Part shown: positions 1 through 64,000 of the stretch, one piece after another
How the letters are laid out: each line of letters starts with the position of its first letter
Numbering within the stretch: position 1 is the stretch's first letter
Assembly: GCF_001633165.1 (NCBI RefSeq)
Contig: NZ_CP015418.1
Span: 3,844,001 to 3,908,000 of the forward strand
Source of the DNA: Rhodovulum sulfidophilum DSM 1374
Lineage (GTDB): Bacteria; Pseudomonadota; Alphaproteobacteria; Rhodobacterales; Rhodobacteraceae
Reading direction: 5' to 3'
Length of the DNA: 64,000 nt
Position numbers and translations under genes: made by a program
Notes under the pieces: generated by a model
The model's input: only the letters and a program-made list of their open reading frames with translations
Database searches by the model: none
Told to the model about the DNA's origin: nothing

Positions 1-447
1 GGCTCGGTCGGCGTGGTGTCGCGCTCGGGCACGCTGACCTATGAGGCGGTCAAGCAGACCACCGATGTGGGCCTTGGCCAGTCGACCTGCGTCGGCATCG
101 GCGGCGACCCGATCAAGGGCACCGAGCATATCGACGTGCTGGAATGGTTCCTGGCCGATGACGAGACCCAGTCGATCATCATGATCGGCGAGATCGGCGG
201 CTCGGCCGAAGAGGAAGCGGCCCAGTTCATCAAGGACGAGGCCAAGAGGGGCCGCAAGAAACCCGTCGCGGGCTTCATCGCCGGCCGCACGGCGCCTCCG
301 GGCCGCCGCATGGGCCATGCCGGCGCCATCGTCGCCGGTGGCAAGGGCGGGGCCGAGGACAAGATCGAAGCCATGAAATCGGCCGGGATCGTCGTGGCTG
401 ACAGCCCCGCGCATCTGGGCGAAGCGGTGCTGAAGGCGATCGGCTGA
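1..447 (+). CDS. sucD: Succinate-CoA ligase alpha subunit, C-terminal part
   Basis: This is the 3' part of the alpha subunit of succinyl-CoA synthetase, which interconverts succinyl-CoA and succinate with substrate-level phosphorylation in the TCA cycle. The reading frame is open from base 1 ([15 protein letters not shown]), so the real start lies outside the window and the GTG at 13 is internal. About 148 residues of a roughly 290-residue protein are present. The GIGGDP stretch and the [10 protein letters not shown] segment, which holds the histidine that is phosphorylated in this family, are both seen. It stops 22 bp before the DUF805 gene and heads the sucA-sucB-lpd operon, the usual order in Rhodobacterales. 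The partner gene sucB/sucC (beta subunit) should lie just upstream, outside the window. Confidence 0.96.
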
Positions 448-469
448 GCCTGTCGCCAAGGGAGGCAAA

Positions 470-997
470 ATGGGCTTTGCGGCTGCCGTAAAGGTCTGTT
501 TCAGAAAGTACTTCACCTTTTCGGGGCGGGCGTCCCGCCCCGAATACTGGTGGTTCGTTCTGTTCACGTTGCTGGGCAGCATCGCCACCGGGCTGCTGGA
601 CCTTCTGCTGTTCCCGAGCGCGATCCATACCGGACCGGGCAGCATCGAGGCCGAAAGCGACGGCCCCCTTGTCACCCTTTTCACGCTTGCCGTTTTCATG
701 CCCTCGGTTTCGGCGGGCTGGCGGCGCATGCATGACAGCGGCCGAAGCGGGCTTTACTACATCTATCCGCTGATCGTGCTGGTCGGCATCTTGGGCTTTG
801 CCCAGTTCGTCGGCGCCTTCGGCCTTGCCGGTTCGGGCGATCTGGCAGAGGCCTTCACCGGCATCGCGGGCCTCGTGCTCATCCTTTCCTTTCTGGTTCT
901 GATGATCTCGCCTCTTCTGGTGATCTGGTGGCTGACCCGCCCCTCCCAATCCGGCCCCAACCAATACGGTCCAAACCCCCATGAGGTAACTCCATGA
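470..997 (+). CDS. DUF805 integral membrane protein
   Basis: A 175-residue polytopic membrane protein of the DUF805 family; the function of the family is not known. The N-terminus carries the family's FRKYFTFSGRASRPEYWWF signature, and about four hydrophobic segments follow (near residues 27-47, 64-82, 93-118 and 132-157). The ATG at 470 has a good ribosome site (GGGAGG) seven bases upstream. Its stop overlaps the sucA start in an ATGA arrangement, so the two are probably translationally coupled. A DUF805 gene lodged between sucD and sucA is a lineage-specific arrangement; whether it has any role in 2-oxoglutarate dehydrogenase function is unknown. Confidence 0.9.
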   Translation: MGFAAAVKVCFRKYFTFSGRASRPEYWWFVLFTLLGSIATGLLDLLLFPSAIHTGPGSIEAESDGPLVTLFTLAVFMPSVSAGWRRMHDSGRSGLYYIYPLIVLVGILGFAQFVGAFGLAGSGDLAEAFTGIAGLVLILSFLVLMISPLLVIWWLTRPSQSGPNQYGPNPHEVTP

Positions 998-3966
998 CCG
1001 AGCAAAGCGCGAACGACATCTTTCACAGCTCGTCCTTCCTTCAGGGCCATAATGCCGAATATGTGGAGCAGCTTTACGCCCGCTATGCCAATGACCCGAA
1101 CGCGGTCGACGAGGCCTGGCAGAGGTTCTTCGCCGAGCTGGGCGATGACGAGGTCTCGGTCAAGCGCGAGGCGGCGGGGCCGTCCTGGGCGCGGCGCGAC
1201 TGGCCGCCGGCACCGAATGACGATCTGACCGCAGCACTTGACGGGCAATGGCCGACGCCGCCCGCCGCCCGCGAGGCCAAGGCCGCCGAGGAGAAGATCC
1301 GCGAGAAGGCGGAGGAAAAGGGCATCGCGGTCACCGATGACGAGGTCAAGCGCGCGGTGCTCGACTCGATCCGGGCGCTGATGCTGATCAGGGCCTACCG
1401 GATCCGGGGCCATCTGGTCGCCGATCTCGACCCGCTGGGGCTGCGCAACCCGACGCCGCATCCCGAGCTCGATCCGAAGTCCTACGGCTTCACCGATGCC
1501 GACATGGAGCGGCCGATCTTCATCGACAACGTGCTGGGGCTGCAGGTTGCCTCGATGCGCGAGATCCTCGCCATCGTGCAGCGGACCTATTGCGGCACCT
1601 TCGCGCTGCAATACATGCACATCTCGGACCCGGAACAGTCGTCCTGGCTGAAAGAGCGGATCGAGGGGCTTGGCAAGGAGATCAAATTCACCCGCGAGGG
1701 GCGCCGCGCGATCCTGAACAAGCTGGTCGAGGCCGAGGGCTTCGAGAAGTTCCTGCATGTCAAGTATATGGGCACCAAGCGCTTCGGCCTCGACGGCGGC
1801 GAGGCGCTGATCCCGGCGATGGAACAGATCATCAAGCGCGGCGGGGCGCTGGGTCTGAAGGAAATCGCCATCGGCATGCCCCACCGCGGCCGCCTCTCGG
1901 TGCTGGCCAATGTGATGGGCAAGCCCTACCGCGCGATCTTCAACGAATTCCAGGGCGGCAGCTTCAAGCCCGAGGACGTGGACGGTTCGGGTGACGTGAA
2001 ATACCACCTAGGGGCCTCCTCCGACCGCGAATTCGACGGCAACACCGTGCACCTGTCGCTGACCGCGAACCCCTCCCACCTCGAGGCGGTCAACCCGGTC
2101 GTGCTGGGCAAGACCCGGGCCAAGCAGGCGCAGATGAACGACCATGACCGCAAGCAGGTGCTGTCGGTGCTTCTGCATGGCGACGCGGCCTTCGCGGGCC
2201 AGGGCGTGGTGGCGGAATGCTTCGGCCTGTCGGGCCTGACCGGGCATCGCACCGGCGGCACCATCCATATCGTCGTGAACAACCAGATCGGCTTTACCAC
2301 GGCGCCGCATTTCTCGCGCTCTTCGCCCTATCCGACCGATATCGCGCTGATGGTCGAGGCGCCGATCTTCCATGTCAACGGCGACGACCCCGAGGCCGTG
2401 GTGCATGCCGCCAAGGTCGCCACCGAGTTCCGCCAGAAATTCGGCAAGGACGCGGTGCTGGACATCTTCTGCTATCGCCGCTTCGGCCATAACGAGGGGG
2501 ATGAACCGATGTTCACCAACCCCCTGATGTATCAGAAGATCAAGAAGCATAAGACGACGCTGCAGCTTTATACCGAACGGCTGGTCGAGGACGGGCTGAT
2601 CCCCGAGGGCGAGATCGAGGACATGAAGGCCGCCTTCCAGTCCCATCTCAACGAGGAATTCGACGCCTCGAAGGAGTTCAAGCCGAACAAGGCCGACTGG
2701 CTTGACGGACGCTGGTCGCATATCCAGCGTGGCGGCGGCGACGACTATCAGCGCGGCGATACCGCGATCGGCGAGGAAACCCTGCAGGAGCTGGGCCAGG
2801 CGCTGACCACGCCGCCCGAGGGCTTCGATCTTCACAGGACGGTGGGGCGCCTGCTCGACGCCAAGAAGGAGATGTTCGCGACCGGCAAGGGCTTCGACTG
2901 GGCGACGGCCGAGGCGATGGCCTTCGGCAGCCTGCTGACAGAGGGCTATCCGGTGCGGCTCTCGGGTCAGGACAGTGCTCGCGGCACCTTCAGCCAGCGC
3001 CATTCCGCGCTGATCAACCAGGACACCGAAGAGCGCTACTATCCGCTCAACCACATCCGCAAGGGGCAGGCGAAATACGAGGTCATCGACTCGATGCTCT
3101 CGGAATATGCCGTCCTGGGCTTCGAATACGGCTACAGCCTGTCCGAGCCCAACGCGCTGGTGATGTGGGAAGGCCAGTTCGGCGATTTCGCCAATGGCGC
3201 GCAGATCATGTTCGACCAGTTCATCAGCTCGGGCGAACGCAAATGGCTGCGGATGTCGGGGCTCGTGGTGCTGCTGCCGCATGGCTACGAGGGTCAGGGG
3301 CCCGAACACAGCTCGGCCCGGCTCGAACGCTTCCTGCAGATGTCGGCCGAAGACAACTGGATCGTCGCCAACTGCTCGACGCCGGCCAACTACTTCCACA
3401 TCCTGCGCCGCCAGCTGCATCGCAGCTTCCGCAAGCCGCTGATCCTGATGACGCCCAAATCGCTGCTGCGCCACCGGCTGGCAATGTCGGAGGCCAGCGA
3501 ATTCCTCACCGGTTCGTCCTTCCACCGCGTGCTCTGGGACGATGCCGAGACCGGCCACATGTCGGAAACCAAGCTCAGGCCCGATGCCGAGATCAAACGG
3601 GTCGTGCTGTGCTCGGGCAAGGTCTATTATGACCTGCTGGAGGAACGCGACGCCCGCGGCATCGACGACATCTACCTGATGCGGCTCGAGCAATTCTATC
3701 CGTTCCCCGCGCTCAGCCTCGTCAAGGAGCTGGACCGGTTCCGCGACGCCGAAATCGTCTGGTGTCAGGAAGAACCCAAGAACCAGGGCGGCTGGACCTT
3801 CATCGAGCCCAATCTGGAATGGGTCCTGACCCGCATCAATGCCAAGCACGGCCGGCCCCGCTATGCGGGCCGCCCCGCCGCCGCCTCGCCGGCCACGGGC
3901 CTCGCCAGCACGCATAAGGCACAACAAGCCGCGCTCGTGAACGACGCGCTGACCATCGAAGGGTAA
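994..3966 (+). CDS. sucA: 2-oxoglutarate dehydrogenase E1 component
   Basis: Thiamine-diphosphate-dependent E1 subunit (990 residues, full length for the family) that decarboxylates 2-oxoglutarate and passes the succinyl group to the E2 lipoyl arm. The N-terminal peripheral helix with the [13 protein letters not shown] pattern is present, as are the GMPHRGRL motif (about residue 293), a [11 protein letters not shown] thiamine-diphosphate motif (about 396) and [12 protein letters not shown] (about 494). The start overlaps the DUF805 stop. E2 (sucB) begins 5 bp after its stop and E3 (lpd) is 2.5 kb downstream, so all three enzymes of the complex are in one operon. Confidence 0.98.
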
Positions 3967-3971
3967 CCGCC

Positions 3972-5498
3972 ATGTCCACAGAAGTCCGTGTCCCGACGCT
4001 CGGGGAAAGCGTCACCGAAGCCACCGTCGCCACCTGGTTCAAGAAGCCCGGCGACGCGATCGAGGCCGACGAGATGCTCTGCGAACTGGAAACCGACAAG
4101 GTGACGGTCGAGGTCCCCGCCCCCGCGGCGGGCACGCTTTCCGAAATCGTCGCGGCCGAAGGCGAAACGGTCGGGGTCGACGCGCTTCTGGCCACCATCG
4201 CCGAGGGGGCGGCCGCGCCCGCTCCGAAGGCCAATGGCGGCACCCCTGCCCCGGCTCCGGCTGACCATGCCGGCGCCGAAGACCTGCCGGTGATGGTGCC
4301 GACGCTGGGCGAAAGCGTGACCGAGGCGACCGTCTCGACCTGGTTCAAGCAGGCGGGCGACAAGGTCGAACGCGACGAGATGCTGTGCGAGCTCGAGACC
4401 GACAAGGTCTCGGTCGAGGTGCCGGCTCCCGCATCGGGCGTGCTGAAGGAAATCCTCGCCGCAGAAGGCACCACCGTCGAAGCGGGAGGCCAGCTGGCGG
4501 TCCTGTCGTCGGGCGAGGGCGCCGCAGCCTCTGCGACGGAGGTCAAACCCGCCGCAGCGGCCAGCAAGGGCGGCTCGGGCAAGGATGTCGAGGATGCCCC
4601 CTCGGCCAAGAAGCTGATGGCCGAAAAGGGCCTGACCGCGGCCGAGGTCAAGGGCTCGGGCCGCGACGGGCGGATCATGAAGGAAGACGTGCTGAAGGCA
4701 GCCTCGGCCCCGAAACCGGCGGCGTCCCGCGCCTCCGAGCCGTCCAAGCCCGCGGCCATCCCCGATGCGGCCCGCGCACCGATCCCCGCCGAGGATGCCG
4801 AGCGCGAGGAACGGGTCAAGATGACCCGCCTGCGCCAGACCATCGCGCGGCGCCTGAAGGATGCCCAGAACAGCGCCGCGATGCTGACCACCTATAACGA
4901 GGTGGACATGTCCGGCGTCATGGCGCTCCGGAAGGAATACAAGGACCTCTTCGAGAAGAAGCACGGGGTGAAACTGGGCTTCATGTCCTTCTTCACCAAG
5001 GCCTGTTGCCATGCGCTGTCCGAGGTGCCCGAGGTCAATGCCGAGATCGACGGCACCGACATCGTCTACAAGCGCTTCGTCCATATGGGCATCGCGGTGG
5101 GCACGCCCTCGGGGCTGGTGGTGCCGGTGCTGCGCAATGCCGACAGCATGAGCTTTGCCGAGATCGAGAAGCGGATCGCCGAGATGGGCACCCGCGCCCG
5201 CGACGGCAAGCTGTCGATGGCCGAGATGCAGGGCGGCACCTTCACCATCTCGAACGGCGGCGTCTACGGCTCGCTGATGTCCTCGCCGATCCTGAACCCG
5301 CCGCAATCGGGCATCCTCGGCATGCACAAGATCCAGGACCGGCCGATGGTCGAGGGCGGCCAGATCGTGATCCGCCCGATGATGTATCTGGCGCTCAGCT
5401 ACGATCACCGCATCGTCGACGGCAAGGGCGCGGTCACCTTCCTCGTCCGCGTCAAGGAAGCGCTGGAAGACCCGCGCCGCCTGCTGATGGATCTCTGA
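3972..5498 (+). CDS. sucB: 2-oxoglutarate dehydrogenase E2, dihydrolipoamide succinyltransferase
   Basis: E2 core of the 2-oxoglutarate dehydrogenase complex; it moves succinyl groups from E1 to CoA. In order: a lipoyl domain (residues 4-77, lipoylated Lys43 in ETDKVTVEV), an Ala/Pro linker, a second lipoyl domain (about 107-180, Lys145 in ETDKVSVEV), another linker, the peripheral subunit-binding domain (about 207-243), and the catalytic domain with SYDHRIVDG, where His479 and Asp483 are the expected catalytic pair. At 508 residues it is about 100 longer than the single-lipoyl E2o of E. coli, entirely because of the duplicated lipoyl domain. The two domains are nearly identical, which points to an internal duplication. 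Confidence 0.97.
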
Positions 5499-5565
5499 TG
5501 TTTTAAGGGGTGCGGCCAACCTGTCCGGCCGCGCCCGCCCGGCCTCCTGTTCAGAAGGATCCTCG

Positions 5566-5958
5566 ATGACCCCCGAACTTGCCGCCCTTGCCGCAACAGC
5601 CTTCATCCACCTTGCCGCCGTGCTCTGGTCCCAGCGCGCGCTCGAGGCCGATGTGGGCCGCGAAGGCAATACCGGCCCCCGCGACGACATCGGGGACCGG
5701 CTGTCGCCCCTTACCCTCCGCCTGCGCCGGGCGCTGGCCAACCATGTCGAGAATACCGGCCTTTTCGTGATCGCGGTCGTGCTGGTGCAATTCACCGGCT
5801 CGAACGGCTGGTTTACCGCGCTTTGTGCCTGGATCTTCGTCGCCGCCCGTGCGCTCTACCTGCCCGCCTATGCCTTCGGCTGGGTGCCCTGGCGGTCTGT
5901 CATCTTCATGGCCGGGCTTCTGGCCTGTTTCGCCATGATCCTCGCCAGCATCTTCTGA
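5566..5958 (+). CDS. MAPEG family membrane protein (first copy)
   Basis: A 130-residue protein of the MAPEG family (membrane-associated proteins in eicosanoid and glutathione metabolism), predicted to cross the inner membrane about four times. Bacterial members are often annotated as glutathione-transferase-like, but the substrate is unknown here. Visible features are the N-terminal TPELAALAATAFIHL helix, an RRALANHVENT segment of the glutathione-binding type, and WFTALCAWIFVAARALY in the last third. It lies 67 bp after sucB with GAAGGAT ahead of the ATG, and is followed after 7 bp by a paralogue, so the two look like a tandem duplication carried in the TCA operon. Confidence 0.85.
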   Translation: MTPELAALAATAFIHLAAVLWSQRALEADVGREGNTGPRDDIGDRLSPLTLRLRRALANHVENTGLFVIAVVLVQFTGSNGWFTALCAWIFVAARALYLPAYAFGWVPWRSVIFMAGLLACFAMILASIF

Positions 5959-5965
5959 GGCCCGC

Positions 5966-6361
5966 ATGACCCCCGAACTCACCGCCCTCGCCCTCGCGAT
6001 CCTCGTCCAGGCCGTGCAATTCGTCCTCATGGCGATCCCCGCCAACATGGAGCTTGGCACGGAATACACCACCAGCCCCCGCGACACGCCCCCCGATCAG
6101 CAGCTCTCGCGCCGGACCGGACGGATGCAGCGGGCGCTGAACAACCATTTCGAGGGGCTGATCCTGTTCACCGCAGCAGTGGTCCTCGTCACCGTATCGG
6201 ATCAGTCGAGCTGGTTCACCGCGCTCTGCGCCTGGATCTACCTGATCGCCCGCATCGCCTATGTCCCCGCCTATATCCGGGGCTGGGTGCCGGGACGCTC
6301 GATGATCTGGGCCGCGGGCTTTGCCGCGACCATCCTGATGACGCTCGCCGCCCTGATATGA
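5966..6361 (+). CDS. MAPEG family membrane protein (second copy)
   Basis: A 131-residue MAPEG protein, paralogous to the gene just upstream: both start MTPEL, both carry an ALNNHFE/ALANHVE element and both have WFTALCAWI followed by a YVPAY/YLPAY segment. It is predicted to have four membrane helices. The 7-bp gap to the previous gene makes cotranscription near certain. Its biochemical role is unknown; a heteromeric pair with its neighbour is possible but is an inference only. Confidence 0.85.
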   Translation: MTPELTALALAILVQAVQFVLMAIPANMELGTEYTTSPRDTPPDQQLSRRTGRMQRALNNHFEGLILFTAAVVLVTVSDQSSWFTALCAWIYLIARIAYVPAYIRGWVPGRSMIWAAGFAATILMTLAALI

Positions 6362-6430
6362 TCTTCTTCTTGGCGGAAATACCCCGGGGGGAGCCGCCCG
6401 GCACGGGCGGCGGGGGGCGGATGCCCCCCT
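6361..6430 (+). repeat. GC-rich hairpin repeat of a Rhodobacterales type
   Basis: Directly after the second MAPEG gene comes ATCTTCTTCTTGGCGG followed by AAATACCCCGGGGGGAG and a perfect 8-bp stem (6393-6400 with 6404-6411, loop GCA). From memory, similar TTCTTGGCGGAAATA-CCCCGGGG blocks recur behind genes in Rhodobacteraceae genomes. No second copy was seen in this window. It may weaken read-through between the MAPEG genes and lpd. Confidence 0.45.
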
Positions 6431-6473
6431 GCCCGGCCGCCATCCCAACAATCGCCCGTAAAGGAGGCCCCGA

Positions 6474-7862
6474 ATGGCAAGCTATGATGTGATCGTGATC
6501 GGTTCCGGCCCAGGCGGCTATGTCTGCGCCATCCGCTGCGCGCAGCTTGGCCTGAAAACCGCCTGCGTCGAAGGCCGCGACACGCTGGGCGGCACCTGTC
6601 TCAATGTGGGCTGCATCCCCTCGAAGGCGCTCCTGCATGCCTCGCACCAGCTGCACGAGGCCCAGCACAATTTCGAGAAGATGGGCCTGAAGGGCAAGCC
6701 GCCCTCGGTCGACTGGACCCAGATGCTGTCCTACAAGGACGAGGTCATCGGCCAGAACACCAAGGGCATCGAGTTCCTGTTCAAGAAGAACAAGATCGAC
6801 TGGCTCAAGGGCTGGGGCTCGATCCCCGAGGCCGGTCTGGTCAAGGTGGGCGACGAGACCCACAAGGCCAAACACATCGTCATCGCCAGCGGGTCCGAAG
6901 CTTCCAGCCTTGCGGGCGTCGAGATCGACGAGAAGACGATCGTCACCTCGACCGGCGCGCTGGCGCTGCCCAAGGTGCCGAAGAAGATGATCGTGATCGG
7001 CGCGGGCGTGATCGGGCTGGAACTGGGTTCGGTCTACGCCCGGCTCGGGGCAGAAGTGACGGTCCTCGAATATCTCGACCAGATCACCCCGGGCATCGAT
7101 ACCGAGGTGGCGCGCAGCTTCCGCGCGCTCCTGAAGAAACAGGGCCTGAACATCGTCACCGGCGCCGCCGTGCAATCCGCCGAGGCGCTCAAGACCAAGG
7201 CCAAGGTCACCTACAAGCTCCGCAAGGATGACAGCGAGCATCAGATCGACGCCGACGTGGTGCTGGTCGCGACCGGCCGCAAGCCCTATACCGACAAGCT
7301 GGGTCTGGACGCACTGGGCGTCGAGATGACCAAGCGCGGCCAGATCGCCACCGACGCGCATTACAAGACCTCGGTCGACGGGATCCATGCCATCGGCGAC
7401 GTGATCGAGGGCCCGATGCTGGCCCACAAGGCCGAGGACGAGGGCATGGCCGTGGCCGAGATCCTCGCCGGTCAGGCGGGCCATGTGAATTACGACGTGA
7501 TCCCGGGCGTGATCTACACCCATCCCGAGGTTGCCTCGGTGGGCCAGACCGAGGACCAGCTGAAGGAAGCGGGTCGCGCCTACAAGGTCGGCAAGTTCTC
7601 CTTCATGGGCAACGGCCGCGCCAAGGCCAATTTCGCCGCCGACGGTTTCGTCAAGATCCTGGTCGATGCCGAAACCGACCGCATCCTCGGCGCCCATATC
7701 CTCGGGCCCTCGGCGGGAGATCTGATCCACGAGGTCTGCGTCGCGATGGAATTCGGCGCCGCGGCCGAGGATATCGCCCGCACCTGCCACGCCCATCCGA
7801 CCTATTCCGAGGCGGTGCGCGAAGCGGCCCTGGCCTGCGGCGACGGCGCGATCCACAGCTGA
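6474..7862 (+). CDS. lpd: Dihydrolipoamide dehydrogenase (E3)
   Basis: FAD-dependent E3 flavoenzyme (462 residues) that reoxidises the dihydrolipoyl arm of E2 and reduces NAD+. It has the FAD dinucleotide fold [10 protein letters not shown] near residue 11, the redox-active disulfide [11 protein letters not shown] (Cys42, Cys47), a second nucleotide fold [13 protein letters not shown], and the C-terminal HPTYSE motif (His441, Glu446) that forms the acid-base dyad across the dimer interface. AAAGGAGG sits seven bases before the ATG. It is the last gene of the operon and is followed by a strong hairpin. It presumably serves the SucAB complex encoded upstream. Confidence 0.97.
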
Positions 7863-7887
7863 CGCGGAGGGCCATCCCGGAAACGGT

Positions 7888-7924
7888 AAGGGGCGGCGGC
7901 CGCAACGGCCCCCGCCCCTTTGTC
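7888..7924 (+). terminator. Rho-independent-like terminator after lpd
   Basis: AAGGGGCGG at 7888-7896 pairs perfectly with CCGCCCCTT at 7912-7920, with a partly paired GGCC...GGCC inner loop. Only a short T stretch follows, but the 9-bp GC-rich stem 25 bp after lpd makes it the likely end of the TCA operon transcript. Confidence 0.7.
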
Positions 7925-8378
7925 ATGCCGGAGGGCACGATGGTGCACCAGCTCCCAGAGAAAAACCGGCGCACCGCGAAATTGAAAGGCCGGAGCGGAG
8001 TTCTCCACCGCCCCCGGGCGAAAAAAGGAGGGAAAACTGGCCAGCCCGCTTCGCCCGCCCCGGGCCATGCTGCCGACCTTGCATCCGGCCCCTGACCGGC
8101 CCCGCCCAAACGCACCTCCCGGGGATTGGACAGCCGCCGGGACCGCTGGCCCTCCGCGCGCCCCGCACCGAGGGCGACCATTGCCGCCGCCAAGCATCAT
8201 TCCTGTTGGCGGGACCGCCTTTGGGGGCGGAAGGATGGCCCTGTGGCCCATCCCTAACATCGGGGTTCCTCGTGAATTCAACGATCAAACGGTGCTGGGG
8301 GCTTGCAATACGTCGTGGAGTCACATGAAAGTAATGCCAAGTGAGCCGGACCAAGGATGTATGTGAACAAGGATTTAT
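7925..8378. other. Non-coding stretch between the TCA operon and the exported-protein pair
   Basis: No frame in this 454-bp stretch gives a recognisable protein; the open frames on either strand are compositional. The last 100 bases are less GC-rich than the surroundings and presumably hold the promoter of the next gene. No clear promoter consensus was identified. Confidence 0.5.
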
Positions 8379-9167
8379 GTGAAAATGCGGAAAACCCTGA
8401 AGACATTCGGCAGCGTCGCGGTACTGGGCGCAGCCACCTTGACGATGACAGGCAGCATTGCTTTCGGGCAGTCGGTCGTGAAGGACTCGGCCAACGTGAC
8501 CATGTTCGGCGCGGATGCCGCATTCACCCTCCCCAAGGGCGACATGTATTTCGGTGCGACGCTGTCCGACCCGCGCGGCGGCGTCTCGGGCAAGGGCACC
8601 GATGGCGACATGTCGATGGGCATCGGCTTCGGCAACCCGATCACGTCGCTCGGCTTCGAGCTCGACCTGAACGTGACCGGTCTTGAGCCCTTCGGCGACT
8701 CGGGCAACTTTACCCTGAAAACCTCGCGCGCACTTCTGATGCGTCCGAACCACGTGATCTTCGGGTCCGCCGCGGTATCGAACCTGGCCGCCTGGGGCGA
8801 TTCCAACGTGGGCAACGAGCGCTGGAACGCGACGATCTCGGGGCTGACCCAGTTCGAGGGCGCCGACCTGATCCACCCGTTCATGTGGACGGTCGGCTAC
8901 GGCTCGGACGCAGTGCTCAGCACTGCGGGCAGTTCGCTGACCGAAGAGGGCTGGTTCGCCGGCGTCGGCATCGGCGTGACCGAAACCTTCGGGATGTCCG
9001 TCTCGGCGACCGAGAACCAATACAATGTCGGCGTCGGGGTGAGGGTTCCCGGGATCGAGGGGCTGAACGTGTCCTACGGCGTCAATGACATCACCGACCA
9101 CATGGACCGCAAGCAACAGATGCTGACCCTCACCTACAGCCTGAACGATGTCTTCGGAGGATTCTGA
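8379..9167 (+). CDS. Exported beta-rich protein of unknown function
   Basis: A 262-residue protein with a clear N-terminal signal peptide (basic start, LKTFGSVAVLGAATLTMTG core, likely cleavage after AFG). The mature part is rich in alternating polar and hydrophobic strands with many Gly, Ser, Thr and aromatic residues, and ends in a Phe (DVFGGF). This fits a small outer-membrane beta-barrel or surface protein, but no named family is recognised. The start is ambiguous: GTG at 8379 lies five bases after AAGGA, while ATG at 8385 gives a tidier signal peptide. The next gene follows 1 bp later, so the two are probably one functional unit. Confidence 0.75.
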   Translation: MKMRKTLKTFGSVAVLGAATLTMTGSIAFGQSVVKDSANVTMFGADAAFTLPKGDMYFGATLSDPRGGVSGKGTDGDMSMGIGFGNPITSLGFELDLNVTGLEPFGDSGNFTLKTSRALLMRPNHVIFGSAAVSNLAAWGDSNVGNERWNATISGLTQFEGADLIHPFMWTVGYGSDAVLSTAGSSLTEEGWFAGVGIGVTETFGMSVSATENQYNVGVGVRVPGIEGLNVSYGVNDITDHMDRKQQMLTLTYSLNDVFGGF

Positions 9168-9168
9168 C

Positions 9169-9531
9169 ATGACCATGAAAATGGCACTTTTCGCCAGCGC
9201 GACCGGCCTCGTCCTGGCCGCATCGGGCCCGGCCCTGGCAGGCGGCGTGTCCCAGCCCAACAATGTCGGCGGCTCGCCCAGCACCCAGGCGGCTGCGGCC
9301 AGCACGGTCAACGCCGCCATCGCCGCGGCCACGACCACTATCTCCCGCGTCAACTCGGCACCGAACGCGGCCGGAGGGGCGCTTGACACCACTACCACGA
9401 CAGACCTCGACGACAGCGACATCACCGTGACCCGGGATGTCTCCGGCGACGCACTCTTCAACGGCGAGCCGGCCGTGGTCAATGGCAAGCCCAACCTGAG
9501 CGTCTCATTCGGGCTCACCTACGACCGCTGA
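9169..9531 (+). CDS. Small exported protein of unknown function
   Basis: A 120-residue protein starting MTMKMALFASATG, with a classical signal peptide ending around GPALAGG. The mature part is very rich in Ala, Thr, Ser and Asn, includes a TTTTTDLDDSD run and ends in LSVSFGLTYDR. No known domain is recognised. GGAGG eight bases before the ATG at 9169 fixes the start; a longer in-frame extension to 9148 would overlap the previous gene and lacks such a site. It lies 1 bp after the larger exported protein, so the two are likely cotranscribed, perhaps as parts of a cell-surface assembly (inference). Confidence 0.75.
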   Translation: MTMKMALFASATGLVLAASGPALAGGVSQPNNVGGSPSTQAAAASTVNAAIAAATTTISRVNSAPNAAGGALDTTTTTDLDDSDITVTRDVSGDALFNGEPAVVNGKPNLSVSFGLTYDR

Positions 9532-9640
9532 TTGTCCGGACGCCGCCCCTCAGGTGGTGGCGCCCGTCAGCTTCCGCGATACCCCGGTCCTGCCGCGGCT
9601 CGAGGCCGGGCCGGAACCGCTGCGGGATCCGCCGGACGGA

Positions 9641-10291
9641 TCAGGTCGCGAGAAATTTGAGGCTCTGGGTGACGTCGGTGCGCACGGCCAACCTCAGCGA
9701 CGGCTCGTCGCCCGCCCGGAGAGCGGCCAGAATGATCCGGTGATGCTGCGGCGGCTCGGTCCGGCCCAGACGCCCGTAGAAAGACCGCATCGTCGGACCA
9801 AGCTGCAACCAGACCGTTTCGGCCATGGCCAGCATAGCGGGGGCCTGCGCACGCAGATAAAGCGCGCGGTGAAATTCAAGATTCTTCTGGATATAGGCCA
9901 CCGCATCCCCGCGCGAGACCACCTCGCCGATCTCGGCATTGATCTTCTGCATCCGCTCGATCAGGGCGAAATGGGCCCGCGGCAGGGCACGGCTTGCCAG
10001 TTCGGGCTCCAGCAACCCCCGCAGTGAGGCCAGTTCCTCCAGACGCTCGTTCGACAATTCCGGCGTAGAGACCCGCCCCGAGGAGGACAGCGTCAGCGCG
10101 CCCTCGGCAACGAGCCGCCGCACCGCCTCTCGCGCGGGCGTCATCGACACCCCGAAGCTCTTGCCAATACCCCGCAGCGTCAGCGCGGCGCCCGGGGTCA
10201 GCTCGCCATGCATGATCTGCGTCCGCAGCGTCCGGTAAAGCCGCTCATGGGTCGCAGATACGGTGTCACCGGATCGGGTCTGGATCAGCAT
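9641..10291 (-). CDS. GntR family transcriptional regulator (FadR/FCD type)
   Basis: A 216-residue one-component regulator. Residues 13-75 form a GntR winged helix-turn-helix with the typical LTLRGIGKSFGVSMTPAREAVRRLVAEGAL pattern, here split in description as an SFGVSMTPAREAVRRL recognition region. Residues 90-210 are a helical FCD effector domain with the metal/ligand-type His and Asp/Glu residues (LEFHRALY, QHHRIILAAL). FadR-subfamily members usually sense acyl or organic-acid metabolites. No adjacent metabolic operon reveals its target, so the ligand is unknown. It is convergent with the exported-protein pair. Confidence 0.88.
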   Translation of the reverse strand: MLIQTRSGDTVSATHERLYRTLRTQIMHGELTPGAALTLRGIGKSFGVSMTPAREAVRRLVAEGALTLSSSGRVSTPELSNERLEELASLRGLLEPELASRALPRAHFALIERMQKINAEIGEVVSRGDAVAYIQKNLEFHRALYLRAQAPAMLAMAETVWLQLGPTMRSFYGRLGRTEPPQHHRIILAALRAGDEPSLRLAVRTDVTQSLKFLAT

Positions 10292-10324
10292 GGGGCAGAT
10301 AGTGCGACCGCACGGGGCCGCCCG

Positions 10325-11068
10325 TCAATCGCCGAAACGCACACGGTGCAGCGCCGAGCCATTGGCCCGAAGCCAGGCCCGCGGCGCCTCGTAGCCCGGC
10401 ATCAGCCCCCCGACCACCGCCCAGAACCTGCTGGAGTGGTTCATCTCGACCAGATGCGCGACCTCATGGGCCGCGACATAGTCCAGCACCTCGGGCGGGG
10501 CCATGATCAGCCGCCAGGCGAACATCAGATCACCGCGCGACGAACAGGACCCCCAGCGCGACCGCGCCTCCCTGACCGTGAGCCGCCGGTAACCGATCCC
10601 CAGCGCGGCGGCATGGCCGTCGGCCGCCGCCGCCAGACGCGCCCGCGCCCGGGTCTTTAGAAAGGCCAGCACCCGGGGCGGCACATCTTCGGCAGGCCCG
10701 GGCACCGCCAGCCCGCCCTCGCGCAGCTGCGGCGTCCGCCCGGTCCCCGGCACGAGCGGCAGAGCCCGCCCCTCATAGGGCACCGAGCCCCCGGCCCGGA
10801 CCACATGATCTTCGGGCCGGTCAGAAAGGTGCCGCCGGATCCAGGCTTCCTTCTCGCGGACGAAGGCAAGCCCATCGGCCTCGGGCGCGCGCTGGGGCAA
10901 TGTCAGCGTCACCCGCCCGTCAAGCTGCGACACCCGCAGCGAATAGCGCCGCGCCCGAGCCGAGCGGCGCAGCGTGACCTCGAGCGGCGGATCGCCGGGA
11001 ATGCGGATGATGCTCATCTCTGCCTCGTGTTTTGCACCGAGCATATCAGCCGAAAAGGGCTTTGACAC
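10325..11068 (-). CDS. YgjP-like zinc metallopeptidase (M48/DUF45 type)
   Basis: A 247-residue protein of the YgjP/DUF45 family of SprT-like zinc metallopeptidases. Near the C-terminus it has AAHEVAHLVEMNHSSRFW, which supplies the HExxH metal-binding motif and a downstream His ligand; upstream is the family's SRWGSCSSRGDLMFAWRL block. Substrates of this family are not established. The upstream Met (MSKPFSADM) is used here, but Met18 (MSIIRIPGD) is also possible. A second member of the same family occurs in this window at the end of the type I restriction operon, and the two differ a good deal in sequence. Confidence 0.85.
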   Translation of the reverse strand: MSKPFSADMLGAKHEAEMSIIRIPGDPPLEVTLRRSARARRYSLRVSQLDGRVTLTLPQRAPEADGLAFVREKEAWIRRHLSDRPEDHVVRAGGSVPYEGRALPLVPGTGRTPQLREGGLAVPGPAEDVPPRVLAFLKTRARARLAAAADGHAAALGIGYRRLTVREARSRWGSCSSRGDLMFAWRLIMAPPEVLDYVAAHEVAHLVEMNHSSRFWAVVGGLMPGYEAPRAWLRANGSALHRVRFGD

Positions 11069-11130
11069 GTAGGGGGACTTGTGGCACGTGGCTGCAACCG
11101 CAAAGCCGTGACCCCTGCGAGAGGATAACC

Positions 11131-11469
11131 ATGCCCAAGGAAGAATGGGGCGTTAAGCGCGTTTGCCCGCAATGCTCGACCCGATTTTACGATCTTCAAC
11201 GCGACCCGATGACCTGCCCGTCTTGCGGCCACAGCTTCCCGGCGGACAGTCTGGCCCCCGGCAAGCAACGGCCGCTCATTGCCGAGAAGGCCGCCCCCGC
11301 CAAGGCGCGGAACGACGAGGAACTGGACAGCGATGACGCCATCATCGACGATGACGATGACGGCAACGATGTCGATCTCGGCGACGACGTGCTGGAGGAT
11401 GATGACGATGACAACGTCTCGCTCGACGACATCGCCGACATGTCCTCCGAGGATGACGACGAGACCTGA
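11131..11469 (+). CDS. TIGR02300 (FYDLN acid) family protein
   Basis: A 112-residue protein with the family's N-terminal MPKEEWGVKR and FYDLQRDP elements and two CxxC pairs (CPQC and CPSC) that look like a zinc ribbon, followed by an extremely acidic tail with long Asp runs. This family is confined mostly to alphaproteobacteria and has no proven function. The start at 11131 is chosen over a longer frame from 11032 because family members begin at MPKEEWG and GAGGA lies upstream. A terminator hairpin follows about 80 bp after the stop. Confidence 0.9.
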   Translation: MPKEEWGVKRVCPQCSTRFYDLQRDPMTCPSCGHSFPADSLAPGKQRPLIAEKAAPAKARNDEELDSDDAIIDDDDDGNDVDLGDDVLEDDDDDNVSLDDIADMSSEDDDET

Positions 11470-11548
11470 CCTGCCGGCGGGGCGTCCCTGACGCCCCCCG
11501 TCGCGCCCAGCCCCGGCTAAGGCTTGGCGCACTCTCTCCGCGACCAGG

Positions 11549-11589
11549 CCGCCCCACCACGGAACCGCTCCTTCTGGGGCGGTTTTTTT
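11549..11589 (+). terminator. Rho-independent terminator
   Basis: CCGCCCCA (11549-11556) pairs with TGGGGCGG (11575-11582), followed at once by seven T. This is a textbook intrinsic terminator and ends the TIGR02300 transcript ahead of the tRNA gene. Confidence 0.85.
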
Positions 11590-11784
11590 GCGCGGCTGCC
11601 ATATGATGCCCCCCTAACCTCTTGCTTCGTTAAGTTTTTTCGAATGTCGGGTCCCAAGCTTTCGCGGCATCGGATCTCGAGCAAAAAATTCGCCGCAGCC
11701 CCCTCCCCTCTGCATTTTTCTGCTTGATCTCCTCCACTCGCTTCCATAATACACGCGGGCGGGCCGGAAGGGCCGCACCCGGAT

Positions 11785-11860
<76 letters not shown>

Positions 11861-12032
11861 AAAAAAAACAGTTGAAAAGCACCAGATAGTTCTGCCTTTT
11901 TCGTCAGGGGATTTGCCTCTGCCGCGCAGACCGGTGCTGTTTTCCCTTCAAAAATCCATGCTGCCTCGATCCACGCCCATGTTGTGTTGATCTCTCCGCA
12001 GCCCTTTCCCCTGTCAAACCCGAGGATGGCCC

Positions 12033-12572
12033 ATGAGCGCCCATTTCTTCGTCGTGACGGGCGGCCCCGGTGCGGGCAAAACCAGCCTGATCACCGAACT
12101 CGCCCGCCGCGGCTTTCATACAATCCCCGAATCCGGCCGCGCGATCATCCGCGAGGAGATGCAGGGCGGCGGAGATGCCCTCCCCTGGGCGGACCGCATG
12201 GCCTATGCCGAACGGATGCTGGAGCAGGACCTGCGCGCCTACAGCGCCGCACAGGCGCTCTCAGGCCCGGTGATCTTCGACCGCGGTATTCCTGACATTC
12301 TGGGCTACCTGACCCTCTGCGGCCTCCCGGTGCCGCCCCACGTCACCGCAGCAGCCAAGGCAGCCCGCTACAACGCCCGCGTCTTCCTTGCGCCCTACTG
12401 GGACGAGATCTTCACACAGGACACCGAACGCACGCAGACCCGCACCGAGGCCGAAGCGACCTGCGCCGTCATGCGGGAGACTTACACCGCGCTGGGATAC
12501 CAAATCACGGAGTTGCCGCGCGCCGACATTGCAACACGCGCCGACTTTGTCTGTGCGCAGCGGGTCAACTGA
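12033..12572 (+). CDS. Small AAA-type P-loop NTPase (nucleoside-kinase-like)
   Basis: A 179-residue single-domain P-loop protein. The Walker A motif GGPGAGKTSL is at residues 10-19, PVIFDRGIPDILGY near residue 80 is a kinase-type Walker B/substrate element (DRG), and a TRTEAEA lid-like region follows. This fits the AAA_28 group of predicted phosphotransferases, usually annotated as AAA family ATPase. The natural substrate is unknown. It stands alone between the tRNA gene and the first IS remnant, so the context gives no further hint. Confidence 0.85.
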   Translation: MSAHFFVVTGGPGAGKTSLITELARRGFHTIPESGRAIIREEMQGGGDALPWADRMAYAERMLEQDLRAYSAAQALSGPVIFDRGIPDILGYLTLCGLPVPPHVTAAAKAARYNARVFLAPYWDEIFTQDTERTQTRTEAEATCAVMRETYTALGYQITELPRADIATRADFVCAQRVN

Positions 12573-12722
12573 CCGTAATCGCGAGATGCCGTGGCGAAAC
12601 TGCTGATGCGGACAAACCGCATGGTCCCTCCGGCCTCCCGCTGCCTGACACTCACAGCCCATTGCGGTCACTTGTCCACTTAACCTTCTTTCCATGCTAT
12701 TTTGGGAAAGGAGGACACCGCC

Positions 12723-13013
12723 ATGGATGGAACACCGAAAGCGACGAAACCCAAGGCTCGTGACGCGAAGACCAAGATCGCGCAAACCCGCATGAGCGTT
12801 CTGGAACTGGCGAAAGAACTCGGCAACGTGGCCGAGGCCTGTCGCCAGCGGGGCATGGACCGCACCAGCTTCTACGAGTGGAAACGCCGGTTTCAAACCC
12901 ACGGCTTCGAGGGGCTGAAGGACCTGCCGCCGATCCACAGGAGCCACCCTCAAACGACCCCGCCGGAGACGGTCGAGCGGATCAAGGCGCTGGCGCTCGA
13001 ACATCCGGCCTAT
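12723..13013 (+). pseudogene. IS481-type transposase, N-terminal fragment
   Basis: The frame starts MDGTPKATKPKARD and encodes a helix-turn-helix segment (ELGNVAEACRQRGMDRTSFYEWKRRF) described here by its key residues AEACRQRGM and SFYEWKRRF, then VERIKALALEHPAY. Family members continue with GCNRLEA and a DDE catalytic domain, but here the match stops near 13012 and unrelated sequence begins. About 97 of roughly 340 residues remain, so it is a decayed transposase. AAAGGAGGA precedes the ATG. Confidence 0.75.
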
Positions 13014-13402
13014 CCTCGTAGAGCGTCACAGCGAGATCGAGGTAATGCGGCAGCCCCTCGGCGGCGCCGACGAGACGCGCACGGATGTCCTCTTCGGGGA
13101 TCGGCACCTGCGCAAGGAAGCGGTCGGCATCCTCATCCGAGAGTTCTCCGAGGAGGTGCTGGTCGAGCACGTCTTCCCATCGGTTATCGATCTCCACCCA
13201 GCGGAGCTTGTCGCGTCCGAAGATCAGGATCAGCGCGCCGGGGGTCTCGCGCACCAGCGTCTGGAGCCAGACATCTCCCCGAAGCTCGCCCTGTCCGAGC
13301 TTCTCGTGGGTGTCGATGGTGATCACCACGCGCGGGCAGCCGATCTCGGCGCGGGCGCGCCAGATGTCGAAGCCCAGGTATTGCGGCAGATGTATCGACC
13401 CA
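13014..13402 (-). pseudogene. Internal fragment of a STAND-type P-loop NTPase
   Basis: Reading on the minus strand from about 13402 gives QYLGFDIWRARAEIG, then VVITIDTHEKL, LILIFGRDKLRW, HLLGELSDEDADRFL and GLPHYLDLAVTLYE. The VITID Walker B-like strand, the arginine-containing sensor strand and a GLP-type motif are the order seen in NB-ARC/NACHT (STAND) ATPases. The fragment has neither a start nor an end: IS481 sequence abuts it at the low-coordinate end and another transposase fragment at the high-coordinate end. The remaining 130 residues look well conserved, so the disruption may be recent. Identification beyond STAND-like NTPase is not possible here. Confidence 0.55.
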
Positions 13403-13560
13403 GCTGAATCTGCTCAGGTTAAGCCGCTAATGTGAATGCCTCGGCAGGCGTGCGCATGGCAAGGGCCTGATGAGGGCGGCGGTTGTTGTAGAAGCTGATC
13501 CAGTCACCGATGACGCGCATCGCGTGCTGGATGGTCTCAAAACGGTGGCGATGCACGCAT
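13403..13560 (-). pseudogene. DDE transposase (IS3/IS481 type), C-terminal fragment
   Basis: The minus strand encodes HRHRFETIQHAMRVIGDW then ISFYNNRRPHQALAMRTPAEAF and a stop at 13419. This is the typical end of an rve-type integrase core domain, where the FYNNRRPHQAL block follows the catalytic Glu. Only about 45 residues survive. One end abuts the STAND NTPase fragment and the other abuts the vgrG fragment; TTAACCTGAGCAG after the stop is probably the IS terminus. Confidence 0.7.
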
Positions 13561-15062
13561 TCCGGCCGGCCGAGGGTCACCACCAGGAGGAGGTCTCGCA
13601 TTTCCGCACCTGGCGGCCCGCGCGGCGGATCACGACCGGCGCGGTCCGGCTGACCGACTACAACTTCAAGACCCCGGTGGCGGCGATGGAGACCGACCAT
13701 CTGGGCGACGCGGCCTACGAACAGGGCCAGATCGAGAGCTTCGACTGGCCGGGCGATTATCTCGATCAGAGCCGCGGCCGGGTGGTGGCCGAGCTGCGCG
13801 CCGCGGGCGAACGCGGCCAGGACCGGCGCTTTGAGGCCGAGGGCGATATCGTGGCGCTTGGCGCGGGTCTCCGGGTGACGCTGTCGGGCGATCCGGTGCC
13901 CGGGACCGGCGGCGAATACATGTGCCTGAGCGCGCGGCATTCCTACACCGCCGACAACTATGGGTCAGGCGGCTCGGACGATGGCGACGGGCGCGCCTAT
14001 GACGGGCAATATGTCCTGATGCCGGTCGAGGCGCCGCTTTTGCCCGAACAGAAGACCGCGCGGGCCGACGTGCGGGGGCCGCAGACCGCGACGGTGGTCG
14101 GCGAGGGCGAGATCGACTGCGACGAATATGGCCGGATTCTGGTGCGGTTCCACTGGGACCTGGACGAGGCCTGGTCGATGCGCTGCCGGGTATCGCAAAG
14201 CTGGGCCGGTGCCGGCTGGGGCGGGATGGTGATCCCGCGGATCGGCATGGAGGTGGTGGTCGAGTTCCTCGACGGCGACCCGGACAAGCCGCTGGTCACG
14301 GGCTGCGTCTATAACGGCCGGAATAGGGCTCCCTACGATTTACCCGAGAACAAGACGCGATCTACATTTCGGTCTGACACCCATCAAGGAAGAGGTTTCA
14401 ATGAGTTGAGATTCGAAGACAAAAAAGGACAAGAGGAAATCTACCTGCACGCAGAGAAGGACCGCAACGAAAAGACCAACAACAACCACACCGAGCGGGT
14501 CGATAACAACTGGGTGCAAAGCATCGGCCAGCACAAGGCCATCGAGGTCGACGGCAACCACAGCGAGTCCGTGCATGGCTCAATGACGCTGCATGTCGGT
14601 CCGAGCGGGGTTGGGCGTGTGCTCAACGACCGGTTCCGCAAGCTGGTCGAGGGGATTTCTTCTATCGCGGTAAAGATGCCTACACCAGGCATCAACCAGC
14701 TCGGTCGCGGCGTATACTCCCTGTTCGCGGACCAGGTGATCAATGAAGCCACCGCAGGAGTGAAGGCGCAGACCATCGGCGTGACGAAGACCGTGAATGT
14801 CGGGCGGTCGATCTTCGAGAATGCGGGGCATTCGATCCAGCTCGTCGCGGGCTCGCAAGCGACTATCGAGGCTGGTGACGTGGCTAGCATTGTCTCGAAT
14901 GGCGAGCTTGAACTGCGTGTCGGAAAGGCGGAGTTGCGTATGACATCCGACGGTTATGTCCGGCTGCGCGGTGACACGCTGTTCATGGAATTAGAAAACG
15001 GCATTGAAATGGTCGGTGGAAGCGAAATCACAGCGAATGCGCCGAAAATCAGCCTGAACTGA
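13560..15062 (+). pseudogene. vgrG: Type VI secretion tip protein VgrG, 5'-truncated
   Basis: About 500 residues of a VgrG spike protein. The remaining part begins inside the gp27-like region (RRITTGAVRLTDYNF), then has the gp5-like OB fold (GEGEIDCDEYGRILVRFHWD, with QSWAGAGWGGMVIPRIGMEV and DGDPDKPLVTGCVYN downstream) and a long beta-helical needle (residues with HAEKDRNEKTNNNHTERV and repeats). The first roughly 150-200 residues of a VgrG are missing; the open frame continues upstream only because the abutting transposase fragment happens to be open on this strand. Codon use is like that of the core genes. The C-terminal extension after the needle (about 150 residues, ending ITANAPKISLN) may carry an adaptor or cargo function. 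No other T6SS structural gene is in the window. Confidence 0.85.
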
Positions 15063-15091
15063 TCGGCCGTCCCTTGCGCACGGAGAGAAAG

Positions 15092-15574
15092 ATGAAACGC
15101 AAGATCCTGATTGCCGTCGCGCTGATCGTGGCCATGGTCGTGCTGCTGCCCGCAGCCTTTTCTGTGTGGCGAATGAAGTTTCTCTTGCCCGAGGGCGAGG
15201 TCACGCTGGCAGGTCATGAGGGGGGGATGGTGTGCTCGAGCGATGCCTACAACGCCTTCGTGCCGCTGATGTCGCAGGCCGGTGAGATGGGCCTGAGTCA
15301 GATGCCGTTCGAGGGAACGGCAGCCGAACAGAGGGCAATCCTTGACCGCTATGCCGCCCTTGGCCTGACTGGTCCGGAAACTGTGGTGACAAGCGTCAAT
15401 CTCGATGACGGTAAGGTCTATGCCAATACCTGCGCCGCCGAGAGATGCACGATGGCAGAGATGGCCGCCGCCGAAGCCATGTGCTGGCAGGACACCCGGA
15501 ATTGCATCTATCTTGCGATACGCTTCCGCGGCCAGGACTACTGCGTGCTCGCTCCCGCGAAAGATGTGCCATGA
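15092..15574 (+). CDS. Membrane-anchored protein of unknown function next to vgrG
   Basis: A 160-residue protein whose first 25 residues (MKRKILIAVALIVAMVVLL) form a signal anchor or uncleaved signal, leaving a periplasmic domain with six Cys residues (for example MVCSSD, ANTCAAERCTM, AMCWQDTRNC, DYCVL) that could form disulfides. No family is recognised. GGAGAG precedes the ATG at 15092; the upstream in-frame Met at 15074 gives a less likely N-terminus. Its place directly after vgrG and its overlap with the next gene suggest an effector-accessory or immunity role, an inference from position only. Confidence 0.7.
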   Translation: MKRKILIAVALIVAMVVLLPAAFSVWRMKFLLPEGEVTLAGHEGGMVCSSDAYNAFVPLMSQAGEMGLSQMPFEGTAAEQRAILDRYAALGLTGPETVVTSVNLDDGKVYANTCAAERCTMAEMAAAEAMCWQDTRNCIYLAIRFRGQDYCVLAPAKDVP

Positions 15575-16178
15575 ACGATGCGGTCTTCCCCTTGGCAATG
15601 GCCCGATGCACCCCGAGGCATGGGTGGGCCGTATGGACGCTAGGTCCAAACGCTGGCTCATCTCCTACGACGGCAGCTTTTCTATGGTCTGCGGGTATCA
15701 CAGCTTCATTTTCCTCGGCTTCGACAACATGTGTATCGGGATCGTCAATCTTCTGAATTGCGGAGTGTCCGCAAGCTTGCCGATCGGCAAGCTGTTCAAG
15801 GGGGCAGGCGGTAGCGCGCGGGCGGCCCAGCGCATCGAGGATGCGCATGGCCATATCGGCGACGGCAAGATGACTTGGGACGCCGCCAAGATGGAGCATG
15901 AACAGAATCAAATCGGCTCCGGCATGGCGCTTTACGAGCGAATGACCCAGGGAACGCCGCAATTCGTCAGCGCTCACAAACCATTTTCCCTTGCCGATTT
16001 GTCGGGAATGACCGGCGGGATCATTGGTGCCGAGGTCGAGCTGGTGGGCGCGGCTGCACTTTACACGATTGATGCATCGCCCGGGCCTCTGGGAGACCCG
16101 GTCTTCGGGCCGACGCCTGTTTTCAACTCCGGGGACGGGCTTGTCAGCGCAGGTGCCTCGGCGGCCATTGGAATGTAA
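15564..16178 (+). CDS. Hypothetical protein in the vgrG cluster
   Basis: The frame from ATG 15564 gives 204 residues. From MDARSKRWLISYDG onward the codon use and sequence look like a real protein, with a hydrophobic MVCGYHSFIFLGF and MCIGIVNLLNCGVS region and then an Ala/Gly-rich second half (LADLSGMTGGIIGAEVELVGAAALY) that could insert in a membrane. No domain is recognised. The start is uncertain: ATG 15571, which overlaps the previous stop as ATGA, is in another frame that closes at 15756, so a small frameshift near 15600 is possible. By position it is a candidate T6SS cargo or partner. Confidence 0.55.
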   Translation: MCHERCGLPLGNGPMHPEAWVGRMDARSKRWLISYDGSFSMVCGYHSFIFLGFDNMCIGIVNLLNCGVSASLPIGKLFKGAGGSARAAQRIEDAHGHIGDGKMTWDAAKMEHEQNQIGSGMALYERMTQGTPQFVSAHKPFSLADLSGMTGGIIGAEVELVGAAALYTIDASPGPLGDPVFGPTPVFNSGDGLVSAGASAAIGM

Positions 16179-16224
16179 GCGTTACAACTGCCCCCCGTTT
16201 TGATCTCTATTCTGAGCAAGGCGC

Positions 16225-16261
16225 TGCCTCTATATTGGCGCCTAGCGCCAATATAGAGGCA
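16225..16261. repeat. 37-bp near-perfect inverted repeat
   Basis: TGCCTCTATATTGGCG at 16225-16240 is exactly repeated in reverse complement at 16246-16261, and the flanking C/G of the central CCTAG also pair, leaving a 3-base loop (17-bp arms). It is AT-richer than its surroundings and has no T tract in either direction. It lies 47 bp after the unknown gene of the vgrG cluster. It may be a bidirectional terminator or a recombination/IS end. Confidence 0.7.
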
Positions 16262-16613
16262 TTATACGTGGGCTCTTTCCGCCCAGAATCGACCTTCAGC
16301 CTAAGGTCAGGATGCTGCAGCGCGAGCCGCCGAACCTGGCGTTCGCCGCGCTACCCTCCACCGCGACAGTCAGAGGTCGGCTCTGCGGACAAGGGGTGAA
16401 TTCGCCGCGATTGCCCGAACGGCGGCTGTCGGCGCTTCGCGACGAACAAGCACCCTACATCGGGCGGAGATATGACCGAAACACATATGCAGCAGTGAAG
16501 TCGCAACTCTTTGCCAAAGCAGCTAACCGCTACCAGTACAGGAGTGGGGCCCACCAGCGCGGCAAATCGAATCAGTTTTGTCGTTGACGGCGATGGCCAG
16601 GTTGATGCTGAAT
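16262..16613. other. Intergenic stretch without a recognisable gene
   Basis: Between the inverted repeat and the stop of the Fic gene no frame on either strand gives a convincing protein. Base composition is mixed, and the stretch may be decayed mobile DNA. Confidence 0.4.
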
Positions 16614-18083
16614 CTACAAATTCTGTGTCAGTTCTTTGAGGGCTACCTTGAGCACACTCTCGCGCCAAGGCCTGAAGCGGGACAGCAGCCGCTCTCGATC
16701 CTCGTTGTAGAAAAAGACGAAGCCCTCCTCCGCGAGCGGCACCAAAGTGGCTCGCATTTGCCCCTCTTCGTCAGTGTCCTTGAACTCAAGGAATGGCGCG
16801 CAAATGAGGCTTCCGTTGAATGGCCTGCCAATCCCATGATTCGCGAACACGAGCTGACCGCGGCGCGACCACCGCATGTTGAGAGCGACCCATGATCTGT
16901 ATTCGCCGGTATCGGCGAAGTAACCTATGTGGTTCTTTGCATTGTCGATGATCTGTGCTCGGAAGTAGTGGTCCGTCTCCGAATTGGACTTTGTAACGAA
17001 GGCCGTCGCTCCATCGCTCACTCGTTGAAGCGCAGTTGAGACAGTGGGCGCAATCGCAGCAAGCCGGTCGCAAAGATCGTCTTCGAGGATGTGAGCAAGA
17101 TCGAAAACCCCCCTCAGCGCGGCAAGCTGGTCTGCGGCAACCTTGTCGGCGGCTTTGAGTAGACCTCCGAGAGCGGCCTGGACATCCTCCTCGACCAATA
17201 GAGACTCAGAAATTGCTGAAGCTTTCCGGAACTGGCTTATCTGCAATTTGGCGATCAGATCGATCAACGGTTTCAAATTGCCCGAGTCCGCCGCTTCCAG
17301 CGCATCCAAGTAGGTTGGCTTGTCATCCCGTGTCACGACCAGCGGGAACAATCCGTCCTTTACCAAGACCAGTGAGGCGATCGCGCGCGCAACACGGCCG
17401 TTGCCATCCTGGAAGGGATGGATCTGGGTGAAGCGATGATGGAGCCAAGCTGCCTGAACCTCGCTTGGCACAGACTTCGCCACATGTTCCGCATGCATCT
17501 TGATCAACTGATCCATTTCGGAGCCGACGTGCTCGGGAGAGCAGTAAGTGAATGTGATGCCGTCGCGCACCGGGTAGTTTGCTAGCGTCTTCCAAGCACC
17601 CTTGATCAAAGGCACCTCAACATGTCGTCCCTGCGCGTCCAGACCCTCTGTCGTATCCTGGCTTCGCAGAAGCACGGCGTGCAGCTCTTTAACGTAGGAC
17701 GCGGAAAGGGCGCGGTCGCTTTTCACGAAATCGAACACCCCATCCAGCGCATCCTTCTGGTCGCGCAGCAGCTGGATCACATAATCGCGTGGCTTGTTGG
17801 TCGAGCCATGGCTCAGAAGTTCAGCCTGAAAGCCACGCTCGATAAGTGTCTGGGTAACGCCCCGTTCGATCTCATAGAGGTTCTCAATGACGCCGGTCTC
17901 GATGGCCCACTCCCGGCTCAGCTTTTCGGTGAAATCAGACAGCTGGGTGGAGCCCTTCAATCGCTTTCGCTGATCTGTCCACACCGCCTTAATACCCGGT
18001 ATTTCCGACGCGCTAAGTTGGGCAGGATCGGCATCGAGATCAGTAATGCCAGTTGCGGGGTTCCAAATCGGATGCTCTGTCAT
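16614..18083 (-). CDS. Fic family AMP-transferase, class II
   Basis: A 489-residue Fic-domain protein. Fic proteins transfer AMP or other phosphate-containing groups from nucleotides to hydroxyls on target proteins. The catalytic loop HPFQDGNGRVAR (about residue 220) matches HPFx(D/E)GNGR exactly. Upstream, TGVIEN (near residue 60) fits the (S/T)xxxE(G/N) inhibitory helix, so this is a class II enzyme with built-in autoinhibition. The C-terminal 200 residues are a less conserved helical/winged region. ATG 18083 (MTEHPIWNP) is preferred to the GTG 48 bases upstream. It lies convergent with the vgrG cluster and just downstream of the GHKL ATPase gene on the same strand. Class II Fic proteins occur both as regulators and in defence or toxin contexts. 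Confidence 0.9.
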   Translation of the reverse strand: MTEHPIWNPATGITDLDADPAQLSASEIPGIKAVWTDQRKRLKGSTQLSDFTEKLSREWAIETGVIENLYEIERGVTQTLIERGFQAELLSHGSTNKPRDYVIQLLRDQKDALDGVFDFVKSDRALSASYVKELHAVLLRSQDTTEGLDAQGRHVEVPLIKGAWKTLANYPVRDGITFTYCSPEHVGSEMDQLIKMHAEHVAKSVPSEVQAAWLHHRFTQIHPFQDGNGRVARAIASLVLVKDGLFPLVVTRDDKPTYLDALEAADSGNLKPLIDLIAKLQISQFRKASAISESLLVEEDVQAALGGLLKAADKVAADQLAALRGVFDLAHILEDDLCDRLAAIAPTVSTALQRVSDGATAFVTKSNSETDHYFRAQIIDNAKNHIGYFADTGEYRSWVALNMRWSRRGQLVFANHGIGRPFNGSLICAPFLEFKDTDEEGQMRATLVPLAEEGFVFFYNEDRERLLSRFRPWRESVLKVALKELTQNL

Positions 18084-18131
18084 TCCAAACTTCTTCGTTC
18101 CGAGGTTTTTGTTGCGAAGATTGCGACCCAC

Positions 18132-18441
18132 TCAAAGGCGTTGTGAAGTAGGAGTTCGCAACGGCGAGCGTAGTTTGACCTCATTTTTATTGTCCGGCTG
18201 GACAGCTATTGCATGCTGGGTCTGTAGTCCATCGTGTTTGCAGCTTCTAGCGCTGTTGGTCCGTAGCCTAGCTTTTGGGTAGCCGCACCGCGGCTACGGC
18301 GCTCTTTCGAAAGTCGGCTTCGGGGCGGCCTTTCAGTTGTCGACGGCAACAAAATGCGGATCGCGTCCTTCCAAGCGCAGCGCAGCATTTGACAGTCTGG
18401 GCTCAAAGCGGTCACGCGGAGCGGTGGACCACAGCGAAGGT
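18132..18441. other. Spacer between the Fic and GHKL ATPase genes, with a short hairpin
   Basis: No gene is seen in this 310-bp stretch. GTAGCCGC (18279-18286) and GCGGCTAC (18290-18297) form a perfect 8-bp stem with an ACC loop about 150 bp after the ATPase stop. It could terminate that transcript, although it has no T run. Confidence 0.4.
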
Positions 18442-20460
18442 TTAGGCTTCGCTTGCTTCCTCGGCATCGACATTTTCCGAAGCTGCCTCAAGAGCGACGT
18501 CATCCGCGATACCCTCCAGATACTTTGCATAGGTTTTCTTGAGATAGTTAAGCGCAGTGTCATCGTCGACATTGGACTTCAGCTTGTCCTGAACGAAGCG
18601 CATCCGGCCCTTCGCGTCAGACAAGACCTCTGACCACGCCTTCACCCAAATCTCGATCGGTCCATCCTTGAACACGCGCCCCGGTGGGCTGCCTTCCTGT
18701 CTTGCACGCCGACGGGCGTGCTCGTCGATATCGTTCGACACGGCCCAGAAAACCCAACGAGTGTCCAGGTCTCGGAAACGCTCGTCGTTCGCGATGGCGA
18801 AGGCGTAGCTCTCCACTTGTGTGAGTTCCTTAGGCCCGATCACGACAGATGGTCGCTTCAACTCGACCACGAGATGCTCGCGCTCCTCCGGGCGGTTCCT
18901 CGGAACGGAACGCGAGAGCATTAGGTCGACGACGCCGACGCTCCCGTCGATCCTCTTTACCGGCGCGTCTATGACCGTTTCGTCGCCGATCATGGACCGA
19001 TGCTTGCGCAGGACCTCGGTAAGCCCCTTGTCGTCCACCGTGAGACCGAACTCCTCTCCGAAAATCCAAGTGTTGCCTTCGGCTATCATCCGATGCAATT
19101 GACTGCGTTCCTTGAGCAGACCGCGGGTCTCGGGGTCGTAGAGCAACTGCTCGATGCCAGATAGGAAGCTGAGGCGGTCTGCCACCATCTTGGACGCGCT
19201 GATGACATTGGCCAGGTCTGCTTCCTCGAGCAGCTTGGCGAACTCGTTCATCGTCCTCGGGGGCAGGTCCAAGACCTGCGTCAGGATCGTCTGGAGCTCA
19301 TCCGGGCCGCGTTCAATAGCCTGCCGGAGCATCCGCATCTGAAAGGTGCGGCCTTTGGCGCTCTGCTGGGAAAAGTCGGAGAGGTGCTTGTTCACCGTGA
19401 GCGCTAAGATGTCGAAAACCTGTCGCTCGGCGGTCTCAACCTTCGTTGTCGGCTCCGCCTCGTAGGGGTAAGAACGCTCCTCTTTCCAACGCTCGATCTC
19501 CGACCGTGCCTCAGCAGCGCTCGCCTGCTTGAAGTGGGCCTGAATTGCTTCGGAGGCCTGGTCGACCGCGTCGGCCATAGCAGCATCCATTTCGGCAAGG
19601 TCGATCGCCCCGCGCTCCTGCAGTCGGTCCACGTAGCCGGACTTGAGGTAAGCAGAGAAGACGTAGCCTGTTGTGTGGAATTTCGGCGCGATCCTTGCGA
19701 AGGGGAAGCCGTCTTTCCCGCAAAGAAAGATCGAACGCTCCGGCGCCGAATTCCACTGGATGACCTCGAGGACCACCGGATGTGTCCCTCCGTCCGCCAC
19801 AATCGGGTCGAGAGAGATGGTTTCCGAAGAGGCGATGTTCGCTTCCGGGTCCAGACGCTCGCCGTCAAAGAAGATTTCCGCGTCGCGGTAGTTCTTGAGG
19901 TAGATGGCGAAGACCGACGAAAGGTCAGGGACCGCGCGCTCGGTCTCGAGCGACTTGAACTGCTTCTCCAGTTCCGAGATCGTGACCTCCACGCCTGTGC
20001 CCAGAACAGGCTCTGCCGGCTCCGGCGCAGATATCTCCACATCTACGAGCGCGTCCTTGACGAGGGTCATCTTAAAGCCCATCAAGTTGCCCGCTTCGTC
20101 CCGGTACCGAACGACCCAGTCAGCGACCCGTCCGAGGGCGAGGGCTTTGAGCCGTCCTTTGCCCTCCTTGCCATGCAGGACGCGGGACTTACGCTTGGAC
20201 TTCGCGCCATGTCTCTTCCATGAGCCGCCCACCTTGCCGAAGAGCGCCTTCGCCTCTTCGTGCGTGAACCCGTGGCCGTTGTCCCTGACGGAAACCGAGA
20301 GCATCCCGAGCTCGCCATGGTCCACGTCTACGTCCACTCGGGTAGCGTCCGCATCCAGGGAGTTCCAGACGAGCTCGCATACCGCCTGTACCGGCGAGGC
20401 GTTCGCCAGCTTCCTTAGGTGGTCGTGCTCAACCTCTACCCTGAAGCTCCCGTCCGCCAT
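18442..20460 (-). CDS. GHKL ATPase fused to a PD-(D/E)XK-like domain (prokaryotic MORC/MutL-like)
   Basis: A 672-residue protein. The N-terminus is a GHKL ATPase: ELVWNSLDADAT (Glu29, Asn33) is the N box, RDNGHGF (Asp60) the first glycine box and HGKEGKGRLKAL (about 96-107) the ATP lid. The following 200 residues fit an S5-like transducer. Around residues 505-540, VDLMLSR followed by HLVVELKRPS gives a D...ExK arrangement expected of PD-(D/E)XK nucleases, and WVFWAVSNDID lies behind it. Iyer and colleagues (2008) described such MutL/Hsp90-like ATPases with nuclease domains in restriction islands as relatives of eukaryotic MORC. Its neighbours (Fic, type I R-M) fit a DNA-defence role. Start chosen at MADGSF; Met two residues earlier and one at 20523 are alternatives. 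Confidence 0.8.
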   Translation of the reverse strand: MADGSFRVEVEHDHLRKLANASPVQAVCELVWNSLDADATRVDVDVDHGELGMLSVSVRDNGHGFTHEEAKALFGKVGGSWKRHGAKSKRKSRVLHGKEGKGRLKALALGRVADWVVRYRDEAGNLMGFKMTLVKDALVDVEISAPEPAEPVLGTGVEVTISELEKQFKSLETERAVPDLSSVFAIYLKNYRDAEIFFDGERLDPEANIASSETISLDPIVADGGTHPVVLEVIQWNSAPERSIFLCGKDGFPFARIAPKFHTTGYVFSAYLKSGYVDRLQERGAIDLAEMDAAMADAVDQASEAIQAHFKQASAAEARSEIERWKEERSYPYEAEPTTKVETAERQVFDILALTVNKHLSDFSQQSAKGRTFQMRMLRQAIERGPDELQTILTQVLDLPPRTMNEFAKLLEEADLANVISASKMVADRLSFLSGIEQLLYDPETRGLLKERSQLHRMIAEGNTWIFGEEFGLTVDDKGLTEVLRKHRSMIGDETVIDAPVKRIDGSVGVVDLMLSRSVPRNRPEEREHLVVELKRPSVVIGPKELTQVESYAFAIANDERFRDLDTRWVFWAVSNDIDEHARRRARQEGSPPGRVFKDGPIEIWVKAWSEVLSDAKGRMRFVQDKLKSNVDDDTALNYLKKTYAKYLEGIADDVALEAASENVDAEEASEA

Positions 20461-20625
20461 GACCATACTACCAATTCCCGGTTTATTTACGCCGAGACTC
20501 GACCCCGCGGTCTCTACTGTCAAGGCGATGCGCTGCTTCGTCCTTTGTATCGCCCTCAGCCCAGAAAAGGAAATGCCTCGGACCTCAATACTATAAAAGG
20601 GCGGCGATCTGCGATCCTTAGAACC

Positions 20626-22308
20626 TTAGTGCGTGATCCGAAACTCAGGTGGCGCGTTCCATGGCAGCAGCTTCTCATATTCAGAACGTCGAAGTTTCTT
20701 CGAGATCTGATCAAATATCCATTTCAAATAGAGCTCTGCGTTCACCCCATTGAGCTTACAGGTTTCGATGATAGAGCTATGAATTCCCCAAGCTTCTGCC
20801 CCCTCATCACTGCCCAAGAATAAGGCATTTTTCCGCAGCAGAATTGTCGGTTTGAACATGCGTTCAACCGCATTGGTGTCGAGGTCGATCCGCCCATCAT
20901 CGACAAATCGCGTCAGATCACTCCATTGTCTCAGCACATACCGGATCGCTTGCCCCATCTTGCTCTTCGAAAGATGGCGGTCTGCTTGCGCGATCAAGAA
21001 AGCTCTTAGGCGATCAAGAATGGGAACTGAGAATTGCTGCCGATGCGCTACGCGGATCAGAGGTGGCTTGCCTCGAATTTTCTCCTCCTCTTTATATAAC
21101 TCGGCAATAATTCGAATGACCGTTTTAGCGTCCAGAGTTTTGCTGAACTCGTACTCGTCTGTGAAATTTCGTCGAGCATGTGCCCAGCATTTGACTGGCG
21201 TGATTTGTTCCACGGGCGTTCCATGTCGGCCAAGTCGACCGTATCCGGCATATGAATCGGTCTGGAGGATGGCGGAGACCCCGTTCAAAATGTCATGTAT
21301 ATGGCGCATCGCGCGAGTGTTCCGCGGATAATAAATAACTACGGGAGGTTTATTTCCGGAAAATGATCGGTCGTCACGAAGAAGAGCATATAGGTAGCTG
21401 GTTTTTGTTTGTCCTTTGCCAGGTTGAAGCATCGGTAGGGTGGTCTCATCCATGAACAGCCTTTCGCTGTTCGTTGTGAGTTCCTGTTCCATCAATTGGT
21501 AGATTGGCAAAAGCGCCTCATTTGCCAAGCGGTGGGACCATCGCATCAGGGTGCTGCGGGACAGTTCGATGCCTTTGGACAGGAAAATATTCTCTTGTCG
21601 GTGCCACGGCAACTGCCACCCGAAACGCATCGTGATCGAACTGGCCATAAGCGTGTTGCTCATTGTGGTTTTCGGAAATACACGCGGCTCAAAGGTTGTC
21701 CCGATGATCTTGTCATGCAAGCGACACCGGTACTTTGGATACTCACGCACCGCCACGTAGTATTGTGCGGGGATCACTTCCAGCGTCTCATTCTCCTCAA
21801 TTTCCACAATGCCACCGCCACATCCGCAGGGACACCTCCTGTCTTCGGTGCCCATGTATATCCATCGCTTTTCAATGTGCTCCGGCCACACTCTCGCACC
21901 TCGACCGCTTGTATTCCTCGGCTTTGTTTCTTTTGCTTCAGGTTGACCGGCGCTAGCCTTGCCGTTTTCTTTATCACTGTTGGCGTTGTTTTCGGCATCC
22001 TTGGCTTTTTGATCGCCTACGCAGGAGCTACGATCATAGGAGGTCTTGTTTGGGTTCTGGTCAGATTTTGCGCCGAATTGCGTCTTGGTTAATTTTGCTA
22101 TTTGGCGCTTCAGCCGCGCAACTTCAGATTTAAGAATCTTATTCAGCGTACTGGTTTTCAGAGCCTCTTCTCTGAGGGTTTCGTTTTCCGAGATCACCTC
22201 ACCCCAAAGTTCGCGCAAACGCCGAACCAGCGCAGCGGCATCAAGGTCAAGAGCTGCCAGAATGTCATTTTCCAACTGTTCAATTGTATCGACCACGTTC
22301 TGTGACAC
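20626..22308 (-). CDS. tnpC: IS66 family transposase TnpC
   Basis: A 560-residue IS66 transposase, seemingly intact. It has an N-terminal leucine-zipper-like helix (ENETLREEALKTSTL... with VARLKRQIAKL), an LTKTQFGAKSD element, a zinc-binding CPCGCGG motif, and a DDE core with FMDETTLPM, QTDSYAGYG, KCWAHARRNF and NAVERMFKPTILLRKN. Base composition is clearly lower in GC than the core genes, pointing to arrival from elsewhere. The usual tnpA and tnpB partners are absent here, as in the ISBst12-type subgroup. Terminal inverted repeats could not be fixed. It sits between the GHKL ATPase and the type I R-M operon. Confidence 0.9.
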   Translation of the reverse strand: MSQNVVDTIEQLENDILAALDLDAAALVRRLRELWGEVISENETLREEALKTSTLNKILKSEVARLKRQIAKLTKTQFGAKSDQNPNKTSYDRSSCVGDQKAKDAENNANSDKENGKASAGQPEAKETKPRNTSGRGARVWPEHIEKRWIYMGTEDRRCPCGCGGGIVEIEENETLEVIPAQYYVAVREYPKYRCRLHDKIIGTTFEPRVFPKTTMSNTLMASSITMRFGWQLPWHRQENIFLSKGIELSRSTLMRWSHRLANEALLPIYQLMEQELTTNSERLFMDETTLPMLQPGKGQTKTSYLYALLRDDRSFSGNKPPVVIYYPRNTRAMRHIHDILNGVSAILQTDSYAGYGRLGRHGTPVEQITPVKCWAHARRNFTDEYEFSKTLDAKTVIRIIAELYKEEEKIRGKPPLIRVAHRQQFSVPILDRLRAFLIAQADRHLSKSKMGQAIRYVLRQWSDLTRFVDDGRIDLDTNAVERMFKPTILLRKNALFLGSDEGAEAWGIHSSIIETCKLNGVNAELYLKWIFDQISKKLRRSEYEKLLPWNAPPEFRITH

Positions 22309-22358
22309 GGCAAAGAACCGCGCTCTCCATCCCTGGCATGAAGCAAAGTGAATTCGAC

Positions 22359-22382
22359 CATGCCCGCCGAACTGCGGGCATG
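22359..22382. repeat. 9-bp hairpin upstream of tnpC
   Basis: CATGCCCGC and GCGGGCATG form a perfect 9-bp stem with a 6-base loop (CGAACT), about 50 bp upstream of the IS66 tnpC start. It may block impinging transcription into the IS or belong to its end. Confidence 0.45.
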
Positions 22383-22500
22383 TGACTTGACTTCTGTCGC
22401 TTTGTCGGGGATAGATGAGGTGTCGCGGCTAGCGATTTTCCGAGGCCCTTGGGATTGCCGTCCCGGGGCCTCAACTCTTCCAGAGCCCTTGGCTTCTAGC

Positions 22501-22755
22501 TCATGTGCCCTCTCCGCTGTTAGCAGGGTAGCGGTCAGGGAAAAGGGCTTCCGGCCGAGTGGCCAAGGCCTGCGCCAGCATCAGCTCGATGCGCGCGGAT
22601 CTACTTTTCCCAAGTGAAACCGCACTGACAGAAGATACGCTAACCTCAGCGCGTCTCGCAATCTCAGCGAAGGTCAGGCCGCGCAGGGAAAGCTCGTATC
22701 GGATTCGAGCATGTCTTTCTCTATCGATGGCCAAATCCAATGGGGCGCCTTTCAC
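22501..22755 (-). CDS. Ner-like helix-turn-helix DNA-binding protein
   Basis: An 84-residue protein resembling phage Mu Ner and the Nlp/SfsB family. It begins with IDRERHARIRYELSLRG, followed by the HTH core TFAEIARRAEVSVSSVS and a LATRPEALFPDRY tail (the family pattern is LG..PEEIWPSRY). Such proteins repress divergently transcribed genes. It is divergent from hsdM, with about 445 bp between them that contain four similar T-rich repeats, so it is a good candidate for regulating the restriction operon (inference). Confidence 0.75.
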   Translation of the reverse strand: MKGAPLDLAIDRERHARIRYELSLRGLTFAEIARRAEVSVSSVSAVSLGKSRSARIELMLAQALATRPEALFPDRYPANSGEGT

Positions 22756-22871
22756 ATTCGCGAATCACTTTAAGAAGGAAGTGACGCACTAAATAGTGAA
22801 GATCAATAGTGAAGTTGAGATGGGAGCTTGACGACTATTTGCTCAACGTCGCTACCTCTCGATTAATCAGA

Positions 22872-22996
22872 TTTTTTCGCAAGGGCAGTAGAAAGTTTTT
22901 CGCGAAATGCCATCTCGGCTGAAAGTGGTTAATTATAGGCGCTTCGCGCTGGAATTAAGTTATTTTTCGCAAGGCCTTAATTCGTTTTTTCGCAAG
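22872..22996. promoter_or_regulatory. Four TTTTTCGC(A/G)A repeats upstream of hsdM
   Basis: The motif TTTTTCGCAAG or a close variant occurs at 22872-22883 (TTTTTTCGCAAG), 22896-22907 (TTTTTCGCGAAA), 22963-22973 and 22985-22996 (TTTTTTCGCAAG), all on the plus strand. The spacing is in two pairs of about 22-24 bp separated by 67 bp. The region is AT-richer than the genes. The positions fit operator half-sites for a phased repressor such as the adjacent Ner-like protein, but binding is not shown. Confidence 0.5.
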
Positions 22997-23200
22997 TCGT
23001 GCGGACGCCTGCTTGGCGTCGATTTTTTCTGCACCGTTTTTGACGTTGGCAGACAGTAGCCCGCTCTGGGGCGGCAGTTTCAAGGTCTCTGCTCAGCTTG
23101 CTCAGACAAGGCGTATCTGTTCCTCGCGGCTGGGAGGCGCTAAACCTGAAGCCATCTCGCGCGATGAGAACGCGGGCGACTTGGCGAAGGGCAGAGCACG

Positions 23201-25651
23201 ATGGCTATCAAGAAGAGCGATATCTACAGATCCCTGTGGGACAGCTGTGACCAGCTGCGGGGTGGCATGGATGCCTCGCTCTACAAGGACTACATCCTCA
23301 CGCTGCTGTTCGTGAAGTATGTCTCTGACCGCGTGGGCAAGCCCGACGCGCTCATCGAGGTGCCCCAGGGCTGTTCGTTCGAAGACCTCAAGAAGCTCCG
23401 CGGTAACAAGGACATCGGTGAAGGTATCGACAGGGCCATCGCCGGGATCGCAGAAGCCAACGACCTCAAGAACGTCATCGACCGAGCCTACTTCAACGAT
23501 TCCGAGAAGTTCGGCCGTGGCGCCAAGATGGTCACGACGCTGACCGCGCTCATCAACATCTTCAGCCGGGAGGAGCTGAACTTCAGCCGCAATCGGGCCG
23601 ATGGCGATGACATCCTGGGCGACGCCTATGAATACCTGATGCGCAACTTCGCGACCGAGTCCGGCAAGAGCAAAGGTCAGTTCTATACCCCTGCCGAGGT
23701 GTCACGCGTCGTCGCCGCTGTTGCGGGTGTCAGTCGCGCCACGAGCCCGAAGCAGACCGTTTACGACCCCACCTGTGGCTCCGGATCGTTGCTCCTGAAG
23801 GCCGCTGATGCCGCCGACGTCGCGCTCACCATCTACGGGCAGGAATTCGACATCACCACCCGCGGCCTGGCCAAGATGAACATGATCATGCATGGGCGCG
23901 AGGATGCCGACGTCGCCCAAGGCGATGTCATTGCAGAACCGCAGTTCAAGGCGTCAGAGACCGAGCTCCTCACCTTCGACTTCGTCGTCGCCAACCCACC
24001 ATTCTCGGCCAAGGCCTGGGGCTCTGGCCTGACCAGCGAAACCCGCTATGGCCGCTTCGACCTCGGCATGCCGCCTGACAAAAACGGCGACTTTGCCTTC
24101 TTGCTGCACATCCTTGGTTCGATGAAGGCCACCGGCTCCGGCGCGGTCATCCTACCCCATGGCGTGCTCTTCCGCGGCAACAAGGAAGCCGAGCTGCGCG
24201 AGAAGATCCTCAAGCGCGGCTACATCAAGGCGATCATCGGCCTGCCCGCGAACCTCTTTTACGGCACCGGCATCCCCGCCTCAATCATTGTGCTCGACAA
24301 ATCCCAAGCCCAGGCCGAGCGCCCCGTTTTCATGATCGACGCCTCACGCGGCTTCATCAAGGACGGCAACAAGAACCGCCTGCGTGAGCGGGACATCCAC
24401 AAGATCACCGACGCCTACACCCGGCAGGCCGAGATTGACGGCTACTCCCGCCTCGTCCCCTATGCCGAGATCACGCGCAACGACTTCAACCTGAACCTCC
24501 CGCGCTACATCGACGGCTCCGACCCCGAGGATCTGCAGGACATTGAGGCGCATCTCAAGGGCGGCGTGCCGAACCGCGACATCGACGGGCTCGCCGCGTT
24601 CTGGGAGGTCATGCCCGGCATCCGCGCCACCCTCTTCGGCCCGAACCCGCGCCCGGGCTATTCCGATCCGCTGGTCGAACCCGAGGAGGTCCGCACCACC
24701 ATCCGCAACCACCCCGAATTCGGCGCCTTCCGCGACAGCGTCCACGCTACCCTCGACGGTTGGGTCGAGCAGAATGCGCCGCTGATGGATGGCATCAAGG
24801 TCGGCGACAAGCCGAAGAACCTGATTCAAACCATCGCCGAAGACATGCTGACCCGCTTTGCAGACGCGCCCCTGATCGACCGCTATGAGGCGTATCAGCG
24901 GCTTATGTCCTACTGGGCCGAGGTGATGCAGGATGACGTATTTGTCATCGCCCATGACGATTGGGGGGCGTGCCGTGAGATCCGAGAAGCCCGTTACGAG
25001 ACCGACAAAGATGGCAAAATTAAATGGCTGGAAGCAGGTGACCTAATCGTCAAGCAAAGCCGCAAGACCACACGGCTAATGTGTGAAGTTATACCGCCTG
25101 CAATCGTGGTAGCTAAGTTCCTCCCTCAGCTGAAGGCCGACTTGGACCAAGCCGAAGCCGAGGCACAAGCGACGACGCGGCAAATCGAAGAAATGGTTGA
25201 ACAGCACGGCGTCGAAGACGGCGACCTGTTCCAAGCTATTCCGGACGACGGGAAGATCAGTCAGAAATCCGTCAATGAACGATTGAAAGCGGCCGTCGTC
25301 GACGAAGATGAAAGAAAGGCGCTGAACAAGGCCAAGAAGCTCCTCAAAGATGAGGCTGCGGCCAAGAAGGTTGCCAAGGAAGTGGAGGCAGCTCTTACGG
25401 CAGCGACCATCAGGAAATACTCGGAACTGACTGAAGATGAGATCCGCACCTTGGTTGTGGACGACAAATGGCTGACCGACATTGCTGACCTGATTGAGAT
25501 TGCAATCGAGGCGCGTGCCGATGCCCTTATCTCCAGGCTGCGGGCTTTGGTGGAAAGGTATGCAGATACATTACCATCACTGTTCGTTTTGATGCAGGAC
25601 TATGACCAGAGGGTCGCCACGCATCTTCATACAATGGGATATGAATGGTGA
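23201..25651 (+). CDS. hsdM: Type I restriction-modification DNA methyltransferase subunit
   Basis: The modification subunit, which methylates adenine in the bipartite site chosen by HsdS. The N-terminal HsdM helical domain (KKSDIYRSLWDSCDQLRGG) is followed by the SAM-dependent N6-adenine methyltransferase core with DPTCGSGSLLLKA (motif I, about residue 190) and NPPF (265-268, motif IV). At 816 residues it is some 300 longer than classical HsdM; the extra part is C-terminal, highly charged and helical (ADLDQAEAEAQATTRQ..., NKAKKLLKDEAAAKK), as in a known long-HsdM subgroup. hsdS starts inside its last codons. The ATG at 23201 matches family N-termini, though the ribosome site is weak. Confidence 0.95.
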   Translation: MAIKKSDIYRSLWDSCDQLRGGMDASLYKDYILTLLFVKYVSDRVGKPDALIEVPQGCSFEDLKKLRGNKDIGEGIDRAIAGIAEANDLKNVIDRAYFNDSEKFGRGAKMVTTLTALINIFSREELNFSRNRADGDDILGDAYEYLMRNFATESGKSKGQFYTPAEVSRVVAAVAGVSRATSPKQTVYDPTCGSGSLLLKAADAADVALTIYGQEFDITTRGLAKMNMIMHGREDADVAQGDVIAEPQFKASETELLTFDFVVANPPFSAKAWGSGLTSETRYGRFDLGMPPDKNGDFAFLLHILGSMKATGSGAVILPHGVLFRGNKEAELREKILKRGYIKAIIGLPANLFYGTGIPASIIVLDKSQAQAERPVFMIDASRGFIKDGNKNRLRERDIHKITDAYTRQAEIDGYSRLVPYAEITRNDFNLNLPRYIDGSDPEDLQDIEAHLKGGVPNRDIDGLAAFWEVMPGIRATLFGPNPRPGYSDPLVEPEEVRTTIRNHPEFGAFRDSVHATLDGWVEQNAPLMDGIKVGDKPKNLIQTIAEDMLTRFADAPLIDRYEAYQRLMSYWAEVMQDDVFVIAHDDWGACREIREARYETDKDGKIKWLEAGDLIVKQSRKTTRLMCEVIPPAIVVAKFLPQLKADLDQAEAEAQATTRQIEEMVEQHGVEDGDLFQAIPDDGKISQKSVNERLKAAVVDEDERKALNKAKKLLKDEAAAKKVAKEVEAALTAATIRKYSELTEDEIRTLVVDDKWLTDIADLIEIAIEARADALISRLRALVERYADTLPSLFVLMQDYDQRVATHLHTMGYEW

Positions 25652-26883
25652 TGGAGGAGATTGCAGCACTACCAGAGGATTGGGCGTTCGTGCCACTCGG
25701 CGACCTTATGAATTTTCAGAATGGCTTCAACACAGACAAGTCAGCCTATGGGCGTGGACTGCGCTTTGCGAATGTGTTGGAGCTCATCACGAACACACAT
25801 CTCAAGGCAGAGAGCATTCCAGGACGCGTCGCCACTTCAACTTTGGAAACAAGTCGTTACCTTGTTCAAAGAGGTGATGTTCTGTTCAACAGAACATCCG
25901 AGACTCAAGAGGAGGTCGGGCTCGCTTCGGTATATCTGGATGACGAGCCGATACTCTTCGGTGGCTTCGTTCTGCGCGGCAAGCTGACAACCAGCTCGAT
26001 GGATCCGCTTTTTGCTGGCTATGCCTTGCGGTCGCAGGTCGTGAGGCAACAGATCATAGCGGCAGGTCAAGGCGGCATCCGGGCCAACATTGGTCAGCAA
26101 AGCCTCGCCAAGATTAAAGTCGCTCTCCCAATGCTGCCGGAACAGGAAGCCATCGCCGAGGCGCTTTCGGATGCGGATGCGCTGATCGAGGGGCTGGAGC
26201 GGCTGATCGCCAAGAAGAGGCTCATCAAGCAGGGCGCGATGCAGGACCTCCTGACCGCCAAGCGCCGCCTTCCAGGGTTCTCGGGGGAGTGGGTGAAGAC
26301 CAACCTTCGCAAACTACTTAAGAGCACGCCGACCTATGGGATCAATTCTGCCGCCTGCGCACTTGGGTCAGGTGGCTACGACTATCTGCGTATCACCGAC
26401 ATCGACGAACATGGCCAATTGCGCCAAGACGGACGTGCGGAAGTGCTGCATCCTTCAGCCACGCATTACTTTCTCGAGCCTGATGAAATCGTTGTCGCGC
26501 GAACCGGCGCAAGCACTGGCAAGTCACACCAGTATACCGGCCCGAAAGAACGAACGGTTTACGCCGGCTTCCTTATCAAATTAGCCCCTGCGATAACCGA
26601 AGTCGTCCCCAGCTATCTGTTTCAGTTTCTGCAAACAGACGCCTATTGGTCATGGATCGGCGAAAACTCTGTGCGCAGTGGACAACCGGGCATCAACGGC
26701 CAGCAATTGTCAGGGATGACTTTGCTCGTCCCACAAGACCTTAAAGAACAAAAGGCTATTGCCGAAGTTCTCGGGGATATGGACGCTGAAATACAAGCCC
26801 TCGACACCCGCCTCGAAAAAGCGCGGCAGGTGAAGGAGGGTATGATGCAAAACCTTTTGACCGGACGGATCAGGCTGGTCTGA
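25645..26883 (+). CDS. hsdS: Type I restriction-modification specificity subunit
   Basis: A 412-residue S subunit that recognises the bipartite DNA target. It has two target-recognition domains: the first (residues about 5-150, LPEDWAFVPLGDL...) ends in the conserved helix PMLPEQEAIAEALSDADALIEGL; the second (about 212-350) ends in PQDLKEQKAIAEVLGDMDAEIQAL. The repeated helices act as the molecular ruler between half-sites. It overlaps the hsdM stop by 7 bp and precedes hsdR by 44 bp. TRD1 is notably lower in GC than the hsdM start, as expected for recombined specificity domains. Confidence 0.95.
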   Translation: MVMEEIAALPEDWAFVPLGDLMNFQNGFNTDKSAYGRGLRFANVLELITNTHLKAESIPGRVATSTLETSRYLVQRGDVLFNRTSETQEEVGLASVYLDDEPILFGGFVLRGKLTTSSMDPLFAGYALRSQVVRQQIIAAGQGGIRANIGQQSLAKIKVALPMLPEQEAIAEALSDADALIEGLERLIAKKRLIKQGAMQDLLTAKRRLPGFSGEWVKTNLRKLLKSTPTYGINSAACALGSGGYDYLRITDIDEHGQLRQDGRAEVLHPSATHYFLEPDEIVVARTGASTGKSHQYTGPKERTVYAGFLIKLAPAITEVVPSYLFQFLQTDAYWSWIGENSVRSGQPGINGQQLSGMTLLVPQDLKEQKAIAEVLGDMDAEIQALDTRLEKARQVKEGMMQNLLTGRIRLV

Positions 26884-26927
26884 CGACATTTTCCCACAAG
26901 TGACTTTTTCGAGACACGGAGTGCCCC

Positions 26928-29900
26928 ATGAGCAAGATCGGCGAGGCGGAACGCAAGGCCCAGAACCGGGTCATCGACCTGCTGTGTGGGGGCACATCCG
27001 GCACACCGGGCGGCCTCGGCTGGCGCTACCTTGGTGACTGGCAAAAGCGCGAGGGCAACGCCAATATCGAGCCCTCCCTGCTGCGCCCGTGGCTTGAGGC
27101 ACGCGGCTATTCGCCCGAGGTCATCACCCAAGCCATCACCCGCCTTGAACGCGACGCGCGGATGGAAGGCACCAAGCTCTACGAGGCCAACCAGAGCTTC
27201 TACGACATGCTCCGCTACGGCGTGGCCATCGCCCCCGGCCCGGGCGAGGCCCCCGTTACCGTCCGCTTTGTCGACTGGGGCGATGCGGGGGCCAATGACC
27301 TCGGCGTGGCCGAAGAGGTCTCGATCAAGGGCCGCGACGCCAAGGCCTGGAACAAGCGGCCCGACCTGGTACTCTATGTCAACGGAATCGCGCTTGGCGT
27401 CGTGGAGCTGAAGAAATCCACCGTGGGCGTGGGGACCGGCATCCGTCAGACGCTCGACAACCAGCGGCCCGAGTTCATCCGGCATTTCTTCACCACGGTG
27501 CAGATCACCTTTGCTGGCAATGACAGCGAGGGTCTGCGTTATGCCCCGATCAAGACGCCGCAGCCCTATTGGCTGGCCTGGAAGGAAGACAGCGAGATCT
27601 CGGCCCGGCTCGACCGCGATGTGACCCAGATGATGGCGCCGGCGCGGTTCCTCGAACTGATCCACGACTTCACCCTGTTCGACGCCGGCATCAAGAAGAT
27701 CGCCCGCCCGAACCAATACTTCGCCGTGAAAGCGGCGCAGGAACGCGTCGGCTCGCGCGAGGGCGGTATCATCTGGCAGACCCAGGGCTCGGGAAAGAGC
27801 CTGATCATGGTGATGCTGGCCCGCTGGATCCGGGAAGCGTTCCCCGACGGCCGCATCCTGGTGGTCACCGACCGCAAGGAGCTGGATAGCCAGATCGAGG
27901 ACGTTTTCGGCAATACCGGCGACAAGGTGCGGCGCGCGCGATCTGGCAACGACCTGATGGCCGCACTCGCCGATCCGACGGATCGCATCATCTGCTCCCT
28001 CGTCCACAAGTTCGGCAAGAAGGAAGAGGGAGAACTGGAAAGCCTGATCTCCGACATCCAGAACGCGAACATCGGGGCGCCCAAGGGCGAGTTCTTCGTC
28101 TTCATCGACGAGGCACACCGCACCCAGTCCGGCAAGCTGGCCAAGGCGATGCGCAAGGTGCTGCCCAAGGCCATGTTCATCGGCTTTACCGGCACGCCCC
28201 TGCTGCGGTCGGACAAGGGGACTTCGCTCGAAACCTTCGGCCCCTACATCGGCAAGCCCTACCGTTTTGATGAGGCGGTCGAGGACGGTGTGGTGCTGGA
28301 CCTGCGCTATGAAGCCCGCGACATCGACCAGAGGATCAGTGCGCCGGACAAGATCGACGCCTGGTTCGAGGCCAAGACGAAGGGGCTGACCCCGATCGCA
28401 AAGGCGACGCTCAAGCAACGATGGGGAACGCTTCAACGTGTGCTGTCGAGCCGTGACCGGCTGGAGCAGATCGCCAACGACATCATCTTGGATATGGAGA
28501 TGAAGCCACGCCTGAATGCGGGCATGGGGAACGCCATGCTCGTGGCGGGCTCCATCCCCGAGGCGTGCGAGCTCTTCGAGATTTTCCGGAAGTCCGGGTC
28601 AATCCTGGCCGACAAGTGCGCGATCGTGACGTCCTACAAACGCGCCGCCCCGGAAATTACCGGTGAAGAAACCGGCATGGGCGAGACCGAGAAGCAGCGC
28701 GTCCACCGGGTCTATACCGATCTCTTGGGTGATACGTCTGAGGAAGAATACGAAGAAGGGGCCCTGCGGCTGTTCAAGAAAGAGCCGGGGCGGATGAAGC
28801 TGCTGATCGTCGTGAGCCGGCTCTTGACCGGCTTCGATGCGCCGACGGCCACTTACATCTACATCGACAAGCAGATGCGGGATCATGGGCTGTTCCAAGC
28901 GATCTGCCGGGTGAACCGCCTGGACGGTGACGATAAGGACTTCGGCTACATCGTAGACTATAAGGATCTGTTCCGAAACATCGAGAGCGCGGTGGATGAC
29001 TATACGTCCGAGGCGTTCGATGCCTTCGACAAGGAGGATGTCGAGGGCCTGATCACGGACCGTGCCGAGCAGGCCGACACGGATCTGCGGACAGCGCGCG
29101 ATGCCTGGCTCGGGCTTCTGGATGCCGTTGAACAGCCCAAGGGGGACGATGAGCTCTTCGCCTATTTCTCGAGCCCCGGGGGGATTGAAAGCGATCCGGA
29201 CGCGGAAGAGAAGGCTCGCCGCCGCCAAGCGCTTTACAAGTTGGCTGGGCGGTATGCGCGCGCCTACACGAACGTCGCCGCCGAGCCGGACGGATCAGAC
29301 TTCAACGAGCTGGAACTGGGGGAAATGCGCAAGGAGGTCGAACATGCCATCGGCGTCCGCGATGCCGTGCGGCTCCACAGCGGCGATGCCGTTGACATGA
29401 AGCTCTACGAGCCGGCCATGCGCCACCTGATCGACAATTACATCCGGGCCGACGACTCTCAGGTCATCTCTCACCTGGATGACATCAGCCTTATTGACCT
29501 GGTCGAGAGCAAGGGCGCCCAAGCCGAGGATGATCTTCCGGCGCTATCCAAGCGGAAGCGTGAGAATGTCGCCGAGGCGATCGAGAACAACGTCAGGAAG
29601 CTGATCATCGACGAAACCCCCGTGAACCCCAAGTTCTACGAGAAGATGTCGGAGCTGCTGACTGACCTGGTGGCGCAGCGCCGGAGCGGCGCGATCGAGT
29701 ATGCCGAGTATTTGGAGAAGATCGCGGAACTGGTAAGGGCCGCGAAATCCGGGCATGGCAATACCTATCCTGAGAGCATGAAATCGCCCGGGCAAAAGGC
29801 GTTGTTCGACAACCTCGGACAAGATGAGGCCCTCGCGCGCCGGGTCGACGAGGCTGTACGAGCGACTGCCCCCCACGGGTGGCGCGGTCATACGATGAAA

Positions 29901-29996
29901 GAAAAGAAAGTCAAACGCTGCCTGGAAGCTGAGATTTCGGATCCCGACACTGTCGAAACGCTGCTGCAGATACTGAAGAACCATGGTGAATACTGA
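26928..29996 (+). CDS. hsdR: Type I restriction endonuclease and translocase subunit
   Basis: A 1022-residue R subunit. The N-terminal PD-(D/E)XK nuclease is seen in RPDLVLYVNG followed by VVELKKS (Asp146, Glu160, Lys162). The superfamily 2 translocase follows, with Walker A QTQGSGKSL (about 284-292), DEAH at 394-397, and GFTGTPLL (motif III), while LLIVVSRLLTGFDAP and QAICRVNRLDG are motifs V and VI. The helical C-terminus, for docking to HsdM, ends the protein. All catalytic residues seem intact, so the system should restrict. The next gene overlaps its end by 14 bp. Confidence 0.96.
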   Translation: MSKIGEAERKAQNRVIDLLCGGTSGTPGGLGWRYLGDWQKREGNANIEPSLLRPWLEARGYSPEVITQAITRLERDARMEGTKLYEANQSFYDMLRYGVAIAPGPGEAPVTVRFVDWGDAGANDLGVAEEVSIKGRDAKAWNKRPDLVLYVNGIALGVVELKKSTVGVGTGIRQTLDNQRPEFIRHFFTTVQITFAGNDSEGLRYAPIKTPQPYWLAWKEDSEISARLDRDVTQMMAPARFLELIHDFTLFDAGIKKIARPNQYFAVKAAQERVGSREGGIIWQTQGSGKSLIMVMLARWIREAFPDGRILVVTDRKELDSQIEDVFGNTGDKVRRARSGNDLMAALADPTDRIICSLVHKFGKKEEGELESLISDIQNANIGAPKGEFFVFIDEAHRTQSGKLAKAMRKVLPKAMFIGFTGTPLLRSDKGTSLETFGPYIGKPYRFDEAVEDGVVLDLRYEARDIDQRISAPDKIDAWFEAKTKGLTPIAKATLKQRWGTLQRVLSSRDRLEQIANDIILDMEMKPRLNAGMGNAMLVAGSIPEACELFEIFRKSGSILADKCAIVTSYKRAAPEITGEETGMGETEKQRVHRVYTDLLGDTSEEEYEEGALRLFKKEPGRMKLLIVVSRLLTGFDAPTATYIYIDKQMRDHGLFQAICRVNRLDGDDKDFGYIVDYKDLFRNIESAVDDYTSEAFDAFDKEDVEGLITDRAEQADTDLRTARDAWLGLLDAVEQPKGDDELFAYFSSPGGIESDPDAEEKARRRQALYKLAGRYARAYTNVAAEPDGSDFNELELGEMRKEVEHAIGVRDAVRLHSGDAVDMKLYEPAMRHLIDNYIRADDSQVISHLDDISLIDLVESKGAQAEDDLPALSKRKRENVAEAIENNVRKLIIDETPVNPKFYEKMSELLTDLVAQRRSGAIEYAEYLEKIAELVRAAKSGHGNTYPESMKSPGQKALFDNLGQDEALARRVDEAVRATAPHGWRGHTMKEKKVKRCLEAEISDPDTVETLLQILKNHGEY

Positions 29997-30723
29997 ACAC
30001 CACATCATCGGAGGGACGCCGGTCGAGGTCCGCTGGAAGGCGATCAAGAACCTCCATGTCGGTGTCTATCCGCCTGATGGCCAGGTCAGAGTCGCCGCCC
30101 CGCTGAGCGTCAGTCTCGATGCCGTCAAGCTGGCTGTACTCACGAGAATGGATTGGGTTCGCCGCAAACAGGCCCGTTTCCTCGCTCAGGAGCGCCAGAC
30201 TCGCCGGCAGTACGTCTCCGGCGAGACGCACTTCGTTTTCGGCCGGCCTCTTCGACTGGATGTGATCCACTGGGACAAGAAGGTCCACCGGATCGAACTC
30301 ATCGGCAGTGACCGGCTCCGCTATTCGGTGCCGGCAGACACAACGCCTGCAGTACGCAGGCGTTGTGTGGAGAATTGGTACAAGGCTCGCCTAAGGGAGC
30401 ACGTGGCTCCACGGCTCGAGCATTGGTCATCGCACTTAGGCGTTGCCACCGAAGCTTGGGGCATCCGGCCAATGAAAACGAAATGGGGGAGCTGCAATCC
30501 GGACAAGAAGATCGTCTGGCTCAACCTCGAGCTCGCGAAGAAACCCGTTCGGGCGATTGAGTACGTACTGCTGCATGAGCTCGCCCACCTGATATCGCCG
30601 CGCCATGATGAGCGTTTCATCAAGGTCCTTGACGACAATATGCCGAAGTGGCGCAGCATACGCGACGAGCTAAATCAGTATCCGCTTGCCGCGTGGGAAG
30701 ATCTGCAGACTTTGGCTCGGTGA
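29983..30723 (+). CDS. YgjP-like zinc metallopeptidase in the hsd operon
   Basis: A 246-residue YgjP/SprT-like protein (DUF45). The C-terminal part has KTKWGSCNPDKKIVWLN followed by LHELAHLISPRHDERF, giving the metal site His198-Glu199-x2-His202 and His208. The start (ATG 29983) lies inside the end of hsdR, so translation is almost certainly coupled. Genes of this family are often found directly after hsdR in type I R-M operons, but what they cleave is unknown; restriction control by proteolysis is one idea. It is only distantly similar to the first YgjP-like protein in this window. Confidence 0.88.
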   Translation: MVNTEHHIIGGTPVEVRWKAIKNLHVGVYPPDGQVRVAAPLSVSLDAVKLAVLTRMDWVRRKQARFLAQERQTRRQYVSGETHFVFGRPLRLDVIHWDKKVHRIELIGSDRLRYSVPADTTPAVRRRCVENWYKARLREHVAPRLEHWSSHLGVATEAWGIRPMKTKWGSCNPDKKIVWLNLELAKKPVRAIEYVLLHELAHLISPRHDERFIKVLDDNMPKWRSIRDELNQYPLAAWEDLQTLAR

Positions 30724-30913
30724 CGTCGTCGCTCGACCTGTCGGTTGCGCGCGATTTTTCCAGGGCCTGCCGCCGCAGCTCCATTCCCCGTTCCACAAAT
30801 CGCCGAACACGTTCCGGATCTGGTTCGACATCTCGTATCGAAGAGCGGTAGGCGATGGTGACCCGGATGGCGCCAACGATGCATGCGCCGATACCAAACA
30901 CGTCGAAGATGAT
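30620..30913 (-). pseudogene. Possible C-terminal remnant of a membrane protein cut by an IS
   Basis: On the minus strand, reading away from the IS3 element, a frame encodes EIIFDVFGIGACIVGAIRVTI (hydrophobic) then a charged tail VERGMELRRQALEKSRA and runs to a stop at 30620 inside the metallopeptidase gene. It looks like the tail of a membrane protein whose 5' part was removed. The last 35 residues are probably only a shadow of the overlapping gene. No matching 5' part is found on the other side of the IS, so the assignment is tentative. Confidence 0.3.
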
Positions 30914-30982
30914 CTCTGACCTGCCCCCCGCGAGATCCCTCAGTCTGATGTAGAGTCTGCTCAACCGCGAAGGAGCAGACGA

Positions 30983-31246
30983 ATGAGGAAGAGCCGTTTC
31001 ACCGAGGCGCAGATAATCGGGATGATCAAGGAGCAGGAGGCCGGGATGCCGACGGCGGAGGTGTGCCGCAGGCATGGTCTCAGCCCAGCGACGTTCTACA
31101 AGCTGAAGTCCAAGTATGGTGGCATGGAGGTTTCCGAGGCCGCCAGGTTGAAGGCGCTGGAAGACGAGAACGCCAAGCTCAAGCGCCTGCTGGCCGACAC
31201 CATGCTCGACAATGTCGTTCTGAAGGATCTGCTGGGAAAGAACTGA
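30983..31246 (+). CDS. IS3-family transposase OrfA
   Basis: The 88-residue OrfA starts [19 protein letters not shown], has a helix-turn-helix ([23 protein letters not shown]) with key residues CRRHGLS and [11 protein letters not shown], and a leucine-zipper helix ([18 protein letters not shown]). It binds the IS ends and, by frameshifting, becomes the N-terminus of the OrfAB transposase. It ends LLGKN at the slippery heptamer. Confidence 0.93.
31234..31240 (+). promoter_or_regulatory. Programmed -1 frameshift heptamer
   Basis: G GGA AAG, in the orfA frame, is an exact X XXY YYZ slippery heptamer two codons before the orfA stop. A -1 slip here joins orfA to the orfB frame ([11 protein letters not shown]). 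Confidence 0.7.
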
Positions 31247-31251
31247 CGACA

Positions 31252-32142
31252 TTGACCAGGCGGCGAGAGGCGGCGCTCAGGGCAATGCGGGATCATGATA
31301 TCTCGCAGCGCCGGGCCTGCCAGCTTGTCGGTGTCGATCCCAAGACGGTCCGGCGCACACGCCCGCCGGACTGCCCCGAGCTCCGTGAGGAAATGAAGGA
31401 GATCGCCGGGAAGCGGCGCCGGTTCGGTTATCGCCGGATCGGTATCCTTCTCGAGCGCAAGGGCATGCTCATGAACCACAAGAAGCTTTATCGGCTCTAC
31501 CGGGAGGAAGGGCTGTCGGTGAAGCGACGACGCGGGCGCAAGCGGGCCCGTGGGTCACGCACGCCGATGCCGGGAGCGGCACATCCCAATGCCCGTTGGT
31601 CGCTCGACGTCCTGGCGGACAGCTTCGGTGCCTCGCGCAAGTTCCGCATTCTGGCGGTGATCGACGATTGCTGCCGGGAGAACCTCTGCCTGACCGCCGA
31701 CACCAGCATCTCGGGCGCTCGTGTGGCCCGCGAGTTGGATGCGCTGGTGCGGATGTACGGAAAGCCCGCTTGCATTGTCAGTGACAACGGCACCGAGTTC
31801 ACCAGCCGCGCCATCCTGAAGTGGGCCGACACGAACGGAGTGCCCTGGCATTACATCGACCCGGGCAAGCCGCAGCAGAACGCCTTCATCGAGTCGTTCA
31901 ATGGCAGCTTGCGCGACGAGCTCCTGAATGAGGAGATCTTCGACACCCTCGACGACGCCCGGCGCAAGCTGGCGCTCTGGCGCTACGATTACAACGCTAT
32001 CAGGCCGCACTCGTCTCTGGGAACCCAGACGCCGCTCGAAGCGCGCCGGACGCTTGAGCAATTTGAGGGCTCCGCGCCCGGCGCGCTTGCCCAGAAAGAC
32101 CGCCCAGACTACCAATCTCAAACCCGCAGACTCTCGTTATGA
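31252..32142 (+). CDS. IS3-family transposase OrfB (DDE integrase core)
   Basis: The catalytic half of the transposase, normally made as an OrfAB fusion by -1 frameshifting. It has the HTH_21 region ([35 protein letters not shown]) and the rve core with [10 protein letters not shown] (first Asp), [10 protein letters not shown] (second Asp) and [20 protein letters not shown] (catalytic Glu), ending near [14 protein letters not shown]. The frame extends upstream into orfA; TTG 31252 is only a nominal start. Confidence 0.92.
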
Positions 32143-32223
32143 ACAAGGGACCCAAGGGGGGCAGGTCATCTCGAATTCAGTCACGAGGCCGCCTCCCTTG
32201 TGTGACGAGCTCGTGACATCGGT

Positions 32224-33312
32224 TTAATGCAGCGTGGGGTGACATTCGAGATCGGCTGCCCTCTGCAGCACCCGTGCCGCAGTTCTCAGACTCGGTTGGC
32301 TTGCCTGGCCCGCACGCTTGAAAGCTTCGACCGCGGCGTCCAAGGCCACGTCGCTGGTGCCTTGCCTACGCCCTTCGCGCCAGATGAACATCACCAGTTC
32401 GTCAGTCGTCAACGCTCGTAGGGCTATAGGTGGGCATCTGCTCAAGAGCGGCTCGGGCAACGCGTGGTAGTTGTTGGATGTCAGGACCCAGATGACCCAA
32501 CTCATATCGAACTTAACCTGATAGAATGGGCAACTCCAGCTTCTTGCGGTCATGGGCTCCAGCAGGGGTAGCAGCGCCTCCGACAGTCCGAACGCGCGGC
32601 CTGACATGGACTTTGCAGTCCCCGATTTCTCGACCTCATCAACGACCATGACCGGATTGCCGACATGCTCCATAAGCATCGTGGAAATGAGACGCCCTGG
32701 GCCCGCGCTTCCCCATCCACGCTGAGACCCGACGACACCGAATGAGGCATTCTCATTGGTTGCCTCGATGACGGTTGTGGGGACGGTCAAGAGCCGACCA
32801 AGGCGCCGCGCCCAAAAGCTCTTGCCGATCCCAGGAGGGCCATCGAGTAGGATGGGCGGCAGGCGAAGACCTATGGAGCCTTCTCTCACCGACCTGCGCA
32901 TGGCCCTCCAGACTTGTTCGGTCGCGGGTCCCATCCAGGGCATTTCATCGTGAAGGGCCGCCGCGATTTCATCCGCTTGGTGTTCGGCCTTCACCGTCGC
33001 AAGCCGAACGCCGCCCGCCAAGGCAGTCAATCGCTCGCGTTCGTCCCTCTGCAAATGGCCCATCCCTGACGCTTCTTGGCGGCGTATAATAAGCTTCTTG
33101 ACGCGCTTCTGAATCCTGCTCCTGTCGAGATGGGTTATCCTCACCTCATGCAATTCTTGATTGTCGACTCCAAGCAGCTCGACTTCATGCGCCGGCTGGC
33201 CGACCAGGCCACTTCGCAATAGCCGTAGGTGCTTGGTGAAGCGCTTTTCAAGGTAATCGGCCGTCTGCTCGGCGGGGAAGAACTTGGCTTGAATGAACGG
33301 GATCGTCGCCAT
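32224..33312 (-). CDS. AAA+ ATPase directly after IS66 tnpB
   Basis: A 362-residue AAA+ ATPase. Walker A is LLDGPPGIGKSFWARRL, Walker B is VMVVDEVEKSG, sensor 1 is WVLTSNNY and an arginine finger/sensor 2 region (LLSRCPPIALRALT) follows; the arrangement is Lon-like without a protease domain. The start (ATG 33312, MATIPFIQAKFF) lies one base after the tnpB stop, so the two are read together. In a standard IS66 the third gene is tnpC; here the ATPase occupies that place. It may be a passenger or a helper of a variant IS66, or the fused remains of an insertion next to an unrelated gene. Confidence 0.75.
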   Translation of the reverse strand: MATIPFIQAKFFPAEQTADYLEKRFTKHLRLLRSGLVGQPAHEVELLGVDNQELHEVRITHLDRSRIQKRVKKLIIRRQEASGMGHLQRDERERLTALAGGVRLATVKAEHQADEIAAALHDEMPWMGPATEQVWRAMRRSVREGSIGLRLPPILLDGPPGIGKSFWARRLGRLLTVPTTVIEATNENASFGVVGSQRGWGSAGPGRLISTMLMEHVGNPVMVVDEVEKSGTAKSMSGRAFGLSEALLPLLEPMTARSWSCPFYQVKFDMSWVIWVLTSNNYHALPEPLLSRCPPIALRALTTDELVMFIWREGRRQGTSDVALDAAVEAFKRAGQASQPSLRTAARVLQRAADLECHPTLH

Positions 33313-33313
33313 C

Positions 33314-33694
33314 TCACTCGACCTCCACACTTGATTTGTTGAAAATGGAGGGGTGGTGATAGGCGGCCGAAACGACGCGGCGCCAATCGATCCCTTCAAA
33401 GAGAGCTTCAAACTGCGCCTTGGTCAGGGTCATCGTTCCGTCAGAAAGTTTGGGCCATACAAAGCCTGCGCCTTCGATACGCTTGTAGATCAGCACGAGG
33501 CCGGTGCCGTCCCACATCAGGACCTTGATCTTGTCACGACCCTTCGAGCGGAAGACGAAGAATGCACCGGAGAAGGGATCGAGTTCGAAATTGGTCATGA
33601 CGTAATTGACCAAGCCATCCATCCCCTTCCGGAAGTCGACAGGTTGAGTGGCCAGATAGATACGATAGCTGCTGGACGGCGCGATCACTGACAC
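33314..33694 (-). CDS. tnpB: IS66 accessory protein TnpB
   Basis: A 126-residue IS66 Orf2-like protein with the family blocks RIYLATQPVDFRKGMDGL, FVFRSKGRDKIKVLMWDGTG and LIYKRIEGAGFVWP. TnpB is required with TnpA and TnpC for IS66 transposition, but its biochemical role is unclear. It overlaps the tnpA end by 10 bp. No tnpC of this subgroup follows. Confidence 0.92.
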   Translation of the reverse strand: MSVIAPSSSYRIYLATQPVDFRKGMDGLVNYVMTNFELDPFSGAFFVFRSKGRDKIKVLMWDGTGLVLIYKRIEGAGFVWPKLSDGTMTLTKAQFEALFEGIDWRRVVSAAYHHPSIFNKSSVEVE

Positions 33695-34089
33695 TGCCCC
33701 GCAACACGGATCAGCTTTTGAAGGTCTGCTTCGTCGATGGACAAAGGAAACTGGAGGCAGATCCCGCCCACATACAGATGAGCGGAGCCGGCTGAGCCAT
33801 TACCTGCAGCGGTCGTTTGGGGCGCCGCCGGCGCGAAAGCCGGTTCGACTGATATCTGCGCGAAGGCTGGCCCATCGATGGAGATCTTTTCGCCTCGCTC
33901 CCGCCGATCAGCGACCCACCACTTTCTCACCAGGCATTCGTGGGCATCCAGCTCGGCGGCAACATCTCCAGGTGACATGCCATCTTCCCGAAGGCGCCTG
34001 GTCGCCTCGAGTTTGAGCTCGCTCGGCCAAATCCTTTTGCCCGACGGGGAGGTCCGGATCTTGAACCCCCAGACTTCACGTTCCGCCAT
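33685..34089 (-). CDS. tnpA: IS66 accessory protein TnpA
   Basis: A 134-residue IS66 TnpA with a helix-turn-helix (ATRRLREDGMSPGDVAAELDAHECLVRKWW), key residues GMSPGDVAAEL and VRKWW. The C-terminal GGICLQFPLSIDEADLQKLIRV block is typical of the IS66 TnpA family. The IS end with an IS66-type inverted repeat lies 70 bp upstream of its ATG. Confidence 0.9.
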   Translation of the reverse strand: MAEREVWGFKIRTSPSGKRIWPSELKLEATRRLREDGMSPGDVAAELDAHECLVRKWWVADRRERGEKISIDGPAFAQISVEPAFAPAAPQTTAAGNGSAGSAHLYVGGICLQFPLSIDEADLQKLIRVAGQCQ

Positions 34090-34157
34090 AGTCGCCTCCG
34101 ATCGTAGTTCGGATGCAGACTAGCGGACGAGAGGTGGTCAGGTTTAGAGGGCAATCA

Positions 34158-34180
34158 GGGGGTCAGATGCAACGCTTACA
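34158..34180 (-). repeat. IS66-type terminal inverted repeat (upstream end)
   Basis: Read on the minus strand this is TGTAAGCGTTGCATCTGACC followed by CCC, which matches the GTAAGCG...TGACCCC pattern of IS66-family ends. It marks the 5' border of the tnpA-tnpB element. The matching far end could not be found on the other side. Confidence 0.65.
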
Positions 34181-34389
34181 TTGGAATCTGGAGCCTCGAG
34201 ACCTGGTTCAATCTTTACTACGAACTTGGGGCAACGGCTCAGCTTCGCTGCCGCAATACGGGGCAGTCACCTTCCTATGACCAGCCCTACAGGGTCATCC
34301 CGAGCCTTGATCCCTATCTTGCAGCCCTTCCACCGGCCGGATGCACATTCGCGGAAACCGGCTTCGACCCGACGAGACTATTGCCATGA
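34181..34389 (+). pseudogene. C-terminal remnant of an unknown gene cut by IS66
   Basis: Immediately beyond the IS66 end a plus-strand frame encodes about 68 residues (SLETWFNLYYELGATAQ, then DQPYRVIPSLDPYLAALPP and ETGFDPTRLLP) and stops at 34389, where an ATGA overlap starts a 38-residue frame (MTQPRPSLANAILSEGG, to 34502). It looks like the end of a real protein whose start was lost at the insertion. No family is recognised. Confidence 0.35.
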
Positions 34390-34483
34390 CACAACCGCGC
34401 CCTTCACTGGCTAATGCCATTCTCAGCGAAGGCGGGCAAAGCCTACCGGACTTGTGGCGCATCCTGCATTCGAACACGGATCT

Positions 34484-34750
34484 GTGGGTTCGGTTCTCGT
34501 GAATGCAGGTGTGATCGGCATTGGTGCGACCCTGGTGATGGACATGGTGGCACTGACCCTGAAACGCGATTTCGGCATCCGCCCGCTCGACTATGCGCTG
34601 GTCGGAAGGTGGGCGATCCACGCTTGCCGAGGACAAGCGGTGCATCGACCGATCACGGCAACTCCGCCCGTCGCGTATGAGGCGATGGTCGGATGGGGGC
34701 TGCACTACCTGATCGGCGTCATGTTCGCGGTCGTCTTCGGTCAAGAACTG
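34484..34750 (+). pseudogene. DUF2938-type membrane protein, truncated
   Basis: The frame gives VNAGVIGIGATLVMDMVAL, RDFGIRPLDYALVGRWAIH and ATPPVAYEAMVGWGLHYLIGV, the order of the first three conserved blocks of DUF2938 family inner-membrane proteins. After VFGQELAR the similarity ends and an IS5 remnant on the other strand begins. About half the expected 160-residue protein remains. Confidence 0.5.
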
Positions 34751-34815
34751 GCTCGCCAGCTTGTGCGACGACCGCGGCAACCCGGTCTCTCCCTCGATCA
34801 ATGCCAGCGGCACGC

Positions 34816-35160
34816 TCAAGGGCTATCTTTCAATGCTTCTCTGAACCAGTGCGCGTCATACCCCCTATCCGCAAGCATCCAATCAGCTTTCGGGAGATGT
34901 GCCAGAAGAGCCGCCGCGCCCTTGCAATCGCTAACCTGTCCCGCCGACATGGAGAACTGGATCGGGCGCCCCTTCGCATCGGTGCCGGCGTGCAGCTTGG
35001 TGGTCATACCACCTTTGGTTCACCCGATCTGGCGCCCGCGCCCCCTTTTCCACCCCAAGGTTCGATGCCGTGCGGTGCGCCTTCAAATACGTCGCGTCGA
35101 TCATGATCGTCTTTTGCTCGGCGCTCCCGACGGCTTTAGCGCCCAGTCCGGGGGCGGGGG
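34816..35160 (-). pseudogene. IS5-family transposase remnant
   Basis: The minus strand encodes KTIMIDATYLKAHRTASNLG then, after a frame change and an in-frame stop, MTTKLHAGTDAKGRPIQ and MLADRGYDAHWFREALKD. These are the central DDE blocks (first and second Asp) of an IS5 transposase of the same kind as the remnant near 60 kb. Both ends of the element are missing. It directly abuts the end of the ABC-importer ATPase gene, which is not damaged. Confidence 0.8.
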
Positions 35161-35165
35161 CAAGG

Positions 35166-36719
35166 TCAATCGAGCAGGACGCCGTTTTGCAGATGGGCCA
35201 TCCGGTCGGCGATCCTCTGGCACAGGGCATGGTCGTGCGAGATGAAGAGCATCGCCAACCCCCGCCGTTCCTGCAGGTTCAGCAGCAGCCGCACGATCTT
35301 GGCCTGCACGCTGAGATCGAGCGCCGAGGTCGCCTCGTCCGCGATCAACACCGCCGGGTCCCGGATCAGAGCGCGGGCGATGGCGAGGCGCTGCAATTCG
35401 CCCCCCGAAAGCTCGGCGCAGGGGCGCAGGGTAAAAGGCGGGGCCGCGGGCAACTGGACCTCGGAAAGACCCGCCTCGACCCGGGTCCGGATATCCTCGC
35501 GGTTGAGCCCTGGACGAAAGCGCAAGGGCTCCGCCAGGGCCTCGGCCACCGTGAAATGCAGCGGCAGAGACTGGCGCGGGTGCTGGGGCACCAGCGATAT
35601 CGCGCTGGCCTGATCGGGGCGCGTGCGGTCATGGGCGACCTCGCCCGCATCGGCCCGGTCGAGCCCCGCGAGGATGCGCGCCAGCGTGGACTTTCCGCTG
35701 CCGCTTGCCCCGTGCAGCGCGAGCGTTTCGCCCGAATAAAGCGTCAGATCCACGCCCTTCAGCACCGGCCGCGCGCCGTGGGACCGCGACAGGCCCCGCA
35801 CCCTCAGCACCGGCACGATGCCACAGCGCAGGCAGGCCACCCGATGCTTCCCCTCTTCCTCCAGTTCGGGATGGGCGCCGTCATGGCAGAAGGGCAGCGC
35901 CTGCACGCAGCGATTGGCAAAGACGCAGCCCCTCTCGCAGGGCCGGTACTGGCCGGGAATGCCCTGCAGGTCCTTGCCCCGGTGCGCCGCGACCCGGCCC
36001 CGGATTAGCCCGCGCGTATAGGGGTGGCGGGGACGGCGGAGGACGGCCGGGGTGGGGCCGTGCTCTATAAGCCGCCCGCCATAAAGGACGGCGGTATCGG
36101 CGCCGATCTCCTCGGCCGCGTCCAGATCGTGGGTGACAAGCAGGACCATGCGGTCAGGCGCCTCGCGGGCGATGGCCGACAGGACATGGGTCCGGGTCGC
36201 GGGGTCGAGCGCTGCGGTCGGCTCGTCGAAGACAAGCAGGCGCGGGCCGTTGGCCAGCGCCATGGCGATCAGCACGCGCTGGATCTCGCCCCCCGAAAGG
36301 CCCGCAGGCCAGCGGTCCGCCAGATGTCCGACGCCCTGGCCGTCCAGCAGCCGAAGCGCCCGCTCCCGGGCGGTGCCGGGGGCCGTGCCCTGGGCCTCCA
36401 TCGCGTCGGCGACCTGGGCCGCCACGCGCATCTGCGGGTTCAGCGCATCGCCAAGCGACTGGCGGACCAGTGCCGCCTCGCCGCCCCGGTAGCGGCCGAG
36501 CCGCGCCCGGTCGAAGCCCATCACGTCTTCGCCCTCAAAGAGGATGCGTCCCTCGGCGCGACCGCCGAACAACCGCATGAGTGCCAGTGCGAGGCTCGAC
36601 TTGCCCGCGCCCGATTCCCCGATCAACGCCAGCGGGCGGCCGGGCCGCAGGCTCAGCCGCACATTCGCCAGAACCCGGTGGGGCCCTTGATAAAGGGAAA
36701 GATTCTCGATCGTCAGCAT
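35166..36719 (-). CDS. Fused dual ATPase of a dipeptide/nickel-type ABC importer
   Basis: A 517-residue protein holding both ATPases of a Dpp/Opp/Nik-type importer in one chain. ABC 1 (residues 1-230) has GESGAGKSSLAL (Walker A), LSGGEIQRVLIA (signature) and LLVFDEPTAALD (Walker B), followed by the oligopeptide-type C-terminal segment with a Cys-rich YRPCERGCVFANRCVQALPFC. ABC 2 (about 300-517) has GASGSGKSTLAR, LSGGELQRLAIA and VLIADEATSALD. ATG 36719 starts inside the end of the permease gene. It forms the 3' end of a four-gene minus-strand operon. Confidence 0.93.
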   Translation of the reverse strand: MLTIENLSLYQGPHRVLANVRLSLRPGRPLALIGESGAGKSSLALALMRLFGGRAEGRILFEGEDVMGFDRARLGRYRGGEAALVRQSLGDALNPQMRVAAQVADAMEAQGTAPGTARERALRLLDGQGVGHLADRWPAGLSGGEIQRVLIAMALANGPRLLVFDEPTAALDPATRTHVLSAIAREAPDRMVLLVTHDLDAAEEIGADTAVLYGGRLIEHGPTPAVLRRPRHPYTRGLIRGRVAAHRGKDLQGIPGQYRPCERGCVFANRCVQALPFCHDGAHPELEEEGKHRVACLRCGIVPVLRVRGLSRSHGARPVLKGVDLTLYSGETLALHGASGSGKSTLARILAGLDRADAGEVAHDRTRPDQASAISLVPQHPRQSLPLHFTVAEALAEPLRFRPGLNREDIRTRVEAGLSEVQLPAAPPFTLRPCAELSGGELQRLAIARALIRDPAVLIADEATSALDLSVQAKIVRLLLNLQERRGLAMLFISHDHALCQRIADRMAHLQNGVLLD

Positions 36720-37522
36720 GGGGCGGTTTCCGTGGTTTCGGGAGCGCTGCGGTCCCGCTCGGCCGCGAGGCCGATCCGGCCGAGCACCAGAACGAAGCCG
36801 GTCAGGAACAGCGCGGGTGGCGCCACCAGCCACAGGATGCCGGGATGTTGCAGCTGGGTCAGCGCCTCGGCCAGCATGCTGCCCCAGCTCGGGATCGCAG
36901 GATTGGCAAGCCCCAGGAAGGCGAGCCCCGCCGCGTGCATCACCGCCCGGCGGCTGTTCATCACCGCCATTGCGGCCAGCACCGGCAGCATCGGCGGCAG
37001 GGCGTGGCGGCGCAGGAGGTAACCTGCCCCCGCGCCGAAGCTTTGCGCAAGATAGAAGCTGTCGCGCGCGCGTTCGCGGCGCACCATGGCGGCCACGGGC
37101 CGGATATCCGAGGGCCAGGAAAAGGCGATCAGGATCAGAGCAAGGCCCGCCGGGCCGGGGCGTGCATAGCTCGCGATCAGCATCATCAGCACCATGTCGG
37201 GCAGCGCCAGCATCAGGTCGCTGATCCGCAGCATCACCCGGCCCGCCCAGCCGGGTGCGCTCGCCACCGCATAGCCGTAGACCAGCGCCACCAGAACCGT
37301 GCCGCCGCCCGCGACGAGCCCGATTCCGATGCTGGCCGGCGCCGCGCGGAGCGCGCGGATCAGGTTGTCCTGGCCCAGGGGGCTCGTGCCCAGAAGATGC
37401 GGCCAGCCCGGGGGCACCAGCGGCGCGCCGGTCATCGCGGCATCGGTCAGTGGGAACAGCACCCCGCAAAGGGCGGCCAGGAACGCGAAGGCGATCAGGG
37501 GAAGAAAACGTCCCGCTCCCAT
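36713..37522 (-). CDS. ABC importer permease, DppC type
   Basis: A 269-residue inner-membrane permease of the Dpp/Opp/Nik family. LLGTSPLGQDNLIRALRAAP is the family's conserved DppC N-terminal element (TDxxGRD-like), and the ARDSFYLAQSFGAGAGYLLRRHALPP region is the EAA loop that docks on the ATPase. About five to six membrane helices are predicted. It overlaps the ATPase start by 7 bp and lies 3 bp after the DppB-type permease. Confidence 0.92.
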   Translation of the reverse strand: MGAGRFLPLIAFAFLAALCGVLFPLTDAAMTGAPLVPPGWPHLLGTSPLGQDNLIRALRAAPASIGIGLVAGGGTVLVALVYGYAVASAPGWAGRVMLRISDLMLALPDMVLMMLIASYARPGPAGLALILIAFSWPSDIRPVAAMVRRERARDSFYLAQSFGAGAGYLLRRHALPPMLPVLAAMAVMNSRRAVMHAAGLAFLGLANPAIPSWGSMLAEALTQLQHPGILWLVAPPALFLTGFVLVLGRIGLAAERDRSAPETTETAPC

Positions 37523-37525
37523 CGC

Positions 37526-38527
37526 TCAGCCCCGCCGCAGCATTGCCAGAATCGCCAGATCGGCCAGAAGGTTGATGGTCAGGACCAGCGCTCCCACGGG
37601 CAGCAGGATCGCCTGGGCCAGCGCCTGGTCGCGGGTATAGACGGCCTCGAACAACAGACTGCCGAGCCCCGGATAGGCGAAGACCGTCTCGACAAAGACC
37701 GTGCCGATCAACAGGCCGTTCAGCATCATCGCGGTGCGGGCGATCAACTCGGGCGTGGCATTGGCGAGGATGTAGCGCAGGCGCAGGGGCGCGCCACGAA
37801 TGCTCTTGCCCTGTGCCACGGCCATCATCGGGCGCCGGATCACCCGCAGGCCCGCCGCCCGGCCGAAATAGACGAAGCGCGCCAGGTCGCTCGCGACCAG
37901 CGTCAGGATCGGCGCAGCGGCGTGATGGGCGATATCGAGCGCCCGGGCGGGGGCCGTCCCGGCCGGGATCAGCGATTCCGCCCCCGAGACCGGAAGCCAG
38001 CCCAGCCAGACAGAAAAGACCAGCAATATCGCGATGGCCTTGACGAAGCCGGGGATGCCGTCGAGCACCGCAAGCCCCGCCAGAACCGGCTTTGACGCCC
38101 GGTGGCGGTCGCGCAGCGCCAGCTCGATCCCCAGCAGCGGCCCCAGCGCCAGCGACAGGATCGCGGTGCTGACGACCAGCAGCGCGGTCCAGGGCAGAAC
38201 CGGCAGGATGACTTCGGCCACGGGGCGGGCGTGAAAGATCGAATGGCCCAGATCGCCCTGCGCCAGCCGCCCGGCATAGCGGATCAGCCCCTCGAGATAG
38301 CCGTGTCCGAGCCCGTGCATCTCGCGCAAGCGGTCCTGTGTGGCGGCATCGTTCAGCCCGGTGGCCAGATCGTCGTACAGCACCATCAGGGGATCGCCCG
38401 GCAGCGCCCAGAGCGCGGTGTAGTTCAGCAGGATCAACAGCCCCAACGTAAGCGCATATTCCGCAAGGCGCCCCAGCACCTGCGCGGCCGCCGGAATCGG
38501 GGCGGCCGTGACCGGTGCGGGCGTCAT
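37526..38527 (-). CDS. ABC importer permease, DppB type
   Basis: A 333-residue permease of the DppB/OppB/NikB type with an N-terminal helix (YALTLGLLILLNYTALWALPGDP) containing the PGDP element, a periplasmic helix region, and the MAVAQGKSIRGAPLRLRYILANA EAA loop. The final VFVETVFAYPGLGSLLFEAVYTRD block is highly conserved in this family. Its start overlaps the stop of the binding-protein gene (ATGA). Confidence 0.93.
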   Translation of the reverse strand: MTPAPVTAAPIPAAAQVLGRLAEYALTLGLLILLNYTALWALPGDPLMVLYDDLATGLNDAATQDRLREMHGLGHGYLEGLIRYAGRLAQGDLGHSIFHARPVAEVILPVLPWTALLVVSTAILSLALGPLLGIELALRDRHRASKPVLAGLAVLDGIPGFVKAIAILLVFSVWLGWLPVSGAESLIPAGTAPARALDIAHHAAAPILTLVASDLARFVYFGRAAGLRVIRRPMMAVAQGKSIRGAPLRLRYILANATPELIARTAMMLNGLLIGTVFVETVFAYPGLGSLLFEAVYTRDQALAQAILLPVGALVLTINLLADLAILAMLRRG

Positions 38528-40044
38528 TCGGTGAAGGCCTGCTTGTTCAAGATCGAGGGGATACCGGGCGCCACGCCGCCCGGAGTATAGACGGGCGGAC
38601 GGCCGGGCCGGCCCGCGGCCAGCGTGCGCGCGGCCACCAGCGGATAGGATGGCAGGGCGTCGGCATAAAGCCCAGCGGCTTCGGCCAGAAGTTCGGCGCG
38701 GCGCGCGGGGTTGGCTTCGCGCGACTGGGCCATCAGGGCGGCGGTCAGCGCGGGATCGGCATCGTATCCGTCCTGGTTCGACCTTGTGCCCATCACCGTC
38801 AGCCGCATCCGGTCGGGATCGCCCAGCATGCTGGAGGTCGCCATGGCCAGATCGAAATCGCCCGCGGCGATCCGGCCCTCGAAACTGGCCTGATCCAGCA
38901 GCACGATCCGCGTCTCGATCCCGATCTCGGCCAGCTGCGCCGCCACCAGCCGGGTGATCGGATCGAGGCTCTGGGGCGCCAGAAGCCGCAGGGGCGCCAC
39001 GGGCGGCTGCCAGCCCGCACCGGCCAGCAGCGCACGGGCGCGGACGGGGTCGTAGGGGTAACGCTCGGTCCCGCCCTCGGTCAGCGAGGCCAGCAGGCCC
39101 GCGCTCCAGATCTCGGCCTCGCCCAGATAGGCGGTCTCGGCCATGCGCCGGCGGTCGAGACCATGGGCGATGGCCTGGCGCACGGCCCTGCCAGCGAAAC
39201 GCGGCGTCCGGTGGTTGAAGCGCAGGCGCACGGGATGGCCACTGGAGTGACGCGCCAGGGCGAGCCCCGCCTGCCGCAGGTCTTCGGCCGCCGTCACTGG
39301 GACCGAGGTTGCCAGATCGACCTCCCCCGATTTTAGCCCAGCGATGGCGGCGATGGGCGACATGCGCACCAGGGCGATGCGGTCGATGGCGGGCGGCCCG
39401 CCGTAATAACCGGGATTGGAGCGGAAGATGTAGCGCCCCTTGGCCGGGTCGTAGCGGTCCAGCAGATAGGGGCCGGAGCCCGTCAGCGCCGCGGGGCCGG
39501 TGAACTCGAAGGGGGTCTCGATCCCCTCGAAGACATGGCGCGGCAGGATCGGCATCGCCCCCGCGACCATCGGCAGAAAGCTCGGCATCGGATGACGCAG
39601 GCGCACCAGAACCCGGTCCGCGCCCTCGGGCTCGGCTCCGGCGATGGCGTCGAGGGCGCCGAACATCAGCGGAAAACGCTCCACGTAGCCGAAGGTGAAG
39701 GCCACATCCTCGGCGGTGACGGGCCGCCCGTCATGCCATGCCGCGCCCTCTGCCAAGGTGATGCGGTAGGTCAGACCGCCGTCGAGCGGCTCGATCCGCC
39801 GGGCAAGGGCGGGTTGCAGTTCCCCGTTCGTGTCCTTCCACATCAGCGTGTCGAAGAGGAACGAGGTCAGCAAATAGCCCGGGCCGCGCCGCATGTGCAG
39901 ATAGGGCGAGGGCTGGCCCCAGTTGCCTGTCGCGTCGGCGATGATGAAGGGACGGTCCCCGGGCTCGGCCGAACCGGGCACGGAAGCGAAAAGCCCCGGC
40001 AGCAGCCCCGCCAAAAGCGCCAGAGCGGTACGCAATCCTGTCAC
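38524..40044 (-). CDS. Family 5 solute-binding protein of the ABC importer
   Basis: A 506-residue periplasmic binding protein (SBP_bac_5), with a signal peptide (LRTALALLAGLLPGLFASVPGSA). Conserved parts are TSFLFDTLMWKDTNGELQP, RITLAEGAAWHDGRPVTAEDV and, later, FNHRTPRFAGRAVRQAIAHGLDR. Family members bind peptides, nickel, opine-type metallophores or haem-like ligands; the sequence alone does not decide. It is the first gene of the operon, divergent from an AraC regulator and near a TonB-dependent receptor, which favours a ligand too large or too scarce for porins, such as a metal chelate. Confidence 0.93.
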   Translation of the reverse strand: MTGLRTALALLAGLLPGLFASVPGSAEPGDRPFIIADATGNWGQPSPYLHMRRGPGYLLTSFLFDTLMWKDTNGELQPALARRIEPLDGGLTYRITLAEGAAWHDGRPVTAEDVAFTFGYVERFPLMFGALDAIAGAEPEGADRVLVRLRHPMPSFLPMVAGAMPILPRHVFEGIETPFEFTGPAALTGSGPYLLDRYDPAKGRYIFRSNPGYYGGPPAIDRIALVRMSPIAAIAGLKSGEVDLATSVPVTAAEDLRQAGLALARHSSGHPVRLRFNHRTPRFAGRAVRQAIAHGLDRRRMAETAYLGEAEIWSAGLLASLTEGGTERYPYDPVRARALLAGAGWQPPVAPLRLLAPQSLDPITRLVAAQLAEIGIETRIVLLDQASFEGRIAAGDFDLAMATSSMLGDPDRMRLTVMGTRSNQDGYDADPALTAALMAQSREANPARRAELLAEAAGLYADALPSYPLVAARTLAAGRPGRPPVYTPGGVAPGIPSILNKQAFTE

Positions 40045-40175
40045 GATGATCTCTCCATCCGGGTTTCGGGTTACTTCGCCGCAGCTTCCGGGCTTGCCAC
40101 GGCATCATTCTTGACAAAAAAACTAGGACACCCCCGCCAGCATACACATTCCCGGTTCCGAGGTATCCCGAGATC
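40045..40175. promoter_or_regulatory. Divergent promoter region, binding protein / AraC
   Basis: This 131-bp gap separates the two divergent genes. A TTGACA box is at 40111-40116 on the plus strand within an A-rich stretch, but no clear -10 box at 16-18 bp follows. It should contain the binding site of the AraC regulator. Confidence 0.35.
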
Positions 40176-41030
40176 ATGCCAAGACCTGTCGCGAAACGGA
40201 CAGCTTCACTCCTGCCCAACCCGTCCCGCCTGCGCGAGATCGACGGCTCCGCCGATCTGGTCCTGATGAAGCCGTCCTATCTGGGCGGCGGCGACTGCCC
40301 AGGTGCCCACCGTCACGCGCGCGGGCAGTTCCTGTTTCCGCGGCATGGCCGGTTCCGGGTCTGCATCGAGGGACAGTCCTGGCTGGCGTCGTCCTCGCAG
40401 GCGGTGTGGATTCCGGCAGGCGCGCTCCATTGCGTGCGGCCGCTGGAAGATACCGAGATCCACAATGCCTATCTCTGCCCCGACATCTGCCGCACCCTGC
40501 CCGGCGAGCCCACGGCGATGGGGGTCTCGCCCCTGCTGGCGGAGTTGATCGCCTTCGGCCTGACGCCCGCCGCCTGTAGCAGAGGCCCGGACTGCGGCAG
40601 GGTTGCCAACGACCAGGGCGCGGCCGAGGCGCGGCGGCTGCAACAGGTAGTGGCCGACCAGATCCGGCGGGCGGGGGACAGGCCGGGCCTGCATGTGCCG
40701 ACCAGCGAGGATGCAAGGCTGGCCCCGGTCCTGCGCCGGGTCATGGACAACCCGGCCGACAACCGCCCGCTGGAGGACTGGGCCGAGACAGCCCATCTTA
40801 GCTCGCGCACGCTCAGCCGGCTTTTCCTGCGCGAAACCGGCATGACCTTCGGCCAGTGGCGTCAGCGGGTCCGGATCATCGAGGCGATCTCGCGTCTGGG
40901 CGAGGGCCAGCCGGTGCTGACCGTGGCGCTGGATCTGGGCTATGCGAGTCAAAGCGCCTTTACCGCGATGTTCCGCAAGATGACGGGCCGCACCCCGTCC
41001 GAGATCCGCGCCCGGCGCCGCGGCGCCTGA
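40176..41030 (+). CDS. AraC family transcriptional regulator with cupin sensor
   Basis: A 284-residue regulator. The N-terminal cupin (about residues 40-110) has HRHARGQFLFPRHGRFRV and AVWIPAGALHCV, with His residues that could hold a metal or ligand. The C-terminal AraC domain (about 185-280) has two helix-turn-helix motifs: WAETAHLSSRTLSRLFLRETG and VALDLGYASQSAFTAMFRKMTGRTPSE (key residues LGYASQSAFTAMF). It resembles NimR-like cupin-AraC proteins. Placed between the divergent importer operon and the TonB receptor, it is the likely regulator of both. Confidence 0.9.
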   Translation: MPRPVAKRTASLLPNPSRLREIDGSADLVLMKPSYLGGGDCPGAHRHARGQFLFPRHGRFRVCIEGQSWLASSSQAVWIPAGALHCVRPLEDTEIHNAYLCPDICRTLPGEPTAMGVSPLLAELIAFGLTPAACSRGPDCGRVANDQGAAEARRLQQVVADQIRRAGDRPGLHVPTSEDARLAPVLRRVMDNPADNRPLEDWAETAHLSSRTLSRLFLRETGMTFGQWRQRVRIIEAISRLGEGQPVLTVALDLGYASQSAFTAMFRKMTGRTPSEIRARRRGA

Positions 41031-41166
41031 TCCGCAGCTGTCCATCTCGCGACGCAGTTTGGCCGGTGCGAGACAGACGACCGGCCCCGGCCCTGCTAAG
41101 GCTCCAATCCCGACAAGAACGCTCAGCCAAATCGCGGAAGCATTGGTGACGGACGGAGACCAAGAC

Positions 41167-43140
41167 ATGACAGAACGGGTTCACTTCTTTTGTCCAGCGG
41201 CACGGATTGCCCTGGGCTTGACCTTCGGCGCAACCACCTTGGTTCCCGAAGCCCGCGCCGATGCCGACAACTATGCGCTGGGCCATATCCTGCTGGGGAT
41301 CGAGGACGCGGACCCCGACAAAGAGGTGATCGAAGCCGACGAGGTCGAGGCCCGCCAGCCCGCCACCCTGAACGAGCTGTTCGCCACCACACCCGAGATC
41401 AGCGTCAGCGGCGGCAACCGCACGGCGGCGCAGAAAGTCTATGTGCGCGGCCTTGAAGAGACCAACCTGAACGTCACCGTGGACGGGGCGGTCCAGACCG
41501 GCGGCCAGTACCGGCACAGCGGCAACATGGGCATAGACCCGTTCCTGCTGAAACGGGTCGAGGTCGAGGGCGGCACGGCTTCGGCCCTGTCGGGACCCGG
41601 CGCCTTGGGCGGCGCGATCCGCTACGAGACCAAAGATGCCGCGGACTTGCTGTTGCCCGGCCAGACCCAGGGGGTGATGTTGCGGTTCGGCGGGCAGTCG
41701 AACGGCAACCGGTTGAGCACCGGGCTTGCGGTCTACGGCGCACCGGACGAGCGGTTCAGTTACCTCTTCTACGGCAGCAAACAATGGGCCGACAATTACA
41801 CCGACGGGCGCGGCGAGAAGGTCAGCTATTCCGGCAACGACCCCCTCGACGGCCTGGTAAAGCTCCGCTTCGCGCCCGCCGAAGGACACCGGATCGAGTT
41901 CGTGAACAGCTATCGCGAAGACAATGGCTGGCGCGACCGGCGCATGAATTTCGGTCTGGCCGATGACAGCGAAACCCCCGAGGATCAGGAAGCCACCCGC
42001 CGATCGACCACCCTGCGCTACAACTATGATCCGTCCGACAACGCGCTGATCGACCTGACGGCCACCATCTACGACACCGAAAACCGTATCCTGCGCAAAC
42101 CCGAGGCCGGACGCCGGAGGGGCGAGGGCGAGACCCGCGGCGCGGACATCCGCAACCGTTCCGCACTGGGCGACCTGACCCTGACCTACGGCGCCGACTA
42201 CCTGCGCATCCACACCCGCGGCAAAGCCGAAGGCGATGGGTGGTATTCGGAAACCGGCTATAATCAAGGACTTTACCTTCAGGGCGATTACGAGATCGAC
42301 CCCCACTGGCACGCGACCGCCGGACTGCGCTACGACAAGTCCTGGCTGACAGATCTGGCGGGCAACGACTATCGCGGCGACCGGCTCAGCCCCAATGCCG
42401 GGCTGCGCTACATGCCTGTCGAGGGCCTGACCATCTTTGCCAGCTGGGCCGAGGCCTATCGCGGCATTCGCCCGATTCCGGGGATGAAGCTGAACCTGGG
42501 CGCAATCGACCCCGATACCGACACCGGCCTTGACGGCGAAGTGGCGCGGACCACGGAAATCGGGGTATCCTACGCGGGCGGCGTCTGGCGGAGCGGGCTG
42601 TCGGCCTACAGCACTAGGATTTCCGATTACGTCCTTTATGGCGGCCAGCGGGGTACCCCCTACAAGCGCAGCAATGGCGGCGATATCGAGCTCACGGGCT
42701 TTACCGTGCGGCTGGGCCGCGACTGGGGCAACCTTTCGGGGGATATCAGCTACAACCACAGCGACACCGATTTCGCGGGAGACCCGGCCAGCCCGTCGAG
42801 CTGGGGCAACGGCGTCGCCCCCCAAGGCGACAAAATCGTTCTTTCCTTGGGCTACCGGATGCCGCGCCACGACCTGCGAATCGGCTGGACCAGCACCGTC
42901 GTGCTGGCCGAGGACGACCTGCCCGAGAGCTACACCCTGAGCGACAAGCTGCCCGCCTATGACGTCCACGACCTGTCCGTCGTCTGGCGTCCGCGCCCCA
43001 ATGCCGAATACAGCCTGGCCCTGACGAACATCTTCGACGAGGCCTATATCGATCATGCCACCCCCCCGGCGGGTAACGCGGAGACGCTCCTTTACGAAGA
43101 GGGCCGCTCGATCCGCCTGGCCGCTACCTTGCGGTTCTGA
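41167..43140 (+). CDS. TonB-dependent outer-membrane receptor
   Basis: A 657-residue TonB-dependent receptor. A signal peptide (RIALGLTFGATTLVPEARA) precedes a short TonB-box region, then the plug with ATLNELFATTPEISVSGGNR, KVYVRGLEETNLNVTVDG and RVEVEGGTASALSGPGALGG. The 22-strand barrel ends NIFDEAYIDHATPP and a terminal Phe (ATLRF). The plug resembles haem/haemoglobin-type receptors and those for metal chelates; the ligand is not determined. The ATG at 41167 has GGAG eight bases upstream. It lies 136 bp after the AraC gene, and the periplasmic importer on the other strand would complete the uptake route. Confidence 0.92.
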   Translation: MTERVHFFCPAARIALGLTFGATTLVPEARADADNYALGHILLGIEDADPDKEVIEADEVEARQPATLNELFATTPEISVSGGNRTAAQKVYVRGLEETNLNVTVDGAVQTGGQYRHSGNMGIDPFLLKRVEVEGGTASALSGPGALGGAIRYETKDAADLLLPGQTQGVMLRFGGQSNGNRLSTGLAVYGAPDERFSYLFYGSKQWADNYTDGRGEKVSYSGNDPLDGLVKLRFAPAEGHRIEFVNSYREDNGWRDRRMNFGLADDSETPEDQEATRRSTTLRYNYDPSDNALIDLTATIYDTENRILRKPEAGRRRGEGETRGADIRNRSALGDLTLTYGADYLRIHTRGKAEGDGWYSETGYNQGLYLQGDYEIDPHWHATAGLRYDKSWLTDLAGNDYRGDRLSPNAGLRYMPVEGLTIFASWAEAYRGIRPIPGMKLNLGAIDPDTDTGLDGEVARTTEIGVSYAGGVWRSGLSAYSTRISDYVLYGGQRGTPYKRSNGGDIELTGFTVRLGRDWGNLSGDISYNHSDTDFAGDPASPSSWGNGVAPQGDKIVLSLGYRMPRHDLRIGWTSTVVLAEDDLPESYTLSDKLPAYDVHDLSVVWRPRPNAEYSLALTNIFDEAYIDHATPPAGNAETLLYEEGRSIRLAATLRF

Positions 43141-43177
43141 CGCCGTCTGAACCGGACCCGAAACTGAAAGGGACGCT

Positions 43178-43888
43178 ATGCCTTCGAATGACACGACACC
43201 GGCCGCCTCCGCCTGCGGCGCCGGGAGGACGCGGGAAGACTGGAACCGGCGCTATTCCGAGACCGAGCAGCTTTTCGGCATCGAGCCCAATATCCACCTG
43301 GCGCGAGAGCTATCCGATCTGCCCCCGGGCCGCGCGCTGGATCTGGCCTGCGGCGAAGGGCGCAACAGCTTCTGGCTCGCGGAACGCGGTTGGCAGGTCG
43401 ACGGGATCGATCTGTCGGACGTGGCTGTCGAGCGGGCGCGCGCGCTGGCGGAACTCCGGGGACTCGGCGGCCGCATGACCTTTCATGCCGCCGATCTGAG
43501 CGAATTCGCCCCCGAACCCGGGCGCTGGGATCTGGTCATCATGATGTATCTGCACCTGCCCTGGGACCGGCTGCGCCCGATCCTGTACCGCGCGGCTGAA
43601 GCGCTCGCCCCGGGCGGCACCTTCTTCCTGGCCGGGCACGATCTCGCGAATTTCGAGAAAGGCCATGGCGGCCCGAAATCGCCTGCGGTGCTTTACACGG
43701 CAGAGGACGTCGCGGCGGCTCTGGACGACCAGATCGAGATCGGCCTCGCCCGACAAGTCGAACGGGTGGTGCGCCTTCCGGACGGCGAAAGGACAGCGCT
43801 CGATTGCATCCTGCGCGGCCGGCGTCGGCCACCAGCGCCGGTCGAGAGCCTCGGCGGGGGGCTGCCACGCGATCCTGCCGGTCTGTGA
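43178..43888 (+). CDS. Class I SAM-dependent methyltransferase
   Basis: A 236-residue methyltransferase (Methyltransf_25/TehB-like). The SAM site is seen in ALDLACGEGRNSFWLAERG (motif I), VDGIDLSDVAVERAR (acidic loop) and WDLVIMMYLHLPW (motif IV). It follows the TonB receptor by 37 bp and is probably cotranscribed with it. Its target is unknown; modification of the imported ligand is possible. The last 20 residues (PPAPVESLGGGLPRDPAGL) run into a metE remnant in another frame, so the original C-terminus has probably been replaced by a rearrangement. Confidence 0.85.
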   Translation: MPSNDTTPAASACGAGRTREDWNRRYSETEQLFGIEPNIHLARELSDLPPGRALDLACGEGRNSFWLAERGWQVDGIDLSDVAVERARALAELRGLGGRMTFHAADLSEFAPEPGRWDLVIMMYLHLPWDRLRPILYRAAEALAPGGTFFLAGHDLANFEKGHGGPKSPAVLYTAEDVAAALDDQIEIGLARQVERVVRLPDGERTALDCILRGRRRPPAPVESLGGGLPRDPAGL

Positions 43889-44058
43889 GCAGATCCTGGA
43901 CGGGCTCGCGGCCGCGGGCGCCAAATGGGTGCAGATCGACGGGCCGGTACTGGTGAAGGATCTGACCGCGCGCCAGCAGGTGGCCCTCGCCACGGCCTAT
44001 GACGTGCTCGCCAAGGCCGGGCCGAAGATCATGCGGGCCAACTATTTCGGCGCGCTCA
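43872..44058 (+). pseudogene. metE: metE (cobalamin-independent methionine synthase) fragment
   Basis: The frame gives ILPVCEQILDGLAAAGAKW, then VQIDGPVLVKDL and AYDVLAKAGPKIMRANYFG. This matches the N-terminal domain of MetE (family pattern AGAEWVQIDEPVLVLDL ... TYFG). Only about 62 of roughly 760 residues remain, and the conserved Glu of QIDEPVL is Gly here. It starts inside the methyltransferase's last codons and ends at the next remnant, so it is a rearrangement scar. Confidence 0.7.
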
Positions 44059-44262
44059 GAGGCGCTGCGGCTGTCGACCCTCTCCTCCTGAGCCTCGCGC
44101 TCCTCTCCTGCACCCCGGCCATCCGGGCGCCGGAGAGCCCGCCATCCCGGCCGCGTCCTATACGCGCGCCGCCTTTGGATCGGGATGGACCGATACGGAC
44201 GCGACTGCCTCGATACCCGGGCGGAGCTGCTGGCCGATCTCTCAACCGTGTCGGTCACGCTG
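44059..44262 (+). pseudogene. Remnant of an HNH-nuclease-like exported protein
   Basis: A lipobox-like LLLSLALLSCTPAI is followed, in a second frame, by SYTRAAFGSGWTDTD and, in a third, by RDCLDTRAELLADLST. The order YxRxxFGxGWxDxD...DCxxTRxExL is that of a family of HNH endonucleases (DUF1524-like). At least two frameshifts and the missing C-terminal half show it is dead. Confidence 0.5.
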
Positions 44263-44410
44263 GGGGCCTCCCCGCTTGCGCAGCGACGCGTTGTAGCTGA
44301 ACCAGTTCGTCGTGCGATAGTTGGCGGGAGATGGTTTGCTCATGCGATCCGTGTAACCACTTGGATTCGCGCAGTGAATCCTCAGACGTTAGAACTCTGC
44401 AACAACGCCG
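44263..44410 (-). pseudogene. IS5-family transposase N-terminal fragment with IS end
   Basis: The minus strand from ATG 44343 encodes MSKPSPANYRTTNWFSYNAS then LRKRGG, the typical first residues of a group of IS5 transposases (pattern KPxPxxYRTTNWxxYNxALxxRG). GGCGTTGTTGCAGAG about 45 bp upstream (near 44390-44405) is the likely IS end. The remainder is gone. Confidence 0.7.
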
Positions 44411-44533
44411 ATCCGCGGCAGCATGTGCAGGCAAGCATCGGAAACACTCCGCGCAAAGGATGTGCAGTCTTCTGTTTTAGATGCGATGATGTCGTCGGTC
44501 GCACCATGAACACCTGAATAGATCAACAACGCC

Positions 44534-44575
44534 ATCATGCACGCCAAACCAAATCAATGGGTCCCGACCCGAGTC
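44534..44575 (-). repeat. Left copy of a 42-bp IS5-type end
   Basis: On the minus strand this begins GACTCGGGTCGGGACCCATT and ends GGCGTGCATGAT; 40 of 42 bases match, in opposite orientation, the sequence at 59183-59224 ahead of an IS5 transposase. Beyond the 42 bases the two differ, so only the IS tip remains here. Confidence 0.8.
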
Positions 44576-44831
44576 ATGGCGCAGCCGTGGCGTATCTGTC
44601 CCATAGGGCTTCCTTACATGCCAGCGAATGGATCGCACCATCAAACCGTGGGATCAAACACCTAGCGCACAAACACGCCGCATGAAAGCACCCTACATTC
44701 GGCGCTTACGATTTATTAGGCGGCCTCATTTAAATGAGATCCAGCAACAGCGCGACACCTGTTCATTTGTCTCGCCGCCCCCCCCTATTGTCCCGTTCGG
44801 TGTCCCACATTGTTCGGTGCGCCCATGAGGA
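44576..44831. promoter_or_regulatory. Upstream region of the secretion operon, with a 14-bp palindrome
   Basis: No gene is seen between the IS tip and the first ABC gene. The region is AT-richer than its neighbours and contains the perfect palindrome CTCATTTAAATGAG at 44725-44738, about 95 bp upstream of the first start, and two TTCGGTG repeats at roughly 44800 and 44814. It presumably holds the promoter and operator of the operon. Confidence 0.4.
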
Positions 44832-46475
44832 ATGAGGCACGCATTGAAAATAAACGGCGCCTTGCCCTATGTTTCGATCGGATCTGCCTCGCTCTGCATC
44901 AACACGCTGGCCCTGGCGGCGCCGCTGTTCATCCTGCAAGTTTACGATCGCATCATCCCGAATCACTCGGAGAACACGGCCGCCCTCATAGGGCTGGGCG
45001 TTCTCTGCGCTCTAGCACTTGAAACCGCGTTAAAGATTGCACGCTCCAAAGTTCTGGCGCCTCTTGCGATAGATTATGAAGTTCGGGCCAGCTGTGGCGC
45101 CGCACGTCATCTCTTTCACGCTGACCTGGCGGCATTTGAGCGTGTTTCGCCGGGCGCGCACATGGAACGACTCGCCGCCGTCGCCCAGCGACGCTTTAAT
45201 GGCACCGGGCAAACACTTCTGGCCATTTGCGATTTCCCCTTCCTGTTCGTTTTTATGTGGATGATCTGGATTCTGGGCGGTCCGGTCATCATCGCGCCTG
45301 CTCTCGGCGCCATTGCGCTGGCTGTTGCGGCAGCACCGGCAAACCGCTCTGCGCGAGAGGCTCTGGCCCGCGCGCTGTCTCTGGACGACCAGCGATACGA
45401 TTTCCTGCTCAGCACGCTTTCAAGCCTGCCATCGCTCAAGGTCGCCAATCTGGAACGCCCGGTGTTGCGCCGATACGAAAGCCTTCAAAAGCGGCGCCTT
45501 GCTGCACAGGGGGAGGCATTCACGGCTGATCAGCGGCTGACCGATCTATCGCAACTCGTCGTACAGCTCTCGATCATCGGGGTCATCGTGCTGGGCAGTG
45601 TGCTGATATTGCAGGGCCGCATGTCGATAGGGGGACTATCTGCCTCGACCTTGCTGGCGGGTCGTTTCCTGGCACTCATCAGAAACCTGATCCTTCTGGC
45701 TTCGCGCTTGCAAACATCCAGCATCGGGCGCGAGCAGATGGATGCAATTTTCAAGATTCCTGTCAGATCGGCATCCTCCGGCATCCTGGACGCCAGTCAG
45801 GCACCGCCCAGGCTGAGCCTGCGTGGCGTCGTTTTCAACGATAACGATGGCAAGCGGGTGCTCGACGGCGTCGATCTGGACCTTCGGGAAGGACATACCG
45901 TCGGTCTTGTCGGGGACAACGGCAGTGGCAAGAGCATCCTGCTGGCGCTCGCCGCAGGCCTTTACTCCCCGACTTCCGGAGAGGTTCTCCTGGGCGGGCA
46001 TCCCCTATCTGACTATACCGACCAAAGCCTGCGCAGGACCATCTCGTTGGTGTCCCAGCAAGAGACGTTGTTCGCAGGCTCAATCCTCGAGAACATTTCG
46101 ATGTTCGCCCCTGAACGCGTCGATGCCGCGCTCAGGGCGGCAGAGCGAACCGGTCTCACCGAGCTTATCAAGCCATTACCAAAGGGCTTTACCACGATAG
46201 TCGGCGACGCCGCTGCCGACGGGCTGCCACGCGGTGTCGTGCAGCGCATCGCGCTTTGCCGGGCACTGGCCCTGGATCCGCAGGTCCTGCTTTTCGACGA
46301 CGCCAATTCGGCAATTGACGACCAGGGCGATGAAAGGGTCGCGGAGCTTTTTGCAGATATTCGTGAACGTTGTGCGATCCTTTTCGTCAGTCACAGGCCA
46401 AGCGTCCTGGGCCGCGCCGACGCGATTGTGCGGCTGGCAAACGGACGGATCAGCACTGTCGAAGGCACGTTCTGA
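44832..46475 (+). CDS. Type I secretion ABC protein with degenerate ATPase site
   Basis: A 547-residue inner-membrane ABC exporter half (PrtD/LapB-like). The membrane domain (1-300) starts with the family's ALAAPLFILQVYDRIIPNHS element. In the nucleotide domain Walker A is normal (GDNGSGKS, 361-368), as are the Q loop (SLVSQQ) and H loop (VSHRP), but the signature is GLPRGVVQR instead of LSGGQ and Walker B is LLFDDANSAID, with Asp for the catalytic Glu. It probably binds but poorly hydrolyses ATP, and pairs with the next gene product as a heterodimer (inference). Start: ATG 44832; TTG 44844 has the better-placed GAGG. Its stop overlaps the next start (TGATG). Confidence 0.88.
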   Translation: MRHALKINGALPYVSIGSASLCINTLALAAPLFILQVYDRIIPNHSENTAALIGLGVLCALALETALKIARSKVLAPLAIDYEVRASCGAARHLFHADLAAFERVSPGAHMERLAAVAQRRFNGTGQTLLAICDFPFLFVFMWMIWILGGPVIIAPALGAIALAVAAAPANRSAREALARALSLDDQRYDFLLSTLSSLPSLKVANLERPVLRRYESLQKRRLAAQGEAFTADQRLTDLSQLVVQLSIIGVIVLGSVLILQGRMSIGGLSASTLLAGRFLALIRNLILLASRLQTSSIGREQMDAIFKIPVRSASSGILDASQAPPRLSLRGVVFNDNDGKRVLDGVDLDLREGHTVGLVGDNGSGKSILLALAAGLYSPTSGEVLLGGHPLSDYTDQSLRRTISLVSQQETLFAGSILENISMFAPERVDAALRAAERTGLTELIKPLPKGFTTIVGDAAADGLPRGVVQRIALCRALALDPQVLLFDDANSAIDDQGDERVAELFADIRERCAILFVSHRPSVLGRADAIVRLANGRISTVEGTF

Positions 46476-48640
46476 TGGCAGGCACCGGAACCGAAAACCG
46501 ATCCGGCGGAGCCAATGGTCGGTTGGCCCGCCTTGAGGCGGAGCCTGCCGTGCATGGGCAAGGACAGGTGTGGGACGCCGTCGACGAAACACTTGCCGTC
46601 TGCCTGTATGACGCGCTGCGCGATCTCGGCTGGCGGGGCGAGCTTCGGGATCTGCGCCTGTCCTTTGCATTGGATCTTTCGGGTGACAGAGTGCTGGATA
46701 CGCTCAACGCTGCTGCCCGGCTCGGCTTTGCGGGTCACGTCAGGCGCGGCAGGGCATTTCCCGAGAAGGATCTGGCCCGCACAGCCCTTGGGCCAGGCGG
46801 CACGACGCAAGGCCTGCTGTTCTTGCCCCTCCGTGGAGAGCCTCGCTTTCTGCGGATGCGCGCAGCCGATGCCCGGCACGCGGTGCGGTTGGGTGCAGGC
46901 TCGCTCATTCGCTTTGAACGCGTCGAAACGCCTGCTTCGGAAATCGGGAAATCCTGGCTCGGCCAAAGACTGCGTGCGCAGCTTCCGCTGGTCCTGCGCG
47001 CGCTGTTGCTGACGTTTTTCGCAAATCTGGCGGCGGTGGCCAACCCACTGTTCGTGATGGCGGTCTACGACAAGGTGGTGGTGTCGGAATCGACCGCTTT
47101 GCTCGCCTATCTTGCCGCCGGAGTGGTCGCCGCCGCCTGGATGGAAATGCTGATGCGTCGGCTCCGCGGTCGGATCATGAACCGCGCCAGCCTGCGGCTG
47201 GGATATATCGTCGGAAATGCAGTCTTCGGCCGCATCCTGGCACTGCCAAGTCGCACAACCGAAAGAGCGGGACTGTCGAGCCAGATTGCCAGAGTGCGCG
47301 ACGTGGATCGGATCCGGGATCTGTTGCGCGGGCCGCTCGAGCAGGCACTGCTCGACACCCCCTTTACACTGCTTTTCGTTGCCGCTGTCGCAATCGTCGG
47401 CGGCTGGCTGGCCCTGATCCCGCTCTGCTTCATGATCCTGTTTGCAGCTCTGGCAGCGATCGGTGAGCGGCATATGCGTGGTCGTGGTGCGGAGGTTGCA
47501 AAAGCAAGCGCGCAACGCCAACTCGTGACGCTTGAAATGATGCATCGCATGCGTGCGATCCGCGCCGCGGGCGGCGAAACGGTTTGGCTGGAACGCTATC
47601 GCGACAGCGCAGCAAAGGCGGCCCGGGCGAGCGAGCGCAACACCACCTCGGCCCAGATTTTGGCCGCCATCGGCCAGTCGCTTGGCACAGGAGCAGCTCT
47701 TGCGACACTCTTCGCGGGCATTTTCCTGGTGCTCGCCGATGCGATGACGACCGGCGGGCTGATCGCCAGCATGATGTTGGTCTGGCGCCTGATCGCGCCG
47801 ATTCAGAACGCATTCCTGGCGGCGACGCGGATAGGTCAGCTGGTCGCATCCGCCCGCCAGATCGACCGGCTGATGGAAACCGAGGCAGAGATCGCCCCTG
47901 GCGAGGGCGACGGCGAGCGGCCGCCAATCCAGGGCGAAATCGCCTTCAACCGCGTGACGTTCCGATATGGGCGCGAAACCGAACCGATTCTCGGCGGCGT
48001 GAGCTTCACTGCGCAGCCCGGAGAGATCGTTGCCATTGTTGGTCGCAACGGAAGCGGAAAATCAACTCTGCTAAAGCTGGTCGCCGGGCTATACGAAGCG
48101 CAGGCAGGCAATATTCGCCTAGATGGCCGAGATCTCCGTCAATTCGACCCGACCCATCTGCGTCGCGCCATCTCCTACGTCCCGCAATTGCCGAGTTTTC
48201 ATTACGGCACCCTACGCGACAATCTGTTGATGGCCGAGCCGGAGGCTGACGAGCAGGACATCGCCGAAGCGTTGCAGCTCGCAGACGCGGCGACGGCCAT
48301 AGCGGCATTGCCCGAAGGCTTGGACACCTTCTATGACGCCCAGCTTGTCACCTTGCCGGTCGGACTGCTGTCGCGTCTGTCACTGGCGCGCATGTACCTG
48401 CGAAAAGCGCCTGTCGTCCTGTTGGACGAACCGGCGACGGGCATCGATTTCATGGGAGAATTCGCCTTCATCGGCGGGCTGGAGCTGTTACGAGCCCGCG
48501 GCGCGACCGTGCTGATCGTCACCCATAACCGCCAGCATCTCGGCGTCGTGGACAAGATCCTGATGCTCGAGGAAGGCACTGTGCGCTTTTTCGGCTCTGC
48601 CGAAAAAGTGCGCGACCGAATTCCCAAGGGATTGATCTGA
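46475..48640 (+). CDS. Second type I secretion ABC protein with N-terminal extension
   Basis: A 721-residue ABC exporter half. Residues 1-150 form an extra cytoplasmic domain resembling the catalytically dead C39-like domain of T1SS transporters (no Cys/His pair seen), probably for substrate recognition. The membrane domain (about 165-450) has the NPLFVMAVYDKVV element. The nucleotide domain has Walker A GRNGSGKST (523-531), an intact Walker B with Glu (VVLLDEPATGID) and H loop (VTHNRQ), but its signature LPVGLLSRLSLA is degenerate. As the catalytic Glu is kept, this should be the active partner of the preceding protein. Its stop overlaps the HlyD start. Confidence 0.88.
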   Translation: MAGTGTENRSGGANGRLARLEAEPAVHGQGQVWDAVDETLAVCLYDALRDLGWRGELRDLRLSFALDLSGDRVLDTLNAAARLGFAGHVRRGRAFPEKDLARTALGPGGTTQGLLFLPLRGEPRFLRMRAADARHAVRLGAGSLIRFERVETPASEIGKSWLGQRLRAQLPLVLRALLLTFFANLAAVANPLFVMAVYDKVVVSESTALLAYLAAGVVAAAWMEMLMRRLRGRIMNRASLRLGYIVGNAVFGRILALPSRTTERAGLSSQIARVRDVDRIRDLLRGPLEQALLDTPFTLLFVAAVAIVGGWLALIPLCFMILFAALAAIGERHMRGRGAEVAKASAQRQLVTLEMMHRMRAIRAAGGETVWLERYRDSAAKAARASERNTTSAQILAAIGQSLGTGAALATLFAGIFLVLADAMTTGGLIASMMLVWRLIAPIQNAFLAATRIGQLVASARQIDRLMETEAEIAPGEGDGERPPIQGEIAFNRVTFRYGRETEPILGGVSFTAQPGEIVAIVGRNGSGKSTLLKLVAGLYEAQAGNIRLDGRDLRQFDPTHLRRAISYVPQLPSFHYGTLRDNLLMAEPEADEQDIAEALQLADAATAIAALPEGLDTFYDAQLVTLPVGLLSRLSLARMYLRKAPVVLLDEPATGIDFMGEFAFIGGLELLRARGATVLIVTHNRQHLGVVDKILMLEEGTVRFFGSAEKVRDRIPKGLI

Positions 48641-49965
48641 TGTTGGACGAAAAAAGCGCATCCGCCGGGATTAAGGACGGGTTCGCCGTCGAGGATTTCG
48701 TCCGCGACACCGGCATCGGCCCTCTGACCCATGCCATGATCTGGATGATCGCCGGAGGTCTGCTCGCATTCCTAGCATGGGCTGCAGTAACGCCGGTCGA
48801 CGAAATCGCCAAGGGAACAGGAGAATTCGTTCCAGCCGGCGCCGTACGCGCGCTTGACCACCTGGAAGGCGGGATTGTGGAGGAAGTGTTGGTAAAGGAA
48901 GGCGAGGTCGTCGCGCAAGGCCAACCCTTGCTAAGTTTAACCAGTACGGCCACCATCTCAAATCGTGACCAGTTGATCGCTCGACGAACGACGCTGGAGC
49001 TGCAAGCTGAACGTTTCGCGGCCTTCGCCGAGCGGCGACGTGCTGACTTTCATCGTTTCACGAGTGACGAAAAACTGATCGCGGAACAAGAACGCCTTTT
49101 AAATGCCCAGATTGGTGTCCGCGTTAGCCAAGAAAAAATTTTTCAAGAGCAAGTCACAGGATTGGAAGCACAGATCGACGCGGTGTCTCTGCAGAAGGAA
49201 ACCCTCGCCGAGGCATTGGCCCTGATTGACCGGCAGGCTGCTATTCGCGAAGGCCTGGTCGGCAAGGGGCTGAACCCGCTCCTTCAACTGCTTGAGATAC
49301 AGCGAGAGCGGACCATGGCCGTGGCGCAACTGCGCGAGCTGGATAGTAGTATTTGGTCTCTTCGAAACGACATCTCCCAGGTCCACACCCGAATCAGCGA
49401 GTTTCACGGACGCTTGCTCGAAGAGGCGCTTAACCAACTGGAAACCGCCAATGCAGAGCTGGCCGAGATCCGTGAGCAGCTGACTGCCCAAAATGACAGG
49501 ATCAAGCGGCTGCTTATCGTGGCGCCGGCGGCAGGCATCGTACAAGAGCTCGCCGTTCGCACGGTGGGTGGTGTGCTGAAGCCCGGTGAGACAGCCGCTC
49601 GGCTGGTGCCATTGGATGACGAATTGATCGCAGAGGTTCAGATCTCACCGCGCGACATAGGATTCGTTCAAGTCGGCCAAGCGGTGAAACTGAAGGTCAT
49701 GGCCTTTGATTTCAGCCGCTACGGACATGTTTATGGCAAGATCTCAAGCATATCACCCAGCACATTCCTGGACGCAAACAAAGTCCCCTACTACCTTTGT
49801 CGCATACATTTAGACTCCAGCCAGATTGGCTCAGAGGGCGAAACGCGCCACTTTCTTCCCGGAATGACGATTCACGCCGACATTTTGACCGGAAAAAAGA
49901 CCATTCTTCAGTATTTCTTAAAGCCACTCTACACAATAGTCGATGGCACGCTGGGGGAAAGGTAA
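48640..49965 (+). CDS. HlyD/LapC family periplasmic adaptor
   Basis: A 441-residue membrane-fusion protein for type I secretion. An N-terminal cytoplasmic tail is followed by one membrane helix (MIWMIAGGLLAFLAWAAV, about 33-50), a lipoyl half-motif (ALDHLEGGIVEEVLVKEGEVV), a long coiled-coil hairpin (about 105-300) and the second lipoyl half (IVAPAAGIVQELAV) with the beta-barrel AEVQISPRDIGFVQVGQAVKLK typical of the family. It links the two ABC proteins to an outer-membrane TolC-like channel, for which no gene is in the window. It is translationally coupled to the upstream gene (ATG inside the stop). Confidence 0.93.
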   Translation: MLDEKSASAGIKDGFAVEDFVRDTGIGPLTHAMIWMIAGGLLAFLAWAAVTPVDEIAKGTGEFVPAGAVRALDHLEGGIVEEVLVKEGEVVAQGQPLLSLTSTATISNRDQLIARRTTLELQAERFAAFAERRRADFHRFTSDEKLIAEQERLLNAQIGVRVSQEKIFQEQVTGLEAQIDAVSLQKETLAEALALIDRQAAIREGLVGKGLNPLLQLLEIQRERTMAVAQLRELDSSIWSLRNDISQVHTRISEFHGRLLEEALNQLETANAELAEIREQLTAQNDRIKRLLIVAPAAGIVQELAVRTVGGVLKPGETAARLVPLDDELIAEVQISPRDIGFVQVGQAVKLKVMAFDFSRYGHVYGKISSISPSTFLDANKVPYYLCRIHLDSSQIGSEGETRHFLPGMTIHADILTGKKTILQYFLKPLYTIVDGTLGER

Positions 49966-49989
49966 CCCAGGGGTCTGGGGAAGCGTTTG

Positions 49990-52900
49990 ATGTCTGAGGG
50001 TAAAAAGATTGCGGAACCTCCGCTTGGGACGGAGAATGACGCGTTGAGCGCTCAGCTGACACCGCCTGGCCGCGAGCGCGTCGAGGTAATCGAACGTCCT
50101 GTAGACGCAAATGCGGCCATACGCGCCGTCGATGACCGCAGTATGTCTCTGATCCATCGCGGCGAGGTCGACGAGCCCCCCCTTCTCAGCGCGCGCGCCC
50201 CTGACTCTGTCGGTGGACCCTCAGCGGAAACCATGGACGTTTGGCGCGCCGAAGAGACGACAACTATGTCGGTCTCAGATTTCGGACCAATGCCATCCCT
50301 TTCCTGGAGCGCCCCCGTCAGCGGCGCCTCGCTTGGCACGATTGCACTCCCGAGTGGCGTCTCCAATGTCGTCGGTAGCTTGGAGGTTGGGGATGCCATC
50401 CCCTTCGATATGGCCGAACTCGCCGTGCAATCGATCCTGGCTGTTGACACAATCCCCCCGGACACATCGGCCGACGGCGCTGATTTTCCCAACCAGGACG
50501 TCTCTGCCGACGCTAGCCCCGCGCCTACCCCGGTGACCGATGCGCCCCGGCTCGACGTCGCGCCCGCGACCGGCGCCGAGGACAGCGCCATCGCCCTCGA
50601 GCTCGCCGCAGACCTGATCCGACCCGCCCCGGGCGAGACCCTCACCCTCACCGTCTCGGGCCTGCCAGAGGGCGCCGCCCTCTCGGCCGGCATGATTGCC
50701 GGTGTCGCATCGGACGGCTCCACGACCTGGTCTCTTGGCGCCGCCGATCTTGCGGGCCTGAACTTGATCCCGCCCTCAGGGTTCACAGGCGATTTCGAGC
50801 TGCAAATTGCCGCGATTGCCAGCGATCCGGAGGGCGGCGTCGCGACCACCAACCAATTGCTGCCGGTGACCGTCCTTGCAGAGGAGCCTTCGCTGCCACC
50901 GTCATCTCAGGTGATCGAGCTGAACGGATTGATCACCCCGGAAGACACAGCCGTCGTACTGGAGCTCGGGCAGGCCTTCCTTGAGGCCACCGGTTTCTCG
51001 AACCTGACCTTTGCGTCGATTTCCGGTTTGCCGGAAGGAACGATGCTCTCTGCCGGTGACTTGCAGCCGGACGGAAGCTATCTGGTTTCCGCAGCGGACC
51101 TGGAAGGGCTCTTGCTGACGCCTCCCAATGACTCGGACGACGACATGCGCATCGCGGTCTCCTTCGAGCTCACCGATGGCGCCCAGGTCAACGCGGCCTT
51201 CGACCTGCAGGTCGATGCCGTGGCCGACATGCCGACCATCACGATCAGCGGCGCCTCGAGCGACGATGTCTCGGTCATTCCTTTCAATATCGGCGGCGGA
51301 TTGAGCGATGTCGACGGGTCGGAGACGCTGACACGTTTCGTTTCCGGTCTTCCCGAAGGCGCACGCCTGTCTGCGGGCACTTATGCGGGCGATGGCCTCT
51401 GGTTGCTGACGCCCGAGGATCTGACAGGGTTGGCGCTTCGGCCCCCGACCGACTTCTTCGGCAGCTTCGGCTTTACGACCACAGTCGTCGCCACCGAGGC
51501 CAGTAATGGCGACGTCGCGGTCTGGAACCAGAATGTCACCGTGACCGTCTCGGGGGGGCAGGAAGGAGACGTCTGGCAGAGTTACGACGCGCGCGGGGAT
51601 GAAGATACGGCGGTAGATCTGGGGACCTTTCTGCTCCTTTTCGACCTGGCCGGGTTCGCTTCGATCGCGGTCGAAGGCGTGCCGGAGGGAGGAACATTGT
51701 CGGGCGGCTATCTCGACGAGAATGGCGACTGGATCATCGCCGTCGGCCTTTTGCAGGACCTGAGCTACACGCCCCCTGAACATGACGCGTCCGACGTCAC
51801 CTTGTCCGTGGTTGGCCGGATCCTGTCCTTTCCGATCACCCTTGGCCGCATCGATGTGCTGGTCGACGCGGTCGCGGATGCGCCCAGCCTGTCGGCCAGC
51901 GCGGTCGACGGGATCGAGGATCAGGCGCTGAGCCTGACCATCCACGGCGCGCTCGTTGACACCGATGGCTCCGAGACCTTGTCCTTCGCAGTTCTCGGCT
52001 TGCCCGAGGGCGCGGTGCTGAGCGCGGGAACACGCGATCCGGCAAGCGGAACCTGGATCCTGACGCCGGAGGATCTTTCCGGTCTCACCCTGACCCCACC
52101 TCCCGACTTCAGCGGGCAGCTGACCTTCGACGTAAGGGCGAACTCTCTGGAAGACGAAGGCAATGCAGCAAGCACGACAGAGACGATCACCATCAACATC
52201 CTGCCCGTAACCGATGCCGCCTCGCTGATTGTCCAGGCCGCGGCCGGGCATGAGGATCAGCCCATCCCGCTGAACATTACGCTGAGCTCGGGCGACGCGG
52301 ATGGATCGGAAAACGTGACGGCCATCGTGATCTCGGGCCTGCCCGACGGAGCGGTGCTAAGCGCCGGAACCGCTCTCGGCGCTGGCGCCCATGCAGTGCA
52401 ACCGGAGGATCTCGCCGGCTTGACGATAACGCCGCCCGCCAACTTCTCCGGGCAGTTCGATCTGCAGGTGACAGCGACGCTGCAGGACGGCACTGCGGAT
52501 CCGGTCACGGTTTCCGGCACGTTGACGGTGACAGCGGCGCCGGTCGCGGACGCGCCGGTCCTGAATGTGATCGACGCTCTCGGCGTGCCGGGAGAACCGG
52601 TGGATCTGAGCATATCGGCCGCCACGGTCGTGGCGGATGGGACAGAGGTGCTCTCCATCGTTCTGAGCGGGCTGCCGGAAGACGCCTTCCTCACCGCCGG
52701 GCGCAATATGGGCGGCGGCGTCTGGTCGCTCGATGCGCAGCAACTCGACGGCTTGCAGCTTCTTCCACCGCAAGACTGGTTCGGCGAATTCGCTCTGACC
52801 GTCGATGCCCATGCGACGATCGCCGGGACCGGCGACATCGCCAGCAATACTGCGGTCATCGACGTGCAGGTGCCGGAGCCCGCCCCCATCGCCATGGAGG

Positions 52901-53424
52901 TCGTGGTCGATATCGCGCCCGGTTTCAGCGTCGACGGCACCGCCACCCTGTCCCGGATCGTCGTCACCCTGGCCGATGATCCGCTTTTCGCCGAGGACAC
53001 GCTTGCCTTGTCAGACGAAACCGCGTCCGATCCGGTGATATCAAACGCCCTGAGCGGGGGCGCCCTCAGCCTGCGCTTTGAAAACGATGGCCGGCAAGCG
53101 ATCCTCGAAGGCGACGCTCCGACGGAGCTCTTCGAGCAACTGGTCCGTGGCCTGCAGCTTCACACCTCGTCCGATCAGGGCAGCAGAACCGTTTCGATCG
53201 ATGTCTACGATACCGCAGGCGAGCTTCTTCCGCTCGATTCCGTCAATCTGACCCTGAACCCGAACGACCCCGCCGCATCGACCGACCCCGGTGATTTGTT
53301 CGCTGCGGACACCTCTTTCGACGCAGAGACCGACACGACGAGCCTGGATTGGGACGCGGGCTCAGATGCCCTGGACACGCCGACTACCGACGATCCAGCA
53401 CCTTACCAAGAAATGTCGACCTGA
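49990..53424 (+). CDS. Large repeat protein, likely secreted adhesin
   Basis: A 1144-residue, acidic protein without a signal peptide, as expected of type I substrates. Residues 1-190 are unique and low in order. From about 195 to 1000 there are seven repeats of 107-122 residues, each with a SGLPEGAxLSAG motif (near 224, 346, 453, 563, 671, 783 and 895) followed some 30 residues on by LxGLxLxPPxxFxG; this is the VCBS/cadherin-like pattern of large bacterial adhesins. The end (about 1080-1144) is very rich in Asp, Thr and Ser. No RTX nonapeptide (GGxGxDxxx) is found. ATG 49990 is preferred to TTG 49987. It follows the secretion genes directly and precedes the signalling genes by 12 bp. Confidence 0.82.
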   Translation: MSEGKKIAEPPLGTENDALSAQLTPPGRERVEVIERPVDANAAIRAVDDRSMSLIHRGEVDEPPLLSARAPDSVGGPSAETMDVWRAEETTTMSVSDFGPMPSLSWSAPVSGASLGTIALPSGVSNVVGSLEVGDAIPFDMAELAVQSILAVDTIPPDTSADGADFPNQDVSADASPAPTPVTDAPRLDVAPATGAEDSAIALELAADLIRPAPGETLTLTVSGLPEGAALSAGMIAGVASDGSTTWSLGAADLAGLNLIPPSGFTGDFELQIAAIASDPEGGVATTNQLLPVTVLAEEPSLPPSSQVIELNGLITPEDTAVVLELGQAFLEATGFSNLTFASISGLPEGTMLSAGDLQPDGSYLVSAADLEGLLLTPPNDSDDDMRIAVSFELTDGAQVNAAFDLQVDAVADMPTITISGASSDDVSVIPFNIGGGLSDVDGSETLTRFVSGLPEGARLSAGTYAGDGLWLLTPEDLTGLALRPPTDFFGSFGFTTTVVATEASNGDVAVWNQNVTVTVSGGQEGDVWQSYDARGDEDTAVDLGTFLLLFDLAGFASIAVEGVPEGGTLSGGYLDENGDWIIAVGLLQDLSYTPPEHDASDVTLSVVGRILSFPITLGRIDVLVDAVADAPSLSASAVDGIEDQALSLTIHGALVDTDGSETLSFAVLGLPEGAVLSAGTRDPASGTWILTPEDLSGLTLTPPPDFSGQLTFDVRANSLEDEGNAASTTETITINILPVTDAASLIVQAAAGHEDQPIPLNITLSSGDADGSENVTAIVISGLPDGAVLSAGTALGAGAHAVQPEDLAGLTITPPANFSGQFDLQVTATLQDGTADPVTVSGTLTVTAAPVADAPVLNVIDALGVPGEPVDLSISAATVVADGTEVLSIVLSGLPEDAFLTAGRNMGGGVWSLDAQQLDGLQLLPPQDWFGEFALTVDAHATIAGTGDIASNTAVIDVQVPEPAPIAMEVVVDIAPGFSVDGTATLSRIVVTLADDPLFAEDTLALSDETASDPVISNALSGGALSLRFENDGRQAILEGDAPTELFEQLVRGLQLHTSSDQGSRTVSIDVYDTAGELLPLDSVNLTLNPNDPAASTDPGDLFAADTSFDAETDTTSLDWDAGSDALDTPTTDDPAPYQEMST

Positions 53425-53436
53425 AAGGAAGTGTCG

Positions 53437-54639
53437 ATGAAAATTCTGGTCGTTGACGACGACGATCTGGTCCGGGAATTGATCCTGCACAGCATAGGAC
53501 AGCTCGGCCATGACCTGCACGCGGCGGATAGCGGCGAGACTGCGCTGGAGCAAATCAAGGCCGGCCTGGAAGTGGATCTGGTGATCAGCGACTGGATGAT
53601 GCCCGGGATGACAGGCGTTGATCTTTGCGCCGAAGTCCGTCGTAAAACGAGACGACGGCATATCTTTTTCCTGCTTCTGACCGCGCGCGAAAGCCGCGAG
53701 GACTATCTGTCGGCCATGGAGGCCGGCGCCGACGACTTTCTGGTCAAGCCCTTCGATCCGGAAATGCTGGCCGCCAAGGTCCGCGCAGCGGAACGCATAT
53801 TCGGCCTGCAAACCCAGCTTGCGCTCAGCAACACGCAGCTGACGCAAAGCAACCAGGAACTCGACGACGCCCTTCGCAAGATGAAGAACGACATTCACGC
53901 CGCCGCCAAGCTTCAACTTGGGTTGCTGCCGCCAGAGAAGGTACGTTTTGGCCGTTTCAGGATGTCGGCCGCCTTGCTGCCATCCTCTGCGGTGTCGGGG
54001 GATATCTACAACTATTTCAACCTGGGCGACGAGACCTTCGGGCTCTATTCGCTCGATATCGCCGGACATGGTGCGCGTGCCGCGATGATGTCCTTCGCGA
54101 TTTCGCGCTTCATTATCGATCTGGGGGTCGTCGGCAACTTCGAACGCACCCGTACATTAAGCAGCTATGTGCAGGAATTGAACGAGATATTCCAATCCAG
54201 TCCGCCGGACAATGACTATTTCACGATGCTGCTGGCAACGATCTCGTCAGACGAGAAAATGCGGGTATGCCAGGCCGGGCATCCACACCCGATCGCCACG
54301 CCGATCGACGGCGGCCCACCTTTTCCGCTGGGCAAGGGCGGATTCCCGGTGGGTCTGCAGGAGGGTATTTCATATGAGGAATTCCTCGTGGATCTTACGC
54401 AGATTCACCGGGTCGTCTTCTATACTGACGGCATCACGGAATGCAGTGGCCCGAACGGAGAGCTGTTCGGCGTCGAGCGTTTTCAGACGCTGTTGCATGA
54501 AGCGGAGGGCAAGCCACTGGATGACGTCGTTCCGGCCGTCAAGCAAGCGATGATAAGCTGGCATGGGGGCGACGAATTCGATGACGATATCTCAATAATT
54601 GTCCTCGAGAATTGCGAGGCAACGCCGGAGGCCCCATGA
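53437..54639 (+). CDS. Response regulator with PP2C (SpoIIE/RsbU) phosphatase output
   Basis: A 400-residue regulator. Residues 1-120 are a receiver domain (MKILVVDDDD acidic pocket, phosphoacceptor Asp52 in SDWMMPG, Lys104 in VKPFDPE). A coiled coil (about 120-160, ALSNTQLTQSNQELDDALRK) leads to a PP2C-type phosphatase domain with SGDIYNYF, SLDIAGHGARAAMMSF, YTDGITE and DDDISIIVL, whose Asp residues bind two metals. Such proteins dephosphorylate STAS antagonists when their receiver is phosphorylated. ATG 53437 with AAAGGA seven bases upstream is preferred to GTG 53431. The STAS gene overlaps its stop (ATGA). Confidence 0.92.
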   Translation: MKILVVDDDDLVRELILHSIGQLGHDLHAADSGETALEQIKAGLEVDLVISDWMMPGMTGVDLCAEVRRKTRRRHIFFLLLTARESREDYLSAMEAGADDFLVKPFDPEMLAAKVRAAERIFGLQTQLALSNTQLTQSNQELDDALRKMKNDIHAAAKLQLGLLPPEKVRFGRFRMSAALLPSSAVSGDIYNYFNLGDETFGLYSLDIAGHGARAAMMSFAISRFIIDLGVVGNFERTRTLSSYVQELNEIFQSSPPDNDYFTMLLATISSDEKMRVCQAGHPHPIATPIDGGPPFPLGKGGFPVGLQEGISYEEFLVDLTQIHRVVFYTDGITECSGPNGELFGVERFQTLLHEAEGKPLDDVVPAVKQAMISWHGGDEFDDDISIIVLENCEATPEAP

Positions 54640-54971
54640 TAAAGACCGAACCCTCAGCTGGAGTGACCATCTTTGTGATCGGCACGCAGCGTCTGGACGC
54701 AAGCAATGCGACTGCATTCCACTCGCAATTGGCCCCGTTGATCAAGGGACACGATCGGATCATTCTTGACTTCACTTCCGTGGAATTCATGGATTCAACC
54801 GGAATTGGTGCGCTTGTCGGCGTAACCAAGGGGAAGAGCCCCGACGCACGCATTGCCATGTGCGGACTGACACCTGCAGTCGAGACCATCTTCAAGCTGC
54901 TGCGCATGGACATGTTTTTCCTCGTTGCTGCCGATCGCTCAGATGCCATCGCGCTGCTCGAAAGCGCCTGA
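54636..54971 (+). CDS. STAS-domain anti-sigma-factor antagonist
   Basis: A 111-residue single STAS domain of the SpoIIAA/RsbV type. The conserved FMDSTGIGALVG loop contains the Ser (Ser54) that the partner kinase phosphorylates and the PP2C phosphatase dephosphorylates. ATG 54636 overlaps the previous stop, so the phosphatase and its substrate are made together; a longer frame from 54612 lies inside the upstream gene. The next gene, encoding its likely kinase, follows after 3 bp. Confidence 0.92.
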   Translation: MIKTEPSAGVTIFVIGTQRLDASNATAFHSQLAPLIKGHDRIILDFTSVEFMDSTGIGALVGVTKGKSPDARIAMCGLTPAVETIFKLLRMDMFFLVAADRSDAIALLESA

Positions 54972-54974
54972 CGG

Positions 54975-55379
54975 ATGGGCAACATGCCTGGCCGCTTCAT
55001 ATTGAAGTACGATTTCCTGGAAGCGCCCCGTGTCTGGGACGCGATCAGTAGCGAAGTCAGCGCAAATTATCCGCAGGATGACCTGATAAAAATTCGTCTC
55101 GGCCTGACCGAGATCATCAACAATATCGTGGAACACGCTTCCAACGGGCAGGACGATGCCAGGTTTTCTCTTCGAATTCTGAAGCTTGAGAGCGGGCTTT
55201 TCTTATGTCTGTCTTATGCGGGCCCCGCTTTCGTGCCGCCGCCCGACGCTTTGGACGCGGAGAAGGTGCTGGCAAGTGAACGAACCCGCGGACGAGGTCT
55301 ATGGCTCATCTCTCAGTGTTTCACCCAGGTGAGGTATCGCGATCGTGGCCTCACTCAAAGGGTTATCGCGCGGCTATAG
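54975..55379 (+). CDS. RsbW-like anti-sigma serine kinase (HATPase_c_2)
   Basis: A 134-residue GHKL kinase of the RsbW/SpoIIAB type. The N box is LTEIINNIVEHA (Glu, Asn), a degenerate G1 box is LSYAGPAFVPPP (the usual DxGxxF is changed), and the G2 box is TRGRGLWLISQ. Such proteins phosphorylate the STAS partner and also bind a sigma factor or another target. No sigma-factor gene is in the window. It is the last gene of the block before a 112-bp gap. Confidence 0.88.
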   Translation: MGNMPGRFILKYDFLEAPRVWDAISSEVSANYPQDDLIKIRLGLTEIINNIVEHASNGQDDARFSLRILKLESGLFLCLSYAGPAFVPPPDALDAEKVLASERTRGRGLWLISQCFTQVRYRDRGLTQRVIARL

Positions 55380-55491
55380 CCCCCTCGTCGCCTGATCAAA
55401 CGCATCGGGTAGCGACAGAAACGGATCTTAAGAGATCAAACATATCTGTCAGCGACGATGCGGTTGGTTAAATAACTCCGGACGCCTCGAA

Positions 55492-58400
55492 ATGAGCTTT
55501 CTCAGGCCCCAAAAATCTCTGCCCAGGCACCCGGTCGTGACGGGCATGATCGTCGTCCTGACAGTCCTGGCGGTTGCCAACGGGGCGATCACGATAGAGA
55601 AACGGGCTCTGCTGGAAGCGGAACGCGACCTGGTGGCTCAGGAGGTCATGACTTTCGCCGCCCGCTTGCAGACAGAAATTAACTCGAACGTATATCTTGC
55701 AAATGGCCTCATTGCATTCATCGCAGTAAGCAAAGCCCCCGCCCCGCAGGAGATGAAAGCGGCAATGGCGTCGCTACATGGCGCGGGGCGAAATATTCGG
55801 AATATTGGCCTGGCACCCGGAAACAGAATAGAATACGTATTTCCGAATACCGGAAATTCTTCCGTCATCGGCCTGTACTACCCTGACCTCAAAGACCAGT
55901 GGCCCGCGGTGAAACGAGCCATTGACAGAAAAACGACCATTGTTGCAGGCCCGATAAATCTCAAGCAAGGCGGTGTTGGCCTGATAAGCCGGACTCCGGT
56001 ATTTCTTGAGGACGGCTCCTATTGGGGCATTCTTAGCCTGGTTCTGGACGCAGAGAGCGTGTTCGCACAAGCTGGCATCCTGCCTCTGCAGAACAACTTG
56101 AATATCGCTCTACGCCTGAAGGCAGACGATGGCGAGCCGGATCGGGTATTCAAAGGTGAGGCGGAGCTTTTCGCGCCGACCTCCATTATACGAGACATCG
56201 TTCTGCCAGGGCTGGTTTGGCAAATCGCAGCCACACCACGCGAAGGCTGGACACAGAGCCTCGGCCATTTGCAACTGCTCCGGGGACTTTCCTTGTTGCT
56301 GGCCTTATTCCTTGGAGGCCTGGCAGCAGGGCGCCAACGGCAGAGACTGGATCTGGCGCGCACTGAAAAACGTCTGGCGTCGGTGACAAAAGCGATCCGC
56401 GATGCGATCGTCGTCGTCGACGGTTCCGGAGACATCGTCGAACTGAACGCCGCAGCCGAGACCATGTTTGGCAGGCCGACAGCGCAAGCCAAATCAATGC
56501 CTGTCGCGGAGATGTTCGAGGTCGAGACGGTCTTGGCGAACACCTCCGTCCAGACAGTTGTGCAGGGCTGGCGAGCAGACGGTACAGAGCTTTGTCTGGA
56601 GGTCAGCTCAAGCACAGTTGACATGATGGGCAATCTCAAGACCATCTACTCGATCCGCGACGTCGGTGATCGCATGGCGATAGAAAATGCCCTGAGAAAG
56701 AGCGAGGAGCGTTTCCGCAACATCACCAGTCAGGTTCCCGGCGTAATCTACCAGTGGCAGGAGGGCCCGGGGGATCGCCGGGGTTTCACCTATGTGAGCC
56801 CCCGGGCCAACGAAATTCTCGGCCTTGAAGCAGACGCCCTTGTCGAAGATTGGAGTTTGTTTCAAATTCATCCTGACGAAATCGATGCTTGGGTCGCAAG
56901 CATCTCACATTCGATATCGACTGGCGAAGACTGGCAATTCGAGGGTCGCTTTTTGCGTGGCGACGAAACTCGGTGGTGGCGCGCGTTCTCAAGACCACAG
57001 CGCTTCGTCGACGACCCGGACGGTACCGTCGTTTTCACTGGCGTGATATTTGATGTAACCAGTGTCAAGGCTGCCCAACAGGCTCTGATCGCCAAAGAGC
57101 GGGAGCTGGCAGTCGTTCTCGAAAGCGCTCTGGACGGGATCATTTCCATCGACATGCGGGGGGTGATCCTTTCCGCGAATGCGGCGGCGGCGCAAATATT
57201 TCAGTACCGCACCGAAGAGCTCGTCGGCCAAAACGTATCAATGCTGATGCCTGACGCCATCGCCAGCAGGACTGAAAGATATTTGGACTCGGAGGCTGTA
57301 AGCGTCATACGGAAGGTCGTCGGCATGTCGCGAACCGTTATGGGACGACGTCGAAATGGTGAAGAGTTTCCAGTCGAGCTAAGTGTCGCTCAGACAATGG
57401 CTGGCTGTGGCTCGGCCTACACAGGCGTCTTGCGCGACATCACCGATCGCGTCGCGGCTGAACGTGAGCTGGAGGCAGCGCGCTTCGGCCTCGAGCAGAA
57501 AGCCAATGATCTGGAAATTCTGGCAGATGAGCGAGACCGCGCCCGGCGGGATGCAGAGCGCGCCAGCGAAGCGAAATCGAGTTTCCTCGCGGTCATGAGC
57601 CACGAACTGCGCACACCAATGACAGGAATCCTGGGCATCGCCGACTTACTGCTTTCTGAAACGCAATCGGCCCGCCATCGAAAATGGATCAACACGTTGC
57701 GACGCTCAGGTGTGAGCTTGCTTTCTCTGCTCGACGACATTCTCGATTTTTCGAAGATCGAAGCGGGCAAGCTCACCCTGGAATCGATTGCCTTCTTGCC
57801 GGATGTCGTGATGGCAGATGTTTGCGAACTGCTTTCCAGCACTGCGCAGGAAAAGGGGCTGGATTTCAAGATGGAGCAGCGGATATCTCCATCGCCGACG
57901 CTCATTGGCGATCCGATGCGGCTCCAGCAGATATTGCTGAACCTGACCACAAATGCTTTGAAATTCACCGACAAGGGCGGCGTAACCCTGAGTTTGGGTG
58001 ATGCCGAGAAGCTTCCAGACGGACGGTGGCGCATGGAATTCGAGGTTGCGGATACCGGAATCGGTATTCCCTCCGAGCTTCAGGCCAATTTGTTCCAACC
58101 CTTCACACAGGCGGAGGCGTCTACCACGCGCCGTTTCGGTGGGACAGGATTGGGGCTGGCGATCTCGGGACGCCTGGCAGAAGCGATGGATGGCGAAATC
58201 GACGTCAGCAGCGTCGAGGGAAAGGGCTCTGTTTTTCGGCTGACGATCGTTTTGCCCGAGGCGACCGAAATGACGGGCAATATCTCTCATCCCGCACGCC
58301 TCGCGCTCGGGCCAGCCCATGAACGGGCTCTTAACCTCCTGATCGCCGAGGACAATGAGACCAACCGGCTCTTACTGAACGATGCGCTGGAGATGTGCGG

Positions 58401-59148
58401 TCACTCTGTTACCACAGTCGAAAACGGCGCCGAGGCTGTCGCTATCGTTAAAAAGAACGACTTCGACGCCGTCATAATGGACATGCAGATGCCGGTCATG
58501 GACGGCGTGACCGCCGCCCGACTGATGCAGACGGAGGACGGAAATGGGCCTCCGATTATTTTGCTGACAGCCGATGCACTTTCTCGAAAGAGTTTCGAAA
58601 AAGAAAATGTGTTCGCTGCGGTCCTAACCAAACCCATCGATTGGGGACAACTTTTTTCCGCGCTAAATGAATTTGCGCGGAGAGATGGTGAAGCATCAGC
58701 CGACGCGCAGCAGCATGATAAGCGGTCCGGTTTTATTGGTGCTTCCAAAAATAATTCTGATCCAGGCGAAGAGGTTTCTTCGACAGAACCGCCCACACTC
58801 TCGTTGGAGTGGCTCGATGTCTTGCGTCAGACTATCCCACCTGACCGTATCAATTCGATCTTCGCCTCGCTGATTGAAAAGCTCGACCTCCAGTCGCGCG
58901 ACCTACGCGCTCGCCTAAGCGCCGGCGACCTTGAAGGAGCAGAACGCACGCTGCATAGCCTTCTCGGACTGAGTCGCCAATTCGGTTTAGGAAAAGTCGC
59001 CCAATGTTGTCAGAATATTTCCATCACTTCGGAGTCAGGGGACGTCGCACACCAAAGCCCCCTGTTGGAACGTTTTGATATTGAAATCTCATCTGCCCGC
59101 AGAGCGCTCAAAAATCATCTTGGCGCCCAACCCAAACCTTTCTTATGA
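55492..59148 (+). CDS. Hybrid sensor histidine kinase: CHASE, PAS, HisKA, HATPase, REC, HPt
   Basis: A 1218-residue membrane-bound hybrid kinase. Order: membrane helix 1 (about 14-33), a periplasmic CHASE-type sensor (about 50-240, FVFPNTGN-like region with VIGLYYPDLKDQWPAV), membrane helix 2 (about 260-278), three PAS domains (about 295-400, 405-530 and 540-660), a dimerisation domain with phosphoacceptor His704 (AVMSHELRTPMTG), an HATPase domain (NLTTNALKFTD, DTGIGIP, GGTGLGLAIS), a receiver with Asp997 (VIMDMQMPVMDG) and a terminal HPt domain with His1155 (RTLHSLLGLSRQF). The HPt can pass phosphate to a separate receiver; the only one next door is Asp52 of the PP2C response regulator. It lies 112 bp after the RsbW-like gene. 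Confidence 0.92.
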   Translation: MSFLRPQKSLPRHPVVTGMIVVLTVLAVANGAITIEKRALLEAERDLVAQEVMTFAARLQTEINSNVYLANGLIAFIAVSKAPAPQEMKAAMASLHGAGRNIRNIGLAPGNRIEYVFPNTGNSSVIGLYYPDLKDQWPAVKRAIDRKTTIVAGPINLKQGGVGLISRTPVFLEDGSYWGILSLVLDAESVFAQAGILPLQNNLNIALRLKADDGEPDRVFKGEAELFAPTSIIRDIVLPGLVWQIAATPREGWTQSLGHLQLLRGLSLLLALFLGGLAAGRQRQRLDLARTEKRLASVTKAIRDAIVVVDGSGDIVELNAAAETMFGRPTAQAKSMPVAEMFEVETVLANTSVQTVVQGWRADGTELCLEVSSSTVDMMGNLKTIYSIRDVGDRMAIENALRKSEERFRNITSQVPGVIYQWQEGPGDRRGFTYVSPRANEILGLEADALVEDWSLFQIHPDEIDAWVASISHSISTGEDWQFEGRFLRGDETRWWRAFSRPQRFVDDPDGTVVFTGVIFDVTSVKAAQQALIAKERELAVVLESALDGIISIDMRGVILSANAAAAQIFQYRTEELVGQNVSMLMPDAIASRTERYLDSEAVSVIRKVVGMSRTVMGRRRNGEEFPVELSVAQTMAGCGSAYTGVLRDITDRVAAERELEAARFGLEQKANDLEILADERDRARRDAERASEAKSSFLAVMSHELRTPMTGILGIADLLLSETQSARHRKWINTLRRSGVSLLSLLDDILDFSKIEAGKLTLESIAFLPDVVMADVCELLSSTAQEKGLDFKMEQRISPSPTLIGDPMRLQQILLNLTTNALKFTDKGGVTLSLGDAEKLPDGRWRMEFEVADTGIGIPSELQANLFQPFTQAEASTTRRFGGTGLGLAISGRLAEAMDGEIDVSSVEGKGSVFRLTIVLPEATEMTGNISHPARLALGPAHERALNLLIAEDNETNRLLLNDALEMCGHSVTTVENGAEAVAIVKKNDFDAVIMDMQMPVMDGVTAARLMQTEDGNGPPIILLTADALSRKSFEKENVFAAVLTKPIDWGQLFSALNEFARRDGEASADAQQHDKRSGFIGASKNNSDPGEEVSSTEPPTLSLEWLDVLRQTIPPDRINSIFASLIEKLDLQSRDLRARLSAGDLEGAERTLHSLLGLSRQFGLGKVAQCCQNISITSESGDVAHQSPLLERFDIEISSARRALKNHLGAQPKPFL

Positions 59149-59182
59149 TCAATTGATCACTTTGATAAATTGCCCCCCCAGC

Positions 59183-59224
59183 GACTCAGGTCGGGACCCA
59201 TTGATTTGATTTGGCGTGCATGAT
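59183..59224 (+). repeat. Right copy of the 42-bp IS5-type end
   Basis: It begins GACTCAGGTCGGGACCCATT and ends GGCGTGCATGAT, lies 25 bp upstream of the decayed IS5 transposase start, and matches 44534-44575 in inverted orientation at 40 of 42 positions. Confidence 0.8.
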
Positions 59225-60397
59225 TCATCGTTCGAAAACGAGTGGTGCCCATGTCCGATCTTTTCTGGTTGAGCGACGCACAGATGGCACGTCGGAGCCT
59301 TACTTTCCGAAGTCGCATGGCAAGCCCCGAGTTGATGATCGACGTGTTCTGAGTGGCATTATATTCATCAATCGCAACGGCTTGCGGTGGCGCGACGCCC
59401 CAAGGGAGTATAGCCTCCACAGTTGAAGGGGACCGTGGCCCCGGTGGTGCCGCGTAAGCCCCGGAAACGCTCTACACCCTTTGGAAACGATGGAGCGAAA
59501 AAGGCGTCTTCGCTCGGATCATGGCGGTTTGACCCTTTCCCCGACATCCCGGCCATTGCGAACCGGAATTTTCCACCTTTGAATGGACGAAGGAGGAAGA
59601 CCCATGAAGCGGAAGCGTTTCGCAGAAGAAAAAATCATCAGCGTGCTGAAGGAAAGCGAGGCAGGCGCGAAGACGGACGACATTTGTCGACGTCACGGCA
59701 TCAGCTCAGCCACGTTCTACAGCTGGCGGAAGAAATACGGCGGCATGGAGGCTGGCGATGCCAAGCGCCTGAGATTTCTGGAAGCTGAAAACGCTAAGTT
59801 GAAGCGGATCGTTGCAGACCAGATGCTGGACATGTCCGCCATGAAGGATCTGCTGCAAAAACACTGGTAATCCCATGGCGAAGCGACAAGCCGTGGGCTT
59901 TCTGATGGCCGCCGAGCACGGTGAGGAGACGACCGTGATGATCGACGCCACCCATCTGAAGGCCCATCGCACGGCGTCCAGCCTGGGCGTTAAAAAGGGG
60001 GGCGTGGGCGTCTGATTGGCCGAACCAAGGGCGGCATGAATACGAAACTGCACGCAATCTGCGACAGCGAGGGCAGACCCATCGACCTGTTCCTGACTGC
60101 CGGACCCGTCAGCGACTACATCGGGGCGCGTGCGCTGATCAGTGGGTTGCCCAACGTGAAGTGGCTACTCGGAGATCGCGGCTACGATGCCGACTGGTTC
60201 AGAGAAGCCTTGCAGGACAAGAAGATACGTCCCGTTCGGGGCAGATTTGATCCACTGGATCAAATCTTGTCGCCCCTCACCCCGGGCCGGAAGAAGCGGA
60301 AGACGCCCGTCCGCTACGATAAGCGTAGGTATAAGCGGCGCAACCGGATCGAGATCATGTTCGGCAGACTCAAGGACTGGAGGAGGGTTGCGACCCG
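59225..60397 (+). pseudogene. IS5-family transposase, disrupted and truncated
   Basis: The start (ATG 59251, MSDLFWLSDAQMAR) is followed by a one-base deletion; the frame then reads EPYFPKSHGKPRVDD and NGLRWRDAPREY, then an extra block of about 55 bases, LYTLWKRWSEKGVFARIMA, the nested IS3 piece (about 59529-59911), and TVMIDATHLKAHRTASS. A second one-base loss in a G run near 60001 is followed by MNTKLHAICDSEGRP, LLGDRGYDADWFREAL and IEIMFGRLKDWRRVATR, where the C-terminus is cut off by another IS3 fragment. All three catalytic regions are still recognisable. Confidence 0.85.
59604..59870 (+). CDS. IS3-family OrfA nested in the IS5 remnant
   Basis: An 88-residue OrfA (MKRKRFAEEKIISVLKESE, helix-turn-helix CRRHGISSATFYSWRKKYGG, zipper EAENAKLKRIVADQM). 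GGAGGAAG precedes the ATG at 59604. Only the first dozen residues of its OrfB remain (MAKRQAVGFLMA at 59876), fused in frame to IS5 sequence, so the element cannot move. The left edge lies near TTTGACCCTTTCCCC at about 59529. Confidence 0.85.
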   Translation: MKRKRFAEEKIISVLKESEAGAKTDDICRRHGISSATFYSWRKKYGGMEAGDAKRLRFLEAENAKLKRIVADQMLDMSAMKDLLQKHW

Positions 60398-60919
60398 TTA
60401 GCCGCGCAGCCGGGCGATGTTGTCCAGTTCACGCGCCACGCGTTGCCCGGAAAGGGACGTGTCGACCACGCAGGCCAGGCACTCCCGGTTGAAGTCGTCG
60501 ATGACGCACAGAACCCGGAAACGACGCCCGTCTGACAGGCTATCCGGCACGAAGTCCAGCGACCATCTTTGGTTCGGGCCTTGCGGGATTGCCATCGGCG
60601 CATGGGTGCCAATCGCCCGTTTCCGGCCACCACGCTTGCGCACCGTCAGGCCCTCTTCGAGGTAGATCCGATAGAGTTTCTTCCAGTTCACTTTCCAGCC
60701 CTCCCTGTTCAGCAGAATGTGCAGGCGCCGATAACCGAACCGCCTGCGTTCCCCGGACAACTCTTTCAAACGCTGACGCAGCCCTTGGTCCTGCGGCCTG
60801 CTTGACCTTCGCCGATAGACACGCGGATCAAGCCCGGCCAAGGCACACGCCCTCCGCTGGTTATAGTTCTTCTCTGTCATGGCCCAGTCCACGGCACGTC
60901 TCCGAGCACCGGGCTTCAA
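60398..60919 (-). pseudogene. IS3-family transposase OrfB, C-terminally truncated
   Basis: The 173-residue frame holds the HTH_21 region ([32 protein letters not shown]) and the first half of the rve core (RWSLDFVPDSL with the first catalytic Asp, VIDDFNRECLACVVDTSL). It breaks at ARELDNIARLRG just before the second Asp block (SDNGTE in the complete copy). The remaining core is missing. Confidence 0.88.
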
Positions 60920-61182
60920 AAGTTTTTTCCCAGCATTTCCTTGAGTGTGGCGACGTCGAGTATGTGCTCCGCCAGCATCTTCTTCAGCTTGGCGTTCTCA
61001 GTCTCCAGGGCCTTCAGCCTCTTGGCCTCGGACACTTCCATGCCGCCATACTTCGAGCGCCATTTGTAGAAGGTGCCATCGCTGATGCCGTGCTTGCGGC
61101 ACAGTTCCTTGGCACCTATCCCGGCCTGATGCTCCTTCAAGATGCCAATGATCTGCTCTTCGCTGAAACGGCTTTTCCGCAT
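60916..61182 (-). CDS. IS3-family OrfA of the truncated element
   Basis: An intact 88-residue OrfA (MRKSRFSEEQIIGILKEHQ, CRKHGISDGTFYKWRSKYGG, ETENAKLKKMLAEHILD). It is clearly related to OrfA of the complete element at 30983. Near the end, A AAA AAC (in GGA AAA AAC) is a classical slippery heptamer for the -1 shift into orfB. Confidence 0.88.
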   Translation of the reverse strand: MRKSRFSEEQIIGILKEHQAGIGAKELCRKHGISDGTFYKWRSKYGGMEVSEAKRLKALETENAKLKKMLAEHILDVATLKEMLGKNF

Positions 61183-61342
61183 CGTCTGTCTCCTCGTTTG
61201 GAGAACAGGCTAACCTCAAACCGCGGACTGTTCAGGGGAGCACGTCAGCCACTGCGCCGGCTTTTCCATGTGCGGCCAGAGGCAAACCTATTTGACGAAA
61301 AAGGCAGGTTCAGTTCAGCATCAAGATTCTGAGACGCTGATA

Positions 61343-62170
61343 TCAAAGGGAAATTTTGGCGCTCAGAGGCAGAACTTTGTGACAATTCCCACTCAGGTCT
61401 TGCCCGGCCAATAAGGCTTCACACCGCCAGCAATCATTTTCGTCGTGCCACGTGGAATTGACACTCGGTGTCACATAGCGGAAGCCACCGTCGAAATCGC
61501 GGGCGACGAAAAGTCCAAGCCCGGTGTTGGGGCCGAGCGGATTGATCTCGATCAGGCGCGGCACGAAGCTGGTATCGAGAAACAGGTCGGCGGCGAAATC
61601 GCTCTCGGGGACCTGTTTGATCAGCACCTCGGCCGCGCGCATCAGCGCCGCTTCGATGCGCGTGGCTGCCGCCGCTACCTCGGGCCAACCGCGATCGGGG
61701 TGATATTGCGTGATCCCCAGGAGCTGCCCACCCGCCACCAGCACACGGAACTCCGACCAGGGCGGAATATCGGCCCAGGCGAAAAGATGCAGCGATTGGT
61801 CGGACAGGCAAGGCGCCAGCAGCCTCTGGCAAGCGGCGACACGCCCGTTGGGTTGCGACAGTGCCGCCAACGCGTCCTCGGGCGTCAGAAGGCGCGGCAC
61901 CTGCCCGCGCGCCCGTAGGCTGCATCCCTCGAGCCGCAGATGCGCGCCTTGCGGCAGCTCGGCCAGCGCGGCGGCCAGGTCATCGCGCAGCGTGCCGGAG
62001 AACCGCCCCGAGGGGCGCTCCCCGGCGGCATGGGCGCAGATCAGCGCGAGGTCAGAGGGCGACAGATCGATCGCGTGATGGGGCAGGCAGACGCGCTCCA
62101 GCGGTCCCAGCCAGCGCGAGGTCGCGAACCGCGCCAGGTGGTCGCCCGGCAGGTCGCGCAGAACACTCAT
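61343..62170 (-). CDS. CDC123/D123-like ATP-grasp protein
   Basis: A 275-residue protein. Its second half matches the order of D123/CDC123 ATP-grasp proteins: PPWSEFRVLVAGGQLLGITQYH (the EFR...ISQ-type strand pair), a helix, then DFAADLFLDTSF and RLIEINPLGPNTGLGLF, in which the Asp and the EINP Glu/Asn would bind metal-ATP. Upstream is HLRLEGCSLRA. Bacterial D123 proteins have been linked to peptide-ligase and conflict-system contexts; a specific reaction is not known. It overlaps the upstream SUKH-like gene by 4 bp (ATGA), so it is part of the effector-immunity operon. Confidence 0.72.
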   Translation of the reverse strand: MSVLRDLPGDHLARFATSRWLGPLERVCLPHHAIDLSPSDLALICAHAAGERPSGRFSGTLRDDLAAALAELPQGAHLRLEGCSLRARGQVPRLLTPEDALAALSQPNGRVAACQRLLAPCLSDQSLHLFAWADIPPWSEFRVLVAGGQLLGITQYHPDRGWPEVAAAATRIEAALMRAAEVLIKQVPESDFAADLFLDTSFVPRLIEINPLGPNTGLGLFVARDFDGGFRYVTPSVNSTWHDENDCWRCEALLAGQDLSGNCHKVLPLSAKISL

Positions 62171-62715
62171 GGCCGGTTCAGCCTCACCAGCTCCGCCTTT
62201 GCCTCGGCCTCGGTCTTGAGCGCGGCGAAATAGGTGCCGAGAGTGTCGGCGGCGAAGGCGGGCGGGTCGGCATTGTCGCCCGTGCCGAGTGCGTCATGCG
62301 CCTTGCGCCAGAGGAAGATCTTGCCGTAATCGCCGCTGCCCTGATTGAGGTTGATTGTCAGATAGACCTTGCCGCGATCCTCGTAGCATTCGGCGAAGAC
62401 ATAATGCCCCGGCGGCAGGATGATTGACCCTTTCTCGGCATAGAGGCTTTCGTCGAGAATGCGATTGATCGAGTAGATATGCGCCGGATCAAGAAGGCCC
62501 CAGTACATGATCGCTTGGTACCCCCCCCCCAACCGGGCCACGGAATACTCCAGCTTGGTCTCGTCGCGCCAGTCGCCCTGGGCGAATTCGGCAACGTAAT
62601 CCGTGACGAACTGGTCGGGGAAATCGACCTTGCCCAGATGCGGCGATTGGAAATCGAAGCCCTTTGCGATGCGCGCGAAATCTTCGCCCCTCACGTCTTC
62701 ATAGGGATTGCTCAT
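62167..62715 (-). CDS. SUKH (SMI1/KNR4)-like immunity protein candidate
   Basis: A 182-residue acidic protein. The C-terminal half has GKIFLWRKAHDALGTGDNAD followed by AFAADTLGTYFAALK, like the G.IY.W...D and DSF.EFL elements of SMI1/KNR4 proteins, a superfamily of immunity proteins against polymorphic and contact-dependent toxins. The N-terminal half is less clear. Directly after the nuclease-toxin gene (23 bp), it is the natural immunity candidate. The ATG is well placed behind GGAAAGAG. Confidence 0.62.
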   Translation of the reverse strand: MSNPYEDVRGEDFARIAKGFDFQSPHLGKVDFPDQFVTDYVAEFAQGDWRDETKLEYSVARLGGGYQAIMYWGLLDPAHIYSINRILDESLYAEKGSIILPPGHYVFAECYEDRGKVYLTINLNQGSGDYGKIFLWRKAHDALGTGDNADPPAFAADTLGTYFAALKTEAEAKAELVRLNRP

Positions 62716-62738
62716 GTCTCTTTCCTGTCTGGCATGGT

Positions 62739-63677
62739 TCAGAATACCGGGTCGCGGGTCATCGAATCCCCCCCCGCATGGGGCGTACCTGAATTCGCGG
62801 AACCATCTGCCTTCTGGTAGGCGGTATGCACATCCGCGTCGACATAAGACATGGTGACGCCATCGGGTTCATGGTGCCAAGTGCCTGGCCCGCCGGTGCG
62901 CGGCGTCGTCACGCCCGTCGCGTCTTTGTAGGCGGTTCGCGCCGCCCCAATGTCCTTGGGGCTGTTGCCGCTCATTTCGATTTCCACCTGCGGGGTCTTA
63001 TCGAAGCCCCGCGGCGGGAAGCCGGTGAAATCGGGTTTGCCATCGGTGAAGGGCACACCCTGAACCGGGGTCTGGTGCTTGCTCAGCGCATCATAGAGCG
63101 AGCTGCCGGGGTCCGGCTTCCAGTAGCCCGAGCCGGCCGGCACCAGATTGCCATGCGCGTCCACCCATGTGCCCCCCTTTGCGGGCATCCGGTTGACCTT
63201 GCGCAGGTCCGCGTCGCGCGCCTTCCTGCAGGCCTCGGTCTTGCAGCCCCTGAACCTGTCGATGATCGCGTCGCGCCTGGCCTTGATCTGGCGCCAATAG
63301 GCCTCGGCCGCCGCCCTGGTGCGGGCGAAGGCGCGGGTGCGTGCAAGTGCCGCTTTCGCGGTCGAGAGCGCCTCGGCCGCGTGCGCGGCCGCCCGCGCGA
63401 GCTTGGTGCCCTTGGCCGCGCCCTTGATCGCATCCCCGAGCACCGGGATGAACCCGATCCCGTCAACGATCGCCCAGCCGTAATTGCCCTGGGCGATGTT
63501 CTTGCTCATCGAATAGGCATCGGCAATCTGCCCGCCCACGGGGCTGGTGGAGGCCGCAAGCAGGACGCCCTCTTCGGCGATCGCCAGCACCTCGGCGTCA
63601 AGCGCATCGACCCGCGATTGCGCCGAACGCACCTCGGGCGTGTCGGGGACCGAGGTCTGGTCGCGAATGCTACCCAT
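62739..63677 (-). CDS. Effector with predicted WHH-type HNH nuclease end
   Basis: A 312-residue protein. Residues about 40-110 hold a hydrophobic region (DGIGFIPVLGDAIKGAAKG, typical of polymorphic toxins), residues 90-170 are Ala/Arg-rich and helical, and the C-terminus carries GTWHHEPDGVTMSYVDADVH, which matches the WHH-type HNH/ENDO VII nuclease pattern (WHH...M..V...VH). This suggests a DNA-cutting toxin delivered by the type VI or a related secretion system. ATG 63677 (MGSIRDQTSVPD) lies just inside the end of the upstream gene; the frame extends to 63716 but the later Met fits better. No own signal peptide is seen. Confidence 0.78.
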   Translation of the reverse strand: MGSIRDQTSVPDTPEVRSAQSRVDALDAEVLAIAEEGVLLAASTSPVGGQIADAYSMSKNIAQGNYGWAIVDGIGFIPVLGDAIKGAAKGTKLARAAAHAAEALSTAKAALARTRAFARTRAAAEAYWRQIKARRDAIIDRFRGCKTEACRKARDADLRKVNRMPAKGGTWVDAHGNLVPAGSGYWKPDPGSSLYDALSKHQTPVQGVPFTDGKPDFTGFPPRGFDKTPQVEIEMSGNSPKDIGAARTAYKDATGVTTPRTGGPGTWHHEPDGVTMSYVDADVHTAYQKADGSANSGTPHAGGDSMTRDPVF

Positions 63678-64000
63678 CCTCGTCCCCGTCCCGGCGCTCC
63701 AGCACCCGGTAGCCATCCACCCCCGTGATCACGTTGTTCTCGATCAGGTTGGGCATCCAGTAATCCATGTTCGCCTCGGTGATCGCGCGGGCGGCGAGCT
63801 TGTCGGGCACCTCGAAAAGCGCATCGATCTTCGCGGCTTCGCTCAGGTCGCGGCGTGCCAACACCTCGGCGAAGCCGGGGAAGCGCCAGAAATTGGGCCC
63901 GACCGCCCACATCAGATAGAGGAACTGTGCCACCAGATCGTCGCGGCGGATGCCGAAATGATGGGCATAGCGCCGCCCGTTCGCCGAGAACAGCCGACAG
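63670..64000 (-). CDS. Partial gene upstream of the toxin, adaptor candidate
   Basis: The frame is open through the right edge of the window, so the start lies outside; at least 109 residues are present. It reads LFSANGRRYAHHFGIRRDD, then FLYLMWAVGPNFWRFPGF and NVITGVDGYRVLERR. The helical pattern ending in GPNFWRFPGFAEVLARRDLS resembles the C-terminal part of adaptor-like proteins (for example DUF4123-type) found before T6SS effector genes, but this is not certain. It overlaps the toxin start by 8 bp. Confidence 0.6.
   Translation of the reverse strand, partial: CRLFSANGRRYAHHFGIRRDDLVAQFLYLMWAVGPNFWRFPGFAEVLARRDLSEAAKIDALFEVPDKLAARAITEANMDYWMPNLIENNVITGVDGYRVLERRDGDEDG

Follow-up and report, generated by a model that had tools for sequence, protein, structure and literature searches.

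A Rhodovulum sulfidophilum gene block that may place a type I exporter and its repeat protein under a partner switch

Eight genes of Rhodovulum sulfidophilum DSM 1374 encode two different ABC subunits, an HlyD-type adaptor, a large repeat protein, a REC-PP2C/STAS/RsbW-like partner-switch triad and a CHASE hybrid kinase, and we lean towards reading them as one transferable unit for the signal-gated display of the repeat protein at the cell surface. They lie at positions 44832-59148 of the window, that is, the whole 64,000-nt stretch of contig NZ_CP015418.1 that was analysed, counted from its first letter. Sigma factors, motility, polysaccharide and type III secretion are the known outputs of partner switches; control of type I adhesin export would, if true, be a new one and, within the literature searched, the first known case of a partner switch that gates type I secretion; no described system of the same composition was found there.

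Composition of the block

A first-pass annotation had described eight same-strand genes here, the first seven nearly contiguous, and both observations held: every ORF lies at the place and on the strand claimed, with the claimed domains recognised by Pfam in all but the repeat protein, and the first seven overlap or have at most 24 nt between neighbours. The gap before the kinase gene is 112 nt, so the kinase may have its own transcript. The features are as follows.

44832..46475, + strand: ABC1, first type I ABC permease/ATPase subunit, 547 aa (Pfam, NCBIfam, alignment)
46475..48640, + strand: ABC2, second type I ABC permease/ATPase subunit, ~721 aa from ATG (Pfam, alignments)
48640..49965, + strand: HlyD-type periplasmic adaptor, 441 aa (TIGR01843 368.3 bits, cut-off 208.65; HlyD_3 8.8e-20)
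49990..53424, + strand: tandem-95/cadherin-like repeat protein, 1144 aa, candidate exported surface protein (NCBIfam, repeats, relatives)
50152..50163, + strand: IHRG in the N-terminal part of the repeat protein, an instance of the family motif [ILV]HxG (comparison of cargo N-termini)
53437..54639, + strand: REC-PP2C (RsbU/RbaY-like) response-regulator phosphatase, receiver Asp kept (REC 1.6e-25, SpoIIE 3.5e-31)
54636..54971, + strand: STAS protein (RsbV-like) with a DSTG phosphorylatable motif (STAS 1.7e-13)
54975..55379, + strand: RsbW-like GHKL protein (HATPase_c_2 1.9e-13)
55492..59148, + strand: CHASE-PAS-HisKA-HATPase-REC-HPt hybrid kinase, 1218 aa (CHASE 1.7e-8, HPt 2.3e-6)
44534..44575, unstranded: left arm of an inverted repeat, 42 nt, 95% complementary to 59183-59224
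59183..59224, unstranded: right arm of the same repeat, located where a transposase remnant begins

The likely starts are ATG 46475 for ABC2 (whose ORF is open from TTG 46370), ATG 49990 for the repeat protein, ATG 53437 for the PP2C protein and ATG 54636 for the STAS protein. The three type I secretion parts that had been proposed are all present, with Pfam ABC_membrane and ABC_tran on ABC1 (1.6e-12 and 4.8e-25) and on ABC2 (4.6e-25 and 1.4e-28) and HlyD_3 on the third; an ABC permease/ATPase and an HlyD-family adaptor, the combination that marks type I secretion, are encoded together. The best NCBIfam matches of ABC1 and ABC2 are type I secretion subfamilies, at scores under every type I ABC subfamily cut-off listed. 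By alignment, ABC1 has an atypical signature (LPRGV) and an atypical Walker B (FDDA), and ABC2 has an atypical signature (LPVGL) and a normal Walker B (LLDEP). The N-terminal domain of ABC2 is C39-peptidase-like, matching C39 and C39-like domains in fold; its assignment as a curated C39 peptidase was rejected. Together, the two subunits would make up a type I ABC exporter of a paired and probably heteromeric kind. This exporter shares an HlyD-family adaptor, a type I-like ABC protein and a C39-like N-terminal domain with the HlyB/HlyD and LapBC systems but differs from them in having two different ABC subunits and in residing in a genome with no LapG. A domain search recognised no outer-membrane channel among the eight genes, and two OEP/TolC-type genes lie outside the block, near 2.914 Mb and 3.933 Mb of the genome.

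The "full RsbU-RsbV-RsbW-type set" of the first-pass annotation stands in its domains, REC-SpoIIE, STAS and HATPase_c_2 all being present, but not in the completeness of its last member, which lacks the G1-box Asp. In the REC-PP2C protein, D191, D209, D333, D385 and D386, which we take to be the catalytic metal-site residues, are invariant in seven aligned sequences, the Ser of the STAS DSTGIG motif is invariant in six, and the best solved relatives of the STAS protein are anti-sigma factor antagonists. The RsbW-like protein keeps the N-box (E46/N50/H54) and GRG and has Y81 at the G1 position, which is H in MB263 and in Albimonas and D in RsbW 6m36 and SpoIIAB 1tid; with that Asp missing, its GHKL ATP site appears incomplete and the canonical kinase step doubtful. 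The kinase is indeed a hybrid ending in HPt (CHASE, PAS, HisKA, HATPase_c, REC and HPt by Pfam), in which HisKA H704, receiver D997 and HPt H1155 are all present and invariant in seven sequences.

Linkage, mobility and distribution

The eight genes are found in identical order in a sister species, which is probably Rhodovulum sp. MB263. Homology between this species and the window is confined to 44694-59410 of the window, plus one 381-nt match elsewhere in it, and the flanks of the shared block have no match between the two species in the 27 kb compared. The dN/dS between window and sister is 0.09-0.24 per gene for all eight, indicating purifying selection, and this together with the synteny rules out a chance run of unrelated genes. 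The 42-nt inverted repeat lies around the block, which therefore looks like one transferable unit. The 16-nt core of the repeat has exactly two exact copies genome-wide, one per side and in opposite orientation, and a third genomic site matches it with one mismatch. The transposase remnant at the right arm is of IS5 type and is broken by IS3-type sequence, both types being assigned by eye.

Sister synteny, the inverted repeat and purifying selection on all eight genes thus bear out the earlier view of one linked unit, but not its broad conservation among Alphaproteobacteria. Of 16 genus genomes, 2 have the kinase and RsbW genes; among 385 class genomes, the one that contains the window was alone in giving a kinase match at E <= 1e-170, with two candidates scored per genome; and ABC1 was matched at E <= 1e-57 in 18 of 394 family genomes, among which the own genome alone exceeds 36% identity, with three candidates scored per genome. 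On these counts for ABC1, kinase and RsbW, wide conservation was rejected. The co-occurrence proposed for checking in the first-pass annotation is thus seen in the sister species, with all eight genes, and finds no broad support in the class, given the kinase count and a PP2C gene at 5 of 80 related exporter loci in the available sequence. On the other hand, relatives of the repeat protein and of RsbW, in a third lineage and at 50-58% identity, sit on contigs of identical size (16,474 bp), and uncultured Albimonas, the taxon of these relatives, also has a kinase relative at 57%. The linkage therefore probably reaches beyond the genus, into Albimonas.

The exporter and repeat protein might instead be one module and the kinase and switch another, independent of each other and co-travelling on one mobile block, with the switch directed at a target such as stress response, c-di-GMP or gene transfer, as for Rba in Rhodobacter capsulatus; we consider this rather unlikely. 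The ABC1-ABC2-HlyD trio is widespread, large repeat or RTX proteins often adjoin it, and 75 of the 80 related exporter loci are without a PP2C gene in the available sequence (many contigs being short), which makes the exporter seemingly independent of the switch. Three of the five PP2C-bearing loci (L107, L110 and L136) are a single locus type. Within 5 kb of exporter loci, a PP2C gene was observed at four loci in two lineages and ~0.7 was expected in 0.52 Mb of flank, on a background of 75 matches, fragments included, in ~57.6 Mb from 12 genomes, a non-random set that includes the loci with hits. Two independent events against 0.7 expected are not a significant enrichment (Poisson ~0.15, by hand), and a general linkage of partner switches to the exporter family was rejected on the PP2C counts at the 80 loci. 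No ABC1 relatives were found in a scan of viral contigs. Independence would also fit the IS-type inverted repeats that bracket the block, the seven of eight plasmid triad stretches described below that are without a type I exporter, and the precedent of Rba, which acts on RcGTA expression and for which no sigma partner has been found (PMC3999984). What argues against it is the operon-like order common to both species, in which 12 nt separate the repeat-protein stop from the triad start, and the equal-sized contigs of the third lineage carrying relatives of both the repeat protein and RsbW.

A proposed route from signal to surface, and its precedents

Under our preferred reading of one signal-gated unit, the architecture and conserved residues of the CHASE kinase suggest that it would sense an external ligand and pass phosphate by a His-Asp-HPt route to the REC-PP2C protein, whose receiver is the sole stand-alone one in the block. 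Phosphorylation would alter PP2C activity on STAS, upon which STAS and the RsbW-like protein would switch partners, and free STAS, or free RsbW, would allow the repeat protein to be made or exported. Judged by adjacency, domain type and the cargo motif, export itself would run through ABC1/ABC2, the HlyD adaptor and a TolC from elsewhere in the genome. Control of the repeat protein by the switch is our inference. Pfam recognised no sigma factor or other linked target gene among the eight, and the lack of a sigma factor favours a post-transcriptional or c-di-GMP target, as in other STAS-output systems.

With no target gene recognised in the block, the target could also be diffusible or global, a diguanylate cyclase or a sigma/anti-sigma pair outside it, and the repeat protein one of several outputs. 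Two precedents of this kind can be cited: in Pseudomonas, HsbA acts on FlgM and HsbR-HsbA controls RpoS (PMC6482189), and the Bordetella partner-switch proteins BtrU/BtrV/BtrW act on translation and protein secretion (PMC8256260). The shared block and its operon-like layout suggest a local target, however, and no global partner was identified in this analysis, so that we hold global control to be unlikely.

The first-pass annotation had cited HsbR/HsbA and SypE/SypA (Vibrio fischeri) as parallels. Like the switch proposed here, both are STAS-based switches for lifestyle, attachment or matrix, as is Bgr of Sinorhizobium meliloti. They differ in controlling sigma factors, motility or polysaccharide, and the available portions of their sources do not describe them beside a type I exporter and its cargo. 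By our comparison, Rba, Btr and triads linked to polysaccharide genes are nearer precedents. RbaV/RbaW/RbaY of R. capsulatus is likewise a Rhodobacterales switch of STAS, HATPase and REC-PP2C proteins, with STAS as its output and no linked sigma factor (PMC3999984); it differs in that rbaY lies apart from rbaVW and in its outputs, RcGTA expression and viability. Btr serves type III, not type I, secretion, and a CHASE hybrid kinase goes unmentioned in the available portion of PMC8256260. HmrABCX of Caulobacter was dropped as a candidate family, the available portion of PMC11481889 describing a hybrid kinase and HPt proteins with STAS unmentioned.

The polysaccharide-linked triads came from 16 matches, of which eight plasmid records were examined (hosts Pantoea, Salmonella, Chimaeribacter, Vibrio, Pseudooceanicola, Paracoccus and Rhodobacteraceae SC52), and in all eight a REC-PP2C/STAS/RsbW triad lies beside GT2/DUF3131 genes. 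They match the window triad in their three domain types and in gene order, and a PAS hybrid kinase lies near the one on the Pantoea agglomerans plasmid and a 1011-residue "response regulator" adjoins that of SC52. In four that were aligned, PP2C is 31-39% and STAS 38-39% identical to the window proteins, whereas RsbW is merely 20-23% identical and has D or E at the G1 position. Their output genes make polysaccharide; Pfam found no GT2/DUF3131 polysaccharide domains among the eight block genes, and a triad type found elsewhere with exopolysaccharide operons is here joined to a protein exporter. When 29 REC-PP2C proteins were placed in a tree, the 20 with the label RbaY-like grouped in one clade with support 81/99, under the star level of the tool. 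The Rhodovulum pair falls outside this clade on long branches, with no resolved position among the rest; the window PP2C is not nested within the polysaccharide-linked ones, and descent from a polysaccharide cassette therefore finds no support in this tree. A second REC-PP2C of the genome (L226, which we labelled RbaY-like) groups with other Rhodobacteraceae, apart from the window PP2C, and no STAS or RsbW match was found in the 18 kb examined near it.

The repeat protein as cargo

The 1144-residue repeat protein reported earlier is present and resembles the NCBIfam tandem-95 model at 3.2e-12 and 46 bits, under the cut-off of 90. In the sister species a ~110-aa unit is present as a 330-bp repeat in 9.5 copies. 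The copy in the window is far shorter than that array and yields no tandem repeats by Tandem Repeats Finder, and a repeat motif occurs five times in the window protein and seven times in P0009 of R. sulfidophilum. Such variation in copy number among related strains is as in surface proteins. The protein is a probable surface protein and a candidate adhesin, although it might also be a coat protein that stays with the cell, or what is left of a once larger protein, in a block that does not serve attachment. Its shortness relative to the array of the sister would suit such a role, as would the Pfam result, with no domain at 1e-3 and neither RTX nor a known adhesive domain; Pfam recognised no secretion signal in it either. 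We find this improbable, in that dN/dS for the repeat gene is 0.24 across the last 907 residues shared with the sister, its tandem-95/cadherin-like relatives include many long proteins and several with RTX domains, and the N-terminal cargo motif is kept. LapG-type release was rejected, LapG (PF06035) having no match in this genome and 1 of 14 control genomes, Caulobacter, being positive.

A wider reading can be put forward only tentatively: a portable cassette of hybrid kinase, REC-PP2C, STAS and RsbW-like protein may be linked to differing surface outputs, polysaccharide synthases in several lineages and, in Rhodovulum and probably in Albimonas, a type I adhesin exporter with paired ABC subunits, the whole circuit there moving as one block bracketed by IS-type repeats; the RsbW-like partner, its G1 Asp lost, would make the switch non-canonical; and the exporter family would recognise giant cargo by [ILV]HxG as an N-terminal tag, with the C39-like domain of ABC2 as its possible reader. 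Small size, retention in a second species and a photosynthetic purple bacterium, not known as a pathogen, as host make the chain from ligand to surface protein testable gene by gene, and the polysaccharide-linked triads offer a direct comparison of one switch type with differing surface outputs. A stricter N-terminal cargo profile did not report the repeat protein at E up to 1. The [ILV]HxG motif itself occurs in 28 of 46 cargo N-termini, against a mean of 1.29 and a maximum of 6 in 1000 shuffles, 7 of 235 internal windows and 55 of 700 other ORFs, and may be a testable handle on substrate recognition by a large exporter family.

Gene content and conservation of the block

The first-pass annotation had described eight same-strand genes with named domains at 44832-59148, and both the reading frames and the domain search bore this out on the plus strand: a type I exporter trio (the ABC proteins ABC1 and ABC2, and HlyD), a 1144-residue tandem-95-like candidate surface protein (the repeat protein), a triad of REC-PP2C, STAS, and RsbW-like GHKL proteins, and a CHASE-PAS-HisKA-HATPase-REC-HPt hybrid kinase. 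In the window, the predicted ABC1, ABC2, and HlyD frames overlap or touch; the repeat gene follows HlyD after 24 nt and precedes REC-PP2C by 12 nt, REC-PP2C overlaps STAS by 4 nt, RsbW starts 3 nt beyond STAS, and 112 nt separate RsbW from the kinase. Gene content and order are conserved, and the phosphorelay, PP2C, and STAS residues are intact. In the sister species, probably Rhodovulum sp. MB263, all eight genes are present in identical order. When 27 kb of the sister were compared, DNA homology spanned 44694 to 59410, with two long pieces at 89.9% and 83.6% identity, and the rest of the 64-kb window had no match to these 27 kb (E up to 1e-10) except one of 381 nt at 12673-13013.

dN/dS between window and sister species
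ABC1: 0.10
ABC2: 0.14
HlyD: 0.09
Repeat protein: 0.24 (last 907 shared residues)
PP2C: 0.20
STAS: 0.11
RsbW: 0.17
Kinase: 0.22

Among 101 related genomes, near-identical ABC1 and a long repeat-protein match occurred only in these two members of the same genus; the next-best ABC1 matches had 35-36% identity, and the repeat protein was matched in 10 genomes (E up to 0.001). At E cut-offs of 1e-100 for the kinase and 1e-5 for RsbW, each of the two was found in 2 of 16 genus genomes, the window's own included. At the sensitivity of a search of about 5.8 billion proteins (17 candidates), RsbW had three related clusters, i.e. one at 99%, one from MB263, and one, at 50%, from an uncultured Albimonas with a longest contig of 16,474 bp. 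Because a repeat-protein relative (P0011, 58%) also lies on a 16,474-bp contig, the two are probably encoded together on one contig beyond Rhodovulum. A kinase relative in uncultured Albimonas (57%) lies on a 16,071-bp contig, and further relatives show 42-47% identity, Rhodospirillum sp. A1_3_36 among them.

The block is bracketed by a 42-nt inverted repeat:

44534-44575: left arm
59183-59224: right arm

The arms are 95% complementary, and their 16-nt core has exactly two exact copies genome-wide, the arms themselves, with a third place carrying one mismatch. Transposase remnants with DDE_Tnp_1 and rve domains adjoin the right arm and appear by eye to be IS5-type, broken by IS3-type sequence; a transposase-like reading frame is also found at that place in the sister species. 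These bracketing repeats and remnants are compatible with putative movement of the block as a unit. Further along the window, a putative protein on the minus strand (62167-63716) has, by eye, a contact-dependent-nuclease-like C-terminal end, and the small gene adjoining it is a candidate immunity gene.

Paired-ABC exporter and its candidate cargo

When genome contigs were scanned with an alignment of ABC1, 576 stretches were confirmed, of which the best 80 were kept; their record titles point to Alpha- and Gammaproteobacteria, Magnetococcales, and other groups. ABC1, ABC2, and HlyD are adjacent in most of these 80, some contigs stopping before one member, and in a few both ABC parts lie within a single ~1300-residue reading frame. 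In alignments, the signature motifs of the window ABC1 and ABC2 are atypical. The model of the ABC2 N-terminal domain (mean pLDDT 76.8) had C39 peptidase or C39-like domains, either isolated or as part of PCAT1, as its matches at ranks 1-16, the best E value being 8e-4, the sole one below 0.001, with TM-scores by query of 0.38-0.46. Since the Pfam C39 model had no match anywhere in the genome, the domain is probably a non-proteolytic C39-like one. Two ABC proteins at one locus, as in the Rhodovulum block, have been described before for a bacteriocin-type T1SS of Legionella (PMC6959600).

The repeat protein matched NCBIfam tandem-95 at 3.2e-12, under the curated cut-off, and Big_9 and Cadherin_5 weakly; its best match, a Rhodovulum sulfidophilum protein, is 95% identical and covers 86% of the query. 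Surface proteins typically show strong changes in repeat copy number. The repeat motif is counted 7 times in P0009, an R. sulfidophilum protein whose N-terminus is absent, versus 5 times in the window copy. The sister gene carries a 330-bp unit in 9.5 copies, 99% matching (L057:8421-14833), and is split over two frames (1229 and 908 residues) meeting at the array end, a split that may be genuine or may stem from the assembly.

Near its N-terminus, the window repeat protein carries a short motif:

50152-50163, plus strand: IHRG, a member of [ILV]HxG

The candidate cargo set, picked by composition and position, comprised 44 reading frames at the start; two start-truncated and five apparently unrelated ones were dropped, after which three hand-picked frames, five from earlier loci, and the window protein itself joined the set. 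Of these 46 large acidic proteins encoded beside the exporter (from loci among the best 80 of 576, plus the additions), which include several close relatives and are not independent, 28 carry [ILV]HxG in their first 130 residues, as compared with a mean of 1.29 (maximum 6) in 1000 shuffles. The motif is present in 7 of 235 internal windows and at the N-termini of 55 of 700 other reading frames. A looser motif gave a weaker contrast (41/46 versus a shuffle mean of 23.2), and a profile of a stricter motif (25 members) missed the window protein even with an E cut-off of 1. It is possible that [ILV]HxG near the N-terminus is a docking tag for paired-ABC type I exporters (L076-L155).

Predicted partner switch and its genomic associations

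In the proposed mechanism, phosphate from the kinase HPt would reach REC-PP2C, which would then act on STAS; STAS and RsbW would swap partners, and the switch would thereby control the repeat protein. Published systems offer precedents: in Rba of Rhodobacter capsulatus, a Rhodobacterales STAS protein is the output, with no sigma partner identified there (PMC3999984), and Btr of Bordetella shows partner switches to be capable of acting on secretion (PMC8256260). No described system of this composition was found in the open-access literature searched, outside which most subscription journals lie.

In an alignment of seven kinase sequences, all three phosphosites are unchanged and large parts of the CHASE region are conserved, the latter suggesting that these kinases may share a similar type of ligand. 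Compared with solved RsbW (6m36) and SpoIIAB (1tid), the G1-box aspartate position is Tyr in the window RsbW and His in both MB263 and Albimonas.

RsbW-like proteins without the G1-box aspartate
54975-55379, plus strand: window protein
P0100: related protein
P0101: related protein

The N-box and GRG motif are still present in these proteins, and purifying selection (dN/dS 0.17, window versus MB263) argues that the RsbW-like protein is functional.

The first-pass annotation had proposed looking for the linkage in other alphaproteobacteria. All eight genes are kept together in the sister species, and linkage of the repeat protein and RsbW probably extends to Albimonas; beyond Rhodovulum and Albimonas, the switch-exporter linkage is weak, because PP2C occurs at only 5 of the best 80 of 576 exporter loci (at distances of 108, 1972, 1988, 2133, and 7725 nt to the trio), and a single Magnetospirillum-like locus type accounts for three of them. 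STAS is present in four of the five and an RsbW domain in three. In the Magnetospirillum-like loci (L107, L110, and L136), a Cache-HAMP-PP2C-RsbW fusion (domain search: L110), a STAS gene, and, by eye, a chemoreceptor-like gene lie just upstream of the exporter.

PP2C was also matched in 16 plasmid records, of which eight were examined in detail (H5, H9, H12, and H15-H19). In all eight, the stretch also contains DUF3131 genes and genes of GT2 type, named 'cellulose synthase' or 'glycosyltransferase', and six have the full triad annotated. In the Pantoea stewartii plasmid, IS66 separates PP2C from the ATPase, and the gene table, which is incomplete, contains no STAS entry. In the unannotated Vibrio sp. 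THAF190c plasmid (L207), predicted frames for STAS and RsbW are separated by one gene, and within about 10 kb upstream there are frames for HlyD and for an RTX-like protein of 1836 residues; this locus possibly has a mixed polysaccharide and protein output. Triad, GT2/DUF3131, HlyD, and RTX-like genes of L207 all fall within about 20 kb. The Salmonella Rubislaw plasmid (L233) has the triad with GT2/DUF3131 and, a few kb downstream, genes annotated as a two-partner exporter and as a filamentous-haemagglutinin-type protein. For most of the Rhodobacteraceae REC-PP2C genes at L211-L230, an ABC transporter gene or a pair of them lies at a distance of about 2-5 kb.
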